Assembly: GCF_011440375.1 (NCBI RefSeq)
Contig: NZ_JAAOIR010000002.1
Coordinates: 124,001-188,000, forward strand
Direction: 5' to 3'
DNA: 64,000 nt
Source: Halorubellus sp. JP-L1
Lineage (GTDB): Archaea; Halobacteriota; Halobacteria; Halobacteriales; Natrialbaceae
The translations under genes and the position numbers were made by a program. This document shows positions 1-64,000 of this stretch, one piece after another; within the stretch, counting starts at the first letter, position 1; each line of letters begins with the position of its first letter. The notes below the pieces were generated by a model. It was not told the DNA's origin and made no database searches. It saw nothing but the letters and a program-made list of their open reading frames with translations.

Positions 1-1151
1 CCGCCGCCGATGTCGGCGCCGACGGTGAAGCTACGGGCGGCCTCCGCGCCCCAGAACGACGTGTCGTCGGTGTGGTAGCCGGAAATCGTCTCGGGATTCG
101 ACGGGTCGGTGACGTCGTGGACCGTCACGCCGCCGTCGTACCACGACGCGTGCAGGCGGTTCGCGGTGACGTCGAAGTTGTGCGACGTGCGGAACCCGTC
201 GACGTCCGGCGGGTCGATCCGCGCGAGTTCCTGCGGGTCGTCGTAGTCCGAGACGTCGAAGATCTTGATACCGCCGTAGTCGTCGTTGTCCGGGTTCTCG
301 ACGAAGTTACCGGGGAACGTCTCTGCGCCGACGTACACCAGGTCGCCGCCGGGCGACGGCTGGACGTAGTGCGCGTTCCCGGGTGCCGTGAGATAGCGTT
401 CGGCCGTGTAGCCGTCGGCGTCCGCCCCGGGGGCCTCCCCGAACTGCGTAACTAGCTGCGGGTCGGTGGGGTCGCTCACGTCGGCGACGACCGTCCCGGC
501 GTCCCAGAACGCCTGGTAGAGCAGGTCGTCCTGCACGTAGACGTCGTGGCAGGGGTTGACGCCGCCCGTGGCGAACTCGGGGAAGTCGTCCTTGAGCCGG
601 TACTCGCCGACGACCTCCGGGTCGCTGGGGTCGTTCACGTCGACGATGGTCGTTCGCGCTTCGCTGAACGCGGCGTCGCCGGACTCGTTGACCGTGAGGT
701 ACGCGTAGCCGTCCGCGAGGAAGTTGTTGTGGATGTGGTGGCCGACGTCCACGAACCCGATCTCGGTCGGGTCGGTGGGGTCGCTCACGTCGACGAGCGT
801 GATGCCCGGGCCGCCGTTGCTCGCGAGACTGACGAGGTCGCCCTCGACTTTTGCGTCGAGGATGCCTCCCGCGGGGGCGTCGGCGGTCATCGACCCGACG
901 AGTTCGGGCCGGTTCGGGTTCTGCCAGTCGACGACGCCGAGACCGTCGCCGGTCGCGACGTACGCGTACGTCCCCTGCGTGGAGACCTCTGCAGTGCCGC
1001 CGACGGCGACCTCGCTGAAGAGACGGAGGGAGTCGTCCGTCCCGCGGCCGTTGCCGTTCCCTGGCGGACTGGCGCTCCCGACGCCCGCGACTCCGGCAAG
1101 ACCGAGCGCGCCAGTCGCCTTCAGGAACTCGCGTCTCTCGGGCAGCCGCAT
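1..1151 (-). CDS. LVIVD-repeat exported protein, partial (C-terminus beyond window)
   Basis: The frame is open from an ATG at 1151 to the left edge, about 383 codons. The N-terminus has a twin-arginine motif (ERREFLKATG) followed by a small hydrophobic stretch ending in Ala-Ser, so it is probably exported folded through Tat. The rest is a chain of beta-strand repeats of the type DVSDPTDP, spaced roughly 40-50 residues apart, typical of LVIVD-repeat propeller-like surface proteins. The start lies 2 bases after the stop of the upstream gene, which points to one operon with its paralogue. The molecular role of LVIVD proteins in haloarchaea is not established; extracellular binding is inference only. 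Confidence 0.85.
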   Translation of the reverse strand, partial: MRLPERREFLKATGALGLAGVAGVGSASPPGNGNGRGTDDSLRLFSEVAVGGTAEVSTQGTYAYVATGDGLGVVDWQNPNRPELVGSMTADAPAGGILDAKVEGDLVSLASNGGPGITLVDVSDPTDPTEIGFVDVGHHIHNNFLADGYAYLTVNESGDAAFSEARTTIVDVNDPSDPEVVGEYRLKDDFPEFATGGVNPCHDVYVQDDLLYQAFWDAGTVVADVSDPTDPQLVTQFGEAPGADADGYTAERYLTAPGNAHYVQPSPGGDLVYVGAETFPGNFVENPDNDDYGGIKIFDVSDYDDPQELARIDPPDVDGFRTSHNFDVTANRLHASWYDGGVTVHDVTDPSNPETISGYHTDDTSFWGAEAARSFTVGADIGG

Positions 1152-1153
1152 CG

Positions 1154-2458
1154 TCACTTCCCACCCTTGCCGCCGTTGCCGCCGTTGCCGCCCTTCGCGG
1201 CGGCGGGCGTGACCTTGAACACGTAGATCCCGGTCTGCATGTCGCTGGTCACGACGAGGTCGCGCTCCTCGCTGTAGTTCGCGCCCCACGCCATCGGGGC
1301 CTCGCCGACGAAGCCGGCGCCGTCTGCCTGGTCGGCCATGTCGTCGGTCGCGTACCGGTCGGTCGGCGTCGGGTCGGTCGGGTCGGAGATGTCGTAGACG
1401 ACCGTTCCTTCGTGGTAGTCGCCGCTGACGAGCAGCGAGTTGTTCCCTTTCGAGATGACCTGGTGGTTGTGGGTCGTCCAGTCGAACGCGTCCAGTGGGT
1501 CGTCCATCACCTGTGCGTTCGGCGAGTACGTGAAGCCCACGTGCTCGGGGTCGGCGACGGATCCGTCGCCCCAGCCGATGTCGAAGATGTGCTTGCCGCC
1601 AGGGTATCCGAACCCGATCTCGTCGCCGACGACGACGAGGTCGCGGTCGGGGTCGTGGCTCGCGTAGTGACAACTGGAGAATCCGGGTTCGCCGTTCTCG
1701 AGGCGCTCCTCGGAGTAGTCCGGTAGTCCCTCGTAGCTGAACTTGCCGGCCACGGTCGGCGAGAGCGGGTCGCTGATGTCCATCGCGACGTAGCCGTCGA
1801 AGCCGCCGCCGATGAACGCGCAGTGGAGGAGGTCGCGCTCGGTGTCGACGACCATGTCGTGGCAGTCGCCGTGCGGTTCGGGGCTGACGACGTCGCCGCC
1901 GGTGACGTCGGTCGGGTCGCTGGTGTCCCAGACGCCGACGCCGTCGTGTTCGGTCGTGTAGAGCACGTCGCCCTCGGGGTGTGCTTCGACGTTGTGCGTC
2001 GATCCCGCAGGGATGCGCGACGCCTTGACGGGGTCCTCGACCGTGCCCTCGTCGTAGCCGTAGTCGATGACGTCGACGCCGTTCGGCGGTTCGCCGTCGC
2101 CACCGCCACCTTCTCGGCTGCGGTAGTAGAGGCCGTCGCGACGGTCGAACTGGACGTCGGCGTGCCGGACGCCCTCCGACGGCGTCGGGAACTCGTGGAC
2201 TTCCGTGGGGTCCCGCGGATTCCCGATGTCGACGAGGAACGAGCCGCCCGGTCCGGCGTAACTCCCGAGGAGAGCGTACTGTCCGTCCGCGCGGACGTCC
2301 TCCTCCGCGTAGCCGCCCGCCGGATCCGACAGGAGAGAGTGACCCATCTTCCTGATCCGACCCTTCTTCGGTTGTTCGCTCGCGGTTACCGTACCTATGC
2401 CACTGACCACTGTCGTGCTGCCCAGTACCTTGAGCAGCGTGCGCCGTGTCGATTGCAT
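1154..2458 (-). CDS. LVIVD-repeat exported protein
   Basis: A 434-residue protein with a Tat-like signal (STRRTLLKVLG, then a hydrophobic segment) and repeated D-x-S-D-P-T-D-P turns across its length, as in its downstream neighbour. The C-terminus is a low-complexity Gly/Asn/Lys tail (GGNGGNGGKGGK), which may be a flexible linker or wall-associated tail. The fold is probably a beta-propeller facing outside the cell. A TATA-like stretch lies about 60-80 bases upstream (near 2535-2550). Transcription continues into the downstream paralogue after a 2-base gap. Function unknown. Confidence 0.85.
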   Translation of the reverse strand: MQSTRRTLLKVLGSTTVVSGIGTVTASEQPKKGRIRKMGHSLLSDPAGGYAEEDVRADGQYALLGSYAGPGGSFLVDIGNPRDPTEVHEFPTPSEGVRHADVQFDRRDGLYYRSREGGGGDGEPPNGVDVIDYGYDEGTVEDPVKASRIPAGSTHNVEAHPEGDVLYTTEHDGVGVWDTSDPTDVTGGDVVSPEPHGDCHDMVVDTERDLLHCAFIGGGFDGYVAMDISDPLSPTVAGKFSYEGLPDYSEERLENGEPGFSSCHYASHDPDRDLVVVGDEIGFGYPGGKHIFDIGWGDGSVADPEHVGFTYSPNAQVMDDPLDAFDWTTHNHQVISKGNNSLLVSGDYHEGTVVYDISDPTDPTPTDRYATDDMADQADGAGFVGEAPMAWGANYSEERDLVVTSDMQTGIYVFKVTPAAAKGGNGGNGGKGGK

Positions 2459-3048
2459 GGGGCGATCCGGTCAGCGCTTCGCAACCATGTGGTATTGTAA
2501 ATTTGGTTCTAACCCCGTCTAAACGGCATGAAACATCGTTATACTTATTAGAAATCACCACTGGATACAGCTAGGGGTATCTAACTCGATCCAAGAAAAC
2601 GCGTTCTCGAAGCGTATCACGCCAGACGCTGTGAACAGTTCCCTCCTGGCGGCAAACGATGTTTTTCTTCCACCGAACTGAAGCGAAAACTATCTATTGT
2701 CCTCGAACATACATCAGTTGGTAACGACGAGGACGAAACTCGTAGCCGTTCGCTCGCGAACTAACTCACGCTCGACCGAACGCCAATCCTCACAACCCGA
2801 CTCACGCTCGACGAACCGTCGACACTCGCCAACTCGACCCCTCGACACGCACCAGCGTCGACCGCCGCTCACCGACCACGATAGAAGAGAGCCCGTCCGT
2901 CAGTCGTCGGCCTCGACGGCCACCTGTTCCGCCTCCGCCGCCTCCTCTTCGGCCTTCTCCTCCGCCTCCTTCTTGTCCTTGATCTTCTGATGCTCCATCG
3001 CTTCCGGGCTAAGAAAACTCTAAAGGGGCTTCAGAACGATAGTCAGAT
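2459..3048. other. Intergenic stretch upstream of the integrase
   Basis: About 590 bases with an AT-rich promoter-like part near 2500-2560, serving the minus-strand LVIVD operon, and a C/A-rich stretch at 2720-2890 that gives only shadow reading frames. The only coding candidate is a 32-codon minus-strand frame at 2900-2998, listed separately. I looked here for a tRNA or a tRNA 3' end, since tyrosine recombinases often use one, and found none. Confidence 0.6.
2900..2998 (-). CDS. Possible 32-residue highly charged small protein
   Basis: A short ATG-to-TGA frame coding for 32 residues dominated by Glu, Lys and Ala (starts MEHQKIKDKKEAEEK, ends AVEADD). It would form a charged helix. The composition fits haloarchaeal coding DNA, and a TATA-like T/A-rich stretch (complement of 3010-3023) lies 15-25 bases before the ATG. 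It is divergent from the integrase with 50 bases between starts. A chance frame in skewed DNA cannot be excluded. Confidence 0.35.
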   Translation of the reverse strand: MEHQKIKDKKEAEEKAEEEAAEAEQVAVEADD

Positions 3049-4386
3049 ATGGCTCATCGCGACGACCCGCGCCTCCGATATGACGAGGAACTCGATCGGT
3101 TGGAGCGGGTCACCGGCGACGGAGAGCCCGAAAACGTCGACGGCCCCGGGCAGCTCCGCGGTGACGTCTCAGAAGCCGACGCTGCCGCCATTCGCGAAGT
3201 CCTCGACGCGCTCGATCCGGAACAACCTGCGAAGGTGTTCCAGGCGAACGGGCAGGGAACCGAGACGAAGGAGTACAAGACGCTCGCGAACTACACTGCG
3301 CGGCTTCGGCTGGCCGCGACGGAACTCGACGGTGAACTCCTGGGCCAGACAACGGACTCGATCAATCAGCTCATGGGCGACATGGCGAGCGGTGACGCCG
3401 AAATTGCGCCCGACAAAGGATACACCAGCGGAACGGTCGGGCAGTATCAGTCCGCACTCAAGGCGCTCTACCGCTATCACGACGATCACGATGTCGATCC
3501 CGAGGAGATCCCCGTGTTCGCGCCAGAGGATACGTCGGTCGACGAGCGCGACATGTTCACCGTCGACGAAGTGCAAGCGATGCGGGACGCGACCGAGAGC
3601 CCACGAGAACGGTGCCTGTTCGAACTGCTGGCGTACACGGGACAGCGCATCCGAGCGATCCAGACGCTCCGCATCAAGGACATCGATCTGGACGATGGCG
3701 TGTTGTATCTGAACGAGAACGTGGATGGAATGAAGGGCGCGAAAGGGAAGCGTCCACTGCTCGGTGCCGATGCGTACGTCAGGCGATGGCTCGACTACCA
3801 CCCGACGAAGGAACCGGACGACTACCTGATCACGCCGAAGGCGACTGGTGGGGGCGAACCAGGGGGTATGATCACGCAGGACACCATCAGGTACCACCTC
3901 AAGAAGATCGCGGACAAGGCCGACGTCGAGAAGGACGTCCACCCCCACATCTTCCGTCACTACTTCACCACCATCGCGAAGCGCGACTACGACCTGGACG
4001 ACGCCTACATCAAACACCTTCGCGGAGACTCCCCCGGTTCGAACGTTATGGAAACCACGTATCGCCACCTATCCGATGCTGACGCAGTAGAACACGCCGA
4101 CGCGAAGTTCGAAGGACGCGAACCCGAGAAGAACAGCGCTCTGACACCAGAAACGTGTCCAACCTGTGGAGAGATCCTCGAACCGAACGCGAAGGCATGT
4201 TCTATCTGCGGTACCGTGTTCACTCCGGACGCGAAGAGCGCAAAGGAGCAGATTAAAAACACCGTTCAGGATGCAAAGGACGAGGCCGAAACGCTGGACG
4301 AACACAAGGACCTTGATCGGCTGGAGCGACTGGTGGACGAAAATCCCGAACTACTCGATGTACTCGAAGGCCTGGTGGAAGACTAA
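3049..4386 (+). CDS. Tyrosine recombinase / phage-type integrase
   Basis: A 445-residue XerC/D-type recombinase. It has an N-terminal SAM-like DNA-binding half (about 40-150) and a catalytic half with Arg200 (TGQRIRAIQTL), the HIFRH box (His300, Arg303), His323 and the nucleophile Tyr338 (METTYRHL). A C-terminal zinc ribbon follows (Cys370/373 and Cys384/387), then a charged helical tail, an arrangement common in haloarchaeal integrases. The start is ATG 3049 with a TATA-like TCTAAAG about 28 bases upstream. It sits at the left border of a run of defence genes, so it probably mobilised an island. No att repeat or tRNA target was recognised. Confidence 0.9.
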   Translation: MAHRDDPRLRYDEELDRLERVTGDGEPENVDGPGQLRGDVSEADAAAIREVLDALDPEQPAKVFQANGQGTETKEYKTLANYTARLRLAATELDGELLGQTTDSINQLMGDMASGDAEIAPDKGYTSGTVGQYQSALKALYRYHDDHDVDPEEIPVFAPEDTSVDERDMFTVDEVQAMRDATESPRERCLFELLAYTGQRIRAIQTLRIKDIDLDDGVLYLNENVDGMKGAKGKRPLLGADAYVRRWLDYHPTKEPDDYLITPKATGGGEPGGMITQDTIRYHLKKIADKADVEKDVHPHIFRHYFTTIAKRDYDLDDAYIKHLRGDSPGSNVMETTYRHLSDADAVEHADAKFEGREPEKNSALTPETCPTCGEILEPNAKACSICGTVFTPDAKSAKEQIKNTVQDAKDEAETLDEHKDLDRLERLVDENPELLDVLEGLVED

Positions 4387-4411
4387 TCTTCGATTGGGTT
4401 TTGTTGAAATT

Positions 4412-4432
4412 CTCGCTGAGAAATATAGCGAG
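4412..4432. repeat. Inverted repeat after the integrase
   Basis: Arms CTCGCT (4412-4417) and AGCGAG (4427-4432) around a 9-base loop, in the 114-base gap between the convergent integrase and mcrC genes. It could help termination or be part of a recombination site. Nothing in the sequence decides between these. Confidence 0.4.
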
Positions 4433-4500
4433 TGGGGTTGATGTCCCAAGCCGAAATAAGGTCGCGGCGAACGGGCTCTTCGCGATTCAATTTCACTCCT

Positions 4501-5769
4501 CTAATTGACAACCCCGTCAATCGCTACTTCAACCCCACTCTCCAACATTCGAACAAACTCCTCATACGACTGTACATCTGCCGCCGTCGGGAGTTCGATT
4601 AATGATAGCGGGAACTGGCCAGCGACCCACGATTGGGAGGCATTCTGCCCCCTACAATCGGGGTATATTAACAAGCCTGGTGCGTCACGAGAAAGCATGT
4701 ACGACGTCATCTGGTAGAAATCAGGATTTCCTGGGAGATCGGTTTTCCATTTCGCGTCACCGACAAACCGCACTGTATCGGTTTCATCGTATACCGTCAC
4801 GTCGGGTTTGAGTTGTACTTCGTGTTTGCCACTAGTGAGGAGCGAGGTGGTCTGTTCCTGGGGTTCAACCCGCCAGCCCTCGAACTCCGAGACCACATCC
4901 TGGGTCGCTCGTTCGACGGCGTTCTCGAACACCGTATTCATGTTCACGAGCATGGCAAAGGCTGCACTCGTCCCGGCCTCGAGCTCGCCGATGAACGCAT
5001 TCCCGATCACTAACTCGGCGAGACGCAGGATGTCCTCGTAGTACCCGGACAGTCTAGTGAGTTGGATGCTCTCGAGCTCCTGGCGTGTGACCGGTGTCAG
5101 CGACACCCGTCGTCGGAGTATCTGTTGGTGCTGCCGCAGTGCGCGCGTAATCGACGGGTCTGACACGAGCCCAAGTAAGATGGATGCCGCATAGAGAATC
5201 GCCTGGTTCGCTGCGATATCGTGTGTCAGCTCGTCATACGTACATTCGAAGGCCGTTGGTGTGGGTGGCTGTCGCTGGAGTTGCTGCTGAAGATTGAGCT
5301 GGCCGCGCAGGTGTTCTTCGGCGCCACTCCTTCGTCGATAGTCCGTGTGGAGCCCCCGATTCAACACACGACGCAGCTCCGATTCGTACAATGCGCCGAG
5401 CGCGTCGAGAAAGGTTTCACCACGACGGAATGCTGTCTGTGAGTCGAACGTTGCCGCGGTCGTGTCGTGCGCATACCGAAGCAAGTACAGGAGATTCGTC
5501 CCTGCGGCTTCCGGTCGAATTTGAACCGTTGGCCCGTCTCGAAGCGAGACGACGCCGACGTACTGCGTCGCGGTCAGAATGGCGTCCCCGTCCCGGTTAT
5601 ACGTGAGCTTGATGCGGTCGCCTTCTCGATCTTCGCCTGCATTCACCTCTTGTTCGAGCATCTCTGCAGCCGCCTTGCTCAGCTCGAACGGTACCGAGGA
5701 CTCGTACTCGCCCAACTCGATGTCGGCGTCGAACTCGCCGTCCGTGAACAGGGAGGGCGCAGTCATCAC
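4501..5769 (-). CDS. mcrC: McrC-type restriction endonuclease subunit
   Basis: About 422 residues. The N-terminal part is the McrC-specific beta-rich region, with a conserved RPE near an LL-YL-YA motif. The C-terminal part is a PD-(D/E)xK nuclease with LKPDVTVYD followed by GDAKWK. In McrBC systems this subunit is recruited by the McrB NTPase ring and cuts DNA when McrB has bound modified or otherwise marked sites. The start is ambiguous: GTG 5769 or ATG 5766, both overlapping the mcrB stop (GTGATGA), so translation is coupled. The length matches typical stand-alone McrC proteins. Confidence 0.9.
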   Translation of the reverse strand: MMTAPSLFTDGEFDADIELGEYESSVPFELSKAAAEMLEQEVNAGEDREGDRIKLTYNRDGDAILTATQYVGVVSLRDGPTVQIRPEAAGTNLLYLLRYAHDTTAATFDSQTAFRRGETFLDALGALYESELRRVLNRGLHTDYRRRSGAEEHLRGQLNLQQQLQRQPPTPTAFECTYDELTHDIAANQAILYAASILLGLVSDPSITRALRQHQQILRRRVSLTPVTRQELESIQLTRLSGYYEDILRLAELVIGNAFIGELEAGTSAAFAMLVNMNTVFENAVERATQDVVSEFEGWRVEPQEQTTSLLTSGKHEVQLKPDVTVYDETDTVRFVGDAKWKTDLPGNPDFYQMTSYMLSRDAPGLLIYPDCRGQNASQSWVAGQFPLSLIELPTAADVQSYEEFVRMLESGVEVAIDGVVN

Positions 5770-8303
5770 TCCTCGGCGCCGACCGACGCGGCATCGAACT
5801 CCTCAACAAACGGTTCCAGTGCAGCCGCCAGCTGTGTCTTGTCGAACGCTCGAATCTGTTGGCGCTCCCAATCGAATACCTCCGACCCACCTCTACCGAA
5901 GAGTACGTCCTGGATTCGCCCGTACTGCCCGAAGAAGTACTCCTCGACGAGTGGCAGAACCTCAAACTGCCAGATGTCGACGATGTCCTGCTCTGTCTCG
6001 ATGTCGAAGAAATACGAGTGCCCAATCTGCTTTCCACGACCTAGATCCGGCTCCGAACGAATCCGGCTATTGAGTTGGTGAACCGCAATTATCGACTGCG
6101 CGAGAAGCTGGTCGTCTGCACCAGCCGTCCGGGCGGTCGTTGCAACATCAGCCCACGACCCGAGGTCGTACTCCTCGCGGAGCAGCCGCAACCGTGGTGG
6201 GAAAGAAAGGAACGTAAAGCGACGCCGGAGTGCAGCGTCGACCAGGGCGATCGAGCGATCGGCCGTGTTCATCGTCCCGATCAAATAAAGGTTCGGTGGG
6301 ATCGTGAATCGATCCCCCGAGTGGGCCAACGAAATGGCCGTTTCGTTTGCACCGGCCAACCGTTTGTCTGCTTCGAGGGCGGTGATTAGTTCGCCAAAAA
6401 TCTGCGCGAGATTCCCTCGGTTGATCTCGTCGATGAGAAGGATGTATCGCGGGGCCTCTTCACCCTCCTCACTGGCGTAGTAGTCTTGGCGCGCGTGTTC
6501 AGCAAACTCTAGGAAGACCCCTGCCTCTTCGTCGTACGTCACAACTCCCTCCTCGTCCGTGCCGACGCTCAGGCCTTCGACGAAATCCTCGTACGTGAAT
6601 GATGGGTGGAACGTGACGGTCTCGAACTGGCCAGTATGGGGGTCGACGCCGGGCTGCTCGTTGAGCCACCAGTGTGCGAACTGTTTGGCGGTGTAGGTCT
6701 TGCCAGTCCCCGGCGGCCCATAGAAGACCATTTGCCCGGAATCCTGCAGTTGGCGGGCGATGTCGCTAGCTTGGTCTGGTGGGTTGCTCGAGGCAAGCGG
6801 CTCACCTTCCGGCGTCGCCGAGAGCTCGCGCTCAGGCGTCTTGACGGAATAATTCTCTTCAAGAATCGTCTTGGCCTTCACGTGGTTCATATTGGCCGAT
6901 AGGCCAACTGCGGACTGCAGTTCCCGGAACAAGACGAAAAAGAGCACTTCGCCAGGCCTCGCCTGGTTGATATCTCCGACACCCAGCTCGCGAGCCGCTT
7001 GGTCGAACGTGTTGGCGTAATCGGTATATATCGCCTGGAGCATCTCACAGTGGTGGACCTCCCGGAGGGTGAGTTTAGCCTCCGGCTGGACGCTTTTGAG
7101 CGAGTCTGTGAACTGCTCGACCAGCTTCTCAGTCATCGCGGTTTGGAACCAGCCGCGATTATACTGAGTAAAGGGCAGTCGGGTCCGGATGTCCACAACC
7201 GCCCCACTGACCGAGTCATACGACTCTGCTGGGGAGGGTGCCTCGATCGTCCACCACCACTCGCGAGCGTGATCCACAATGGCTGGCGCTTCGGCGATCA
7301 AGACGTACCGCAGTGGCGTTGGGACGGCAGTGAAGTACGCCCCTTGCGCGAGTTCGAAATTTTTGTCATAAAACAGACCATCATGGGTGTCATAGATGCG
7401 CTCGAATTCGCCTTGGTAGTCGCTGTTTTGCAGTAGATCTCCGTCGATGTCGAGTGGATTCTCGAACGCACGGTAGTTGGCCAACGGGAGGAAATACCCG
7501 TTACCACGGGCATTCGCGTCCCAGGAGTCGTCTGGAGGTCCCTCGAAATCCGTCTGGAGTGTTGAGGCAACCCGCGAGATGCCACGGAGCTCCCGCGTGT
7601 CTTTGAGCACGTGTAACACGATGTCTCCGAGATTGGGGTCGCGAAGGGTGCTGTAGATGTCTGCCCCATTACTGGCCTCACTGCGGGAGAACACGGCCGT
7701 CCCGAGCTCGAGATCGCCACCCGGCTGTTTGTACGGCTTATCCTCGAGTGAGGTGACCTCGATGTAGACGTCCGGCTCGACGCGGGCGGTGGTAAGCATC
7801 GACTCGATGGAGCCGTATTCGTCGACTAGTCCGCTGGTTGTCTCCGGGCCGCATACCCGGGTTCGCGTCAGGGCTTCATCACCGATGTCCAGGGCGTCAT
7901 GAAGCTGGAAGCTCTGGAGCTCGATGGGAATCGGCACATCAATCCACAGTAACGTGCCGATGGTGTGGTCGGACGTGTCTAGGCTGGCGCCGGCCTGCCG
8001 GAGTGCCTGCTTTGTGGCACTGGTCGCAACCTCGCTATTGTGGGTTACATCTAGCACCTGTGCTGCGTCGGTGTATTGATTGGCCCCCGTGTAGAACAGG
8101 ACATAATCCCCAGCCTCGATGGCGCGTCCGTCGATGTGGTCGGCTGCTGGGACCGGGTATCCGTGGACCATTCGATCGTCGCCTGGTGGGTCGGCGGTGT
8201 CGAGCTGAGTCCGGTCGAGCCCCCGTTGCACTACCTCTGAGAAGATCGTCTGTTCGGCCGGACTGACCACAGACGCAAGAACGAGGCCGGGCGGCGTACT
8301 CAT
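5766..8303 (-). CDS. mcrB: McrB-type AAA+ NTPase with N-terminal PUA/EVE-like reader domains
   Basis: About 845 residues. Two beta-rich PUA/EVE-like domains occupy the N-terminal 350-400 residues (AGDYVLFYTGANQYTDAAQVL; LGDIVLHVLKDTRELRGIS) and probably recognise the modified base. They are followed by the AAA+ motor: Walker A GPPGTGKT near residue 530, Walker B LLIDEINRGNLAQIFGEL, sensor region LIGTMNTADRS and arginine finger ALRRRF. I chose ATG 8303 rather than a frame start 48 bases further out, because a TATA box (complement of 8328-8336) lies 29 bases before it, giving a leaderless mRNA. It forms a two-gene operon with mcrC. Confidence 0.9.
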   Translation of the reverse strand: MSTPPGLVLASVVSPAEQTIFSEVVQRGLDRTQLDTADPPGDDRMVHGYPVPAADHIDGRAIEAGDYVLFYTGANQYTDAAQVLDVTHNSEVATSATKQALRQAGASLDTSDHTIGTLLWIDVPIPIELQSFQLHDALDIGDEALTRTRVCGPETTSGLVDEYGSIESMLTTARVEPDVYIEVTSLEDKPYKQPGGDLELGTAVFSRSEASNGADIYSTLRDPNLGDIVLHVLKDTRELRGISRVASTLQTDFEGPPDDSWDANARGNGYFLPLANYRAFENPLDIDGDLLQNSDYQGEFERIYDTHDGLFYDKNFELAQGAYFTAVPTPLRYVLIAEAPAIVDHAREWWWTIEAPSPAESYDSVSGAVVDIRTRLPFTQYNRGWFQTAMTEKLVEQFTDSLKSVQPEAKLTLREVHHCEMLQAIYTDYANTFDQAARELGVGDINQARPGEVLFFVLFRELQSAVGLSANMNHVKAKTILEENYSVKTPERELSATPEGEPLASSNPPDQASDIARQLQDSGQMVFYGPPGTGKTYTAKQFAHWWLNEQPGVDPHTGQFETVTFHPSFTYEDFVEGLSVGTDEEGVVTYDEEAGVFLEFAEHARQDYYASEEGEEAPRYILLIDEINRGNLAQIFGELITALEADKRLAGANETAISLAHSGDRFTIPPNLYLIGTMNTADRSIALVDAALRRRFTFLSFPPRLRLLREEYDLGSWADVATTARTAGADDQLLAQSIIAVHQLNSRIRSEPDLGRGKQIGHSYFFDIETEQDIVDIWQFEVLPLVEEYFFGQYGRIQDVLFGRGGSEVFDWERQQIRAFDKTQLAAALEPFVEEFDAASVGAEE

Positions 8304-8327
8304 TGCAGTAAGTCTGGGACAGTAGTG

Positions 8328-8336
8328 ATATAAAAA
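8328..8336 (-). promoter_or_regulatory. TATA box of mcrBC
   Basis: On the minus strand this reads TTTTATATC. Its centre is 29 bases before the ATG at 8303, the normal archaeal spacing for a leaderless transcript, and it decides the start of mcrB. Confidence 0.65.
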
Positions 8337-8491
8337 TGAGGCATCCGGCACCGGAGTTACAGCACTACCGGAAGCCCGAGCTGTCGCAGGTCAATCCAAG
8401 GGCACTGCGGTACTGATGAAACCCCCTCCGTCAGCCACGGTTTTACGCGACAGAGCCGGGTGAGTAGTATCTCGAGGGAGCTAAACCGATT

Positions 8492-11098
8492 TCATCGCTC
8501 ACTTTTTGCTGAGGCAATCCGAGCGTTTTCTTTGTGCAGAACTGCATATGTGAAAATATAAAACGCAAGCAACAGTGCCTCAGCATTCGCCTCTTCATCA
8601 CTGAGTAATCGGCCGTGCGCGATCTCATTGCGCCGCTCACGAACTAACTGCATCACATTTTGGAGATCGCCACTAAACACTTCATCGAATAAGATCTTCA
8701 GCCGGAGTGGCTTCCAGTCTCCACCCGTCGGTCTGTACATCCACCGTTTTGAATCGTCGTCAGGCGGTTGCCGAAATTCGACGGGTCCGACGTGTTCCTC
8801 GATATAATCTTGCAGCACACCTTCGAACTGCGCAGCCACGCCACCGAGGAATGACCAGTATCGTTGATCTCCAAAGACATCCATAAGCTCTGTTATTGGG
8901 CGAGTTCGAGTTTCGAATAGGCCTACGGTCTGGTATGTCTCCTCAAGCTTTTGGATCATGGAGTCATCGACTAAGTCGATCGCCTCCGGTTCAGTGTCCA
9001 AGCCATTCGTAAGAATTTGATGCAGTTGTTCAATTTCTGCTTCATATCCCCGTACCGTTCGGAGTGGTGACACCGCATCATACGTCGCAGCAACTGCTGG
9101 CTGATGTTCGCCAGCTACAGCGTCAATAATCACTGATCGGGCTGATTCCTTGTGCTCGGGCGAATTATACGGGTGTAAGCGCTCTAATTGTGCCGCCTCC
9201 CGATCTGATAGGTCGAGCAAGCAAATGGGGAGTTTCCTCAGCGGCTCCATTTGGATCCGAATCGCTTCTGTGTCTCTCGCCATTCTTGGAAACCGACTCT
9301 CATTGAGCAGTTGGTATAATGGAGAATTCAGAATTGTTTGGAGTCGCTCTGGAGGAATCTCGTCACTACAGGCTATCCCCCGGAGATTGTTACTAAAGAG
9401 GACTGGCCGGAGCTCTGGGTCAATTCGATACCACGTAAGATCTCGGGAAACCTCGTGTGCGACCAAATCGGGGTTCTCTAATGAGCAACTTCTGGGCAGG
9501 ACTCCGCGTGTGGACTGTCTATCATCGCGGAATTCAGTTTGTACGTATTCTGCAGCAGCGGAGTCGACCGACGCTAGTGCGTCAGCGACTGCGGCTCGGT
9601 CGGATGGATCCAGGTCGTGTGATTCAATGAACTCCCGTAGATCGAATAAGTAGTGGCTCACCTGATCTCGTTTGATGATTGTACGCTCCTCAGGGAGTGT
9701 CTTAATCACTGGAGTGAAAAACTGGTCACTAATCGCTGAAGCGGCTCGCTCGTCTGGGTCGAAATAGAACGTCCGGTTGTCCCCAGTCGTCATTCCGATC
9801 GCGATGTGTTCCGTGACCGCTTCGAGTGTGGGAAACTGCCCCCCAAAGAACGGCGCTGCACCTGGTGACCTACTCAGTGTTTGAAGTACGGTTGTCTCAA
9901 CGTTGGCTGCTACAAGTGCTGCAGCAACAGACTCGACTGACTCGGCCGATTCGGGATTAAACAGTGCCCCAAGGGCACGGTCTGGGTCATCGAACGAGCT
10001 AATCTTCACTACCCCGATCGACTCAGCAGCAGGTGCTCGCTCAACACACAATATTGTCGGCTCTGTCCCCATCGTCGTGAACTCAGTATCTGGAACACTG
10101 ACGATCCGTGTGATCTGAACGTCATCGGGAATGACTTGCTCTCGGATTCGCCTGATACTGCGAGCGGGTATGATGAAGCAGCCACGGCCACCGGGAGCAA
10201 GTAGTTGGCATCCGGCGGCGATGAAATTCTCCTCAATCCGTGAATGAGGAAGTGAATTGGGAGCGGCTTCTGTCAATTGATGCGTTCTCCCAACAGGAGG
10301 GTGCGCAAAGATACAATCAAATCGCTCTGGATCCTGTTCCGGCAAAGTCTCAGTGAGTGTGCTGTTCAGGCGAAGCTCAGACTCACTCTGATCAACTAAT
10401 TCGAATACGTCCTGGCGACGGACATGATCAGGTGGGACACCATGCGGTGTGGTCCGAGCAGCAGTTAACGCACAGGCAATTCCGTTTGTATCGATTGCCC
10501 ATGCATTGGTAGGGTTAGCAATGCTATCGACAGCAGCTGAAAACAAGTCACCTGCGCCACAACCGATGTCCAGAATCGACTCTCGATCACCAGCTGTCGC
10601 CCACTGGGCAGCCACCGATGCAACCGACTCAGGCGTGTAGTATGCACCCAGATTCGCGTTGGCGATTGATTGGAGAACCGTCGCAATACTCGATTGTTCA
10701 TCAGCAGTGAGGAACTCGAGTGATACTGGCGTGGTCTCTAGCTGTCCCTCGTAGAGTTTGTATATGATTGTGGTGAGCCGTGCTGAGTCAATAGTCCCTA
10801 TCTCAGTAGGCAGATATGAGAGATCAAATTCTCGAAATTCTCTTTCAAACACGAGCACAGTGCCTTCGACAGGGGCGATGACAAACTCTGTGGCCTGGAA
10901 TTCGTGCTCAAGCTGTTGCCACTCGGTTGGGTGGGTCGTTGTCTGCTCAACAGGACTCACTGGGAGGTCGTGAACAACCACCGCCGAGTGGTCTCCATCA
11001 ATTGCCACCACCCCATCGGCAACGGTGGAAACATGCGTGATCGACGAGAGTTGACGTAAACCGTTTTTCAGATTCTGGAGTGTCACGATACACCTCAC
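8492..11098 (-). CDS. Degenerate N6-methyltransferase-like protein with C-terminal HEPN-like domain
   Basis: 868 residues. The methylase-like core has YYTPESVA (153-160), a SAM-binding loop DIGCGAGD (177-184) in place of DPACGSG, and AHPPVGR (265-271) where active N6-adenine methylases have NPPY/F. The catalytic Asn is His, so base methylation is doubtful. A specificity-like middle region follows. The last 130 residues are helical and contain RERRNEIAHG, with Arg823 and His828 in the R-x4-H arrangement of HEPN ribonucleases. It is divergent from the DISARM-like operon and lies upstream of mcrBC, which has its own promoter. It may be a sensor/effector fusion. A non-catalytic modification subunit is the alternative. 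The start is GTG 11098; GTG 11086 is also possible. Confidence 0.65.
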   Translation of the reverse strand: MRCIVTLQNLKNGLRQLSSITHVSTVADGVVAIDGDHSAVVVHDLPVSPVEQTTTHPTEWQQLEHEFQATEFVIAPVEGTVLVFEREFREFDLSYLPTEIGTIDSARLTTIIYKLYEGQLETTPVSLEFLTADEQSSIATVLQSIANANLGAYYTPESVASVAAQWATAGDRESILDIGCGAGDLFSAAVDSIANPTNAWAIDTNGIACALTAARTTPHGVPPDHVRRQDVFELVDQSESELRLNSTLTETLPEQDPERFDCIFAHPPVGRTHQLTEAAPNSLPHSRIEENFIAAGCQLLAPGGRGCFIIPARSIRRIREQVIPDDVQITRIVSVPDTEFTTMGTEPTILCVERAPAAESIGVVKISSFDDPDRALGALFNPESAESVESVAAALVAANVETTVLQTLSRSPGAAPFFGGQFPTLEAVTEHIAIGMTTGDNRTFYFDPDERAASAISDQFFTPVIKTLPEERTIIKRDQVSHYLFDLREFIESHDLDPSDRAAVADALASVDSAAAEYVQTEFRDDRQSTRGVLPRSCSLENPDLVAHEVSRDLTWYRIDPELRPVLFSNNLRGIACSDEIPPERLQTILNSPLYQLLNESRFPRMARDTEAIRIQMEPLRKLPICLLDLSDREAAQLERLHPYNSPEHKESARSVIIDAVAGEHQPAVAATYDAVSPLRTVRGYEAEIEQLHQILTNGLDTEPEAIDLVDDSMIQKLEETYQTVGLFETRTRPITELMDVFGDQRYWSFLGGVAAQFEGVLQDYIEEHVGPVEFRQPPDDDSKRWMYRPTGGDWKPLRLKILFDEVFSGDLQNVMQLVRERRNEIAHGRLLSDEEANAEALLLAFYIFTYAVLHKENARIASAKSER

Positions 11099-11161
11099 TC
11101 AAACTGGATTGGAATCAACCTTTCCCATCAACAGAGAGCAAGCTCCCTCGAACAGGACAAT

Positions 11162-11168
11162 CTATAAG
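11162..11168 (+). promoter_or_regulatory. TATA-like box of the DISARM-like operon
   Basis: CTATAAG in the 138-base divergent spacer, about 33 bases before the ATG of the short leader frame at 11199 and 71 before the drmD start. It indicates that transcription starts just ahead of the leader frame. Confidence 0.5.
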
Positions 11169-11198
11169 TTGTCGTCGTACTGCATTAGTGCTATTCGT

Positions 11199-11240
11199 AT
11201 GTCCACGCTCCGATCACTCCAGCTGGTTGTTCTCCCATGA
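11199..11240 (+). CDS. Possible 13-residue leader peptide upstream of drmD
   Basis: ATG 11199 opens a frame coding MSTLRSLQLVVLP and stopping at TGA 11238-11240, which overlaps the drmD ATG by four bases (ATGA). Together with the TATA-like box about 33 bases before it, this suggests the leader is translated first and hands ribosomes on to drmD. It was found by inspection, and expression is unproven. A chance frame in an untranslated leader is the alternative. Confidence 0.4.
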   Translation: MSTLRSLQLVVLP

Positions 11241-14086
11241 GTATTGACCCGAGTCAGCTCCAGCCGGGGACGGTCATCCGGAATCGCAATCGCTTGTGGC
11301 GGGTTGATTCAATCGATGGGCAGGAGGTAACGGCCACTTCGCTCGAGGGCCCCAACTCCAAACACCGCTTCTACGCCCCAATTGAATCGATCACGGAAGG
11401 GAATATGGCTCCCCCGTCGACAGACACGATGGGAAATCCGCAGTTTCAGGATCTCCTCATCCAGGCGAACCGGCTGTCAATGCTACACGGGACGGCGCCG
11501 CTGATGAGTCTCCAGCGCTCCCGTGTCATCCCGACTGAGTACCAGCTGACGCCGGTGGTGATGGGCCTGGATATGCCGTCGGTGCGGCTCCTTCTGGCGG
11601 ATGACGTCGGGCTTGGGAAAACCATCGAGGCGGGCCTCATCACAAGCGAGTTGCTGGCTCGCAATCGCGCCGACCGAATCCTGATCGTGACGCCTGCCAA
11701 CCTCCGTGAGCAATGGCGCGAGGCATTTAACCACTTCTTCCATATTGACGCGCAGATCACCAGCCGTCGGAACAAGCGAGCGATGGAGAAAGACGTCCCA
11801 CCAGGCACGAGCGTCTGGGACTACTACTCCAAGCATATCGTCTCTATTGATTACGCAAAGCAGCCGCACGTCCGCAGCGAGGTGCTCGCGCAGGACTGGG
11901 ATCTCGTGATCATCGACGAAGCCCACCAAGCGGCGCGTCCCCACACAGCATCGGCAGGGCAGTCGCCCTCGAAGCAGCGCTGGGAGTTCGCACAGGATAT
12001 CACCGACGCGGCGACCCATGCGTTGCTGCTGACAGCGACGCCACACAACGGCTATTCGGATAGTTATGCGAGCCTGCTGCGGATGGTGAACCCCGACATC
12101 GTCTCGGGGGATCCGCACAACCCCCAGATCAACCGCGGGATCGCCGAAAAGCACGTCGTCCAGCGGCGGCGCACAGACGTCGAGCAGTGGTTCGGCGACG
12201 AAAACGAGAATCCATTTCCTAAACGTGACCAGGACACCGTCGAAATCGAGCCGACAGGATTCGAGACCGATGCGTATGATGCTGTCCGCGAGTACGGAGA
12301 CACGCTCGTAGAGGCTGCTAAGGAGTCTGACAACCGAACGCTCGCGCAGTGGACCGTCGTCCACTTCTTGAAGCGGGCGCTCTCAAGCCCGGAGGCACTC
12401 CGTCGGTCACTACGGAACCGGCGTGACAAGCTCACTGACCACCTCGAGGAGATCGACGCCAGCGGTGGCGACGGCTCCGAGACTGCGGGGGTGTCTGCGG
12501 AGTTGGCGCAGGCAAACGCCCTCGACAGCGACCCGGGCGAAGACTACTCTGAGACGGAGCTGGGCGAGCGCGTCGAGCGTGTCGTGACTGGGGACGAGAA
12601 AGCGATTCGCATGGAGTTAGCGTCGCTTGAGACGACGCTGGAGGCTGCTGAAGGAGTCACCCCATCCCGCGACAGTAAACTTCAGAAGTTGCTTGGGCAG
12701 ACGCTGCCGGCGCGATTCAGAAGTGGCGGGACGATCATCTTCACCAAGTATGTGGACACGCTCGAATATTTGGAGGAGCACGTCCGCGACGAATACGGTG
12801 ACCAAGTGAGTGTCCACACGTTGTATGGCGAGATCGGCGATGCGGAACGAAACGAGCGCTTCCAGGCGTTTGCTGATGCCGACCGAGGCGTGCTCATCGC
12901 GACCGACGTGATCAGTGAAGGGATGAACCTCCAGTATGCCGCTAATCAGGTTATCCACTACGAGCTGCCGTGGAATCCTAACCGCCTGGAGCAGCGGAAC
13001 GGTCGCGTTGATCGGTATGGCCAAACGGCGGACACGGTGTACATCCGGACGATGGTGATAGACGATCCGATGGACCGGACCGTCCTAACAAAACTCATCA
13101 TAAAGGCACAGGAAATTCGCTCTGAGTACGGCTTTTCACCCCCCTATCTGGGTGATGATGAGGGGATTTTGCAGCTCCTGGATCCCGAGGAGATGCAGAA
13201 TCTCGTCCCGCAACAGACGCTCACCGATTTCACCAGTAGCCAAACACAGGCTGATGCTAAGGAAAGCGCGTTCGATGATGCGGTGCTCCAACGAATCGAA
13301 GACGAATCCTTCTACAATCATACTGAGGTCGACCTCAGCGAGGTGAAACAGCGCCAGGAAGAAACCCAGGAGCTGCTTGGGGGGCCTGATGCAGTTCAGG
13401 AGTTTGTCCGGAGTGGACTGAACCTCTTCAACTGTCGGTACGAGATGAATCCTGACATGACCTATGAGGTCGAAATCAAAGCGGATGAACTCCGTGGGCC
13501 TGATATTCAAGCCACCTATGAGCGCGTTACGTTCGACCCGAATCGAGCTGCGGAAAACGACGACCTCGAGATGCTCGATATCGCACATCCCCTGGTGCAG
13601 CGGTTGATTGAGTCCGTCAAAGAGGTCGCGCTGACTGACGGTGAGCGGTACGGCCGGACTGCGATGCGGGGGACCGGTGCAGTTGATCAGCCAACAGCGC
13701 TGTACACCTGGAAGGTCAGGTATTTTGCTCATACTGGAGATGACCCCACAGTGATGGAGGAACTGGTCCAGGTCGGATTGCCACTCTACGGTGATGAACC
13801 GCTTTCGAACGAGACGATTGACACACTCCGGACGGCGGAGACGACGGTCGCCCAACGAACCCAACAGGAGTGGGAGCGTGACCTGGAGCAGGCGGTTGAG
13901 CACGATTCTCGGAAGGACGCGATTCGTCAGCGGGCGATTGAACGGGCACAGACCATCTCCGAGGAACGACGCACGATGCTCGCGAAACTCGAGGACGCCG
14001 GCTATGGCACGTCACTGGAGGGCACCGACCGGATTTCGGTTGCCAGTGAGGACCTGCTAACGGTCGGTCTCTACTACCCTTCATAA
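11237..14086 (+). CDS. drmD: SNF2/DEAH helicase, DISARM DrmD-like
   Basis: 949 residues, an SF2 helicase of the SNF2/RapA type. Motif I is DDVGLGKTIEAG (about 118-130), motif II DEAH (about 226), motif III TATPHNG (about 265), with C-terminal helicase motifs ATDVISEGMNLQYA and RNGRVDRYGQ. It is predicted to be a DNA translocase. The immediately following gene (stop TAA directly abutting ATG) is a large Eco57I-type methylase, the drmD-drmMI order of class 1 DISARM. The start ATG overlaps the stop of a short leader frame. The family call rests on domain type, size and neighbour. RapA-like helicases also occur outside DISARM. Confidence 0.75.
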   Translation: MSIDPSQLQPGTVIRNRNRLWRVDSIDGQEVTATSLEGPNSKHRFYAPIESITEGNMAPPSTDTMGNPQFQDLLIQANRLSMLHGTAPLMSLQRSRVIPTEYQLTPVVMGLDMPSVRLLLADDVGLGKTIEAGLITSELLARNRADRILIVTPANLREQWREAFNHFFHIDAQITSRRNKRAMEKDVPPGTSVWDYYSKHIVSIDYAKQPHVRSEVLAQDWDLVIIDEAHQAARPHTASAGQSPSKQRWEFAQDITDAATHALLLTATPHNGYSDSYASLLRMVNPDIVSGDPHNPQINRGIAEKHVVQRRRTDVEQWFGDENENPFPKRDQDTVEIEPTGFETDAYDAVREYGDTLVEAAKESDNRTLAQWTVVHFLKRALSSPEALRRSLRNRRDKLTDHLEEIDASGGDGSETAGVSAELAQANALDSDPGEDYSETELGERVERVVTGDEKAIRMELASLETTLEAAEGVTPSRDSKLQKLLGQTLPARFRSGGTIIFTKYVDTLEYLEEHVRDEYGDQVSVHTLYGEIGDAERNERFQAFADADRGVLIATDVISEGMNLQYAANQVIHYELPWNPNRLEQRNGRVDRYGQTADTVYIRTMVIDDPMDRTVLTKLIIKAQEIRSEYGFSPPYLGDDEGILQLLDPEEMQNLVPQQTLTDFTSSQTQADAKESAFDDAVLQRIEDESFYNHTEVDLSEVKQRQEETQELLGGPDAVQEFVRSGLNLFNCRYEMNPDMTYEVEIKADELRGPDIQATYERVTFDPNRAAENDDLEMLDIAHPLVQRLIESVKEVALTDGERYGRTAMRGTGAVDQPTALYTWKVRYFAHTGDDPTVMEELVQVGLPLYGDEPLSNETIDTLRTAETTVAQRTQQEWERDLEQAVEHDSRKDAIRQRAIERAQTISEERRTMLAKLEDAGYGTSLEGTDRISVASEDLLTVGLYYPS

Positions 14087-17000
14087 ATGAGCATGCAAGA
14101 CACCAAACGCCGACGCGGACGCCGAGAGACATCGTTCATTACCACCAGCGGTGGCCTGCTGACCGAGCAGCTGCTGTATAAGCTTCGGAATGAGGCCTGC
14201 AGTGAGGAAGCGGTCGCGCCCCAGACGTTCGCAATTGGTGATGCGGTGCCCGAGGGAGAGGCTGCCGTCGAGCGCGATATCTCGGCGGCGTGGGAGACGC
14301 TCGTGGAGCGGTGGGACGAGATTAGCCGGGACAACTCTGTGTTCGGGATGGACGTCTCGGCCATCCGCAACCAGTGGCTGTTGAAGTTATTTGATGCGCT
14401 TGGGTTCGAGCCGGAGTTCCAGCAGTCAAATCTCGAGGCAAGTGGCATTGAGGCCAATCTCTCGCATCTCGGGTGGCCACCCCAGGAATCGGTCCAGGCA
14501 GCTGGTTCGGAGTTCGAGGGTGTACCACCTGTGCTGCATATGACGCAGCCCGATGCCGACCATCGGCTCGACGATGGCGATCACGATGGGACGGGCGCCC
14601 GCCAGAAGAGCCCCCACGACGAACTCCAGACGTATCTTAATGCCAGTAGCGAGGTCCAGTGGAGTGTGGTGACGGATGGCCTGAAGCTGCGGGTGTTGCG
14701 CGACTTCTACCACACCTATACGCGAGGATACGTCGAGTTCGACCTGGAAAATATCTTCACGAACCGTAATTTCGGGGACTTCCGGGCGTTGTACCGGCTG
14801 TGTCACGCCTCGCGGTTTACCAGTGAGGACGACGATGATGAACGGCCAGTGGAGTCCCTGTACCAGGTATCCATTGCGACCGGCGTGAAGGTTGGTGAGG
14901 ACTTGCAGTCAAATGTTGTTGAGGCCCTGGAAACGCTGGGGAACGGCTTCCTGACGCCCGCGATTCGAGAGCAGTTGGAAGCGGGAGGCCAGGACGTTGC
15001 TGACGCCTATTACCAGGACCAGCTGCGGATCGTGTATCGGCTGTTGTTCTTGATGTTTGCGGAGCAGCGCGGGATGATGGCGGATCGCGGCGATCTGTAC
15101 ACTGATGAATACAGTGTGAGTGCGTTGCGCGAGCGGGCTGAACGCCAGTCCGTGCGCGATTCAGCGACTGATTTGTGGGAGGGTTTGCAGGTTACCTTCG
15201 AGCTGGTTGGTGAAGGGCACGATGACGAGCACCTACATGTCCCGGGGTACAACGGTGGATTGTTCGACGACGAAAACCTCTCCTTTGTTGATGAGGCGAC
15301 CTGCCCGAACCACGCCCTGCTTGACGCGGTGCATAATCTCACCCATGTCGAGCAGGAGGGCTACCAACAGCGGATATCCTATGCTGATCTAGGGGTCGAT
15401 GAGATCGGGGCGGTGTATGAGAGCCTGCTCGAGTTCACGCCCCAGTATGCGACCGAAGTACCCGAGCTTGAGGAACGCGATATCTCTCGGGGTGAATTCT
15501 ATCTGGACTCTCGTGGGATGGAACGCAAGGAGACGGGCAGTTACTACACGAAGCCCGAGCTAGTAGATGAGCTGATCGACAGCACGCTCAAGCCGGTAGT
15601 TGAAGAACGGATCGAGTCGGTGGAGTCGGCAGACGCGAAGGAGAAAGCGTTGCTTGATATCGATGTGTGTGACCCCGCCTGTGGCAGTGGGGCCTTCCTG
15701 ATCGCGGCGAACAACTTCCTCGGGAAGCGGCTGGCCGAAATTCGGACTGACTCAGCATATCCGGATGAACAAGAGCTCCGGCAGGCCCGGCGGTCGGTGG
15801 TGCAACACTGCATCTACGGAGTTGACCTCAACCCGATGGCAGTGGAGCTGGCGAAGGTAAGCCTCTGGATTAATTCGGCAGTGGAGAACCAACCGTTGAG
15901 TTTCCTCGATCACCGTATCAAGCAGGGCAACTCGCTGATCGGGGCGACTGAGGAGTTGGTGAGTGGTGGGGTGCCCGTCGACGCGTACGAGACGTCGAGC
16001 GGGTGCGACTGGCACGTCGGGAATAAGATTCGAAAGCGGGTCCGTCAGGAGAACAAGAACATTCCTGATGAACCCCAGGTGCAAACGGGACTGGATTGGT
16101 CGAGTTTCTCCGACGAGGGCGAGCACGTCGCACTTGCAGAAGAGATAGAGAATCTGGAGGAAGGTTCGATTGAGGCTGTAGAGCGCAAGGCTGAGCTGTA
16201 CGATGCGTTCGAGGATTCCGAGAGCTTGAATCGAGAGCGGCTCGCGTTTGACGTGTGGACGGCAGCGTTCTACTGGCCGCTTGACGGGTCTGCTTCTGAG
16301 TATCCATCACCGAATACAATCGAGAAAGTGCGGCGGGAAGCGCCTGAGGAACTCACCGATACCAATGGGGATTTGGGGGACATGTGTCAGCGGGCGCGTG
16401 AGTTGAGCGAGACACATTCGTTCTTCCACTGGGAGCTCGAGTTCCCGCTGGTGTACGATGCGGGTGGGTTCGATTGTATCATCGGAAACCCACCGTGGGA
16501 GAAGCTCAATTTCGAGGCTGAGCAGTTCTTTGCTGTCAGTCGGCCGGATATTGCGAACGCCTCTACAGCGGCCAAGCGAAATATGATGATAGACCAGCTT
16601 CAGGAAGAGAATCCGGAGCTGTATGAGCAATATCAGGCCTCCGCAGAGGGCGCCGAACACGCAATGTCGTTCATGCGTACCAGCGGTCGGTACGAGCTTA
16701 CCGGCCGGGGTCATGTGAATACGTATGCACTCTTTGCAGAGTTGTCCCTCAACAGCATCAACGATCAGGGCTACAATGGACTGATCGTGCCAACTGGAAT
16801 TGCTACTGACTCGACCACACAGGAGTACTTCCGTAAGCTGGTAGAGGAGAAACGTCTAAAATCGCTCTATGATTTTGTCAATAAGAAAAACATTTTCCCA
16901 GCGGTTGACAGCCGTGTCAAATTCTGCCTTCTGACGCAGGCTGGAAGCGCAAACCCCCAAGAATCGTTCAAACTGGCATTCTATCTAACTGAAATCCAAC

Positions 17001-18118
17001 AGCTCTACCAGGATGATTCACACTTCTCGCTCACCAGCGAGGACATTTCCAAAATCAACCCCAATACTAAAAACTGTCCAACCTTTGAGACGAAGGGCGA
17101 TGCCGAGTTAGTCTTGGAAATCTATGAAAATAGTGGCGCGTTTATCATCGTGGATGATCCAGAGGGCAATCCATGGAATGCGGATATTCACAGGATGTTC
17201 AATATGTCCGACGACTCCGGATTGTTCGTCGACATCCAGGACCTTGATTGGGACGACTATGACCGAGATGGGCAATTGTTATACCCATGCTTGGACAGCG
17301 GCGATACACTGATCGGTCTCTATGAGTCGAAACTAACTCACCAGTACAACCACCGATTTGCAACGTTCGGAGGGATTGCGGATGAAGCGGTTGAACGGGG
17401 AGACGCGTATGAATTCTCCCCCAGTGAGCTGGATGATGAGACAAAGCTGGCCAGCCCGCGTTATTGGATCCCGTTTACTGAATACGAGGACAAATCTGGG
17501 CGCGATTGGCATATCGCCCTGCGTGATATAACAAATGCAACAAACAGAAGAACTGCAATATTCAGCATCCTACCAGAGGCTGCATCCGGACATTCGCTTA
17601 ACCACGTGACTGGACCGTCTGCACAGGAGGCGTTGCTACTGGTTGCTGCGTTCAATTCCTACACACAGGATTTTGTCGCACGACAGAAAGTCGGTGGTAC
17701 ACACATGAGTCACTTCATCACGCGACAGCTTCCTATCCCTGATCCGGGCCGCTTCCAAGCGCTCCATTACCAGGGAGAGCCCGTTGCGGATCACATTCAG
17801 GAGCTCGCCATCCAGCTAACCTACCACGCGGAGGATCTCCGCGAATTCGCAAAGGAGGCTGGATATGATCGCGACCCCTATTCATACACCCAACCAAACG
17901 GCCGCCCCCGTAAAGAAGTCCGCTACGAGTTGGAGGCGCTCATGGCGCATGTGTACGGCATCGAAGCCGATGATTTTGAGCGGTTGTTCTCGACGTTCGA
18001 GCAGATCAAAACCGAAGACATCAACGAGCACGGCCACTACCGGACTCGAGACGAAATCAAACAGCGGTTCGAAGACATGAAAGACGACATCACCATCACC
18101 CAAGAGATTCAGCAGTGA
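14087..18118 (+). CDS. drmMI: Eco57I-type N6-adenine methylase, DISARM DrmMI-like
   Basis: 1343 residues. The N-terminal helical region is followed by the methylase core: SYYTKPELVDELID near 485, motif I CDPACGSGAF near 527, and motif IV IIGNPPW near 801. All catalytic positions are intact. The C-terminal third is a target-recognition region (IPFTEYED, GTHMSHFITRQLPIPD). In DISARM this enzyme marks self DNA. It abuts drmD with no gap. Bases from roughly 16840 to 17700 are clearly AT-richer than the flanks, suggesting the recognition domain was exchanged. No nuclease motif was recognised. Confidence 0.8.
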   Translation: MSMQDTKRRRGRRETSFITTSGGLLTEQLLYKLRNEACSEEAVAPQTFAIGDAVPEGEAAVERDISAAWETLVERWDEISRDNSVFGMDVSAIRNQWLLKLFDALGFEPEFQQSNLEASGIEANLSHLGWPPQESVQAAGSEFEGVPPVLHMTQPDADHRLDDGDHDGTGARQKSPHDELQTYLNASSEVQWSVVTDGLKLRVLRDFYHTYTRGYVEFDLENIFTNRNFGDFRALYRLCHASRFTSEDDDDERPVESLYQVSIATGVKVGEDLQSNVVEALETLGNGFLTPAIREQLEAGGQDVADAYYQDQLRIVYRLLFLMFAEQRGMMADRGDLYTDEYSVSALRERAERQSVRDSATDLWEGLQVTFELVGEGHDDEHLHVPGYNGGLFDDENLSFVDEATCPNHALLDAVHNLTHVEQEGYQQRISYADLGVDEIGAVYESLLEFTPQYATEVPELEERDISRGEFYLDSRGMERKETGSYYTKPELVDELIDSTLKPVVEERIESVESADAKEKALLDIDVCDPACGSGAFLIAANNFLGKRLAEIRTDSAYPDEQELRQARRSVVQHCIYGVDLNPMAVELAKVSLWINSAVENQPLSFLDHRIKQGNSLIGATEELVSGGVPVDAYETSSGCDWHVGNKIRKRVRQENKNIPDEPQVQTGLDWSSFSDEGEHVALAEEIENLEEGSIEAVERKAELYDAFEDSESLNRERLAFDVWTAAFYWPLDGSASEYPSPNTIEKVRREAPEELTDTNGDLGDMCQRARELSETHSFFHWELEFPLVYDAGGFDCIIGNPPWEKLNFEAEQFFAVSRPDIANASTAAKRNMMIDQLQEENPELYEQYQASAEGAEHAMSFMRTSGRYELTGRGHVNTYALFAELSLNSINDQGYNGLIVPTGIATDSTTQEYFRKLVEEKRLKSLYDFVNKKNIFPAVDSRVKFCLLTQAGSANPQESFKLAFYLTEIQQLYQDDSHFSLTSEDISKINPNTKNCPTFETKGDAELVLEIYENSGAFIIVDDPEGNPWNADIHRMFNMSDDSGLFVDIQDLDWDDYDRDGQLLYPCLDSGDTLIGLYESKLTHQYNHRFATFGGIADEAVERGDAYEFSPSELDDETKLASPRYWIPFTEYEDKSGRDWHIALRDITNATNRRTAIFSILPEAASGHSLNHVTGPSAQEALLLVAAFNSYTQDFVARQKVGGTHMSHFITRQLPIPDPGRFQALHYQGEPVADHIQELAIQLTYHAEDLREFAKEAGYDRDPYSYTQPNGRPRKEVRYELEALMAHVYGIEADDFERLFSTFEQIKTEDINEHGHYRTRDEIKQRFEDMKDDITITQEIQQ

Positions 18119-18181
18119 GTGAGTCGGACTCGCGATACGACACCACCTTCACACCATCTCCGTCGACACTAGCAGCGAATC

Positions 18182-18364
18182 CTCACTGAGCATCTTGTAC
18201 ACAAGCTCCGGAAGGAACGGTGCAGAGAAGACGCTGTCCAACCTGCTACCTTTGCGCTCGAGGGTGATGATGGCTCAGCTACCAAAACAGAGTTCGAAAA
18301 TGAAGTCAATGAGGTCTGGGAGTCGCTCAAGGAGCGCGGGGACTCTACCCACAGTAACATCTAA
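18182..18364 (+). pseudogene. Remnant of a second DrmMI-like methylase N-terminus
   Basis: A stop-bounded frame without a start codon reads LTEHLVHKLRKERCREDAV, then a TFALEG stretch and VWESLKERGD. It aligns by eye with the beginning of the preceding methylase (LTEQLLYKLRNEACSEEAV, TFAIGD, AWETLVERWDE). A TAG lies just upstream in the same frame, so it cannot be a start-proximal extension of another gene. It sits between drmMI and the giant helicase and is best read as what remains of a deleted or recombined paralogue. Confidence 0.7.
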
Positions 18365-18394
18365 AACGATTGCCGTACAGCACCAAGACATACC

Positions 18395-21300
18395 TTGTCA
18401 TCTTCACTTAATCCCTTCGACGCCCTCGAAACAGTCCAATCGGATTATCGAAATTACGTCGAGACGTTCCAGAACGTCGATGACGAGACGATCGAGACGT
18501 GGATCGATGATCGTATCGAATCGGGCAAGGTCCTGTGGAAAGAGCCGTTTGTCGAACTGAACCAGCGCTTCAAGCAGGGCACGCGACTTGAGCAGTTCGT
18601 TAATGACGGTGTTCTGCATGAAGGAGTCCTCAACGTGTTCGATGACGAGTCGGGGACGTCAATTGAGCCATACAAACACCAGTCGGATGCGATCCGCTCG
18701 ATTAACCAAGGGAATACGATCGTCTCGACAGGCACTGGCTCAGGCAAGTCCTTCGCGTTCGGCATCCCTATCGTCAGCCACTGTCTTGAGGCCAGAGAGC
18801 GTGGGGAAGCGGGAATCAAGGCCGTCATTGTCTACCCGATGAATGCGCTGGCGAACTCCCAGTACGAGGAATTCGCTGAACGTCTCGACAACTCTGGATT
18901 GCGACTTGGACTGTATACCGGTGACACCCCGAACAATCCCGATAACGAGGCTGAGTTCCTCCAACAGTTCGGCCGCAAGGAGAAGTACGACGCTGAGGTC
19001 ATCTCACGTGAGGAGATGCAAGAGGAGCCGCCAGATATCCTCATGACGAACTATGTCATGCTGGACTATATCCTCACCCGGCATGAGGATAAGGAGCTGT
19101 TCCCCGACCGCCATGACGGGGCCCTCGAGTATCTGGTGCTCGACGAGATTCACACGTACACTGGCCACCAGGGCGCTGACGTGGCCGCGTTAATCCGTCG
19201 CCTTCGCGAGCATACAGGCGCTGGCGAGGATCTCACCTGTATTGGGACGTCCGCAACTGTCCAAAGCGAGGCTGGAATCGAAGCGGATGAGGAAATCTCT
19301 GAGTTCTCTGCTAAAATTTTCGGCTCGCCTGTCGATTCCGAGCGCGTTATCGAGGAGAGCTACTATCCGATCGAGTTCTCTGGTGGCGAGCAACTGCCCG
19401 ATACGGTCACTGTCACAGCAACGGATATCGCAGAGTTCGACGGCACGCTCGAGCAGGCAGCTGAGTTGACCGCCCAGCTGACTGATCGCCCACTCGGCGA
19501 TGAGGAAACCGCCTCAGCCGACGCGCTGGGCGATGTCCTGCGAGATCATCCGACAGTCGCCTTCCTCGATGAGCACCTGAACACAGAGAGCCTCCAGATC
19601 CAACAGACGACTGACGGCGAGGATTCCGGTACACAGCCACTCGTCGACCGCTATCAGACTACGCATCGCCCCGACGCGACGGACGCCGACGCCCGCCGGG
19701 AGCTGCAGGCCACTTTGCTGGCTGGTACGATCGCCACAACGGCCGTCCAAGGCGAGCAACAGCCGATTTTCATCCCTAAACTGCATTCGTTTTTTTCGCA
19801 GGGCTCTGGATTGGTCGCGTGTATCACTCCGGAGACGCTAACATCGGAGCCACCGCACCTGAGCGATGCCGGTGACATCGAGTGTCGCCACTGCGCGACT
19901 GAGTTTGACCGCAGTCGCAACGCATTCCCCCTGTCGTTTTGTCGCTCTTGTGGTCAGGACTACTACACCGTTGTGCGAACGGACGATGGGCACCTTACGC
20001 AACGGGAGGTGAGCGATCTCAGCGTTGAGGATACCGAGACAGCTGGGTATGTGATGCGCGGTGAGTGGGATCGGGAGGAAACCTCGCTTCCCAGTGAGTG
20101 GTTCACTGACGAGGGCGAGCTTCGCGATACCTACGAGGACGCTGTCCCAGAGCCAGCCACGTACTGCCCAGAGCATAATCGACTCACCGACGGGCACCGT
20201 GACTCGGGTCAGCTGGCCTGTGGGTGTTTTGCGGCCCAGGGGCTCGACGTCATGTGGACCGAAGCAGAGTTCCTCTTTTGTGGCAACTGTGGTGTCAGCC
20301 ACACCCGAATGGGTCGTTCGATGGAGCTGTCGAAAATGTTCAAATTCGGGACGGTCGGTCGTTCAACCGCAACTGACGTGTTGATCGGGTCGACGATGCA
20401 GGAGCTGCCCGAGGCCCAGCAGAAAACGATCGCATTCACCGACAATCGCCAAGACACGGCCCTGCAGGCAGCCCACATCAACAACCTGTATCAGCGTGTC
20501 AAGTTCCGGCGCGCGCTATATTCTGCGCTTCTCGACGCCGATGACGGGGAGGTGGCACTCACGGATATCGGGAACAAAACGTTCGACGCGTTCGAGGAAA
20601 GTAACGCGCTGCCGGAGGCACTCGACCGCGACATGTTCGGGGTGCCGGATGCTGAAAAAGATCGCTTCAGTAAGTACCTGCAGTTCCACGCCCTATTGGA
20701 GCTTCGAAAAAGCCAGCAACGCGGCCAGCAGAGCCTCGAGGACGTTGGTCTACTCGATGTTGAGTATGAAAATCTCGATCGCCTGGCCGAACTCGACGAC
20801 GAATGGGCTGACATCCCGGAATTAGCGGATGCGGACCCCGAGGTTCGATACGAGTACTGCAAAGCGTTTCTCGATCTCTTCCGGCGGACCGCAGCTGTCG
20901 ATCACGAAATATTCACGAATTTCGGCGACTTCCGCCGCAACACGATCAATACGCTCAATGATGAAGCCCAGTTCCACAAACAGCAGTTCTTCAGGTTCCC
21001 CGAGGGATTCAGCGATACTGCAGACACGAGCAACACTGAGCAGATCCACCGCTTCACCAGCTGGCGCTCGCGCCACGTCAAGTGGACGACGCGCGCCTTC
21101 GACGTCGACACGGATCGGGCAACTGAGATCATCACCGCCGTCCGCGACCTCCTGAGTGACCCCGATAAGCTGCCGATCCTCACCGAGGACTCCGTGTATC
21201 GGGGCCGCAAGGCGCACATGCTCAATCCGAGCTACGTCCGGCTCCAACCCCACGACCCGAGTGACGTGTCGGTGTGTCCCAAGTGCAAGACGGTGGTGAC

Positions 21301-23695
21301 GCGCTCACGGCTCAACATGTGTCTCAACAGTAGCTGTGGGAACGTCACACCAGAGGACATGGATCTACGGGAATCGTTCTTCTATGGCCTCTACACCCGG
21401 AAATTCAACGAAGCCGTTGATATCTTTGCTGCCGAACACAGCGGTCAGATCGAAGGCGATCTCCGAAAGGAGCTCGAGACACGATTCCGTGAAGGCGACG
21501 AACTCAACACCATCGTGTGTACGCCGACGATGGAGCTGGGGATCGACATTGGTGAGCTGTCACACGTGTTCATGCGGAACGTTCCGCCGAACCCCAGCAA
21601 CTACGCTCAGCGATCCGGGCGAGCCGGTCGCCAGGACCAGCCATCCCTAGTCACTACGTTCTGTGGGAGTGGCTTTGGCCGCGCCTCCCACGACCAGTAC
21701 TTCTATCAGCGCCCGCAGCGGATCATCGCCGGCGAAATCTCCCCGCCGACGTTTCTGCTCAACAATCGCGACCTCATCGAGGCGCACATCAACGCCCTCG
21801 TGCTGGAGGTCATCGATTTCAAATTCTATGGCAAGCTCAAGCAGATCCTCGATATCGAGGCCAGCAGCGATGACTACCCTATTATCGAGTCGTATCGGGC
21901 AGATCTCAGTGCTGCTGTGACCCGTCACCGAGAGGAGATCATTGCCACTGTCGAGGGTGCATTCGAACACGAACGCGAGCAGGCGGCCTATCAGGAGTGG
22001 TTCACTGACGAGTTTATCGCCGATCGCGTCGACAATTTTGTCGACAACTTGAATGCTGCCTTCGAGTCCTGGCGGACCGAGTACATGCGACTGACTCGTG
22101 AACTCCGACGGCTCAACAAGAAGCTGGAGACGGACAGTGGGAAGTATCTCGAACGGCGCGAACGAGACGCCATCGAACGGCGCCTAGAGGACATGCGTGA
22201 CGGCGGGAAGCGCTTCTACTCATACCAGTACCTCCGGTCCCAGGGGTTCCTCCCGAACTATGGCTTCCCCAAATCTAGCTGTACGCTTGGGTTCACCACC
22301 CTCGAGGATGACATCCAGCGAGATGAAGCACAGGCAATCCGCGAATTCGCACCTGGGAATAACGTCTACTACCGAGGGGAGCGCCACGGCGTCAAATACG
22401 CACGCCCGAAAACCCGGGATGCCGAACCCGTCACTCGCCATAAGATCGTCTGTCCGGCTTGCCAGACGATCCTGATGGGTGATGACGCCCAGGAGGCAGC
22501 TGGCTGTCCAAACTGTGGGGAATCGTTCAGCGGGTTGCATACCAATCCACATACGATGGCGCTACCGGACATGCGCGCGCAACCAGAGGAGAACATTACC
22601 AGCGACGACGAAGAGCGGCGTCGCGAAGGGTACGATATCTCCAGCTACTACGAACAGCGCGCTCCTGAAGAATATGAGCTGGCAGGCGATGGTGTCTCTG
22701 CACACGTCACCTACGAGCCGAACGCGCGAATCGTCACCGTCAATAGCGGCATCCGCGGTCGTGATGATGACGAACTCCAGGGCTTTGCCCTTTGTACGGA
22801 GTGTAACCGCTGGCTCACGAGTCACAGTCAAATCGAAACGCACGTCTCCGGCAAGTGCTACGCCAACGCCGACCGGGACGCGATCCGCGAGGGAATCGAG
22901 CTGTACACTGAGGGTAACCACGATACCGTCACCGTCACGACGCCGCTCCCGAGTGATCTTGAGACTGACCAGTACGAGTCATTCTTCCGAACACTCAAAG
23001 AAGCACTGTATCAGGGAATCCTAGTCGAATTCGACCTCGATGAAGAGGAACTGGCCACCTTCGTCCGTCCTGCGCCTGACGATGATAGCGCGCTGACGAT
23101 CGTCATTCATGAGACGAGTGAGGGTGGTGCTGGTGCTTTGCACGAGCTCACCACTCCCGACAAACCTCGCTTCCAGCGGGCAATCACTGAAGCGCTCGAC
23201 GTGCTGCACGCCAACGACGCTGATGGTTGTGAGCGGGCCTGCTATGAGTGTCTAATGTCGTACTACAACCAGCGTGAGCATCCGTTCTTCGACCGGAACC
23301 TGGTGATGCCGTGGCTCCATGCCACCCTGTCGCTCTCACTGGTACCCACCGAATCGACAGCCGACGACGACCACTTCGAAGAGCTCTGGGACGCCTGTGA
23401 CTCGACGCTCGAGCAGGCCGTCCTCGAAGCAGTCCGAGACGAAGGCTTCCCGCTCCCGGATGCCGCACAGAAGACGATCTATGAGGACGATGAACCGGTG
23501 GTGGAAGCCGACTTCTTCTATGAGGCAGAGGGACGGCCGCAGCCGATTGCCGTGTTCGTCGACGGGCCGGACCATCAGAAAGCACACGTCGAACGTGACG
23601 ACGAAGCAAAACGGCAACGACTCCTACGGATGAACTACCGCTTCGTTACAATCTCCACTCCAGAGGATGTCCCCGATGTTTGGGCGGACATCTGA
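18395..23695 (+). CDS. Giant DEAD/DEAH helicase with DUF1998 and nuclease-like C-terminus
   Basis: 1766 residues. The N-terminal helicase half has STGTGSGKSFAF (near 112), VLDEIHTYTGHQGAD (near 249) and GTSATVQ; the C-terminal helicase half has TMELGIDIGELSHV and QRSGRAGR (near 1042-1075). Three zinc-binding Cys clusters lie between and after these halves. A DUF1998/MZB cluster (CERACYECL) lies near 1612. The last 100 residues (EADFFYE, AVFVDGPDHQKAH) resemble the DUF559/Vsr nuclease fold, although the usual acidic residue before VDG is Phe. It could correspond to a fused DrmA-DrmB of DISARM or to DruE/BrxHII-type helicases. The start is TTG 18395; no ATG fits the frame. Confidence 0.8.
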   Translation: MSSSLNPFDALETVQSDYRNYVETFQNVDDETIETWIDDRIESGKVLWKEPFVELNQRFKQGTRLEQFVNDGVLHEGVLNVFDDESGTSIEPYKHQSDAIRSINQGNTIVSTGTGSGKSFAFGIPIVSHCLEARERGEAGIKAVIVYPMNALANSQYEEFAERLDNSGLRLGLYTGDTPNNPDNEAEFLQQFGRKEKYDAEVISREEMQEEPPDILMTNYVMLDYILTRHEDKELFPDRHDGALEYLVLDEIHTYTGHQGADVAALIRRLREHTGAGEDLTCIGTSATVQSEAGIEADEEISEFSAKIFGSPVDSERVIEESYYPIEFSGGEQLPDTVTVTATDIAEFDGTLEQAAELTAQLTDRPLGDEETASADALGDVLRDHPTVAFLDEHLNTESLQIQQTTDGEDSGTQPLVDRYQTTHRPDATDADARRELQATLLAGTIATTAVQGEQQPIFIPKLHSFFSQGSGLVACITPETLTSEPPHLSDAGDIECRHCATEFDRSRNAFPLSFCRSCGQDYYTVVRTDDGHLTQREVSDLSVEDTETAGYVMRGEWDREETSLPSEWFTDEGELRDTYEDAVPEPATYCPEHNRLTDGHRDSGQLACGCFAAQGLDVMWTEAEFLFCGNCGVSHTRMGRSMELSKMFKFGTVGRSTATDVLIGSTMQELPEAQQKTIAFTDNRQDTALQAAHINNLYQRVKFRRALYSALLDADDGEVALTDIGNKTFDAFEESNALPEALDRDMFGVPDAEKDRFSKYLQFHALLELRKSQQRGQQSLEDVGLLDVEYENLDRLAELDDEWADIPELADADPEVRYEYCKAFLDLFRRTAAVDHEIFTNFGDFRRNTINTLNDEAQFHKQQFFRFPEGFSDTADTSNTEQIHRFTSWRSRHVKWTTRAFDVDTDRATEIITAVRDLLSDPDKLPILTEDSVYRGRKAHMLNPSYVRLQPHDPSDVSVCPKCKTVVTRSRLNMCLNSSCGNVTPEDMDLRESFFYGLYTRKFNEAVDIFAAEHSGQIEGDLRKELETRFREGDELNTIVCTPTMELGIDIGELSHVFMRNVPPNPSNYAQRSGRAGRQDQPSLVTTFCGSGFGRASHDQYFYQRPQRIIAGEISPPTFLLNNRDLIEAHINALVLEVIDFKFYGKLKQILDIEASSDDYPIIESYRADLSAAVTRHREEIIATVEGAFEHEREQAAYQEWFTDEFIADRVDNFVDNLNAAFESWRTEYMRLTRELRRLNKKLETDSGKYLERRERDAIERRLEDMRDGGKRFYSYQYLRSQGFLPNYGFPKSSCTLGFTTLEDDIQRDEAQAIREFAPGNNVYYRGERHGVKYARPKTRDAEPVTRHKIVCPACQTILMGDDAQEAAGCPNCGESFSGLHTNPHTMALPDMRAQPEENITSDDEERRREGYDISSYYEQRAPEEYELAGDGVSAHVTYEPNARIVTVNSGIRGRDDDELQGFALCTECNRWLTSHSQIETHVSGKCYANADRDAIREGIELYTEGNHDTVTVTTPLPSDLETDQYESFFRTLKEALYQGILVEFDLDEEELATFVRPAPDDDSALTIVIHETSEGGAGALHELTTPDKPRFQRAITEALDVLHANDADGCERACYECLMSYYNQREHPFFDRNLVMPWLHATLSLSLVPTESTADDDHFEELWDACDSTLEQAVLEAVRDEGFPLPDAAQKTIYEDDEPVVEADFFYEAEGRPQPIAVFVDGPDHQKAHVERDDEAKRQRLLRMNYRFVTISTPEDVPDVWADI

Positions 23696-23749
23696 AAACG
23701 CCACAGCCTGGAGTTCTTTTTCGAGTCCTCCTTGGCGACGGTTCTAACG

Positions 23750-24859
23750 TTACCGGGGATACTGGTCGATGATTTCACGGCCACTGAGCCAGTCTCTCGT
23801 GGTCCCGGTTCGAACGTAGAATGATCCATCGACAGCAATCGGGGCGGTTGTCGTCCGTTCAACGTTAATGATTAGGATGTCGGCACCATCGACGCGCGCC
23901 TTCTTGATGTTCCGGACTACACTCGTGAGGCCGTCAGATAATACGCCCGCCACACGTTCCTCATCTGAGTCAATTTTATCGAGGCCGACGGGATTCCCGT
24001 CATCATCTACGCCGAGGAGAAGCGCACCTCCTTCGTGGTTCGCTAGTGCTGCGACCTCCTTCCTGAGTGAATTGACGTGGTCAGGAAGCTCCGCTTTGAA
24101 TTCGAGGACATCACTCTCCTGGCGACTCAATACGGACTCGATGCTATTGGGAGAGACCTGATATTCGCCCTGATAGCGGCGTTCGAGCGCGGACGATAAC
24201 GTACGAACGAATGTGTTATAGTGGAGTTCGTCATCTGCGTCGAGGAGATCGGGCACTAACTCCGCTTCCTCGGGTGTCCCTTTCTCGTATCGAATTGGGA
24301 TGACAGCGAGCGCATCCAGGCTCTGTGCGAGTGAGCCGTTCGCGAGGTCGAATTCCCGGTATCCGTCGATGATTTCGTTCGGGTCCCGGTCTAGGTCGGC
24401 GACGTTGAGGACGATAACGCATCCCGTTGCCGCCATGGGGGCGACGTCGTAGACGCCGAGATAGAACGAGTGCACCTCCTTGCCGCGGTTCTTCCAATTC
24501 TTGCTCACCGAGGAGATGAGCGATTCGACGTCGAGCGCAAACCACACGTCGTCGACGGGGTCCTTGGTGAACGTATCCTGTGCCACCAAGCCTTGTTGGG
24601 GTGGCTCCAGTGGGGTGCCGATCGCGTAGTCCCAGTCCTGATAGAAGCTGTGGCCGGGGGGCGTATAATTGCGCTCTGCAACGAGTTCCCCTTGCTGCGC
24701 GGCGTCCGCAAGGACTTCGTTCTCACGGAGGAGGTCACCACCGACCGCTTGGCTAATCGCGTCGGTCTGTGTCCGCCGGGTGCCAGAATACTCTCCCTGT
24801 CGGAAGAGTTCGAGGACGCGATCGGGGAGTCTCCACGTCGAACCGCGTGCATCGGCCAT
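23750..24859 (-). CDS. AlbA_2 / Schlafen-like domain protein
   Basis: 369 residues. Residues about 245-350 form an AlbA_2 (Schlafen AlbA-like) domain: LEFKAELP, LRKEVAALANHEGGALLLGVD, then VRTGTTRDWLSGREI. Such domains bind nucleic acid or nucleotides, and some are nucleases. The N-terminal 230 residues are not recognised. It is convergent with the giant helicase (54 bases apart) and directly downstream of a TaqI-type methylase on the same strand. The start is ATG 24859, with an AT-rich GGATAAAG about 30 bases upstream. Probably a defence accessory or effector. Confidence 0.7.
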   Translation of the reverse strand: MADARGSTWRLPDRVLELFRQGEYSGTRRTQTDAISQAVGGDLLRENEVLADAAQQGELVAERNYTPPGHSFYQDWDYAIGTPLEPPQQGLVAQDTFTKDPVDDVWFALDVESLISSVSKNWKNRGKEVHSFYLGVYDVAPMAATGCVIVLNVADLDRDPNEIIDGYREFDLANGSLAQSLDALAVIPIRYEKGTPEEAELVPDLLDADDELHYNTFVRTLSSALERRYQGEYQVSPNSIESVLSRQESDVLEFKAELPDHVNSLRKEVAALANHEGGALLLGVDDDGNPVGLDKIDSDEERVAGVLSDGLTSVVRNIKKARVDGADILIINVERTTTAPIAVDGSFYVRTGTTRDWLSGREIIDQYPR

Positions 24860-24903
24860 ACACCACCCTCTCTTACGAACGGCTTTATCCTGTCGGTAAT
24901 TTT

Positions 24904-26286
24904 CTACTCTCCGGCAATATCGAGACCGACCTGTCGGTGGGCACTGAAGCGAGGTGGGACAGGCAGGTCTTCTAACACACGCGTCTGTAGCCGCAGGTAG
25001 TCATCCCGTGCCTGCTGGCAGTTCGCCTGTAACCACTCCGCTACAGGTGGTGAATTGAGATACGTCTGTAGGTCCTCGATATCCACGTCGTCCTTTGGTA
25101 CGAGGTAATACACAGAATGTTTTGGGACGATGTCGCCCGCGGTGTCCACCCAGAACCGAGGCGCGTCGGTGATATCGCGGAAGAGGATCTTTTCCTGAAT
25201 GAGGTCGTCCATGGGTGGGTTGTCGTGCCACGCGTACCAGCGACGCCCACCGCCCTCGTAGCACGAGCGATCCTCGAGACGGGAGCGGTGGATATCATCG
25301 AGCCACTCGCCCAATGCGCCCAGCTCACCGAAGGGAATGAGCGTGCCTCGGTCATCGTAGGGACAGACGAAGACCGACGAGGGCTGGGGCGTCTCGCCAA
25401 GGGGGTGTTTTTCTAACTGCTTGCCTGATATCGTCGGCACACTCCAGGGCTCGAACTGTGACGGGAGCTCTTCCGCATCGAATTCAAAGACCGAATCAGC
25501 GCCTGTCGCGACGCCGACGCTGATTCGCTCGGTGACGTCACCGAGTGTAACGCCAGTCGACTCGAGGCTGGCGTCGATGTCTCGGACGAATTCCGTCCAT
25601 CGGGTTCCGTCAGTGGGGAGCGTGGTTGTCCGTTTCGTCCCCTCACGCGTGATGATGGCCGTCTCGTCGGCCTCGGTGGCGTTCACGACCGATATAGTGG
25701 GGTATGTTATGTATCCGTCAAAGGTCGTCTCGTCGAGATGCTCGAGCCGCTCGAGATGGTGCTGAGAGAGGAGTCTTCGTAACGGTTCTGCTGTCTCTGT
25801 GTACTCGAACTTCTCGGGAGTGATGAACGCTAACCGCCCATCATCGTCGAGAACCTCGAGTGCGCGTTCGAAAAAGAGTAGATAGAGATCGAATCGGTCC
25901 GTAGCTGTTTCGTATGCCTCCCGGTACTGTGCTTTGTTCTCATCGTCGATTTCGGTGATTGGAACGTACGGCGGGTTCCCGATGATGTAGTCGAAGTCCC
26001 CGAACTCAAAACTCCTCTCCAGGAAGTCAGCCACCTCAAACTGGACGGGGAGGTCTGCGAACCTCGCTTCGGTCGTTTCTAACCGTTCCTGATGGGTATC
26101 ACAGGCATATCCCGTTGGTATGGGGGTGTCGTTTTCCTGGCAATAATCGTGGACAGCTTCGATGAACGGACCTTCTCCCACCCCTGGATAGAGGATTTGA
26201 TCTTCCTCCGTTGGTGGGTGATCCTGGAACAGGAGCTCCACCATCCGGTTGGTGAGATCTGGTGGTGTTGCGACGAAACCCTTCAC
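24904..26286 (-). CDS. TaqI/Eco57I-like adenine-specific DNA methylase
   Basis: 460 residues. It has motif X-like ATPPDLTNRMVELL (6-19), a divergent SAM loop LYPGVGEGPF (32-41) and an intact catalytic NPPY (104-107). The C-terminal half resembles TaqI-type target recognition domains (SGKQLEKHPLG; KHSVYYLVPKDD). It probably methylates adenine in a short specific site. No restriction domain is visible; its partner could be the AlbA_2 protein 44 bases downstream. The start is GTG 26286, supported by a good Shine-Dalgarno sequence (GGGGAGGT) four bases before it, unusual in this largely leaderless genome. Confidence 0.85.
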   Translation of the reverse strand: MKGFVATPPDLTNRMVELLFQDHPPTEEDQILYPGVGEGPFIEAVHDYCQENDTPIPTGYACDTHQERLETTEARFADLPVQFEVADFLERSFEFGDFDYIIGNPPYVPITEIDDENKAQYREAYETATDRFDLYLLFFERALEVLDDDGRLAFITPEKFEYTETAEPLRRLLSQHHLERLEHLDETTFDGYITYPTISVVNATEADETAIITREGTKRTTTLPTDGTRWTEFVRDIDASLESTGVTLGDVTERISVGVATGADSVFEFDAEELPSQFEPWSVPTISGKQLEKHPLGETPQPSSVFVCPYDDRGTLIPFGELGALGEWLDDIHRSRLEDRSCYEGGGRRWYAWHDNPPMDDLIQEKILFRDITDAPRFWVDTAGDIVPKHSVYYLVPKDDVDIEDLQTYLNSPPVAEWLQANCQQARDDYLRLQTRVLEDLPVPPRFSAHRQVGLDIAGE

Positions 26287-26867
26287 TACCTCCCCTGGTT
26301 GCTCGAGTCATAAAAAGGTTCATACTACTCGAGTAGTTTCCGATTCACGGGTTATTTTCCTTCTTCATGAGACTACCAACAGAACGTCTGTCCCATCTTA
26401 TTGGTCAATTCAGTGAAGGTATAAGAAACCGGTAGGCAGCGATATCCTCTGGGTCTTCGGTGACACTCTTGAGGGCGCAGAGTAGCGGTCTTTTAGAAGC
26501 GCCGGCAAAGCTGAGGTGATCGGCACTTTCTGTTGATCTCGTTGGGCATCGTTGACGAGTTCGCGTAACCGTGGGCAGATAGTTTGACCGTTTGCCACGT
26601 CCACTCGGAGACTGCTCTCGGGAATGGTTGATTCTCCATTCGAAACCAATCACAGAGCCGGCAGTTGAAAAGGGCAGGTGTCAGCCTGCAACTGACCGCT
26701 TGCTAAGGTTGGGTGGGTCAGGAGATTTGTTTGGAGAGGTGATCGAAGCTGACGCGCTCACTGCGATTGTAGAAGAAGTTGAATATATCCTTCCTTCCAG
26801 TTATAATCACTCGAGATGGTGATAGGTCGGCCCAAAGCTTTCAGTATCTATCATTTGTCGGTAAGAT
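26287..26867. other. Divergent spacer with a possible broken small gene
   Basis: About 580 bases between the divergent methylase and the second mcrB-like gene. AT-rich promoter elements flank both starts. The minus-strand stretch 26405-26653 has two overlapping frames that together look protein-like, listed separately. The remainder (26655-26840) shows nothing recognisable. Confidence 0.5.
26405..26653 (-). pseudogene. Possible frameshifted small gene
   Basis: One frame (from 26649) gives a plausible haloarchaeal protein up to ALLKDRYSA. The alternative frame continues with ALKSVTEDPEDIAAYRFL and a stop at 26405. Joining them with one frameshift gives an acidic protein of about 80 residues. 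No family is recognised. This could equally be chance. Confidence 0.25.
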
Positions 26868-29800
26868 ATGGTCGATGAAGTTGAGGAGATTGATCTGGAT
26901 TTCGATTCCAAGTGTTGGTATTTCATGCAGTTCGGCCGGGAGCGGTTTCTGGAAGAGGCCGCCTGGCAGAAGAACCTGGAAACGTTCAAACGGACCGCTG
27001 AAGCGGTTCGCCTCCTACTCGAGGGCTACGAACGAACTGGGGCGTTTGGGGATGCAGAACTGACAGCGCTCAAAGCGACAATTCTCATCCCAGAGAAGAT
27101 TGGAGCCCAAGCAACCAAGGAGCGCATCTATGCGAGTGCCGCACCGGAGGAACTCCTCGACCAGGTCGTCGAGCTGGTCGATATCCGAACCGGTATCGTT
27201 GGCGGTATCCCATATGATGCTCGGGCCAACGATATCGCCGCCGAGACGCTATACGATATCTTCACGTCATTGCGACGATCCGAGGCTCCGATTACGGAAC
27301 TGGACGAGGCCACCGTTGAGCTGCTCGAACTGGATATCGAGAATCTTGGTGGGGCGAACACGACTGCGCTCCTCTGTCTGCTCCAGCCGGAGCGCTACCC
27401 GGTTGTGAACCAACAAACGGAGGTGGTCTTCGAGGATTGCTTCGACATCACGCTTTCGAACAGTCCTGAAGAGTATCTTGAGAGTGCAGCGCAGTTTCGA
27501 GCCGTTCACGCAGAGCTCGAATTTGGGGAGCACCTTCGACAGCTCGATTACTTCTGTTACTGGCTCCGCGAACAGGTCGGCCCCAATACCAATCCGCTCC
27601 CGGAGGACCTCCGCACACGGACGGTCTGGCAGATCAACGCCGGGTCCGGTGAGTTCGATCAACCAGAGCGAATCTGGCCCGTCTGGTTAGAGCATGGTCT
27701 CTGTTCGGTTGGCTGGGATGTCGGCTCCGTCGAGGAGCTCTCACAGCAGCAGCTAGCTGAGGAGGCGGCTGCGTGGGATGGGGAGGAGGTGGGTGAGTCG
27801 CTCCGAAGGTTCGGACAGGAGATGGAGCCTGGTGATCTGGTGGTTGCGAAGGACGGAAACACTGTGTTAGGGTTGGGTGTCCTACAACAGGGCGGGTATC
27901 GGTATGTTGGTGAAGCGCTCGATACTCGTATCACAGGTGACAGTGTTGGACACGTCCATGTCTGGCCGACAGAGTGGCGGGTGGTGCCCGATGCATCGTT
28001 AGATTTGGATGTGAGTGGGTGGAATATCAGTCCTGGACTCCAGGCGCGGAAGACATTGGTGCAGACGAATGCGTTCGAGGGGATTCGGTGGCAGCTCGCT
28101 GCCCAAGATCCAGAGTTGATTGCTGGACTTGCAGACCTCGATAACCTCACCCGAAATCCCTCCCACGAGTCCCTCCCGTCGGATCTCCAGGCGGACGACT
28201 CGAAGTCCGAGATTATAGAGTCGGGGTCGTGGTTTTTACTCCAGACGGGGAGTGAAAAGTGGGACGACAAGCCGGGCGAGCGGTATCATTTCACAACGGG
28301 GCTACCTGGGTCGCGCCGACTCTATGAGGCTGGGACCGCCCAGGTGGTGTATCTCGAGGACGGGGAGTGTTACGCGACCGCCCGCATCACCAACATCGAC
28401 CGCGTTGAGGATGGGGATGAGGCCCGCCTCTATGCCGATATCACGGATTACACCGAGATTCCGCCCGTCCCGATAAATGATGTTCGGGGTGAGTTCGAGA
28501 CATCGCTGTCACTCCAACATCCCATCATCGAGATTGAGGAGGCAGACTATCACGTCATTACGAATCAAGAGACTGAAACGCGGTATTTCTGGGTGAACTC
28601 GCAGAATCTGGACTGGGATCACCCTGGTGGTACCCAGTTCTACACACGATATGACACCCGGAAGAATCAGGAGGTGTACGAGCGAGTTCGTCCCGGCGAC
28701 AAGGTCGTGGTGTATCATAATCAGCCAACGGGAGCGATAGTTGGCTTAGGAACCATCGAACAGGGTCTCCACGAGAGAACTGCAGACGACGATGACGGGC
28801 CCGTGGAAGGTATCATCATTGCGTGGGAGACAGCCGTCGACCATGTCTCGTGGAACGAGATCACGGATCTGCCGCAGCTCCAGGACTGCGAGGTGGTGAC
28901 GAGCAGCAATGACTACGTCCTCGCTGAGCTCACGCCGGAGGAGTACCATAGCATCCTCGTGGCCGCCGGTGAGCGGACGCCACAGTACTATTGGGTGACC
29001 GCAAGCCCAGCCCAACGGGATATCACGGCCTTACAGACAGGCGAGGAGGTGTTCTATACGGCGCGGAACGCGCAGGGACGGAAGCGACAGGTATACAGCG
29101 CCTTCGAATCCGCCGAGGTAGGCGACCGGGTCGTCTTCTATCAGTCATCCCCAGACCAAGAGATAGTCGGTGAGGGAACCGTCGTCGAAGCCCTCCACGA
29201 GGAGCACCCAGTGAGCTATGACAACCCGGTTGACGGTATCACCCTCCGATACGAACGCTCGCTCGGGCCAATCCCCTGGCGGACGATCTCGTCGATGGAC
29301 TCCCTTGCAGGGACGCGGGTCGTAGAGACCAATGCGCGTGGGTCACTCTTCCCCCTCGACCCAGCGGCGTTCGAGGCCATTTACGAGTATGATGCCGAGT
29401 TGGAGGCCCAACTCGAGACGCTCACTGAGCGACTGACCCCGCCAGCTATCAATGTGGAACTCCCGGCTGGGTTACACTTCGAGGACGAGACAGAATTACG
29501 CCGGCAGATCGAGGCGTCGTTGAACTCTGGCCAGCATATCATCTTCACCGGGCCGCCCGGGACGGGCAAGACGAAGCTAGCCAAGCACGTCTGTAAGCGT
29601 GTTGTCACCGACCATGGCGATGTCGTCGATGACTACGAGTTCACGACGGCGACGGCAGAGTGGACAACGTTCGATACCATCGGGGGCTATGTCCCGAATC
29701 GCTCGGCGGAGGGCGATGAACTCGTGTTCGAGCCCAGAGTCTTCCTTAATCGGTTCCGAGACGATGAGGATGGGGTGCGGAACGAGTGGTTGGTCATCGA

Positions 29801-30548
29801 CGAGATTAATCGGTCTGATATCGACAAGGCGTTCGGGCAGTTATTCTCCGTGCTCTCTGGCGACTCTGTCAAGCTCCCCTATGAGCGGGAGTCGCCCGTC
29901 GAACTCGTCTCCCTCGATCCGGAATCGGAGCGTGATCTGGAGTCGGTGGTGCGGAATCCGGATGTGTTCCCGGTGACGCCTTCGTGGCGGTTGTTGGCGA
30001 CGATGAATACGTTCGACAAGACCTCACTCTACGAGCTCTCATATGCCTTTATGCGGCGGTTCAACTTCATCCATGTCGGCGTCCCCGACCTCCGCACCGA
30101 TGAGGGCGCCGTCAAGACGAGCCTCCTCAACCCCAACGGACCCGAGAACTACGCCACCGCATGGCTCGACCCGGAGGACGACGAGCAAGGGGATGCGTTG
30201 CGGGCGCCGTTGGAGGCAGCGTTCGACCAGCTGGCGGCCATCTGGGCGATAGTCAACGAACATCGAACCATCGGGCCGTCCATCGTCCAAGACATACTCG
30301 AGTATCTTGCCGCAACAGATGCTGATACCGACGGGTATCCCGCAGTAGGGTTGACCGATGCCGTGATTGCGTTGGTATTCCCGCAGCTCGAAGGGATGCC
30401 CCCCCAAGACCAGCGTGATTTACTCGACGGACTGTCGCAGGATACAGTCGAGGGGGAATCTGAAACGATTTCCCTAAATCTGGAGTCGGAGCGATTGCGT
30501 CGGAAGGCGCGGGATTTCTTCGAACTGCCAGCCAAGAGCGATGAGTAA
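26868..30548 (+). CDS. McrB-like AAA+ NTPase with an array of PUA/EVE-like reader domains
   Basis: 1226 residues. The N-terminal 230 residues are helical and unassigned. Four beta-rich PUA/EVE-like modules follow: about 245-400 (TVWQINAGSGEFD, EMEPGDLVVAKDGNTVLGLG), 458-560 (WFLLQTGSEKWDD), 567-680 (RYFWVNSQNLDWD, VRPGDKVVVYHNQPTGAIVG) and 716-815 (YYWVTASPAQRD, VGDRVVFYQSSPDQEIVGEG). The McrB motor has Walker A GPPGTGKT near 895, Walker B WLVIDEINRSDIDKAFGQ, sensor LLATMNTFDKTS and FMRRFNF. The extra readers suggest recognition of modified DNA in several contexts. It overlaps the next gene by 8 bases. Confidence 0.85.
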   Translation: MVDEVEEIDLDFDSKCWYFMQFGRERFLEEAAWQKNLETFKRTAEAVRLLLEGYERTGAFGDAELTALKATILIPEKIGAQATKERIYASAAPEELLDQVVELVDIRTGIVGGIPYDARANDIAAETLYDIFTSLRRSEAPITELDEATVELLELDIENLGGANTTALLCLLQPERYPVVNQQTEVVFEDCFDITLSNSPEEYLESAAQFRAVHAELEFGEHLRQLDYFCYWLREQVGPNTNPLPEDLRTRTVWQINAGSGEFDQPERIWPVWLEHGLCSVGWDVGSVEELSQQQLAEEAAAWDGEEVGESLRRFGQEMEPGDLVVAKDGNTVLGLGVLQQGGYRYVGEALDTRITGDSVGHVHVWPTEWRVVPDASLDLDVSGWNISPGLQARKTLVQTNAFEGIRWQLAAQDPELIAGLADLDNLTRNPSHESLPSDLQADDSKSEIIESGSWFLLQTGSEKWDDKPGERYHFTTGLPGSRRLYEAGTAQVVYLEDGECYATARITNIDRVEDGDEARLYADITDYTEIPPVPINDVRGEFETSLSLQHPIIEIEEADYHVITNQETETRYFWVNSQNLDWDHPGGTQFYTRYDTRKNQEVYERVRPGDKVVVYHNQPTGAIVGLGTIEQGLHERTADDDDGPVEGIIIAWETAVDHVSWNEITDLPQLQDCEVVTSSNDYVLAELTPEEYHSILVAAGERTPQYYWVTASPAQRDITALQTGEEVFYTARNAQGRKRQVYSAFESAEVGDRVVFYQSSPDQEIVGEGTVVEALHEEHPVSYDNPVDGITLRYERSLGPIPWRTISSMDSLAGTRVVETNARGSLFPLDPAAFEAIYEYDAELEAQLETLTERLTPPAINVELPAGLHFEDETELRRQIEASLNSGQHIIFTGPPGTGKTKLAKHVCKRVVTDHGDVVDDYEFTTATAEWTTFDTIGGYVPNRSAEGDELVFEPRVFLNRFRDDEDGVRNEWLVIDEINRSDIDKAFGQLFSVLSGDSVKLPYERESPVELVSLDPESERDLESVVRNPDVFPVTPSWRLLATMNTFDKTSLYELSYAFMRRFNFIHVGVPDLRTDEGAVKTSLLNPNGPENYATAWLDPEDDEQGDALRAPLEAAFDQLAAIWAIVNEHRTIGPSIVQDILEYLAATDADTDGYPAVGLTDAVIALVFPQLEGMPPQDQRDLLDGLSQDTVEGESETISLNLESERLRRKARDFFELPAKSDE

Positions 30549-31893
30549 GCACGGGCGTGACGCGCTGATCGAGGACGTTCACCAGGAGCTAGTGACGTAC
30601 CTCCAGGCGGGCACTATCAGCGAGCGGGCCGTCACGCAATCGCTTGATTTCACGGGGTTAGATATCGCGGAGTTCCGCCGGCTCAAACGCATCCACTTCT
30701 GTCTCTCAGCGGACGTCCGCGAGTTCGTCTCGAAGCTCCAGGAGCGCTTGCGGCGCGTGAAGACTGCGAACCAGCGGACCCGTGAGATCACGCGGGGGGA
30801 GGTCCGTGGGGGTATCGATTGGCAGGCCACCACTCGCGCCCGATATCAGGACGGGGCTGGTGATCGGACGCGGTTCGCCTGCAAGACGCCGTATACTGAG
30901 TACGATATCCCGGAGAATCTCGTCTTGAAGCAGCTGCTCTCGACCATCCATGCGACCGTCACCGACGACATCGCAGGCATAACTCAGTCATGGCGCCACG
31001 ACTACTGGCCAGGTGAGCGTATCAACACGTTCGATAGGTTGTACGCGCGGAACGTCCACTTGAATCGTATCCGTGACGCCGACGATATCACCATCACCCC
31101 TCGGATGCTCACCACCGCGCGGAGCTCCCGACACGGCCTCTATCGGGAAGCACACGACCTCTATCGGCAGCTTCAGCGACTCCTCGATGGTGACTACGGT
31201 GATCCAGATGTCGCCCAGGTGCTCTCGGAGACCCTCGTCGCACCGAATCGGGTGCCGCGGCTGTTCGAGCTTTACTGCGTCTTCCGATTATTGCGGGCGC
31301 TTAATGCGAGCGCGTTCACGCTCCAACCGATCGACCGGCAGGAAAACACTATCGCCGAACTCAGTACGGACACCTATCATCTCGATGTCTACCACGACCG
31401 GACCGGGTCGCTCTCGTTCCACGTCCCACTCTCGCAGATCGATGGCGTGGAGGCCGACTACGTGAAGCGGTATCGCCATGCAAAAGAACACACGCACGAG
31501 CTCCATGAGGAGTTCCTCCAGCAGACGCCTCGCCAGTCGCTGTTCAATGGCCGTCCAGACATCGTCATCGAATGCTACCCCGACACCACTCGCGAGACGC
31601 CCACGGCGGTGCTGCTTAGCGAGATAAAGTACAGCAATCGCCAGCAGACGTTCGCGACGGGATTAGACCAACTCCGCCAATACATGGAGTTCGCCCAAGA
31701 CAACCAGTCAGATACCAGGCAGTATCTCTCCGACACCGACACCGAGGTTTCAGGGCTCCTCATCACGGACGGCGTCGAGACCGAGACACAGACCGCCGGC
31801 AAAGGTGCAATCACGCATCTCACTGCAGAGGCGCTTGAAGACCACAGTATCGCCGACCGCGTCCCCTTTGACATCCTCGCACTTGGTGGCTGA
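30541..31893 (+). CDS. McrC/DUF2357-like PD-(D/E)xK nuclease, partner of the preceding McrB
   Basis: 450 residues. The middle region TPYTEYDIPENLVLKQLL (116-133) is the conserved ENR-like helix of McrC/DUF2357 proteins. The C-terminal nuclease has GRPDIVIE (337-344) and LLSEIKYS (358-365), giving the D-x(n)-E-x-K catalytic set. It overlaps the mcrB-like gene (ATGAGTAA), so the two are co-translated. It is longer and more divergent than the McrC at 4501. With its partner it forms a complete second McrBC-like restriction system. Confidence 0.8.
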   Translation: MSKHGRDALIEDVHQELVTYLQAGTISERAVTQSLDFTGLDIAEFRRLKRIHFCLSADVREFVSKLQERLRRVKTANQRTREITRGEVRGGIDWQATTRARYQDGAGDRTRFACKTPYTEYDIPENLVLKQLLSTIHATVTDDIAGITQSWRHDYWPGERINTFDRLYARNVHLNRIRDADDITITPRMLTTARSSRHGLYREAHDLYRQLQRLLDGDYGDPDVAQVLSETLVAPNRVPRLFELYCVFRLLRALNASAFTLQPIDRQENTIAELSTDTYHLDVYHDRTGSLSFHVPLSQIDGVEADYVKRYRHAKEHTHELHEEFLQQTPRQSLFNGRPDIVIECYPDTTRETPTAVLLSEIKYSNRQQTFATGLDQLRQYMEFAQDNQSDTRQYLSDTDTEVSGLLITDGVETETQTAGKGAITHLTAEALEDHSIADRVPFDILALGG

Positions 31894-31948
31894 AACCAGC
31901 AAGAATCAATCCACGAACTCGGTCTCAAGATATCGTGGCGTCCGGGGG

Positions 31949-32260
31949 TTAGCTCTCGCGGGGGTCGTAGAACTTGTCGACCCAGCCGTTATCGCCGAGG
32001 CAGAGCTGAATCTCCTCGCCGTCGTCCCACGCGTAGTCGATGCCGCCGAAGCGGTACCCGCAACCTTCCTCGAGCGTGATGTCGTCGCTGTAGACGACGC
32101 AGGGCCGCTGGACGTCGCCAAGCTCGCTGTCGCCGAGCATCACCTTCTGCCGGGGCTGAAACGCGTCGATGTCGATCTCGTAGTTGACGAACGCTTTGGT
32201 GTTGACGTAGCCGTGGGTGCCGTCGAACTCGTCGATGCCGATGGTAGGGATGTCGCTCAT
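31949..32260 (-). CDS. Hypothetical acidic protein
   Basis: 103 residues, strongly acidic, with no motif I recognise beyond a GYRFGG turn and two isolated Cys. Its ATG overlaps the stop of the upstream gene by one base (TGATG), so they are one operon. Function unknown. Confidence 0.7.
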   Translation of the reverse strand: MSDIPTIGIDEFDGTHGYVNTKAFVNYEIDIDAFQPRQKVMLGDSELGDVQRPCVVYSDDITLEEGCGYRFGGIDYAWDDGEEIQLCLGDNGWVDKFYDPRES

Positions 32261-32652
32261 CAGCGGTCACCTCCGCGGCGGGTGATGGTGATGCGGCCAC
32301 TGGTCTGGCTGGCGGGCTGTTCGGCGTCGCAGGTCGGGCAGGTGTCGTGCATGATGGGGTCGATGAGGTCGTCGCAGGTGGTGCAGAGGACGAGGCCGTC
32401 TTTCTCGAGGCGGCCGTCGTTGTGGAGGACGGTGCGGAGCCAGCCGTCTCGGACGATGAACAGCGCGTCGTAGGGCTGGTAGAGGCGTGCGTACGAGCAC
32501 CGGGCGGCCGGCGCGTCAACGGGCTGGGCTTGCCGCCAGGCGACCTCGAGCGGGCGGTCGGCCGGCGTGCGCTCGGCCCACCGCGTGCGGGCGTGTGGTT
32601 TGATTCGTGGGAGATGCGACTGGTCGAGGTTCTGTTGCTGGTTGACTGACAT
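32260..32652 (-). CDS. Small protein with C-terminal zinc ribbon
   Basis: 130 residues. The N-terminal part (PHARTRWAER, then SYARLYQPYDALFIVRDG and TVLHNDGR) has the layout of small beta-barrel or RelE-like haloarchaeal proteins. The C-terminal part has a zinc ribbon (CTTCDDLI and CPTCDAEQ). Such pairs of small genes are common on haloarchaeal mobile elements. It could be a toxin or a regulatory protein. No partner antitoxin is evident apart from the 103-residue protein translated after it. Confidence 0.65.
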   Translation of the reverse strand: MSVNQQQNLDQSHLPRIKPHARTRWAERTPADRPLEVAWRQAQPVDAPAARCSYARLYQPYDALFIVRDGWLRTVLHNDGRLEKDGLVLCTTCDDLIDPIMHDTCPTCDAEQPASQTSGRITITRRGGDR

Positions 32653-33240
32653 CGGAATCTGGTCGCGGTGAGTGGGTGGGTCGTCGACGAGGAGTCAGCG
32701 AGGGCTGCCAGGTCGATGGTGGGCTGGGTGGACAGCGTTGCCACTGGGCGCGTCGTGCCAGGAGCTACCGCTGCTACTGGTCGAGGAGCGCCGTTACGGT
32801 GGCTGAAGTGCTATCAGGAAGGAGCCCGAAGGGGTCTGTCCTCGTCGAGGAGCAGTACCGATTCGCGCACGTGAATTCGCCCGCGTAGACTGGGATTCAA
32901 CCGGTCTTGGGCCGCCTCGAAGAGGCGGGGTCGTGCGCGTACGTTTTATCGTGAATAGGCTGGCCAGCTCGAGCCAAAGGCCACCCTCTTGGGAAGTGTT
33001 GTTCCAGAACGGGTGGTGCTCCCCGTAAGGGGAGGTTGGCTGGCCAATGGCGCGGGAATTCCCGCGACCTGGCTGGTAGGCCGACGGTCGCCTTCGGCGA
33101 GCCGCCGACCGACCGCCCTCAATCACGCATATTGGAGCAAAGAACACTTAAACAAATATGCGCACAGGGCATCACAAAGGCCCCCATATATAATCTATAA
33201 CCCATCTAGCGGCAATAAACAGGGGATTCCGGGTGGCCGG
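32653..33240. other. Non-coding stretch rich in hairpins
   Basis: About 590 bases without a convincing gene. Between 32912 and 33111 several perfect short inverted repeats follow one another (listed as a repeat cluster). The stretch after 33120 is AT-richer and featureless. Confidence 0.6.
32912..33111. repeat. Cluster of inverted repeats
   Basis: Within 200 bases: CCGCCTC/GAGGCGG with a GAA loop (32912-32928), palindrome CTGGCCAG (32960-32967), GTTC/GAAC (33001-33010), CTCCCC/GGGGAG with a GTAA loop (33019-33034), TTGGC/GCCAA (33036-33047), the 16-base perfect palindrome CGCGGGAATTCCCGCG (33051-33066), and a nested hairpin CGGTCG/CGACCG enclosing TCGCC/GGCGA (33085-33111). It could be a structured RNA, a replication or recombination site, or tandem terminators. 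No terminal repeats of an insertion sequence were seen. Confidence 0.65.
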
Positions 33241-33906
33241 TCACACTGACTCCCCGTCCGCGTCGGCCGTCCGCGCACCGGTAAAGAATCCCTCCCTCTT
33301 CAGCTCGCGCTTCACCAACTGCGACGTACTGATCAGATCACTCCTACTCACCGAATACGTCCCCAACAACTCACAGAATGCCTCCTCGTCAGTCACCCGA
33401 CGCGGCCCCTCATCCGCTGAAAGTGACGCCAGATCATCCATCTCCTGATACCGACGGAACCGATCACGTTCCACGATCACCCGGATCGTCGCCAAGGCGA
33501 CGTTCGCCAATCGCTTCTGCCGCCCGAACCGATCGAGATTCATCGTCGCTATCGCCGCCATCGCCCGCCGCTGCTGGAACGACGTGACACCCATCGCCGA
33601 ACAGAACGCTTCCGTCAACCGTGTCTTATCACGCGCCGCCTCCCGCACACTATGCTCCCCATCCGACCGATGCCGCCCCTCATTCTGCCGCACCAATCGC
33701 TCAATGTCCCCTTTCGCTGTCCCAATACCAACTCGTGTCTCTCCAGTCGCATCATACCCAGTCCGATATTCCTCCATCTTAGCTGCCCGTTCGCGCGACC
33801 GCGAGGCCCGCTGCTCACTCTCTTCATCTACTACATCCTCTGCTTTATCCTCTTCCTCTCCCACCTCCTCAGAGGAATTCACACGTTCTCGGCCCCACTC
33901 CCTCAT
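33241..33906 (-). CDS. Haloarchaeal helical protein, possibly related to RNA polymerase 'epsilon' family
   Basis: About 221 residues from ATG 33906 (GTG 33921 is also possible; a TATA-like ATTAAG lies about 29 bases before the ATG). The N-terminal half is charged and probably disordered. The C-terminal half is helical, with TEAFCSAMGVTSFQQRRAMAA, NLDRFGRQKRLANVALATI and LGTYSVSRSDLI, a pattern I associate with haloarchaeal proteins annotated as RNA polymerase epsilon subunit or cyclin-fold TFB-like. The resemblance is from memory, so function is uncertain. Confidence 0.6.
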   Translation of the reverse strand: MREWGRERVNSSEEVGEEEDKAEDVVDEESEQRASRSRERAAKMEEYRTGYDATGETRVGIGTAKGDIERLVRQNEGRHRSDGEHSVREAARDKTRLTEAFCSAMGVTSFQQRRAMAAIATMNLDRFGRQKRLANVALATIRVIVERDRFRRYQEMDDLASLSADEGPRRVTDEEAFCELLGTYSVSRSDLISTSQLVKRELKREGFFTGARTADADGESV

Positions 33907-34137
33907 ATCATCTATGCCCACATGGCACCAACTTAATCCTTCCTAGCGACCATCTATCCATTATTACTCTGCTTGAAACTGCTTCCTATCAGACTCAGTG
34001 GCAAAAAAGAACGCTGCTGTCAGGGGGACAGAAGTGAAAGTTCGGAAGACTTCCGGATCGACGACAGTTTACCGGAACGGTAGCCACCTGCAAGGAATGT
34101 CAATCCGTCATCTCATTCTCTGTCTTCGACTCCATGA

Positions 34138-37100
34138 CTATCGGGGCTCGGTCAATCCCGCTTCATCGCTACAGGAGAGACTTCGGTGAGGGCAATACAT
34201 GCAATGGTATCCTGCAGTATCCATCTCGAATGCGCTCTCGGAAGCGAGCGAGAGACGGTCCGAGAGCTGCGCTCGCGCTTGTTCTAGGTCTGCGTCAGTG
34301 AACGTCTTCAGATCGATACGTGGGCCTTGTTCGCCGACGTAGGTGTAACCAGCAGTTCGGACGGGTTCGTCGAACAGGTTCTCACACGCAAGTAGGTAGA
34401 TGGGAAGCTGGAGGTCGTCGTCGAGGGACCGCTCGTTCTGCGTCGCCTTGTAGTCGAGGACGACCAATTCGCCGTCGGGTCGACGGCAAAGGGCGTCTAT
34501 CATGCCGACGACGGTCTCGCCCTCGAACGTGAGTTCGAAGCTGCGCTCGGCCTCCATGATCTCCCAGCTGCTCGCGTCGGTCTCGAAGAACCGCTCGATG
34601 CACGCTTCGACCGCTGGGAGGACTGCCTCCTCGCCTCGAAGCGAGGCGAGTCGCTCTGCGAGAGCCCGCCACTCGGCTTCATCCGTGTAGCCGCGATCCG
34701 CGGCGCGTTCTGCGGTGTCGTGGAACAGAATCCCGATCTGGCGCTGGCTCGGCCCGCTACCATCTCCTCCGTCCAACTCGCCTACGGCTGGGTCGTCGAA
34801 CGCCCTGACGACGTGGGAGAGGTAGTGCTGGCGCTGGCAGGTCGCGAACGTGTCTAGGGACGTGTAGCTGTGCCGTCGCTGCACGGTCGCTGCTGCAGGT
34901 TCGCCGAGCACGGCGTCGGGGAGCGAATCGGCGAGCGCGGGGTCGAGCTCGCCGTCGAGTGCTTGCTTTGCCAGATCGAGCACGCGATCCTGGCCAGCCC
35001 CTCGACTCAGGCGGGTGCCTGCTTCGATCGCGGCAACGCGCTCAGCGTCGTCGACGGGGGCAGCAATGGTCTCGGTCCCGTCGACGGCCGTCAGCGGCAG
35101 GCTCTCCTGGATCGTCTCCCAGATCGGGAACGAGACGCCGTCGATGGCCCAAGGCAGGTTCTCCGGCAGTATCTCGGCGACGGTCGCTGGCGATACGGTT
35201 TCCGCATGGAGGGAGTCCTGAGATTCATCGTCGCGACGCCCGCTGAGGATGGAGAGCTCTTCGGCTCGCGTGATGCCCACATGGAGTAGTCGGCGTGCTT
35301 CGTGCTCGTCGCGCTGGGCGAAGTCGTGGTCGAGTGGCGACCCGCCATCGAGGACGTGCTCGATCACGTCGTAGGAGCGCGCCCGCGGTGCCCATTCGCC
35401 GGCCCGGAGCTGGGGGAGGACGACGACGGGGAACTCGAGGCCCTTGCTCTTGTGGATCGTCATGATCGAGACCGCTTCGTGCTGCGTCTCCGGCTGGTCT
35501 GCCATCTCCCGGTCGGAGACGTCGTGCTGGTCGAGGAACTCGACGAACCGGCCGGAGAGTTCGGGTTCCACGGCGCCCTCCTCGAACGCACTGACGACCT
35601 CGTCGAGCGCTCGCAGGTCGTGGCGTTCCTGCTCGGAGAGGAACCACTCGATCCGCATCGTCGACTTCAGCTCCTGATACAGCCGAGACAGCGAGTGCGT
35701 GTCCCGCTTCGCCCACAGGTCGCCGAGATGGTCGCGCGCGGTTTCCACGCGGGAGGGCTCCGAGAGTTCGTCGAGCGAGATTTCGGTGATCGACTCGTGG
35801 AGTGGCGTGTTCTCGTCTGGGGCCGTACCGGGCAGTTCGTGGTCGTTCAGTCGTTCGAGGTCCGCCCGCGAAACCCGATAGCGCATCGCGAGCACCCGGT
35901 TGAGGGCGACCTCGTTCAGCGGATCGGCGAGCGCTTTGAGTGCGGCGATGACGGTCTCGACGCCGGGGGCTTCGGACGCGAGGTCGCCACCGAGCTCGTA
36001 CGGGATGCCGGCCGCCGTGAGCGCCTCGGCGATCGGACGAGCGTGGCGCTTCTTCCGGACGAGAATCGCGATATCGCTAGGGTCGTACGCAGAATCGACG
36101 AGTTCGGTGTCGCCGTTGAGCAGGCGCGTGAGCGCGTTCGTGAGCTGGGCGGCCTCGTCCTCGGGTTCTTCGTCGGCGTCGATCGTGACGACGCCCGCGT
36201 CGGCGTCCGCGGCGTCACCGACGGCAGCGAGTTCTTTCTCGCTCGCTCGGACGTCCAGTTGGGAGAGCGCATCGTTCGCGAGGTCGAGGATGGGCTGGTT
36301 CGAACGAAAGTTCTCGTCGAGCGTCTCCTCGTGCAGCTTAGGGCAAGCGGCGTCGAGTCGGGGGCCGATGTTCTCGACGTTCGCGCCGCGCCACTCGTAG
36401 ATCGCCTGGTCGTCGTCGCCGACGACGAACAGGTCAGCGTCGGCCGCGATTCGCTGGACGAGTTCGAACTGGACGGTGTCGGTGTCCTGATACTCGTCGC
36501 AGAACACGTAGTCGTAGCGGTCGCCGAGCCAGCCTGCAATCGTGTCGGCCTTGAGGAGGTCGACGGTCGCAAGGACGAGGTCGTTGAAGTCGAGGAAGTT
36601 CTCCTCGTCGAGTCGCGTCTCGTACGCTCGATAGCCAGGCACCAGGTCGGAGAGCACCTGACAGCGGTCGACGAACGCGTCGAGTTTGTCTGGGAGCGCG
36701 TAGTCGACCGGTGGCATCCCTTTCGGGGCGCCGCTGTACTGGCCGAACAGGTGTGCGGGGAGCTTGTAGCTGTACGCGAGATCCCCGTCGAGTATCTCCG
36801 CTCGGTTCGCGTCGAGGAATGCAGCCAGCGAGACGCACGTCTCGCACATCACGTCGAGATAGGTCCCGACGTGGGTCTCCATCCTGTCGTCGTTCAGGTC
36901 AGTCCGGAGCTCGCCTAGGGTCTGCTCCATTGCTTCGAGGTTGGCGAGCATCTCGTCGAGTCGGTCGTCGGTGATCTTCCGCCAGCCGACCTTCAGATGC
37001 TCGTCGGCGGCCTCACGGATCTCGTCGGCCAGCTCCCCGAATTCGAACAGCCGATCGACGGTCGGCAGGTAGGCGTCGACGTCGTCGGGCGTAATGCCGG

Positions 37101-37623
37101 TGCGCTTCATCGCGGGGACGAACTGCAGGAGCCGATCCGGTGCGCCCGTGGCGTAGTCGACGCCGTCGTACACGTCCGGGTTCGTGAATCGGTACGGCAT
37201 CTCGTCAAGCACCTCGTAGCTAAGCGCAAATCGGTCCGCGTCCGTCGCGATGTCGTACCGTGGGTCGAGGTCGGCGTGATAGGCGAACTCCTGGAGGAGT
37301 TCGTGACAGATCGCGTGGTACGTGTACGCCTCGATGTCGTAGCCGTGTTCGCCGACGGTCTCGACGAGCTTCTCTCGCATCGAGTCGGCGGCCTTGTTCG
37401 TGAACGTGAGCGCGAGGATTCGGTCCGGTGGCGTCCCGTTCTCGATGAGACGCTGGATCTTCCGGACCATCGTGAACGTCTTCCCGGTCCCGGCACCGGC
37501 ACGGACTCGCATCGGGTACGCGTCGCTCTCGATGATCTCTCGCTGTGCCTCGCGTGGCTCTGGGAACTCGTCGTCCCGTGGGTCCGGGAACTCGTCATCC
37601 TCGGCGGCTGCTTCGTCAGTCAT
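34138..37623 (-). CDS. UvrD/AddA-type helicase-nuclease
   Basis: 1161 residues. SF1 helicase motifs: RAGAGTGKTF (41-50), ALTFTNKAADSMREK, FCDEYQDTD, VVGDDDQAIYEWRGAN and HKSKGLEFPVVVLPQLR. The C-terminal nuclease has TFATCQRQHYL, GMIDALCRRPDG, VVLDYKATQ and a terminal Cys set (CMYCPHRSLSC), the RecB/AddB-type Fe-S nuclease layout. It probably processes DNA ends as a 3'-5' helicase plus nuclease. The start is ATG 37623, overlapping the stop of the upstream nuclease gene by 8 bases; the open frame beyond it lies inside that gene and is not used. Last gene of a three-gene operon. Confidence 0.85.
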   Translation of the reverse strand: MTDEAAAEDDEFPDPRDDEFPEPREAQREIIESDAYPMRVRAGAGTGKTFTMVRKIQRLIENGTPPDRILALTFTNKAADSMREKLVETVGEHGYDIEAYTYHAICHELLQEFAYHADLDPRYDIATDADRFALSYEVLDEMPYRFTNPDVYDGVDYATGAPDRLLQFVPAMKRTGITPDDVDAYLPTVDRLFEFGELADEIREAADEHLKVGWRKITDDRLDEMLANLEAMEQTLGELRTDLNDDRMETHVGTYLDVMCETCVSLAAFLDANRAEILDGDLAYSYKLPAHLFGQYSGAPKGMPPVDYALPDKLDAFVDRCQVLSDLVPGYRAYETRLDEENFLDFNDLVLATVDLLKADTIAGWLGDRYDYVFCDEYQDTDTVQFELVQRIAADADLFVVGDDDQAIYEWRGANVENIGPRLDAACPKLHEETLDENFRSNQPILDLANDALSQLDVRASEKELAAVGDAADADAGVVTIDADEEPEDEAAQLTNALTRLLNGDTELVDSAYDPSDIAILVRKKRHARPIAEALTAAGIPYELGGDLASEAPGVETVIAALKALADPLNEVALNRVLAMRYRVSRADLERLNDHELPGTAPDENTPLHESITEISLDELSEPSRVETARDHLGDLWAKRDTHSLSRLYQELKSTMRIEWFLSEQERHDLRALDEVVSAFEEGAVEPELSGRFVEFLDQHDVSDREMADQPETQHEAVSIMTIHKSKGLEFPVVVLPQLRAGEWAPRARSYDVIEHVLDGGSPLDHDFAQRDEHEARRLLHVGITRAEELSILSGRRDDESQDSLHAETVSPATVAEILPENLPWAIDGVSFPIWETIQESLPLTAVDGTETIAAPVDDAERVAAIEAGTRLSRGAGQDRVLDLAKQALDGELDPALADSLPDAVLGEPAAATVQRRHSYTSLDTFATCQRQHYLSHVVRAFDDPAVGELDGGDGSGPSQRQIGILFHDTAERAADRGYTDEAEWRALAERLASLRGEEAVLPAVEACIERFFETDASSWEIMEAERSFELTFEGETVVGMIDALCRRPDGELVVLDYKATQNERSLDDDLQLPIYLLACENLFDEPVRTAGYTYVGEQGPRIDLKTFTDADLEQARAQLSDRLSLASESAFEMDTAGYHCMYCPHRSLSCSDEAGLTEPR

Positions 37624-38533
37624 CGAGCCCCACCTCCGCGCCGAGGTAGTCTCCACACATCCCCTGATACGAGCAGTCGCCATAGGTCTGTTCCTGGATT
37701 TCATCCCACGGTTCGGGCGCGAACTCTCTATCGAGAATCCCGTCGTAGCAGTCCTCGATGATCGACCAGATGGCGTCCTCGTGGGCGTCGTAGATCCATC
37801 CGACGTTTCTGGCGTTCGCCTCCACCGTGACCGTGATCCCGTCCCGTCCGGGATTCCGATCCACACTGTGAAGGAGCCCGTAGAACGTGAACTCGACGTC
37901 CATCCCGGGCTCGTAGTGGTCGGTGCGTTTCGCGCCCTCGATGTACGTTGCAGCCTGAAATACGCTCCGCAGGATGTCGGCGTGATACGCCTCTCCGTCG
38001 TGATGCTCTTCGATGCGGTCGTGCGTTCGACCGGAGACGATCCCCGACAGCGATCCCTTGTAGTCGATCACTTGCAGGCCGTCGTCGGTCCGGACGATGT
38101 TGTCCACGCGACCGTGCAGATGGACGTCCCCACGATTGCACGTGAGCCAGCCTTCCTGCGTGACCGAGTTCCTTGCGTGTTCGAGGCCGTCCTCGGCGAA
38201 GTACGCGGCTACACCGGTGGTGGCAACCTCCCGGTCGTACGCGTACTGAGCGTCGGACGCGTACTCGGACCGGTCGGTGTGACTGGTCCACTGTCGGTCG
38301 ATTGCCTCGGCCGCATACGCTCGAATCTCTTCGTCCGTCGGCGATCCCGAGTGATCGGCGACCCACGTACACGTGTCCTCGATCGCGCCATGGTAGGCAA
38401 GTCCCCGGTCGAGGTAGCGACGCGACTCCTCGGGCGCCTCGACCGACCACTCCGAGTCGTACTCGTACTGTCGCGGACACGCCGCGTAGGTCGCGAGCCG
38501 CGAGGGCGAGACGCGAGTCACGGTCTCATTCAC
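37616..38533 (-). CDS. Cas4/RecB-like PD-(D/E)xK nuclease
   Basis: About 305 residues. SRLATYAACPRQYEY at the N-terminus, GRVDNIVRTDDGLQVIDYKG in the middle (catalytic Asp and D-Y-K) and DCSYQGMC at the end fit a Cas4/PF12705 nuclease with a Cys cluster. Only three of the usual four cluster Cys are obvious. The start is GTG 38533, overlapping the AddB-like stop (GTGAATGA). It lies between an AddB-like scaffold and an AddA-like helicase, so it probably supplies a separate nuclease subunit. No CRISPR array or cas1/cas2 is near, which argues against an adaptation role. Confidence 0.8.
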   Translation of the reverse strand: MNETVTRVSPSRLATYAACPRQYEYDSEWSVEAPEESRRYLDRGLAYHGAIEDTCTWVADHSGSPTDEEIRAYAAEAIDRQWTSHTDRSEYASDAQYAYDREVATTGVAAYFAEDGLEHARNSVTQEGWLTCNRGDVHLHGRVDNIVRTDDGLQVIDYKGSLSGIVSGRTHDRIEEHHDGEAYHADILRSVFQAATYIEGAKRTDHYEPGMDVEFTFYGLLHSVDRNPGRDGITVTVEANARNVGWIYDAHEDAIWSIIEDCYDGILDREFAPEPWDEIQEQTYGDCSYQGMCGDYLGAEVGLDD

Positions 38534-40652
38534 GATGCACCACCCCCTCCGCGAAGTCGACACGGGTTCGAATCGCTTCGCGGACCTCGTCCGGGAGGTC
38601 ACCGTCGAGGAGCGACTGGATCGTCGCGAAGTCCTCGTGGACGTCGTCGACCTCCACGGGATCTCCGACGATGCCGGCCCGCCGGATGGCGTCCAGCGCG
38701 TCGTCAGTCCTCGTGAGCGCGAACTCGACGGCGCTTCCGTGACTGTGTATCCCACCGTGGTTGACCCGCTCGAACGCTCCGTACGCGTCCTCCGCAGCGG
38801 CCAGGAACCGCGATGGCTGTAGATTGGTGCCCGTTCCACCGCTCTCCTCGCGAAACGTCCCGAAGTAGAGTCGGTCTTTGGCGGCTCGTGCACCGACGGC
38901 GAGGAATCGGCGGCTCAGCGCGGCGTAGTACGCCTTGAGCGGGCGCGTGCTCGCCTCCGATTCCGTCGTGAACGTCTCCCGAACGTCCGAGTCGGTCGGC
39001 GTCGTGTAGGCCGGATAGCCGTCGAGGCGTTCGAGGTGTGGCGTCGGGAAGAGCGACGTGAATCGCGGGTCGGCGGGATAGTCGCGATCGACGGCGTTGA
39101 CCACGAACACCGCTTCGCGCGTCACGTTCTTCACGACCCGGACGGTGTCGACGAGCACGCCGTCTGTCGGCGTCTCGAGCTCTGCGGCGACCCTGTCGGC
39201 TGCCGCACGGTCCATCTCGCGTTCCAGTCCCCGGCGGAGCGTCTCCCACGACGCATCGACCAGGTCGGAATCGTCGACGAAGCTCGCGAGTGAGAGCACC
39301 GCTCGAACGTGCTCGAACGTCGTTCTGGCGTCCAGCGGTTCCAGCTCCCTCCCGATGCGTTCCTTGAGGTCCGTCTCTCGCATCCAGGCCCAGAGCGCCG
39401 ATTCGAGCCCACTCGACGCCGATCGGTCGCGAACCTCCACGCAGCGCTGCTCGAGTTCCGTATCGTCTTCGATGCGCGCAGCGAGCGTGGCGAGCGCTCG
39501 CTCGCTGGACCACCCCGCTTCGGCATCGTCGTCGTTACAGCACCAGCAGACGAGCGCGTAGAGCTCTCGCGCGGCCGGGTCGTGTTCGAGCCCCGCGACC
39601 GTCGCTGACGTGACCGGGATCCCCGCGTTCTGGAGGAGACGGAGCGTCTCCGGGATCGGCGCTTTCGAATCCTGAAGCACGACCACGATCTCGTCGTACG
39701 AGACGCCGTCTTCCCGTCGGCGAAGCTCGATCTCGTCAGCGATCCGCCGGACTTGCGCTTCGAACGTCGGACTTTCCAATACGGCTACGTGGCCGTCGGC
39801 CGTCGCCCCCGACCGATCGCCCGTAGCGAGGAACGACGCGACCGCCTCCGGCCGCGTTCCGTCCTCGGGAGCTGCATAGTCGACGACCGAAAGTTCAGGT
39901 ACTACGTCTTCGATCCGTCCCGACTCGTTCCAGAGGCGCTGGATGGCGCTATTCCGTTCGCCCACGCAGACCAGCGGCGTGTCGAGCGTGAGCCACGCGA
40001 GATACGCCCGGTCGATCGGCGTGAACTCCTCGAACTCGAGGACGAACACCGCGTCGAACTCTCGCTGTATCAGCCGTCGAACTTCGTCGTCCTGTAACTG
40101 CTCGAGGGCCGTCGAGAGGACGTTCCCCGGATCCAGTAGGTCGTGGTCGCCGAGCCACTCGTGGAACGCCCGATTGAACGTGGCGAGTTCGGTCAGCACT
40201 TCGTCGGTCGTCTCGATCGAACTTCTCTGCCAGGTGGCCTCGGCGACGAATCGTCCGAGATCGCTGACAAACGACCCTTGCTCACTCGCCTGATGAAGGT
40301 AGGGGGTCTCCCAGTCGTATTCCTGTTCGAAGGTCTCGAGCAAGAGGTACTGTTCGGCCTGAGTTAGCACTCGCGAGGACACTGGGCTCTCTTCGAGGAC
40401 TCGCCGGCTGTGCGCTGCCAGCCCCATGACCTCCGGCGTCGTGACGCCGTCCGTCGCGTCCGCGAGCGCCACCTCCAAGTCGTCGATACCCGTCGGAAAC
40501 CGCTTCACGACGAGGACGTTCCCTGCACCATGTGTGTCGGCGATATCGGCGAAGAACGGAGCTGCGGCATCCGCCAGCGGGTCTCCCAAGAACGGGAGAA
40601 GATGTAATGATCCCTCCAGAGAAGGAGCGGTATCCACGGGCGTATCCTGCAT
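38526..40652 (-). CDS. AddB/RecC-like inactive helicase subunit
   Basis: About 708 residues from ATG 40652. The UvrD-like fold is suggested by VFVLEFEEFTPIDRAYL (Walker B position), AVFVNAVDRDYP and KAYYAALSRRF, but the Walker A site at the N-terminus is missing (SLHLLPFLGDPL) and there is no nuclease domain. This matches the RecC/AddB role of a non-catalytic partner that helps split and scan DNA ends. It is the first gene of the AddB-Cas4-AddA operon. A longer frame begins at TTG 40694, but ATG 40652 is the better start. Confidence 0.7.
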   Translation of the reverse strand: MQDTPVDTAPSLEGSLHLLPFLGDPLADAAAPFFADIADTHGAGNVLVVKRFPTGIDDLEVALADATDGVTTPEVMGLAAHSRRVLEESPVSSRVLTQAEQYLLLETFEQEYDWETPYLHQASEQGSFVSDLGRFVAEATWQRSSIETTDEVLTELATFNRAFHEWLGDHDLLDPGNVLSTALEQLQDDEVRRLIQREFDAVFVLEFEEFTPIDRAYLAWLTLDTPLVCVGERNSAIQRLWNESGRIEDVVPELSVVDYAAPEDGTRPEAVASFLATGDRSGATADGHVAVLESPTFEAQVRRIADEIELRRREDGVSYDEIVVVLQDSKAPIPETLRLLQNAGIPVTSATVAGLEHDPAARELYALVCWCCNDDDAEAGWSSERALATLAARIEDDTELEQRCVEVRDRSASSGLESALWAWMRETDLKERIGRELEPLDARTTFEHVRAVLSLASFVDDSDLVDASWETLRRGLEREMDRAAADRVAAELETPTDGVLVDTVRVVKNVTREAVFVVNAVDRDYPADPRFTSLFPTPHLERLDGYPAYTTPTDSDVRETFTTESEASTRPLKAYYAALSRRFLAVGARAAKDRLYFGTFREESGGTGTNLQPSRFLAAAEDAYGAFERVNHGGIHSHGSAVEFALTRTDDALDAIRRAGIVGDPVEVDDVHEDFATIQSLLDGDLPDEVREAIRTRVDFAEGVVHRE

Positions 40653-40999
40653 GCCACCTGATTCTGCTGTTGGCGTAATGATTGTGGGGGCCAACGAACC
40701 GTGCCTGTAATTCGAAAGTTAGTCTTTTCCTTGGCCGAGGACGATAGCCACCTAGAGGAGACAAGCTATTGAACAACGATTGCGGTAGGATTACTGCATC
40801 TGCAGCGGTGTTGTTTTCGTCTTCGGAGGTGCGACAAGCGGTCGAGAGTCATCCTGATACCCCCTTATTCGAGTTGGTACCAGGCAAACGAAGGTGTGAG
40901 CGATCTAGTGCCCCATCTATGATGCTTCTTCTGTAAGGGTTGCAGACACCCTCATCTGACTCAAGAGCGCATGAATTGGCAGTTTGAATCTCCGGGGAG
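40653..40999. other. Spacer between the AddAB-like operon and the Rad50-like gene
   Basis: About 347 bases with a possible promoter stretch (complement of 40708-40722) for the AddB-like gene. Nothing else recognisable. The gap and the change in base composition separate the two operons. Confidence 0.5.
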
Positions 41000-43900
41000 T
41001 TATTCGGAGTTCGACATTGGGTAGGTTCGTTCTGAAATGATTGGGATGTTTTCCCGGGTGAAGTCTGTGGACTTGCCAATCTTTCGTTCGAGGAGATCTG
41101 CTATCTCTTCGTTTGCAGTGGCGAAAATGATCTGTCTGGAGCCATCTCTTGCTAATTCGATCAATAGATTGAAGAATGATAGAGTATTGATATCGTCGAG
41201 GTGGGCGAATGGCTCGTCAAGCAGCATCAGCGGCGGTGCGCGCTCGTGTGCAATATTGTTTGTAACGAAGATCGCCAACGCTAGGGCCGCTCGTTGACCG
41301 GAACTCATCTCCGAGATTCCAGCTACGCCAGAACCACCCTCACGTTCGGATCGACGCTCAACAACGACATCGTCACCATCATATTTGACCTCGCCAAACT
41401 CATACGGCCGTTGGAAGGCTTTAAACAACGTTGAGATCACGGTCATGTGTTCTTCAACGAGCCGTTTCAGCTGAGCTTCACTATCGCCACCCTCAAATGC
41501 AGTATCGAGCCTGTCGAGACTATCCTTACAATGCTCTATCTCTTCTTGCAGATCCGCAATATCCGCTTCAATAGTTTCGATCTCATCTTCAAAGTGTTGC
41601 GGGAGATCTAGCGCTTCGGGGGTAGTTTCAATCTTGCTGACCGTGCGGTCTATCACTTTAGTATCTGCGCGTAAAGCCAGTGGCTGTTCCAAGGCATCGT
41701 CTGGCCAGAACTCTTCGAGAACATGCAAGGCTGCATCGATATCGGACGATCGGTTTTCATGATACCGTTCGAGCGCGATGAGATCATCACTATCGGCAGT
41801 CGGCCCCGCGGGAACCGTGAACCACACCTCTGAAATGCGCGACTCAAGATAATCATCCCCGCGTTCTAAAACCTCACCGAGTAGCACATTCTCCGTTTCA
41901 ACATCGATATAGCCGTCCAAGACTTGAGCGACCGTCTCAACCGTTTCTTCACTCGTCTCAAAAGAACCCTCAGACGAAAGCGACCCACTATCGATAGCCT
42001 CCCATAGCTCCGTAAATGCACTCAGGTTGCAGATATCATCATATCGGACCGAGATCGCATAGTCGATCTCCTCCCATTCTGATAGCGTGAGAATAGACTT
42101 CGCTTCTTCTAACCTCGAAATACGATTCATGAACCCATCTGGAACACGGTCAGAGGCATCTCCGTGTAGATGGTCTGGTTTCTCTCGCTCCAGTATCTCT
42201 TCGCGGGATTGTTCGGTATAGCAGGCTGGACAATAGTGAACATCGTCTGTAATTTCAAGATAGCTTTCTGTCTGCCCGCGAATTTCGGCCTGGAGTTCCT
42301 GACGCCGCTCTTCCAGCTCATCAAGTTTCTCAATCTTTTCCTGTTGTTCTTTCAAATCGGACAAGACAGTGTTTACAGCCTTATTCGTCGCCTCTCGCCA
42401 CCCCTTCACCGTACTTGCTCCCGTCGGTTCGACGTCGGTATCGATCTCCTCCTGAAGCACATCCTTTAGCGTCGCTAACTCCTTCGGACTTACCCCATAC
42501 GAGTCAAGCAGTAATCCAACAAACCCAGCCTCAGAGGACAGGCTCTGAAGAACAGAATCTGAACACTCCTTTAGTACTTGTCGTAGGTTCGAAGCCTCTG
42601 ATTGATACTGCTTGCCCTCCTGAATCAGAGGTAAATATTGATTCGTCTCGTCACGGGCCGCTCGCAGTTCCTGCCAGAGCTGGTCTGCTGTATCGATCTC
42701 CTCATCTGCTACTGACACCGCCTCACAGCCACTCTGCAAGTCAGCGAACCGCGATTGCCAGCGAGTCCACACCTCGAGCCGATTCTGCTCAGAGGGCAGC
42801 TCGCTATCCAGAGGTGACGAATGATGGCCGACATCGAGCGCCCTCGCTGCCGCCGGTGACAGCTTCTCACCGGCATGCTCTAGCCGAGAGAAAAGCTGGA
42901 CCGCCTGAGCTTGCTTCTCACGAACGGCTCTCAACTCTCTACCAAGGTCTTCAATCGATCGAACATTGTTTCGGATGTGCTTCTCTAACCTTGGCCCAAG
43001 TTTCCGTTTATCTTTGAGCACATCTTCCAGCTCTTCACCATACAAAAGCCGTCGGAGTGTCTGATCAATGTCTAAATCAGGCTTATTCTCTATAAACCGA
43101 GTAGCAGCGCCAGCTTCGTGATAATTGATATGGTAGAACTCGCTATATTTCGGTTCCCGTCCGTGAGGTCTAAACCCAAACCAGTCCGCGACACGGTCGT
43201 TCACCGACCGTGAGTCAGTCGGCAATGGCTCAGCATCACCTTCGAGCGTCACGCCGAGATCCGCATAGTCATCAGCACGACGATCATCGTCATGCCGGAT
43301 CTGCCCGATTAGCCCCAGAGCCGTCGCATCTAATAGGCTCGTTTTCCCAGTCCCATTTCGACCATACAAGAGCGTAAACTGCTCTGCATCCAGTTTGTCA
43401 AGATGGGCGGATCTCCGGAACTCCCCTAGTTGGGTCGAATCGACAAACGCATCCCTCGGATCTCCACGAATCTCCGAAGAGCGGCTACTAGCTTCGGACC
43501 GCTCTCCCACCCCATTCCGTAATATCTTAAACTTCTCATCACGGTTTAGATTATCAAATAAGAAACCAAGTCCTTGGTCGAGAATATTCTCGATGAATGC
43601 TCCTCGGTCGAACTCATTCGTGATGTTCGCCAGCTTTGCTTTACTCGTTCGCAAAGGAGCTATGAAATCCTGTAACTCTCCAATGCCGATACACCGCCGA
43701 ATTGCGAACCGTGTACTCTCCTCAAATTCCGTCACTAAATCCGGATCCGGCTTTGCGCCATCTTCGTACGCCCACAGGAGACGAATATTCCACTGGTTCG
43801 GCGTATCAGGATTATAAAAACGATTCTCCAGCTCGTCAATATCAGCATCTAACAACTCCCTCGCATTGTCCTCAGGCTTGAGATACCGTAAGAGAAGCAA

Positions 43901-44014
43901 CTCATCAGCGAACCCCTTTCTTTCTTGCTGGACCGCATACAACCTCCCTGGCCGCTCTACTGCAGTAAGCGCGTTCACATCGAGATGCGATGGCAGGTAC
44001 TCTGAGATCGTCAT
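41000..44014 (-). CDS. Rad50/SMC-like ATPase with zinc hook
   Basis: 1004 residues. Unlike ordinary Rad50, it begins with about 210 residues of mostly helical, unassigned sequence before Walker A GRNGTGKT (218-225). Long coiled coils follow, interrupted by a single zinc-hook CPAC (595-598). The C-terminal head has the ABC signature ISEMSSGQRAALAL (900-913), Walker B PPLMLLDEP (928-936) and an H-loop position reading FATANE instead of the usual His. It probably forms a DNA-bridging or sensing dimer. ATG 44014 overlaps the nitrilase-like stop by four bases, so the two products are co-translated. The DNA is AT-richer than the neighbouring AddAB-like operon. Confidence 0.85.
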   Translation of the reverse strand: MTISEYLPSHLDVNALTAVERPGRLYAVQQERKGFADELLLLRYLKPEDNARELLDADIDELENRFYNPDTPNQWNIRLLWAYEDGAKPDPDLVTEFEESTRFAIRRCIGIGELQDFIAPLRTSKAKLANITNEFDRGAFIENILDQGLGFLFDNLNRDEKFKILRNGVGERSEASSRSSEIRGDPRDAFVDSTQLGEFRRSAHLDKLDAEQFTLLYGRNGTGKTSLLDATALGLIGQIRHDDDRRADDYADLGVTLEGDAEPLPTDSRSVNDRVADWFGFRPHGREPKYSEFYHINYHEAGAATRFIENKPDLDIDQTLRRLLYGEELEDVLKDKRKLGPRLEKHIRNNVRSIEDLGRELRAVREKQAQAVQLFSRLEHAGEKLSPAAARALDVGHHSSPLDSELPSEQNRLEVWTRWQSRFADLQSGCEAVSVADEEIDTADQLWQELRAARDETNQYLPLIQEGKQYQSEASNLRQVLKECSDSVLQSLSSEAGFVGLLLDSYGVSPKELATLKDVLQEEIDTDVEPTGASTVKGWREATNKAVNTVLSDLKEQQEKIEKLDELEERRQELQAEIRGQTESYLEITDDVHYCPACYTEQSREEILEREKPDHLHGDASDRVPDGFMNRISRLEEAKSILTLSEWEEIDYAISVRYDDICNLSAFTELWEAIDSGSLSSEGSFETSEETVETVAQVLDGYIDVETENVLLGEVLERGDDYLESRISEVWFTVPAGPTADSDDLIALERYHENRSSDIDAALHVLEEFWPDDALEQPLALRADTKVIDRTVSKIETTPEALDLPQHFEDEIETIEADIADLQEEIEHCKDSLDRLDTAFEGGDSEAQLKRLVEEHMTVISTLFKAFQRPYEFGEVKYDGDDVVVERRSEREGGSGVAGISEMSSGQRAALALAIFVTNNIAHERAPPLMLLDEPFAHLDDINTLSFFNLLIELARDGSRQIIFATANEEIADLLERKIGKSTDFTRENIPIISERTYPMSNSE

Positions 44015-45726
44015 TCATTAACCCTCACTAAGCCACCAGTATTGCTAACATCCTCACTTCCATGCGAAACTCGCCCCGCGTCCTCATAATTCTTCAACGT
44101 CTTAAGCACAAGCCCGTCACTCGCACTCAGTGTCGCGACAAGAGGTTTGAAACGCTGAGGCTCCCGTTGCAACACCCAGTTATGCAACTCCTCAGCGGCC
44201 TCGTCTTCTTCCTCTGGACTCACCCGATTGGTGGTCATCAAGCAGGCCTGCACAGGTTTGTCAGTATACCTTGCATTCATCGGGACATCACTGAGTGAAA
44301 ACTCGTCATCCATACAGAGACCATGATTAGCGACCCAATCAGTTACCTCTACTAAATGCTGCACATCAGGCACAGGTGATGATCTACGACGCGAATGATC
44401 ACTGAAGACATGTCCTAACCGTTCCGTACCATCCCGGTCTGAAAGCGTCTCCACGGCCGCCCACGTTAAGTCACGGGCAGGATCAAAATCAGATTCCCCA
44501 TCCGGAAGTTCATCGAAGTTGATGTTCCGAAGTGCGATTGCTGTGCTCAGTTCCCTGGCCAGGGCCGAATCCGGTAGTTTCGCTCGCCAGTCATCACACG
44601 CCTGATGAGTACATTCAGGCACTCCAGGAGTGCTCGCATTATACGAGTTAGCGGATTCATCCCAGGACCAAGTGTCCATGATCCTTGGTTGCGAGAAGGA
44701 AGCGTCACCACCGGCTGTATCGCCCGGATTTTGTCGCTCAAACTGTAATCGGCTTACAGCATCATTAGCCATTACCCACACGTGATCACAGTGATAGCCC
44801 GGCTTCGTGCCTACAAGGCCTCCGTTATCGTAGGTGGTATCGTAGCGATATAACGGGGATCGGGTCTTCGCCTTCGAATATACCCCGGAGTACCCAAACC
44901 AGTGGGTGTCACCGTCAATCGTGATCTGTCCCCAATTCGCAGCCACGTACGTGACTTTAAAATCAGAGCCATTGAACGCATCATTCCGAAAATCGATCCA
45001 GGTTTGATGGAAGGGATCTGGATTACACTGCACATGAACCACAAATGAATCGTATTGCCTAGCAGCGTGGGCCACCTCCTCGCGCAAATCACCGTTCATA
45101 ATATCAGAACACGTCCAGACGATCACATTAGAACCATTTCGAGGGTCAATGCTCCATATTGAACCCCCACAAGCCAGATTCGCCTGTTCATTTGGCAGCA
45201 CGCCCTCACTCATCGATTGCGTCTTGTACTGCACCAAGACCGCAGGTTTCGAGCTCTCCACCCTTGCAGCCGGCTTAATTGGAATAATGGTCGGAGTGAG
45301 AAACTCATCACCGGAGCACTCTACATCCTCTGTTTCAATAACTTCAAACTCCTCTTCCTCTTCCAGTTTCTCAAACACACGTTGTCTAGTGTGATCCTGT
45401 ATTGGGGCACAACCGAGCACGAATAACGGGCTGTCATTTGCAAAGAGGTAGTCGCGATGGTTCAGCACCCACTCGATATTATAGGCCCACTCTGGCGCCA
45501 CCGCTAGTTGGCACTCTGTATCATTCGCCTGTCGGAGGAACGATTCGGCCTTCTGTTCCATTGCCGGCTCCGGTGCTGGGAGCTCTGATACATTGTTAAC
45601 TTCACCACCTGGTTGGTGCACCAATACGTTCTTACTTCCAATTTCAGTGTTCAAAATAGGGTACTGCTCAAAGCTCAACCCATTAAGTCTCTGCCCTGCA
45701 GAAACAACCCGCGACGTGCCACTCAT
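44011..45726 (-). CDS. Nitrilase-fold protein paired with the Rad50-like ATPase
   Basis: About 571 residues from ATG 45726. The first 300 residues have the carbon-nitrogen hydrolase catalytic set: LAVAPEWA (Glu79), VLVQYKTQS (Lys168) and VIVWTCSDIMN (Cys206), each in the strand context expected for the family. The second half (about 330-570) is unassigned and may form a recognition or partner-binding domain. It overlaps the Rad50-like gene by four bases. A TATA box lies 31 bases before ATG 45726, which favours it over a GTG four codons upstream. The enzyme could hydrolyse a small metabolite (such as a nicotinamide or amide substrate) on activation. That role is inference. Confidence 0.7.
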   Translation of the reverse strand: MSGTSRVVSAGQRLNGLSFEQYPILNTEIGSKNVLVHQPGGEVNNVSELPAPEPAMEQKAESFLRQANDTECQLAVAPEWAYNIEWVLNHRDYLFANDSPLFVLGCAPIQDHTRQRVFEKLEEEEEFEVIETEDVECSGDEFLTPTIIPIKPAARVESSKPAVLVQYKTQSMSEGVLPNEQANLACGGSIWSIDPRNGSNVIVWTCSDIMNGDLREEVAHAARQYDSFVVHVQCNPDPFHQTWIDFRNDAFNGSDFKVTYVAANWGQITIDGDTHWFGYSGVYSKAKTRSPLYRYDTTYDNGGLVGTKPGYHCDHVWVMANDAVSRLQFERQNPGDTAGGDASFSQPRIMDTWSWDESANSYNASTPGVPECTHQACDDWRAKLPDSALARELSTAIALRNINFDELPDGESDFDPARDLTWAAVETLSDRDGTERLGHVFSDHSRRRSSPVPDVQHLVEVTDWVANHGLCMDDEFSLSDVPMNARYTDKPVQACLMTTNRVSPEEEDEAAEELHNWVLQREPQRFKPLVATLSASDGLVLKTLKNYEDAGRVSHGSEDVSNTGGLVRVNE

Positions 45727-45752
45727 TAGTATCCACACCGCATAAGTGCCAG

Positions 45753-45761
45753 TTATTTTAA
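45753..45761 (-). promoter_or_regulatory. TATA box of the nitrilase/Rad50-like operon
   Basis: On the minus strand this reads TTAAAATAA, centred 31 bases before the ATG at 45726, giving a leaderless or nearly leaderless bicistronic mRNA. Confidence 0.6.
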
Positions 45762-46332
45762 TCTACCTACTGCAATACAACACCTAAAACAAGACTCGAC
45801 ACCCACCTGGGAAACCAGATTGCTCCTGACTAAAACTGCCGACCACTCGGCTTATCAAATGATCCCACCAACCCCATCGGACCTCACAGCTAACTCCACC
45901 ACTGCAGTAAGCTCCTAGATCGATCTATCTTACTCGGATCATCCCGTCGACTACTCGGCTAACCAACCAACTTGACTTCGTGAGATGATAATAGTAGGAT
46001 CAAATCCCTCCTCTCACATTCGAACCCCCAAACAGACAACTACCCTCACACTGTCTGTACCGTTATCGTCCCAATGGAGGCTACAGATAGCGTCGGTTCT
46101 GTCACTGGCTCGCCCCGACAGAATCATGAACTAAACTAGCCAGTGGGCAACGCCACCAAACAATTTTATCCAGGAACACTGATACGATAGCCTCTCAAAA
46201 ATAACTCTATCTCACGATTCCAGCTTCCACCAACCCATCATCACCAGTATACGGCTCAAAAACATCCACCATCAGACCTCCCTCTCACACCGAAAACCCG
46301 CAAGACCCATCCCGTGATACACTCCTAAATCC
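45762..46332. other. Intergenic stretch with no recognised gene
   Basis: About 570 bases, AT-richer than average, with several TATA-like words (for example near 46165). No convincing frame, RNA or repeat was found. Confidence 0.5.
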
Positions 46333-47268
46333 ATGCAGCAGACTGAATCCATACGTGCACGTGGCTGTCTCCGAGGCCTGGCCTGCGGTGACGCCCTCGG
46401 CCGCCCGGTCGAATTCAAATCCGCCAGCCAGATCGAACACAAGCACGAGACCGTCACCGAGATGCTCGCGAACGGCTCGCACGGGCAGCCAGCCGGAACC
46501 ATCACCGACGACACCGAACTTGCCACTTGCATCGCCGAGAGCCTCGTCGCGAACGACGGCTTCGACCCCGACGACGTCGCCTCGCGGTTCGTCGACTGGC
46601 TCGACACTGACCCGTTCGACGTGGGATTGATGACGAGAGACGCGATCTCGAAGCTCCGCGAAGGCATGGATCCAGACGAGGCCGGCCGAGCTGTCTGGGA
46701 ATCCCGCCCCGAAGGGTCCAACGCCGGCAACGGGAGCGTCATGCGTTGTGCACCATACGCCATCGCGTTCCGGCACGATGAGATCCAGCTAGAGCGCGTG
46801 AGCAGACGGTCCTCTGCGATTACGCACGCCGACCCGCGCTGTCAGTGGGGATGCGTCGTCCTCAACCGTACAATCGCTGGTCTCATCCGCGGCGACGACC
46901 ACGCACTCCGAGCGTCTCAAGACGCACCCGACGAACTCCTGGGCGCCCTACAGCGCGTCAACGACGTCCTCTACGACACCCAAGACCCCGACCTCCTCGA
47001 GAACGACCTCGCAACCAGCGGCTACGTCGTCGACACCCTTCAAACGGCATTCTACTACGGACTTGGTGCAGAGACCGCGGAAGATGCGATCATCCATGCC
47101 GTCAATCGCGGTGGCGATACTGATACTGTCGGCGCGATCGCGGGCGCCGTCGCCGGCGCACGCGGCGACACCGGGCCACTTCCCGATCGGTGGCTATCGG
47201 TGATCGACGAAGGACCACGCATCGACTCGCTCGCAGACTCGTTACTCGACCTCGATCCGGCGCCCTGA
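46333..47268 (+). CDS. ADP-ribosylglycohydrolase (DraG family)
   Basis: 311 residues, full-length for the family. The metal-binding and catalytic motifs are present in order: GDALGRPVEF (19-28), TDDTEL (58-63), NGSVMR (133-138), ITHADPR (163-169) and NRGGDTDTVGAIAGAVAG (258-275). It removes ADP-ribose from proteins, nucleic acids or small molecules and acts in the cytoplasm. It lies 98 bases upstream of a CARF-like/PIN-like gene pair on the same strand, so it may either belong to that module or detoxify ADP-ribosylation from an outside toxin. Confidence 0.9.
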   Translation: MQQTESIRARGCLRGLACGDALGRPVEFKSASQIEHKHETVTEMLANGSHGQPAGTITDDTELATCIAESLVANDGFDPDDVASRFVDWLDTDPFDVGLMTRDAISKLREGMDPDEAGRAVWESRPEGSNAGNGSVMRCAPYAIAFRHDEIQLERVSRRSSAITHADPRCQWGCVVLNRTIAGLIRGDDHALRASQDAPDELLGALQRVNDVLYDTQDPDLLENDLATSGYVVDTLQTAFYYGLGAETAEDAIIHAVNRGGDTDTVGAIAGAVAGARGDTGPLPDRWLSVIDEGPRIDSLADSLLDLDPAP

Positions 47269-47365
47269 ATCGCACTCGAGGCGACTCGTCCATTCGTGGC
47301 GCTTTCGACGCCTCGAGCAACGAACTGCCCACAGGCTTTTGCGGTCATTTTGCGTATCAGGGGTC

Positions 47366-47830
47366 ATGCATCGCTGGGTCACGTGCGAGAGCACCACGTT
47401 CGAGTCGATGGTGAACCCACTCGCGGGAGCGTGCTCGGAGGGGTTCGTCCCCGATGAGTACATCATCCTCTCCAACGAGGCCATCCGCGACAACGTCGAA
47501 CGAGCGACTGCGCTCGCCGAACGCATCGTCGCCGAATACGACGAATCGCTGGAGACCACGGTCGAGTCACTCGACGACGAACGCGACCTCGAAGCCATCG
47601 TCTCGTTCTTCAAAGACAACCTCGACGCCCCGCCCAGCGGAGAGACGGCGGTCGACGTCACCCCCGGGCGGAAATTCATGTCTGCAATCGCGTTCCAGGC
47701 CGGCATGCAGTACGGTGCAGATCACGTCTACTACCTCTTCCTCGACTCCGCGGATTACTACGGGCACATCTACGACGACATCCCCGACCCGGCGGTCGAC
47801 CTCATCGACTTCACGGCGGTGATGCCGTGA
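47366..47830 (+). CDS. CARF-like Rossmann-fold protein
   Basis: 154 residues from ATG 47366 (a TTG at 47339 also opens the frame). The pattern is that of CARF sensor domains: an N-terminal strand followed by STTFESMVNPL, then EYIILSNEAI, and the signature-like VDVTPGRKFMSAIAFQAG (97-114) before a YYLFLDS strand, comparable with the TGGTKPMS region of Csm6/Card1-type proteins. It would bind a cyclic or linear nucleotide signal. The downstream nuclease-like gene overlaps it by four bases (GTGA). No effector domain is fused, and no CRISPR locus is in the window. Confidence 0.6.
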   Translation: MHRWVTCESTTFESMVNPLAGACSEGFVPDEYIILSNEAIRDNVERATALAERIVAEYDESLETTVESLDDERDLEAIVSFFKDNLDAPPSGETAVDVTPGRKFMSAIAFQAGMQYGADHVYYLFLDSADYYGHIYDDIPDPAVDLIDFTAVMP

Positions 47831-48870
47831 AGCTCACTCGCGACCACCTCACCGTCCTCCTCAATACCTACTACGAGGACGATGGCGTTCGCTCGATCAC
47901 AGTTCGACACCCGAGCGACGAGCTCGGTGAACTCCTCCGCATCGACCTGGGCGGGCACGATGACACGGCGGTACGGTTCACGACGGGCCCGCTCTCCTAC
48001 GAGGGAGCGCTCGAAGACGTCGCACGTGTTCACGGCGAGGACGCCGCGGCCGACCTCCCAGACGAGGGGCACTACGCTCGTGCGCTCGCCGGTGCGGGCT
48101 TGCTCGACGTCGAGAACGCCAGTGACGTGGCCGAGATCGTGGATCGACACGGCTACCGCGACCTCGCTGCCGGCCACCATCCGCTGTTCGTGGGACTCGA
48201 CACGAACCTGCTGCCGTGGTATCCCGAGTCGCTCCTAGCGATCGAGCCATGGCGTACGGACGACGCTGAGCGCCCGCCAGTAAACGGCTTCGCGCTCGCG
48301 TCCGGCGTGAAGTCCGAACTCGACTTCTACTACCGGAACCCGGAGACCTCGCGCCTGCCGCAGGCGTTCGGGCCCGAGTACGAGCGCGTCGAGGGCCAAC
48401 CGGTCAGCGACAACCGCCAGGGTATCCTCGGTCTCTACGAGTACCGCCAGCTGATGGCCGAACGAAGGGTCGAGGAAGTCCAGAGCGAGACCGGTGACGA
48501 AGCCATCGTCGCCGCGTACGACGAGTTCCGAGATCGGAATCGCCAGGAACTACTCCTGTTCAGCAACGACCACGGCTTCGTCGATCGAGCGCGCGACCGC
48601 GGACTACAATCGTCCCACGTCCGATTCCCCATCGACACCCCCCGTAAGACAGTCGCATCCTGGAACGAGATCGAGCGAGCGCTCTACCTCCTCACCGTCA
48701 TCTTCGGCGTACTCGAACTCCCGAAGGTCACGCTGTACGGGGTCTGGCCCGAGAAAGACGGTCAAGACTGGCAACGAGAACGGTTGTCCGTGGACTGTCG
48801 GAGCCCGAACTACAGCGAGACGCTCTCCCGTCGCAAAGCGATCGTCACCGCGTACGAGCAGTCCGCTTGA
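47827..48870 (+). CDS. PIN-like nuclease partner of the CARF-like protein
   Basis: 347 residues, GTG start overlapping the previous stop. The N-terminal 110 residues are unassigned. The following region looks like a PIN nuclease: FVGLDTNLLPWYP (Asp125), SGVKSELDF (Glu164) and LLLFSNDHGFVDRARDRG (Asp248, Asp253), the spaced acidic residues of a metal-dependent RNase. Its tight coupling to a CARF-like gene suggests a signal-activated RNase. The family call is from motif reading only. Confidence 0.6.
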   Translation: MKLTRDHLTVLLNTYYEDDGVRSITVRHPSDELGELLRIDLGGHDDTAVRFTTGPLSYEGALEDVARVHGEDAAADLPDEGHYARALAGAGLLDVENASDVAEIVDRHGYRDLAAGHHPLFVGLDTNLLPWYPESLLAIEPWRTDDAERPPVNGFALASGVKSELDFYYRNPETSRLPQAFGPEYERVEGQPVSDNRQGILGLYEYRQLMAERRVEEVQSETGDEAIVAAYDEFRDRNRQELLLFSNDHGFVDRARDRGLQSSHVRFPIDTPRKTVASWNEIERALYLLTVIFGVLELPKVTLYGVWPEKDGQDWQRERLSVDCRSPNYSETLSRRKAIVTAYEQSA

Positions 48871-48943
48871 GCTTCGTCGACCCGAGAGCCCTGTCTATTG
48901 ATGCGGAACGTGGTGGCTTCTAACCACCATTCGATGGTCGCGC

Positions 48944-49408
48944 CTAGGGTGGGTTGGTCGCGTCGTCAAGCGGGTCGGCAGTCCCACTCTCGTACCCAGC
49001 CCGCCACAGCTGGTGGACGGCACGTGCGACGAGGACGATCTCCGTGACCCTGATACAGGACGCTTCGACGTCGCCGTCATTGCTCGACGCGCTCGGCGGA
49101 GGGTGGTAGTGGACATCTCCATCAGGGGCGGTGTACTCATGGGGATGGACGTCCCATCGGAGGTTCCGGTTCGTATCGTCGCTGTAGTGAACGTTGTAGT
49201 CGTCTCGCACCGACCACCGGACGGTGATGGTCGCAGTCGTCGCTTCGCCGATGCCGTCGTCGAGTTGGAGACGCAGTTCACTGGGGTTCACCGGGTCGTC
49301 CAGTGACCCACTCGCGAGGGGTTCGAGGCGTCCAAATTCAGAACGAAAGTCGTGGAGGGCGCCCGCGTCGATGGCGCCTTGAAGCGAGTGTGACTCGGAG
49401 TCCTCCAT
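48944..49408 (-). CDS. TumE-like toxin candidate
   Basis: About 154 residues. The beta-rich middle has TITVRWSVRDDYNVHYSDD, then NLRWDVHPHEY and HYHPPPSAS, resembling the RWDN-PHH/HKH layout of TumE (DUF6516) toxins. The start lies 4 bases downstream of a winged-helix gene's stop on the same strand, the usual antitoxin-first order. Toxicity is inferred from this arrangement only. Confidence 0.55.
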   Translation of the reverse strand: MEDSESHSLQGAIDAGALHDFRSEFGRLEPLASGSLDDPVNPSELRLQLDDGIGEATTATITVRWSVRDDYNVHYSDDTNRNLRWDVHPHEYTAPDGDVHYHPPPSASSNDGDVEASCIRVTEIVLVARAVHQLWRAGYESGTADPLDDATNPP

Positions 49409-49412
49409 CGAA

Positions 49413-49970
49413 TCAAGGAGTGATACCCGCTGGCTCGCCGCGATCGCCGGACCCGGTGTCGTCCTCGACGGCCTCGGTTGCGTCCGCGAGCGCGAGCGCG
49501 GCCCGCGCGAGCTTCAGGTTCCGACGCGCCGTCTGCCACTCCGTCATCGCTGCCGCATCCAGTTCCGCGTCAGCGATGGCCGCAGCCCGCGGCGATTCTG
49601 CGCCGGTCTGCTCCTCGAACTCCCGGACGGTCTCGCGAAGTTCCGTGACGCGTGCCGGCAGCGTCTCGACGTCGACCGAATCGAGGATCTGCTGAGCGCG
49701 TTCCAGAACGACCGAGCGCGGTGCGCGCTTGTACCACGTTCCGCGCTCGTCCGGCGGGGAGACTGCCTCGACGAAGCCGTCCTCGGTAAGCACGTCCAGG
49801 TGCTTGCGTGCGGTCGTCTCGGAGGTCAGGGCACGCTCGGCGATGGTGGCGACTGACTGGGGGTCGTACGTCCGCTTCATCACGGTGCGAACGCGCTCGC
49901 CGGGACTGGTGTCCGCCTTCCACTCCTCGGTGACGCGCTCGTTCACGTCGACAGAGCGGTCGTCGGTCAT
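49413..49970 (-). CDS. Winged-helix regulator, probable antitoxin
   Basis: About 185 residues from ATG 49970 (a frame start 24 bases upstream is less likely). A winged helix-turn-helix lies at about 15-75 (YDPQSVATIAERALTSETT, ARKHLDVLTEDGFV), then an ERGTWYKR wing and a coiled, Ala/Glu-rich C-terminus. It matches the haloarchaeal DUF7342-type regulators found with TumE-like genes. Probably autoregulates the pair. Confidence 0.65.
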   Translation of the reverse strand: MTDDRSVDVNERVTEEWKADTSPGERVRTVMKRTYDPQSVATIAERALTSETTARKHLDVLTEDGFVEAVSPPDERGTWYKRAPRSVVLERAQQILDSVDVETLPARVTELRETVREFEEQTGAESPRAAAIADAELDAAAMTEWQTARRNLKLARAALALADATEAVEDDTGSGDRGEPAGITP

Positions 49971-50063
49971 ACGCACACTTCTGGACGTGAACATATTAGT
50001 CTTGGGAACAATATACTTATCTCATGTCGTGGCACGTTATCGAACCGGCTGCGAACGGTCACT

Positions 50064-50082
50064 GTCTCCCCTGCCGGGAGAC
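50064..50082. terminator. Strong hairpin in the regulator spacer
   Basis: GTCTCCC (50064-50070) and GGGAGAC (50076-50082) pair perfectly around a 5-base loop. It lies 150 bases downstream of the minus-strand HTH gene at 50233 and upstream of the winged-helix regulator start. It has no T-run, so it could be a terminator or a regulator site. Confidence 0.4.
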
Positions 50083-50232
50083 GTCCGCCCTTTCAGAATC
50101 GCTCATGCGTCCCATTCCTTACTCAGCTATCGAAGTACGACATCAGCGACGGCATGGATGGTCGACTCGCACTCCTTGTTACTGATTCTACGTTCTCTAC
50201 TGGCGTTCGTCCGAATCGGCGGAACCTCTGCG

Positions 50233-50688
50233 TTACGGCGGGTCAGTGATCTTGATTGCCACCGGCTCCGACCACCACATCTCCGTCGCTTTACCCACGT
50301 CCTCAGGACTGGGCGAGTACGACTCCAACTCGTTTGTTTTGTAGTCGTACCAGTGAATCTCATAGTCGAATTGGCTATCGTCAGCAGTCCTGCGTAGTTC
50401 TGCGTAGTCCGCTTTCGAATCCCTCGAGAGTCGCACGACGCTCTTCGTCTCCTCGGTCCAGACGTCCTCCATGCGGTCGGTCCTGATGTAGTAGACGTCC
50501 GCCTGACCGACTTGGCGTACACCGATGTCGTCGCGCGCCTCTTCGACGTCGTCGATGTTGTTCCGAACCGTCTGTTTCGAGATGTCCAGCTGAGTCGCGA
50601 TGTCCTCGACGGTACAGAAGTGGGGTTCGCCCGCGCAGAGCGTCCGAATCCCCATCTCGATACCCTCTTGGCTCTCGGTCAGGCTCAT
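50233..50688 (-). CDS. HTH-domain regulatory protein
   Basis: 151 residues. The N-terminal helix-turn-helix (TVEDIATQLDISKQTVRNNI) is followed by QADVYYIRTD and an unassigned C-terminal half. It is preceded by a near-ideal Shine-Dalgarno GGGAGGT directly before the ATG, which fixes the start. Probably a transcription regulator. Target unknown. Confidence 0.65.
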   Translation of the reverse strand: MSLTESQEGIEMGIRTLCAGEPHFCTVEDIATQLDISKQTVRNNIDDVEEARDDIGVRQVGQADVYYIRTDRMEDVWTEETKSVVRLSRDSKADYAELRRTADDSQFDYEIHWYDYKTNELESYSPSPEDVGKATEMWWSEPVAIKITDPP

Positions 50689-51284
50689 ACCTCCCGTACG
50701 CCCTCACCCTACAAGTCAGTTTGGTCGCAGAGGCCAATACATTTGGTGCAGGGAAAAACAATTTAAGTCCGTACCGATAACATCGCATGTGCGTGCCCCG
50801 AAACCACGACGAATGGGCCTTTCTCCGGTGAGCGCCGGATCTAGGGCGCTTCCTCTTCGGCTGGTCCTCGATGGCGGTCTTGGGAGTACCTCTCCCAGAG
50901 ATGGAGTGCAGCGACGTTCGCGCACGCCCCCGACCATGTCCGAAGCAGTTCACCGCGTCGCGCCAGATCGGTCTCTTGCGAACGCACTGGCTCATCGCGG
51001 ACGAGACTTCCGCAGCCCCGTACAGGTAGAGGAACAGCATCGGATCCTTGTTCGCAGCGCGCTCGCGTTTATGGATTCACCACACGCGAACGTGCACGTC
51101 CGATTCCGAGTGGGCGAGGTGACCGGATCCTCCCAGAGACTCAACTTCATCTCTCCTCGCGGATCCGCGTCGAGACCCACTACGTTCTCGAAAGGGCTCG
51201 ACTCACGTCCGGGTACACACGAGTCACGGAGATGCGGTCATGACGAGACCGAGGCTGATGGCGACGCCAGGGGGGTCGCGTAGG
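50689..51284. other. Intergenic stretch without a recognised gene
   Basis: About 600 bases. Long frames exist on both strands, but their composition (many Arg, Ser and Pro, few acidic residues) is unlike the real genes here. A TATA-like CAATTTAAG lies near 50758-50766. Nothing else noted. Confidence 0.5.
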
Positions 51285-51506
51285 ATGGCGAGCAGCGACC
51301 GTGCGAACTGGTCTTGCCCGAGTTGCGAAAGCAGCGACGTCTTCCGCGAGGGCGGGAAGGTGTTCGAGTGTCGATCCTGCGGTGAGCAGATTTACGAGTG
51401 CATCTTGGAGCACAGCGAGACGCTCCAGAATCTGGCCGAGCGCGAGGATGAGGTTGGTGCGCTCGCCGGCCAACTGCTCGAGACGGGCGGCATAGCGCCC
51501 GAGTGA
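51285..51506 (+). CDS. Small zinc-ribbon protein
   Basis: About 73 residues from ATG 51285. CPSC and CRSC (16 residues apart) form a zinc ribbon, followed by an acidic helix (REDEVGALAGQLLETG). The composition is halophilic, unlike overlapping frames. The role may be regulatory or nucleic-acid binding. Confidence 0.5.
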   Translation: MASSDRANWSCPSCESSDVFREGGKVFECRSCGEQIYECILEHSETLQNLAEREDEVGALAGQLLETGGIAPE

Positions 51507-52352
51507 ACGGTCGCGTTCGACCCCCGACGATCATTCTGATTGCTCTCATCGACGCGTAGATGGTCGAGCGAGCCGGGTGAATACGCCTGCCGCTCTCTAC
51601 GTCACAGTCCTCGAACACAGCTGAGATCGTCCGACAACGGCACTTTCGACGAAGAAGCGCTGGTTCGAACACGTCGACTAGTGACGTGGCGCACCGTTCT
51701 CCCTCGGAGCTTCCAGGGCCCATCCGTTCCTGGTCTCAACGGAGTCCCAGAGGATGCACTACTGGAATCCTGAGTGGGTCTTCCTTGATGGTGACTGTTC
51801 GTGAATACTCACGTCACGCACCCTGTATAGACCTATAGCGTCCGAACACCAGGGGTTCGAAGCGGGCGTTCGCGGGGGGTTTTAGGGGGTGTTCGCGCGA
51901 TGTTTCAGGGGCGTTCGAAGCGATTCATAGGGTGTTCAGGTGGGGTTTAGGGCCGTTCAAGCTAGGGTTCAAGGCCGTTCAGGCTGGGGTTCGAGCTAGC
52001 GTTCGAAGAGTTTGGTCGGTGTTCGGGGGATTCTGCTCCGTGTTCCCGGCGGGTTCACACTATCTCGAACGTGGTCCGGAGGATGTTCAGGCTCGTTCCA
52101 CAGCATACCACAGGGTGTTCGAGGCAGTTCACCGAGAATCAAGGACGTTCGAATCGCTTCGAACGTGTTTGAACCGGTACTGTAGATCGAATCAAACAAG
52201 ATGTTGAGAAATATGCTTCTGGACCGGTCGGTAGGTTTGTTAGCCGGTTGCCTCGGCTGCGGCCCGTTCGGCTTCTTCTCCTCTCTCTTCGAGGTTTTGG
52301 CCTTCGTCCTTTATAGAAAGGGAAGAGCGCAGAAGATTCAGAGCTATCGACC
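51507..52352. other. Non-coding stretch containing the phased GTTC array
   Basis: About 850 bases with no convincing gene. The central 300 bases carry an array of GTTC words described separately. Frames over it encode Phe/Arg/Gly-rich or Pro-rich products unlike halophilic proteins. The part after 52200 is the downstream end of the transporter operon. Confidence 0.6.
51855..52150. repeat. Helically phased GTTC array
   Basis: Eighteen GTTC words on the plus strand begin at 51855, 51868, 51891, 51913, 51934, 51955, 51967, 51977, 51989, 52001, 52021, 52042, 52053, 52085, 52095, 52117, 52127 and 52147. Spacings are mostly 10-13, 20-23 or 32 bases, that is one, two or three DNA turns. Most words are followed by A or G (GTTCGA, GTTCAGG). 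This is not a CRISPR (no long repeat) or a simple tandem repeat. It could be a protein-coating site or a curved element. It marks the change from island to metabolic genes. Confidence 0.75.
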
Positions 52353-53339
52353 TCATTCAGATTCGCGAACGTACGGTTGGAGGAAGGCAGCGGGTGCCCC
52401 CAGGCTCTCTCTAGTTGCGCCTCGCGAGACGAAAATGAGGACGAGTATCGTCGCGACGTATGGAGCCGTAGCTAGTATGGATGGATTGGTGATGACGCCT
52501 AGTACCGGGTCGAGGTTTATCCCGAGAATGTCGATGCCGGAGAACTGGAACGCCTGGGATCGGATTTGTAGAACGCTCAGGACCCCAAATAGGTATGCTC
52601 CAAGCAGGATGCGCACAGACCGCCATTGGGCGAAGATGACGAGCGCAACGATGATCCAACCGCGTCCGGCGACCATATCACCGACCCAGAGCTTGAGGAC
52701 AGCTAACGAGAGGGTTGCTCCTGCTGCCCCCGCAAGTGCGCCACCGAGGAGTATCGCCAGGTAACGGGTTCGAACTACGGAGACGCCCATGGTATCGGCA
52801 GTCGCTGGGTCTTCGCCTACGGAGATGATTTCATGTCCGATGTTGGTGTGGTGGAGAAAATACCATACGAGAGGAACAAATGCGATCGCTATATATTCTG
52901 GAACGGTATTTCTGAAGAGCACAGGTCCTATGACTGGAACCTGTACGAGCACCGGACCGATTACGGGGACGATGACGTCATTGAAGCCAGTAATGGACTT
53001 GGCAGTCCATGCCGCCCCGAAGTAGTCGGTTAGACCGATGCCCAAGAGCGAGAGCATGATCCCACTGACTACTTGACTTGCTTTGAACGAGACGGTGAGT
53101 ACCGCGTGGATCAAGGAGAATGCGAGGCCGGCGCCTGCGCCAGCAAGGAGCCCGAGATACGGGTTGCCGGTGACGTTCGTCACGGCGAAGCCGGTGAGTG
53201 CACCGACTAACATCATCCCTTCCATCCCGAGGTTGAGAATTCCAGCTCGCTCGTTGATGAGTTCGCCGAGCGCTCCCAGTAATAGTGGGGTCGCGGCAGC
53301 AATCGTCGCATCGAGAACCGTCGTGGCAAACGGGGCCAT
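52353..53339 (-). CDS. ABC transporter permease, nucleoside/BMP type (second)
   Basis: 328 residues, hydrophobic with about 8-9 predicted membrane segments. INERAGILNLGMEGMMLVGA near the N-terminus and GEDPATADTMGVSV in the cytoplasmic loop are typical of YufQ/NupQ-type permeases. It starts directly after the first permease's stop and is the last gene of the operon. It forms the membrane channel with its partner for import of the ligand bound by the BMP lipoprotein. Confidence 0.9.
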   Translation of the reverse strand: MAPFATTVLDATIAAATPLLLGALGELINERAGILNLGMEGMMLVGALTGFAVTNVTGNPYLGLLAGAGAGLAFSLIHAVLTVSFKASQVVSGIMLSLLGIGLTDYFGAAWTAKSITGFNDVIVPVIGPVLVQVPVIGPVLFRNTVPEYIAIAFVPLVWYFLHHTNIGHEIISVGEDPATADTMGVSVVRTRYLAILLGGALAGAAGATLSLAVLKLWVGDMVAGRGWIIVALVIFAQWRSVRILLGAYLFGVLSVLQIRSQAFQFSGIDILGINLDPVLGVITNPSILATAPYVATILVLIFVSRGATRESLGAPAAFLQPYVRESE

Positions 53340-54416
53340 TCAGACCGCCTCCCCGCCAACGGCGGAACGTTCGAGTGACACTTCGAACTGCTGGAAGAAC
53401 GTTGCGGTCAGGAGGAAGAGAATGATAAGCGCTTGAATAATCTCGACGAGGGCAGCAGAAACGTTCAATTGCACGCTGATGAACCCTGCTCCGACGAACA
53501 GGACGCTAAAGAAGAGGCTCGCAAGTAGTACGTGGAACGCGCTATTGCGACCCAGGAGCGCGATAGCGATCGCAGTGAAGCCATATCCTGGTGAGAAGTT
53601 CGCCAGCAGCCTGTGTTGAGAGCCAGCAATCTCAGCCATGCCTCCGATCCCGGCCAAAGCGCCGCCGAGTACCATGACCGTGACGAAGACGCGGTAGTCG
53701 CTGATGCCCGCATGGAACGCTGCGCGAGGGTTAGATTCCTGTACCGTCGCCTCGTACCCGAACCGAGTCTGCTTCAACAGGACGTAGACGAATACGACAG
53801 CCAGGACGGCAAGGACGATACCGAGGTGCACGCCAGTCCCGGGAATGCTGGGCAATTGTGCGGCTTCTCCGATCATTTCACTCGCTGGATAGCCCGCTCG
53901 TCCACCTTGCATCGGGCCATGTACCATGTAATCGTTGATCGAGACAGCGATGAACGTCATCATGAGCGTGACGATGATCTCGTTTACATCCCATTTGGCC
54001 CGTAGCCACCCTGGGATGAATCCCCAAATTCCTCCTCCAAATGCACCACCGAGTACGACGAGGACGAGCATGATACCGGTCGGGGCGTTGATATTGAGAG
54101 CTACCCAGGTAGCTACGATGCCCCCGACGTAGATCTGTCCTTCCGCGCCGATGTTCCAGAGCCCGGCCCGCATCGGTAAATACACGGCCAACGAGGCGAG
54201 CGTGAGTGGGACCGCTTTGACCAATGTCTGAGTAAGTCCCGCGGGAGTCGAAAGTGGTTGCAGGAGAACGATCTCGTACGCGTTTATTGGGTTGAAGCCG
54301 CTGAATACCAGAGGGACAGCTCCAACGACTAGTGCAGCGAAGATCGTGGCTACTGGCGTTAACAACTGGAGCCATCGAGGCGTTTCCTTGCGGGGCGTGA
54401 CGTCTACATTTATCAT
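53340..54416 (-). CDS. ABC transporter permease, nucleoside/BMP type (first)
   Basis: 358 residues with about 9-10 membrane segments. LWNIGAEGQIYVGGI and the EAA-like loop VQESNPRAAFHAGIS identify a YufP/NupP-type permease. It overlaps the ATPase gene by four bases (ATGA). It pairs with the second permease to form a heterodimeric channel. Confidence 0.9.
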   Translation of the reverse strand: MINVDVTPRKETPRWLQLLTPVATIFAALVVGAVPLVFSGFNPINAYEIVLLQPLSTPAGLTQTLVKAVPLTLASLAVYLPMRAGLWNIGAEGQIYVGGIVATWVALNINAPTGIMLVLVVLGGAFGGGIWGFIPGWLRAKWDVNEIIVTLMMTFIAVSINDYMVHGPMQGGRAGYPASEMIGEAAQLPSIPGTGVHLGIVLAVLAVVFVYVLLKQTRFGYEATVQESNPRAAFHAGISDYRVFVTVMVLGGALAGIGGMAEIAGSQHRLLANFSPGYGFTAIAIALLGRNSAFHVLLASLFFSVLFVGAGFISVQLNVSAALVEIIQALIILFLLTATFFQQFEVSLERSAVGGEAV

Positions 54417-56062
54417 CGTTCTCCCTCCCCATCGGCGACAGCAGCGGTTCGCTCCGAGTTTGAGGCGCCCCCACCAGTCATGTACAGGCCGAGATCCTGT
54501 CGGTCCGTTTGGTCGGGCGTCGTCTCGTACACGAGTTCGCCCTCGTACATGACTAGAATGCGGTCGCTCATGTCTAGCACTTCGTCAAGCGACTCCGTGA
54601 CTAGTAGAATGGCTGTATCCTCCTGTTGTTGCTCTAAGAGGAGTTCTCGGACGTATTCGATTGCGCCGACGTCGAGACCCCGGGTAGGATGATGCGCCAC
54701 TACCGCGTCTGGATCCCGGGAGAGCTCACGGGCGAGAATGAGCTTCTGCAGATTCCCTCCGGAGAGCTCCCCGGCTCTCGTATTCAGACTGCCGACACGA
54801 ATGTCGAACTCTTCGACGAGCTGGCTCGCGTACTCGCGGATGGCTTCGGAATCGAGAAACGGCAACAGTCCATCGCTATCGAATCGAGACGAATGATAAT
54901 CCCGAAGAATGGCATTCTGTGCGACGGATAACCCCGGAGCACAGCCGTTCTCGAGCCTATCTTCAGGGATATAGGCGAGACCGGCCTCGAGGAACGCTCG
55001 AGGACCTCGTTCGGTCATCGGCTCTCCTTTGACAGAGATCTCGCCGTCAGTTGGCGTGCGTTCTCCAGCAAGGCACTCGACGAGTTCTCGCTGGCCGTTT
55101 CCGCTCACCCCGATGATACCAACGATTTCGCCCGCATGAACGCGGATGTCCACCTCGTGAAGTGCTTGCTGTCCTCGGTCATCGTCTGCCGTTATTCCAC
55201 GGGCACTCAGTATGGGATCGCCAACCTGTTCCCGCCGGTCCTTGTCAACCTTGAACACGACATCTCGTCCGACCATCATCTCCGCAAGCTCGGATCGGGT
55301 TGTCTCTGCTGTTTCGACGGTTCCCACCGTCTGTCCGTCCTTCAGCACCGTAACTCGATCCGTTATCGAAGTGATCTCGTCGAGCTTGTGCGTGATGAAT
55401 ATGACGCTGAGCCCATCGTCGACGAGGCGTCGTAGGGTCGCGAAGAGCTGCTCGGATTCCCGTGGCGTAAGTGCGGCAGTGGGTTCGTCCAGAATGAGGA
55501 GGTCGACGTCTCGGTACAGCGCTTTCAGTATTTCGACGCGCTGTTGCTGTCCTACGTCCAAGTTTCCGACGGTCGCATCGACGTCAACGTCGAGTCCGTA
55601 TTCCTCGTTGAGAGCTCTGATACGTTGTCTCGCTGGTTCCCTCCCGATACTAAATCGGCTCCCGATTGATTGTGCGAATCTCGACTGGAGGAACTGTCCG
55701 AATCCCTCTTCGTCGCGTTGGAAGAGTCCAGCTGGCTCCCGCTGGCCGACGATGACGTTCTCTACCACCGATAGTCGAGGAATGAGCATGAAGTGCTGAT
55801 GAACCATCCCGACTCCAAGATCGATCGCTCGTTCCGGTGACGAGACTCGGACCGGTTCTCCCCGAAGCCGTATTTCGCCGGAATCGGGCGAGTAGAGGCC
55901 ATAGAGCGTACGCATCAGCGTGCTCTTTCCGGCACCATTTTCCCCGAGAAGCCCATGGATCTCCCCTCGTTCGACGGTCAGATCGGCTCCGTCGTTAGCA
56001 GTTACTCCTCCCGGGAAGGTCTTCACGATATCGCGCAGTTCGAGTAGCGTGTTCTCTGTCAT
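54413..56062 (-). CDS. ABC transporter ATPase with two nucleotide-binding domains
   Basis: 549 residues. The first domain has Walker A GENGAGKST near residue 39, signature DVGQQQRVEI and Walker B LLILDEPT. The second has a degenerate Walker A (GVSGNGQREL) and signature LSGGNLQKL, the normal asymmetry of RbsA/YufO-type ATPases. It powers the two permeases. It begins 63 bases after hyuB. Confidence 0.93.
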   Translation of the reverse strand: MTENTLLELRDIVKTFPGGVTANDGADLTVERGEIHGLLGENGAGKSTLMRTLYGLYSPDSGEIRLRGEPVRVSSPERAIDLGVGMVHQHFMLIPRLSVVENVIVGQREPAGLFQRDEEGFGQFLQSRFAQSIGSRFSIGREPARQRIRALNEEYGLDVDVDATVGNLDVGQQQRVEILKALYRDVDLLILDEPTAALTPRESEQLFATLRRLVDDGLSVIFITHKLDEITSITDRVTVLKDGQTVGTVETAETTRSELAEMMVGRDVVFKVDKDRREQVGDPILSARGITADDDRGQQALHEVDIRVHAGEIVGIIGVSGNGQRELVECLAGERTPTDGEISVKGEPMTERGPRAFLEAGLAYIPEDRLENGCAPGLSVAQNAILRDYHSSRFDSDGLLPFLDSEAIREYASQLVEEFDIRVGSLNTRAGELSGGNLQKLILARELSRDPDAVVAHHPTRGLDVGAIEYVRELLLEQQQEDTAILLVTESLDEVLDMSDRILVMYEGELVYETTPDQTDRQDLGLYMTGGGASNSERTAAVADGEGER

Positions 56063-56125
56063 GGTTCGTGTCGTCGGCTGTGAGTGGTATTCATGAGAAA
56101 GGGGGCCGCGTTGTGGCCCGCGACG

Positions 56126-58306
56126 TCAGTGCAGTCGACTCTCGAGATATGGTTGGTCTGCCAACGCTACTTCGGTATCCAGTAGGGTTGCACAGGATGG
56201 ACAGCTGAACTGTCGGAACCGGAAGTCGTCGTGACTCTCACGGAATGGACCAGCCGCTGTCGGGTCTCGTTCCGTAACGGAAGCAGCGTCTTTCCAGTTC
56301 TCACTGACGGGTGCAAGCACCGTCTCACACGACTCGCAGGCCGTATACCGCTCCTCGTCGGCGGAGACGACGGTCAAGTTTGCGCCGAGACGGAGTTCGG
56401 TCTGGCTGGTGTCGGCGAAGTCGACCGTTGGGGAATGATTGGGGTCGTCTACGCGCTGCTCCCGAATCGCTTCTTGGCGTTCTTCGACCGAGCCATCGAT
56501 ATCTCCTTGCTCGGTGACGGGGACGCCATAGATGTCGCGTGCCACCTCCGGGGTGATTTTCCCGTCGGCGACGTCCTCGGCGACGCTGTCTGAATCGCGG
56601 TCTAGAGGATCGCCGTACCCTCCGCTTCCTGTGTAACGGAGATAGAATACGTCGTCCATACCGAACGAACGCGTTCCCCACGTTGCGTCCTCTTGCTCAG
56701 CTGCGTTCAGCTCGTGATTCGAGAGGGGGAAGCCAGTATCGTCGTCCCAAAGGTCGGTATCCCGGAAGACCGAATAGTCCGACGTACAGCCGGGGTAGCC
56801 CCCGAACACGCCGGTAGAGGGTGGGACGTCAGTACCGCGTCCGAACGTGATGGAATTGATCTCGTCGATCCCCTCTTCGGTGACCGGCGTGACCGCGAAC
56901 TCGTGGCCGACCCCGCCGCGATTCTCTCCGGGACCGCCGGAGTCAGAAACGAAGTACCGATACAGGTACATCAGGGGGAGGATGCTTTCGTGCCGTTCGA
57001 CGTTCCCCCACCTGGCGACCAAGTTCGGGACTTCTCCACCAAGATCGACGCCATCGCTATGTCCTCGGGCGCCTCCGGCACCGCCGAACGTGTCTGTCAG
57101 CATGTCGATGACGGTCCCTCCGCCCTCGAATTCGGCGTTGATCTGGGCGACGCAGTGAGCACCGTGCCAAACGCCAGTCGCCCGTTCCTTGTACTCCTCG
57201 CTCGCCCCGAGCAACTTCGACGAGGTCAGCGTCCCGAGGTTGTTACACGTCTGGAGCGTTGCCACCGTCGCGATCGAAATTGGTGCCGGCCTTTGAGCGT
57301 TGACGATGGTGCCCTCGGGTGCCTCTACCTCGATTGGATTGAAGATGCCATCGTTCCAGGTGATGTCGTAGCAGAGCAACGGGAAGATGGGCGCAGTAAG
57401 ACCGCCAACTGCCGTCCAGTACGAACAGTTGAGGCCGTACTCGCTCTGTTCGCTGGTCCCCTCGAAGTCGAAGCTCATCTCGTCGCCTTCCTTCGTGAGA
57501 GTCACGTCGACCGTGAAGATCTTGTCTTCGGGCTTGGAGTCGAGATACTGGCGCGCTTGCCAGGTCCCGTCGGGTAACTCAGAAAGCCGCTTCCGGAACT
57601 TGGCTTCGGATTGTTCGATGAGCTGCTCGGAGACCGTCTCGACCGTCTCGGGTCCGTGCTCTTCGAACATTCCCTGCATCCGGTCCGTTGCGACGTTGTT
57701 CGCCGCTATCTGTGACCGGATATCTAATTCGACCATCTCCGGATCGCGGCTCATGTTCAGGAGCGTATCGAGGATGTCGTCCCTGATCTCTCCTTCTTCC
57801 ATGAACTTCAGGCCGGGCGTCTGGAACCCCTCGTGGTAGACCGACGTCGAATTCGGCGAGAACCCGCCGGGATCCACCGATCCGATGTCGTTGACGTGGA
57901 CGAAGCTCGCGGAGAAGGCCATCAGTTCCCCCTCGTGGAATATCGGATTGATGATGTATGCGTCCGGCGGATGGAGGGCAGCGGTGTACGAGTCGTTGAG
58001 GAGGAACATGTCGCCCTCCTCGATGTCGCCACCGAACCTGTCGATGATAGCCTCGACAGCTCTCGATGCACCGATGTAGTGGTGAAGGAAGCCAACACCG
58101 CCCGTCAATAGCTTCCCGTCCTTCGTATACAACGATACCATGAGGTCGTGTCCCTCGTTGGTAACCGGCGTCCCCGACACTCGCTTGAGTGCCTTTACGG
58201 CCTCGTCAGTAACGCGGAACAGGCGGTGCTTGATTATCTGGAACGTTACCGGATCCACGTCCCGAATCTGTAGGTCGATTCCTTCGTCGCCGTCGCGAGT
58301 GCTCAT
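56126..58306 (-). CDS. hyuB: Hydantoinase/oxoprolinase B subunit
   Basis: 726 residues, full-length HyuB family. FQIIKHRLFRVTDEA, GDMFLLNDSY, HVNDIGSVDPGGFSP and ANNVATDRM are the expected N-terminal motifs. A C-terminal zinc ribbon (CESCETVL and CPSCATLL) is present, as in some acetone/acetophenone-carboxylase-like members. It acts with HyuA in ATP-dependent ring opening of a hydantoin, oxoproline or similar substrate; the exact substrate cannot be read. It overlaps hyuA by four bases. Confidence 0.9.
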   Translation of the reverse strand: MSTRDGDEGIDLQIRDVDPVTFQIIKHRLFRVTDEAVKALKRVSGTPVTNEGHDLMVSLYTKDGKLLTGGVGFLHHYIGASRAVEAIIDRFGGDIEEGDMFLLNDSYTAALHPPDAYIINPIFHEGELMAFSASFVHVNDIGSVDPGGFSPNSTSVYHEGFQTPGLKFMEEGEIRDDILDTLLNMSRDPEMVELDIRSQIAANNVATDRMQGMFEEHGPETVETVSEQLIEQSEAKFRKRLSELPDGTWQARQYLDSKPEDKIFTVDVTLTKEGDEMSFDFEGTSEQSEYGLNCSYWTAVGGLTAPIFPLLCYDITWNDGIFNPIEVEAPEGTIVNAQRPAPISIATVATLQTCNNLGTLTSSKLLGASEEYKERATGVWHGAHCVAQINAEFEGGGTVIDMLTDTFGGAGGARGHSDGVDLGGEVPNLVARWGNVERHESILPLMYLYRYFVSDSGGPGENRGGVGHEFAVTPVTEEGIDEINSITFGRGTDVPPSTGVFGGYPGCTSDYSVFRDTDLWDDDTGFPLSNHELNAAEQEDATWGTRSFGMDDVFYLRYTGSGGYGDPLDRDSDSVAEDVADGKITPEVARDIYGVPVTEQGDIDGSVEERQEAIREQRVDDPNHSPTVDFADTSQTELRLGANLTVVSADEERYTACESCETVLAPVSENWKDAASVTERDPTAAGPFRESHDDFRFRQFSCPSCATLLDTEVALADQPYLESRLH

Positions 58307-60411
58307 TGGTCGGATCCTCCTATGTCGATTCGAACGTTCTTATAGCGGTCCATACGAGCCTCGTCACCCGGGTTCACGACGATCGTCGTCACGGGGGTGA
58401 CGATGACGCCTGGACCCTCTGCGACGAAGCCAGGCTGGATTTCCGTGAAGTCGTACACCGGTGCGTCGACTAGACCACCAGCGGGCTCGAAGTGCATCTC
58501 CTTCTCTCGGAGCTTCGCGGTCTCCGGGTCCTGTCTGGATTTCTCGTGTTGGTGTGGTTCTGGCGTGGCGAGCGATCCGACCGCTCGGACGCGGAATTCC
58601 ACCATTTCCACCTCGCCCTGTTTGAACGCGGAGCCTTTCCCGTAACGCTGTTCGTAGAGGTCCTCGAACCGACCTAATACCGCTTCGAGATCATCTTCGT
58701 CGAGGGTTCCCGTTGCCTCCACCGGCGTCAATACCTCGTGGACCTGACGCTGGTACCGCATACTGATCGACCGGTTGAGTCGAATATCGTGCTCGTCGAA
58801 TCCTTCGCCGGTCAGCTTCTCCGTGGCTTCCGCTTCGAGGTCGTCAAACACCTCGTTAATCTCGTTCACGTCGAACGGTGGCTGAAGTTGCGTGACGTCG
58901 GAATAGAGGTGCGTGACGTCCGTCGATAACAGCCCGAACGCGCTATGGACCGAAGCAGTGTGGGGAATGATCACTTCGGGGATGTTCAATTCTCGTGCGT
59001 ACGAGGCAGCGTGCATCCCGGCTGCGCCACCGATCGCGGAGAGAGTGAAGTTCCGGGGGTCGATACCCTTCTCGACGGTGGTCTCGCGAATGAGGTCGCC
59101 GATCATCGAGTTCGCCAGCTTGTAGATGTCCGCGGCGGCGTCCGTCACCGACCGTCCCAGCGGATCCGCTATCTTCTCTTCGAAGATGTCGTACGCTTTC
59201 TCGGGAGCCATCTCTTTGTCGCCTCCCAAGAAGAAGTCCGGTTCGAAGTAGCCCTGGATGAGGTCCACGTCGGTGATCGTCGGCTTCTCTCCGCCCTGCC
59301 CGTAGCAGATTGGTCCTGGGTCAGACCCGGCGCTCTCGGGGCCAATCTGTGGGACGTTGGTCTCCTCGTCGATGGAGACGACGCTCCCCCCCGCCATCGC
59401 AATCGAATGGACGTCGCGCTTGGGGAACTGGTAGTGGTGGCGTCCGACCATTGGCTCTTCGGCATACTCGATGCGTTCCTCTCGGATGACGCCCATCTTG
59501 AACGTCGTGCCACCCATGTCGGTCGAAATGATGTTGTTCCGCCCGGTCTGCTCACCGATGAATCGACTCCCGATGAGGCCGCTGACTGGCCCCGACTCGA
59601 TGAGTCCAATGGGCTGTTCCACAGCGTCTTTCCGCGAGACCAAACCCCCATGTGAGAACATCAGGAGCATCGTCCCCGAGAACCCCGTTTCGTGAAGTTT
59701 CTTCTGGAGACTTTCGAGGTACTGTTCGGTCGCCGGCTTCAAGTATGAGTTGAGAACCGTCGTCGCGGTGCGCTCGTATTCGCCCATCGAGGGTGACACG
59801 TCGCTCGATATCGATACTGGAATCTCCGGGTATTCGTCCTGAACGACTTGTTTAACCATGCGCTCGTGTTCGGGCGATTGGAACGACCAGACGAAACAAC
59901 AAGCGATAGCCTCCATTCCCTGGTCGGCGAACGAATCCACAGCTTCTCTGACCTCCGACTCGTCGAGCGGTTCGACGACTTCGTCGCGATAGGCTCGCTC
60001 CGACAGTCCCGAGATGTTCTCCATCGGGATGAGCGGCTCGACCTTGTTGCTCATCACGACGTCCTTCGTCTCCTCGTACGACTGCCCGGACCACCGACCA
60101 TATCCTCCCCGAGTTGCGTGCAACGTTTCCTCGAATCCCTTCGTGGTCAGCAAGCCGGTTTGGGCCCCTTCTCGCTCGAAGAGCGTGTTCTCTCCGACCG
60201 TCGTGGCGTGAAGGAACAACGACGTGTCCTGAATGAGCTCGTCGAAGCCGACGTCCATTTTCCCGGTCGCATCCTCGAGGGAGTTGAAGATCCCGCCGGA
60301 GAAGTCCGGATATGTGGTGAGATCTTTCCCGATGACGACTCGGCCCGACTCGTCCATGATAGCTGAGTCGGTACACGTCCCACCAACGTCGGTCCCAATG
60401 CGGTATGTCAT
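58303..60411 (-). CDS. hyuA: Hydantoinase/oxoprolinase A subunit
   Basis: 702 residues. RIGTDVGGTCTDSAIMDE (nucleotide-binding ASKHA-like start), HATTVGENTLFEREGA, SISSDVSPSMGEYERT and STDMGGTTFKMGVI mark a complete HyuA subunit, the ATP-using half of the hydrolase. It overlaps hyuB. About 200 bases separate it from the BMP lipoprotein gene; that spacer is AT-rich (near 60505-60535) and may hold a second promoter. Confidence 0.92.
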   Translation of the reverse strand: MTYRIGTDVGGTCTDSAIMDESGRVVIGKDLTTYPDFSGGIFNSLEDATGKMDVGFDELIQDTSLFLHATTVGENTLFEREGAQTGLLTTKGFEETLHATRGGYGRWSGQSYEETKDVVMSNKVEPLIPMENISGLSERAYRDEVVEPLDESEVREAVDSFADQGMEAIACCFVWSFQSPEHERMVKQVVQDEYPEIPVSISSDVSPSMGEYERTATTVLNSYLKPATEQYLESLQKKLHETGFSGTMLLMFSHGGLVSRKDAVEQPIGLIESGPVSGLIGSRFIGEQTGRNNIISTDMGGTTFKMGVIREERIEYAEEPMVGRHHYQFPKRDVHSIAMAGGSVVSIDEETNVPQIGPESAGSDPGPICYGQGGEKPTITDVDLIQGYFEPDFFLGGDKEMAPEKAYDIFEEKIADPLGRSVTDAAADIYKLANSMIGDLIRETTVEKGIDPRNFTLSAIGGAAGMHAASYARELNIPEVIIPHTASVHSAFGLLSTDVTHLYSDVTQLQPPFDVNEINEVFDDLEAEATEKLTGEGFDEHDIRLNRSISMRYQRQVHEVLTPVEATGTLDEDDLEAVLGRFEDLYEQRYGKGSAFKQGEVEMVEFRVRAVGSLATPEPHQHEKSRQDPETAKLREKEMHFEPAGGLVDAPVYDFTEIQPGFVAEGPGVIVTPVTTIVVNPGDEARMDRYKNVRIDIGGSDQ

Positions 60412-60608
60412 CGTGTACCTTGCTCCTCTTCTTGAACCGTCATAATCCTATCGGTTGGGATACTAACCATTAGAACTGAACTCGAAAAAGGGCCGCTATA
60501 ATAGAACTATCTACTTTTAACTTTAAAATTTGAACCTATTGCTTGGTCTGGGGCGATATTACAAGACTCTGCTGAGCAGAGAAGCAATGGAGCTCGAGAC
60601 CTGCGTCG
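60412..60608. promoter_or_regulatory. AT-rich spacer before hyuA
   Basis: The spacer is much AT-richer than its flanks, with TTAAAA- and TATAAT-like words around 60495-60535, a possible internal promoter or processing site allowing the lipoprotein to be made in excess of the enzymes. Confidence 0.35.
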
Positions 60609-61757
60609 CTACGAAGGTACTTCCCCCTCGACGCCTTCCACGTACGAGGACATCTCGTTAAACAATCTCTCGTCGTTCCACCCAGAGAACTTGCTGTCCT
60701 TCCAGACGTAGTGGTCGTTGTCGATGATATTCTGTTTCTCCTCCTCCACACGGTCCTTGACCTCCTGTGGGACCGACGGCCCCCACTCGTCGAGGGCGAC
60801 GATCCCATCATTCATGCCGCCCCAGTACCAGTCGCCTTCGAAGGAGTCGTTCCTGACCGTCTCGAGTTCGGGCTCGTAAAACTCGTTCCAGTTGATGATC
60901 GCCGAAGCCAGGTAGTTCTCTCCGCCGGCATTCGCTTGGGACACGAACGCACCGCCGCCCCAGACACCGTTATCATTCGCAGTCTTCACTGTAGCCGTCG
61001 AATCCATGATGGTCGTAAGGACGTCCGCACCTTCGTCTATCATCGACTGCGCTGCTTGGCTCGCATCCTGTGGGGCAAACCACGCACTCGTGAATCTAAC
61101 TAACGTCGTCGCTTCCGGATTGACGAGTCGAGCGCCGAGTGCGTAAGCGTTTATCATTCGGAGCGTCACCGGTATCGGGAACGAAGCCACGAACCCAATG
61201 GTATCGGACTCGGTCACCATTCCTGCTGCAACACCCTGTAGGAACCTACTCTGGTAATTTCTCACGTAATAGGAACCGACGTTGTCTTCCGTAACGGTCG
61301 AGAGCAACTGATTGAACGCCATGTCGGGATTGTCCTCGGCGACGGTGACAACCGCATCCTGATATTCGACGCTAGTGGAGAAAACGGCGTCGTACCCCTG
61401 TGAGGCGTAGTTTCGTAGCGTCGATTCGATGTCCGGCGGTGCGACTTCTTCCGAGGAGTTCGTCTCAATCCAATCGTGCTCCTCTTCAAGCGCATTCCGG
61501 GCCCTCTCGTGGGCAGCCGCGAAGCCGAGATCGCCGACTGGGGAGATGTATATCCAGGCCACCTTCACCGTCCCGTCCCCTTCTGTCGATCCTCCCCCAT
61601 TCGTCGAATCGGTGCCTTCAGAAGCCGTGTCACCGTCAGAGCCGTCACCGTCACCCTCATTGTCACCGCTTAGACAGCCAGCGATACCCGATATGCCCCC
61701 TGCGCCTATGGCGGCCACTAGCTTCCGCCTCCTCATTTGTGAGAGTCTGTCTGGCAT
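60609..61757 (-). CDS. BMP-family substrate-binding lipoprotein
   Basis: About 382 residues from ATG 61757. The signal has RRRKLVAAIGAGG and a lipobox GIAGC, so it is probably a Tat-exported lipoprotein; an acidic Ser/Gly/Asp linker follows. The body has the BMP/PnrA fold features VAWIYISPVGDLGFAAAHERA, GYDAVFSTSV and TIGFVASFPI. It binds a nucleoside, purine or related ligand for the ABC transporter encoded downstream. The TATA box 29 bases before ATG 61757 sets the start; a TTG at 61784 is less likely. Confidence 0.88.
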   Translation of the reverse strand: MPDRLSQMRRRKLVAAIGAGGISGIAGCLSGDNEGDGDGSDGDTASEGTDSTNGGGSTEGDGTVKVAWIYISPVGDLGFAAAHERARNALEEEHDWIETNSSEEVAPPDIESTLRNYASQGYDAVFSTSVEYQDAVVTVAEDNPDMAFNQLLSTVTEDNVGSYYVRNYQSRFLQGVAAGMVTESDTIGFVASFPIPVTLRMINAYALGARLVNPEATTLVRFTSAWFAPQDASQAAQSMIDEGADVLTTIMDSTATVKTANDNGVWGGGAFVSQANAGGENYLASAIINWNEFYEPELETVRNDSFEGDWYWGGMNDGIVALDEWGPSVPQEVKDRVEEEKQNIIDNDHYVWKDSKFSGWNDERLFNEMSSYVEGVEGEVPS

Positions 61758-61780
61758 GCTATAGACTGTCTGGGGGCGGG

Positions 61781-61790
61781 TCAATTAAAA
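61781..61790 (-). promoter_or_regulatory. TATA box of the BMP/hyu/ABC operon
   Basis: On the minus strand this reads TTTTAATTGA, centred 29 bases before the ATG at 61757, predicting a leaderless transcript for the six-gene minus-strand operon. Confidence 0.6.
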
Positions 61791-61927
61791 CTTCTGTAGA
61801 ATAACATTTCCGCTGGGCCGATGAAATATAAAATTTATTATTAGATGAGTTAGAGAATAAAATCTGCAGTGAACAGACTTCACAGACCTAGAGTGAGATG
61901 CTTGTTCCTCGGTTGACTTGGTGAAGA

Positions 61928-61934
61928 TTTATAT
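61928..61934 (+). promoter_or_regulatory. TATA box of the amidase gene
   Basis: TTTATAT centred 27 bases before ATG 61958. It supports that ATG over the in-frame GTG at 61946, which would be only 15 bases away. Confidence 0.65.
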
Positions 61935-61957
61935 TCCCAGTTCCTGTGGGACAACCC

Positions 61958-63490
61958 ATGCCATATGTTCCCAACGCACGCTTTCGTCCGCCGTCGGCTC
62001 AAACGGTCAGAGAGCTCGCGGAGCAATACTACCTCGATCTTTCTGAAGAGGAAGTCGAAGCATTCGTCGACCTCATTACCGGGCAGGTCGAGGCGTTCGA
62101 ACGACTTCGGTCCCTCCACGAACCCGAACGAACGCTCACTCGAACCGTCCGGGAATCGCACGGGCCTCCCTCTATAGACGCCGATCCAGACAACGCAATC
62201 GTCACCGAATGCTTGGTCGAAGGAGCCGACGACGGGCCCCTCGCAGGCTACGAAGTAGCTGTCAAGGACAACATCGCCGTAGCCGGTATCGAAATGACTG
62301 CGGGCTCGAATGTTTTCGAGGGGTACATTCCAAAATATGACGCATCCGCTGTCGAGCGACTACTCGACGCTGGCGCGGACATCGTCGCCAAAGCAAACAT
62401 GAGCGACATGGCCGTCTCTGGAAGCGCCGATCTCTCCGCAACCGGTCCCATCTACAACCCACGCGATAATAACTACCTAGCCGGTGGCTCCTCTGGAGGG
62501 AGTGCAGTAGCCGTAATCAACGGGAACGCTGACATCGCACTCGGAACGGACCAAGCCGGATCGATTCGAGTACCAGCGGCGTTCTGCGGGTGCGTCGGCC
62601 ATAAACCGACCCACGGATTGGTTCCCTATACGGGAGCCATCCCGATGGGGTTCTCCTTCGATCACCTGGGTCCGATGACGAACACGGTAGAGGACGCAGC
62701 ACTGATGCTCGACACCATCGCCGGCCCCGATGGACTCGATCCACGACAAGATGGTCGAGAACCCGACGAATACGCTGCGACACTCGGCACGACGCCTGAT
62801 GACATCACGGTTGGTGTCCTCGAAGAGGGGTTCATAGGCGTCGAGGAAGAACTCGACGATCAAGTCAAGAACGCGCTCGAGGCATTCGAAGCTGAAGGAG
62901 CAGAGGTTCGAGACGCGTCCGTCCCACTCCACGACGATGGGGCTCTCATCTGGCGGGGGGTGGTCCCCGAATCGATTGCAGCGCTTACGCGAGACGACGG
63001 TGTCGGTCATTTCGTAGCGGGCCACTACGATACGGCGTTCCAGCAGGCGTTCGCCACGGCGCGCCGCGGCCGCGGAGACGAGTTCCCAGCTACGTACAAG
63101 TTCCTCCTCGTGATGGGGGAGTACCTCATGGAGGAGTACTATGGATACTATCACGCCATCTCACGGAACCTCACGAGGAAACTGAGCCGCCAGTACGACG
63201 ACGCCTTGTCGGACGTTGACGTTCTGGCGCTTCCAACTTCGCCAATTACGGCGTTCGAGGCCGATCGAGACATCGAGGGGCCGAAAGACCTCGTGCTGAA
63301 GGCCCAGACCGGGACTCGAACTCACAATACCTCGCCGTTCGACGTGACCGGGCACCCGAGCATCTCGGTCCCAGCAGGAACCGCCGATGGACTCCCCGTC
63401 GGTCTGCTCTTCGTCGCCCCTCACTACGACGACGTAACCGCGTTACGGGCCGCCCACGCGTTCGAACAGCACGTCAACGTGGGACTCTAA
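61958..63490 (+). CDS. Amidase (amidase signature family)
   Basis: About 510 residues. The catalytic Lys is in AVKDNIAVAG, the cis-Ser is in GGSSGGSAVAV, and the nucleophile Ser is in DQAGSIRVPAAFCG. Asp-Gln-Ala replaces the commoner Asp-Thr-Gly in that last motif, but Ser-Ile-Arg is intact. It hydrolyses an amide, possibly a carbamoyl product of the Hyu pathway (inference from context). It is divergent from the BMP operon with its own TATA box and convergent with the amidohydrolase. Confidence 0.9.
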   Translation: MPYVPNARFRPPSAQTVRELAEQYYLDLSEEEVEAFVDLITGQVEAFERLRSLHEPERTLTRTVRESHGPPSIDADPDNAIVTECLVEGADDGPLAGYEVAVKDNIAVAGIEMTAGSNVFEGYIPKYDASAVERLLDAGADIVAKANMSDMAVSGSADLSATGPIYNPRDNNYLAGGSSGGSAVAVINGNADIALGTDQAGSIRVPAAFCGCVGHKPTHGLVPYTGAIPMGFSFDHLGPMTNTVEDAALMLDTIAGPDGLDPRQDGREPDEYAATLGTTPDDITVGVLEEGFIGVEEELDDQVKNALEAFEAEGAEVRDASVPLHDDGALIWRGVVPESIAALTRDDGVGHFVAGHYDTAFQQAFATARRGRGDEFPATYKFLLVMGEYLMEEYYGYYHAISRNLTRKLSRQYDDALSDVDVLALPTSPITAFEADRDIEGPKDLVLKAQTGTRTHNTSPFDVTGHPSISVPAGTADGLPVGLLFVAPHYDDVTALRAAHAFEQHVNVGL

Positions 63491-63566
63491 CCCAGACAAG
63501 CGCGGACTCAGGTTCTCTGGAGTTTCGATTTGTTCTTTTTGCAAATCCCTTGCCTACGCCCTGAAC

Positions 63567-64000
63567 TCATCCGTCAACGAGGTGTGATAGACCGGCGCGA
63601 TCTGTCACTGCTTCCGCTGCGGTCTGCGCGGACTCCAGCAAGTTCGGATACTGTTCGTTTGCGAACTCGACTTCCCTGTCCTCCATGATCACGTTTCCAT
63701 CGCACACGACTGTGTGAACTTCGTGTCCCTGAGTCTGAGTAACGACCGTGGGAGCGACCTCTTGCTGGGGCGTGAGATGAGCGTGATCTGTATCGAGAAA
63801 GACGACATCTGCGCGTTTCCCTTCCTCGATCGAACCGAGTTCGTCTTCTCGCCCAATCGCCCGTGCACCCTCGATAGTAACCATCTCCAACGTCTGTTCC
63901 GCAGTGAGCGCTCCCGCATCCAACCGAACCGCCTTCTGGATGAGCGTCGCGACCCGTAGGTCGCTGAGGGGATTCACCAAGTCGTTTGCGCTCGGATTGT
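63567..64000 (-). CDS. Amidohydrolase (SsnA/AtzA/cytosine-deaminase-like), partial
   Basis: Only the C-terminal part is in the window (about 143 residues); the N-terminus lies past the right edge. NPSANDLVNPLSDLRVATLIQ is the typical post-catalytic segment, followed by LEMVTIEGARAIG, LGSIEEGKRADVVFLD and HTVVCDGNVIMED of the composite urease-like fold. Metal-binding His motifs are outside the window. It probably deaminates or hydrolyses a nucleobase-like ring, consistent with the neighbouring transporter and HyuAB. Confidence 0.85.
   Translation of the reverse strand, partial: NPSANDLVNPLSDLRVATLIQKAVRLDAGALTAEQTLEMVTIEGARAIGREDELGSIEEGKRADVVFLDTDHAHLTPQQEVAPTVVTQTQGHEVHTVVCDGNVIMEDREVEFANEQYPNLLESAQTAAEAVTDRAGLSHLVDG

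Follow-up and report, generated by a model that had tools for sequence, protein, structure and literature searches.

A nitrilase paired with an LmuB-like zinc-hook ATPase that carries a putative fused middle component: a candidate compact Lamassu system of haloarchaea

Lamassu systems defend against viruses and plasmids, and most of them include a middle component. They are composed of an LmuA effector, an LmuC middle component and LmuB, and in the Vibrio LmuB the Walker B glutamate is changed to glutamine (PMC10586767). A C-N hydrolase is included among the listed Lamassu effectors (PMC10586767), and it may be of one family with the nitrilase described here. In the literature, the original ABC-3C description aside, no paper joining Lamassu with a nitrilase was found. 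Few nitrilases feature in phage defence. The one studied, a domain of DRT1, serves as effector against phages with abortive infection, and its substrate is unknown (PMC13275509).

Here we describe a gene pair of Halorubellus sp. JP-L1, located in the window (the whole stretch of DNA that was analysed, 64,000 nucleotides), encoding a nitrilase-superfamily protein followed by a Rad50/SMC-like ATPase. Both ORFs and their 4 bp overlap were as given in the first-pass annotation. The positions it had reported for the nitrilase triad and for the Walker A and zinc hook of the ATPase were all confirmed, and the ABC signature and Walker B that it had named are present. The features, all on the minus strand, are as follows.

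45754-45762 (-): TATA-like element ATTAAAATA, preceding the ATG of the nitrilase by ~28-36 bases, read directly
44011-45726 (-): nitrilase-superfamily protein in the position of the LmuA gene, 571 aa from the ATG; based on ORF, fold and conserved pairing with the ATPase
44683-45651 (-): nitrilase catalytic domain, ~residues 26-348; based on VIA-align, hhalign and invariance
45490-45492 (-): catalytic E79 of the nitrilase
45223-45225 (-): catalytic K168 of the nitrilase
45187-45189 (-): E180 of the nitrilase, candidate fourth catalytic Glu, its role deduced
45109-45111 (-): catalytic C206 of the nitrilase
44014-44682 (-): nitrilase C-terminal region, ~residues 349-571, presumed to dock onto the complex formed by the ATPase
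41000-44014 (-): putative MComp1-LmuB fusion, Rad50/SMC-like zinc-hook ATPase, 1004 aa (PADLOC LmuB 1.1e-30; SMC_N 4e-11)
43460-44014 (-): N-terminal domain of the ATPase, residues 1-185, LmuC / ABC-3C Middle Component 1-like
43340-43363 (-): Walker A GRNGTGKT, residues 218-225, near-invariant
42221-42232 (-): zinc hook CPAC, residues 595-598, invariant in haloarchaeal homologues
41291-41308 (-): ABC signature MSSGQR, residues 903-908
41213-41230 (-): Walker B LMLLDE (followed by P), residues 929-934, with D933-E934 and Glu934 intact
34138-40694 (-): AddAB-like cluster downstream of the pair, comprising a UvrD helicase, a PDDEXK_1 nuclease and a 722-aa companion

A GTG codon in frame at 45738 would lengthen the nitrilase ORF by four codons. 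In the closest relative (L011) the same TATA-like AGATTAAAAT was found at a similar distance upstream, and a single promoter common to both genes is plausible.

Searches of the nitrilase protein against Pfam and NCBIfam retrieved no significant match, PF00795 being without a score, and the nitrilase claim therefore needed structural evidence. In an AlphaFold2 model built from nine sequences, residues 1-270 were mostly modelled at pLDDT >70, and the C-terminal third was unreliable (mostly <50). Foldseek comparison of the model with nitrilase-superfamily structures gave an E of 8.8e-9, and VIA-align superposed it on 4f4h (Z 16.5, rmsd 3.7, 233 aligned residues) and on mouse Nit2 2w1v (Z 16.3). 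The product of 44011-45726 is thus predicted to have the alpha-beta-beta-alpha nitrilase fold and, lacking a Pfam CN_hydrolase score in spite of it, is strongly divergent. Alignment by hhalign with the one bona fide PF00795 CN-hydrolase of the window genome (E 0.0023) brought E79, K168 and C206 into register with the genuine enzyme at its PE, RKH and CYD columns. These three residues are invariant in nine haloarchaeal homologues and, together with E180, in remote relatives of 17-19% identity, E180 being a candidate for the fourth catalytic Glu. The intact Glu79/Lys168/Cys206 triad originally read from the letters was thus sustained by invariance, by the hhalign register and by the modelled fold. 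No Pfam or PADLOC match, including those to known LmuA/ABC-3C C-terminal domains, was found for the C-terminal region, which, by analogy with the LmuA layout (PMC10586767), is presumed to dock onto the ATPase complex.

As for the ATPase, LmuB was the top PADLOC family (1.1e-30, residues 207-981), and it was likewise the top family in five out of five relatives tested, from Polaromonas (2.5e-30), a Methanosarcina-type genome (9.5e-25 on a 1687-aa protein) and haloarchaea. The LmuB homology is at the level of the family, with other SMC-like defence ATPases, mad3 and AriA, giving lower yet significant scores on the window protein. Its Pfam SMC_N match was at 4e-11, and the nearest solved sequences were Rad50 and SMC. 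The zinc hook reads CPVC in the Polaromonas ATPase, and in both the Polaromonas and the Methanosarcina ATPases an Asp replaces the catalytic Glu position of Walker B. Since Glu934 is intact here, unlike in the Vibrio LmuB, the ATPase cycle may differ, and in haloarchaea the ATPase may be able to cycle and reset.

The first-pass annotation had also pointed to an extra N-terminal domain of 210 residues in the ATPase, absent from ordinary Rad50. The domain is indeed present, and it is best read, through intermediate sequences, as the third Lamassu component (LmuC / ABC-3C Middle Component 1), which here would form one chain with LmuB. No direct Pfam match was obtained for the window domain, and its structural model had no significant match in the PDB. 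PF20289 (MComp1) matched the N-terminus of the Polaromonas ATPase at 1.1e-4 (22.3 bits, under the curated cut-off of 27.3), to which the haloarchaeal ATPase profile aligned without a break over 54-351, that is, from the N-terminal domain through the ABC head. Moreover, hhalign of the haloarchaeal domain with three other middle-component-like sequences gave an E of 1.6e-4 over 139 columns. VIA comparison of the domain model returned mostly PD-(D/E)XK-like folds (EndoMS at Z 8.1, then ~7 and below), to be taken as a lead only; no known LmuC structure was among its matches, LmuC not being excluded thereby. A survey with PF20289 across 117 haloarchaea gave no match anywhere and is uninformative, because the control genomes gave none either. 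N-terminal extensions of LmuB are already present in the PADLOC library, as position 223 of its LmuB model PDLC03861 (1213 positions) aligns with residue 202 of the ATPase of a relative.

The middle-component reading agrees with the arrangement found in remote relatives, in which the domain is separate in methanogens and fused in haloarchaea and Polaromonas, as would be expected. In a Methanosarcina-type genome (G663, locus L065), the nitrilase overlaps by 4 bp the 1687-aa protein, made up of a NACHT/STAND NTPase (PF05729 8e-7), TPR repeats and an LmuB-like ABC domain, and the next gene encodes a TPR protein whose N-terminus resembles that of the window ATPase; PF20289 on this stand-alone protein was weak (0.18). 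The three genes recur in a second Methanosarcina-type genome (G735, locus L074), where the third has an extra nitrilase-like domain at its end (CN_hydrolase 0.045). In both loci the middle-component-like domain thus occupies a gene of its own beside the nitrilase and the LmuB-like ATPase. On plasmid pPNAP01 of Polaromonas naphthalenivorans, a nitrilase and a 1041-aa ATPase with the N-terminal domain adjoin Hachiman genes.

These arrangements would also suit a broader reading, held only tentatively, of a nitrilase-LmuB lineage with interchangeable sensors. Its haloarchaeal and Polaromonas arm would have the middle component fused to LmuB. In its Methanosarcina-type arm, LmuB would be joined to an NLR-like NACHT-STAND/TPR part, and a different TPR array would carry the middle component. 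The adjacent AddAB-like helicase-nuclease might, in haloarchaea, process or present the DNA ends sensed by the complex. If true, such a lineage would be a metabolite-killing system gated by an SMC-type ATPase and controlled in part in the manner of NLRs.

An unlikely alternative is that of a separate SMC-like defence system, parallel to Lamassu, that acquired a nitrilase and whose N-terminal domain is an unrelated sensor. It could account for the missing direct family match and the weak PD-(D/E)XK-like folds of the window domain, for a nitrilase C-terminal region unlike known LmuA C-termini and for the NACHT-STAND/TPR sensor fused to the methanogen ATPase, but it leaves unexplained why LmuB is the top family in every relative tested and why the Polaromonas N-terminus matches the ABC-3C middle component and is aligned continuously, ABC domain included, by the window protein. 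These homologies favour a Lamassu whose effector is a nitrilase and whose middle component is fused to the ATPase.

Among 392 genomes of the window's order, a full-length nitrilase was found in nine, the window's own included, and a full-length ATPase adjoined it in exactly those nine. A tenth nitrilase match was fragmentary and weak (E 2.6e-4). The remaining ATPase matches were weak ones to the common ABC core. Further carriers, among them Natronorubrum bangense and Halonotius terrestris, came from a search for the family and from scanning with a profile, and the plasmid collection added the carrier strain DL31. Scanning of genome contigs with a single nitrilase sequence retrieved nothing; the nitrilase profile retrieved seven loci. 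The scans of the viral contig collection retrieved no relatives of the pair, and no relative of the Polaromonas nitrilase was found in the phage collection. Judging from these homologues, the range of the system appears to comprise haloarchaea, methanogens and a betaproteobacterium. The 4 bp overlap is kept in 11 of the 12 haloarchaeal loci, with no frame breaks, and both proteins are under purifying selection (dN/dS ~0.15-0.3) and co-evolve, as the nitrilase and ATPase distances are correlated in a mirror-tree comparison (r=0.99, Mantel p 2e-4). Conservation of the pair elsewhere, proposed as a check on the initial description, was therefore borne out: the pairing is real, conserved and obligate, and more than chance.

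When 72,556 plasmids were searched by tblastn with the ATPase of the window or with that of Polaromonas, the same four records only were retrieved at E<=1e-10, all of them paired with the nitrilase. Carriage on plasmids of three haloarchaea and on one conjugative bacterial plasmid could be in line with a toxin-antitoxin-like plasmid maintenance, in which the nitrilase would be held in check by the ATPase until the element is lost. Such a function is very improbable, since the pair also lies on multi-megabase contigs (G000:C2, G106:C1 and G119:C2) and a large sensor-type ATPase with conserved Walker A, signature and hook exceeds what an antitoxin needs.

The genomic surroundings are rich in defence genes, as had been initially proposed. 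DrmD/DrmMI-like (DISARM), Druantia DruE-like, CARF-PIN-like and mad3-like genes were found in the window, and at other loci the neighbours include a type IIG R-M system (L011), HmaC/DUF499 (L013) and Dsr1 (L064). No metallophosphoesterase of the Mre11 family (PF00149) was present anywhere in the window, in accordance with the earlier observation that an Mre11 partner is lacking. In 7 of the 10 carrier genomes, with 0.25 expected, an AddAB-like UvrD with a PD-(D/E)XK nuclease (PDDEXK_1) was found no more than 12 kb away from the pair. This proximity represents an association and not functional proof, because some of the loci are related to one another and because islands of defence genes cluster. 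The AddAB-like cluster is thus a recurrent neighbour and possibly an accessory outside the claimed core. The least probable explanation, a housekeeping or metabolic module made of a Rad50-like repair ATPase and an amidase of nitrogen metabolism that reached a defence-rich island by chance, could draw on the Rad50/SMC homology, the generic nitrilase fold and the resemblance of the AddAB-like neighbours to DNA-repair enzymes, but is opposed by the sporadic occurrence (9/392 genomes), the plasmid carriage with integrases and transposases close by, the defence systems adjoining the pair in a bacterium and in several archaea and the strong divergence of the nitrilase, a housekeeping Rad50 having been rejected on the sporadic distribution together with the missing Mre11 partner.

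We consider it probable that the pair is a compact Lamassu (ABC-3C) system, in which the ATPase would gate a nitrilase effector. Recognition of aberrant DNA, gating of the effector and an abortive outcome are extrapolated from the biology of Lamassu, and a metabolite-depleting abortive response is an inference, as it was in the first-pass annotation. The ATPase with its fused middle component would form a zinc-hook dimer surveying aberrant DNA of viral or plasmid origin (ends, hairpins, replication intermediates). At rest, it would keep the nitrilase inactive, probably through the nitrilase C-terminal region. Once target DNA and ATP are bound, the geometry of the heads would change, and the nitrilase would be freed or would assemble into an active oligomer. 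It would then hydrolyse a C-N bond of an essential metabolite with an amide or amine group, such as a glutamine-, NAD- or nucleotide-like compound. Loss of the metabolite would then lead to growth arrest or cell death before the invader multiplies. An amide-bearing metabolite is the best guess for the substrate because the fold is common to amidases and glutaminases. The nitrilase of DRT1 sets a precedent for an effector of this kind (PMC13275509).

The first-pass annotation had presented an SMC-type ATPase with a nitrilase as an undescribed defence system matching no named one. The pair and the fold stood, but not the novelty of the system, which cannot be called wholly undescribed because the ATPase is LmuB-like, a middle-component-like domain appears fused to it and a C-N hydrolase is already a listed effector (PMC10586767). 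New are the lineage of nitrilase-LmuB pairs, the form in which methanogens have re-wired it, with NACHT-STAND/TPR fused to LmuB, and the recurrent AddAB-like neighbours. A second, independently wired defence system with an intact nitrilase, being a two-protein complex, would allow substrate and gating to be addressed directly. A middle component naturally fused to LmuB would fix the relation of the two as one-to-one, and in methanogens an NLR-like sensor is joined to a Rad50-like ATPase.

Compared with known proteins, the nitrilase shares fold and catalytic triad with the glutaminase domains of NAD synthetases and with Nit2 omega-amidases, from which it differs in lying beyond the Pfam CN_hydrolase model, in ~220 extra C-terminal residues and in its SMC-like ATPase partner. 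The ATPase resembles Rad50 of Rad50-Mre11 as a zinc-hook coiled-coil ABC ATPase, but has an N-terminal middle-component-like domain and a nitrilase partner, with no Mre11-type nuclease in the window. DRT1 (a class 3 UG/Abi reverse transcriptase), compared by description only, also has a nitrilase-superfamily effector domain, its sensor being a filament-forming reverse transcriptase instead of an SMC-like ATPase. The closest likeness is with Lamassu/ABC-3C/DdmABC, with which the pair shares the LmuB-type zinc-hook ATPase, the effector gene upstream in the operon, the putative middle component and an effector whose catalytic domain is N-terminal and whose C-terminus is unassigned. In contrast to those systems, the C-terminus matches no known LmuA C-terminal family, a nitrilase takes the place of the Cap4-type nuclease, the Walker B Glu altered in the Vibrio LmuB is intact, and the middle component appears fused to the ATPase, making a protein of ~1000 aa instead of the ~650 of a typical LmuB.

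The model of the N-terminal domain of the window's LmuB/Rad50-like ATPase (43460-44014, minus strand), a domain read as LmuC/ABC-3C Middle Component 1-like, was similar to PD-(D/E)XK-like folds, namely EndoMS (Z 8.1), EcoT38I (7.2) and FokI (6.9), and no obvious catalytic ExK was present in it. As modelled, the middle component, the third Lamassu part, may be a degenerate nuclease fold.

In two genomes, apparently of Methanosarcina type, a NACHT/STAND-TPR protein was found fused to a LmuB/Rad50-like ABC ATPase (L065:10239-15302; L074:5604-10703), i.e., an NLR-SMC fusion. A further single protein at the latter locus (L074:12552-16925) has a middle-component-like domain together with a TPR array, and it also carries a second nitrilase-like domain, which may be inactive, judging from its sequence, because GIMIGNEY stands at the expected position of the nitrilase Cys motif.

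Besides the nitrilase-ATPase pair, the following features were detected in the window:

11237-23695, in consecutive order, a DrmD/HmaA-like helicase, a DrmMI/type IIG-like methylase and a DruE-like SNF2 protein (1.7e-129)
34138-40694, AddAB-like UvrD helicase and PD-(D/E)XK nuclease genes
46333-47268, a divergent ADP-ribosylglycohydrolase adjoining the pair (PF03747, 1e-74)
47339-48870, two overlapping ORFs, the first weakly CARF/Card1-like and the second matching CARF_PIN
54413-56062, a MADS mad3-like ABC ATPase (3.8e-35)

Seven of the ten carrier genomes have AddAB-like genes no more than 12 kb from the pair (expected, 0.25). Such genes are also present at loci L013, L014, L017, L058, L063, L064 and L069, and three or more different subfamilies and orientations are represented among them. 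A partial homologue of the ADP-ribosylglycohydrolase (55% identity) adjoins the pair in the haloarchaeal strain DL31 (L070:8785-9369), and a second copy in the window's own genome has another PDDEXK cluster no more than 10 kb away. The two overlapping ORFs look, from their sequence matches, like a split CARF-PIN effector; the CARF_PIN match of the second begins only at profile position 142-172. The mad3-like ATPase gene sits in an apparent operon of uncharacterised proteins (52353-60411), and the row of genes at 11237-23695 represents a mixed DISARM/Druantia-like cluster.
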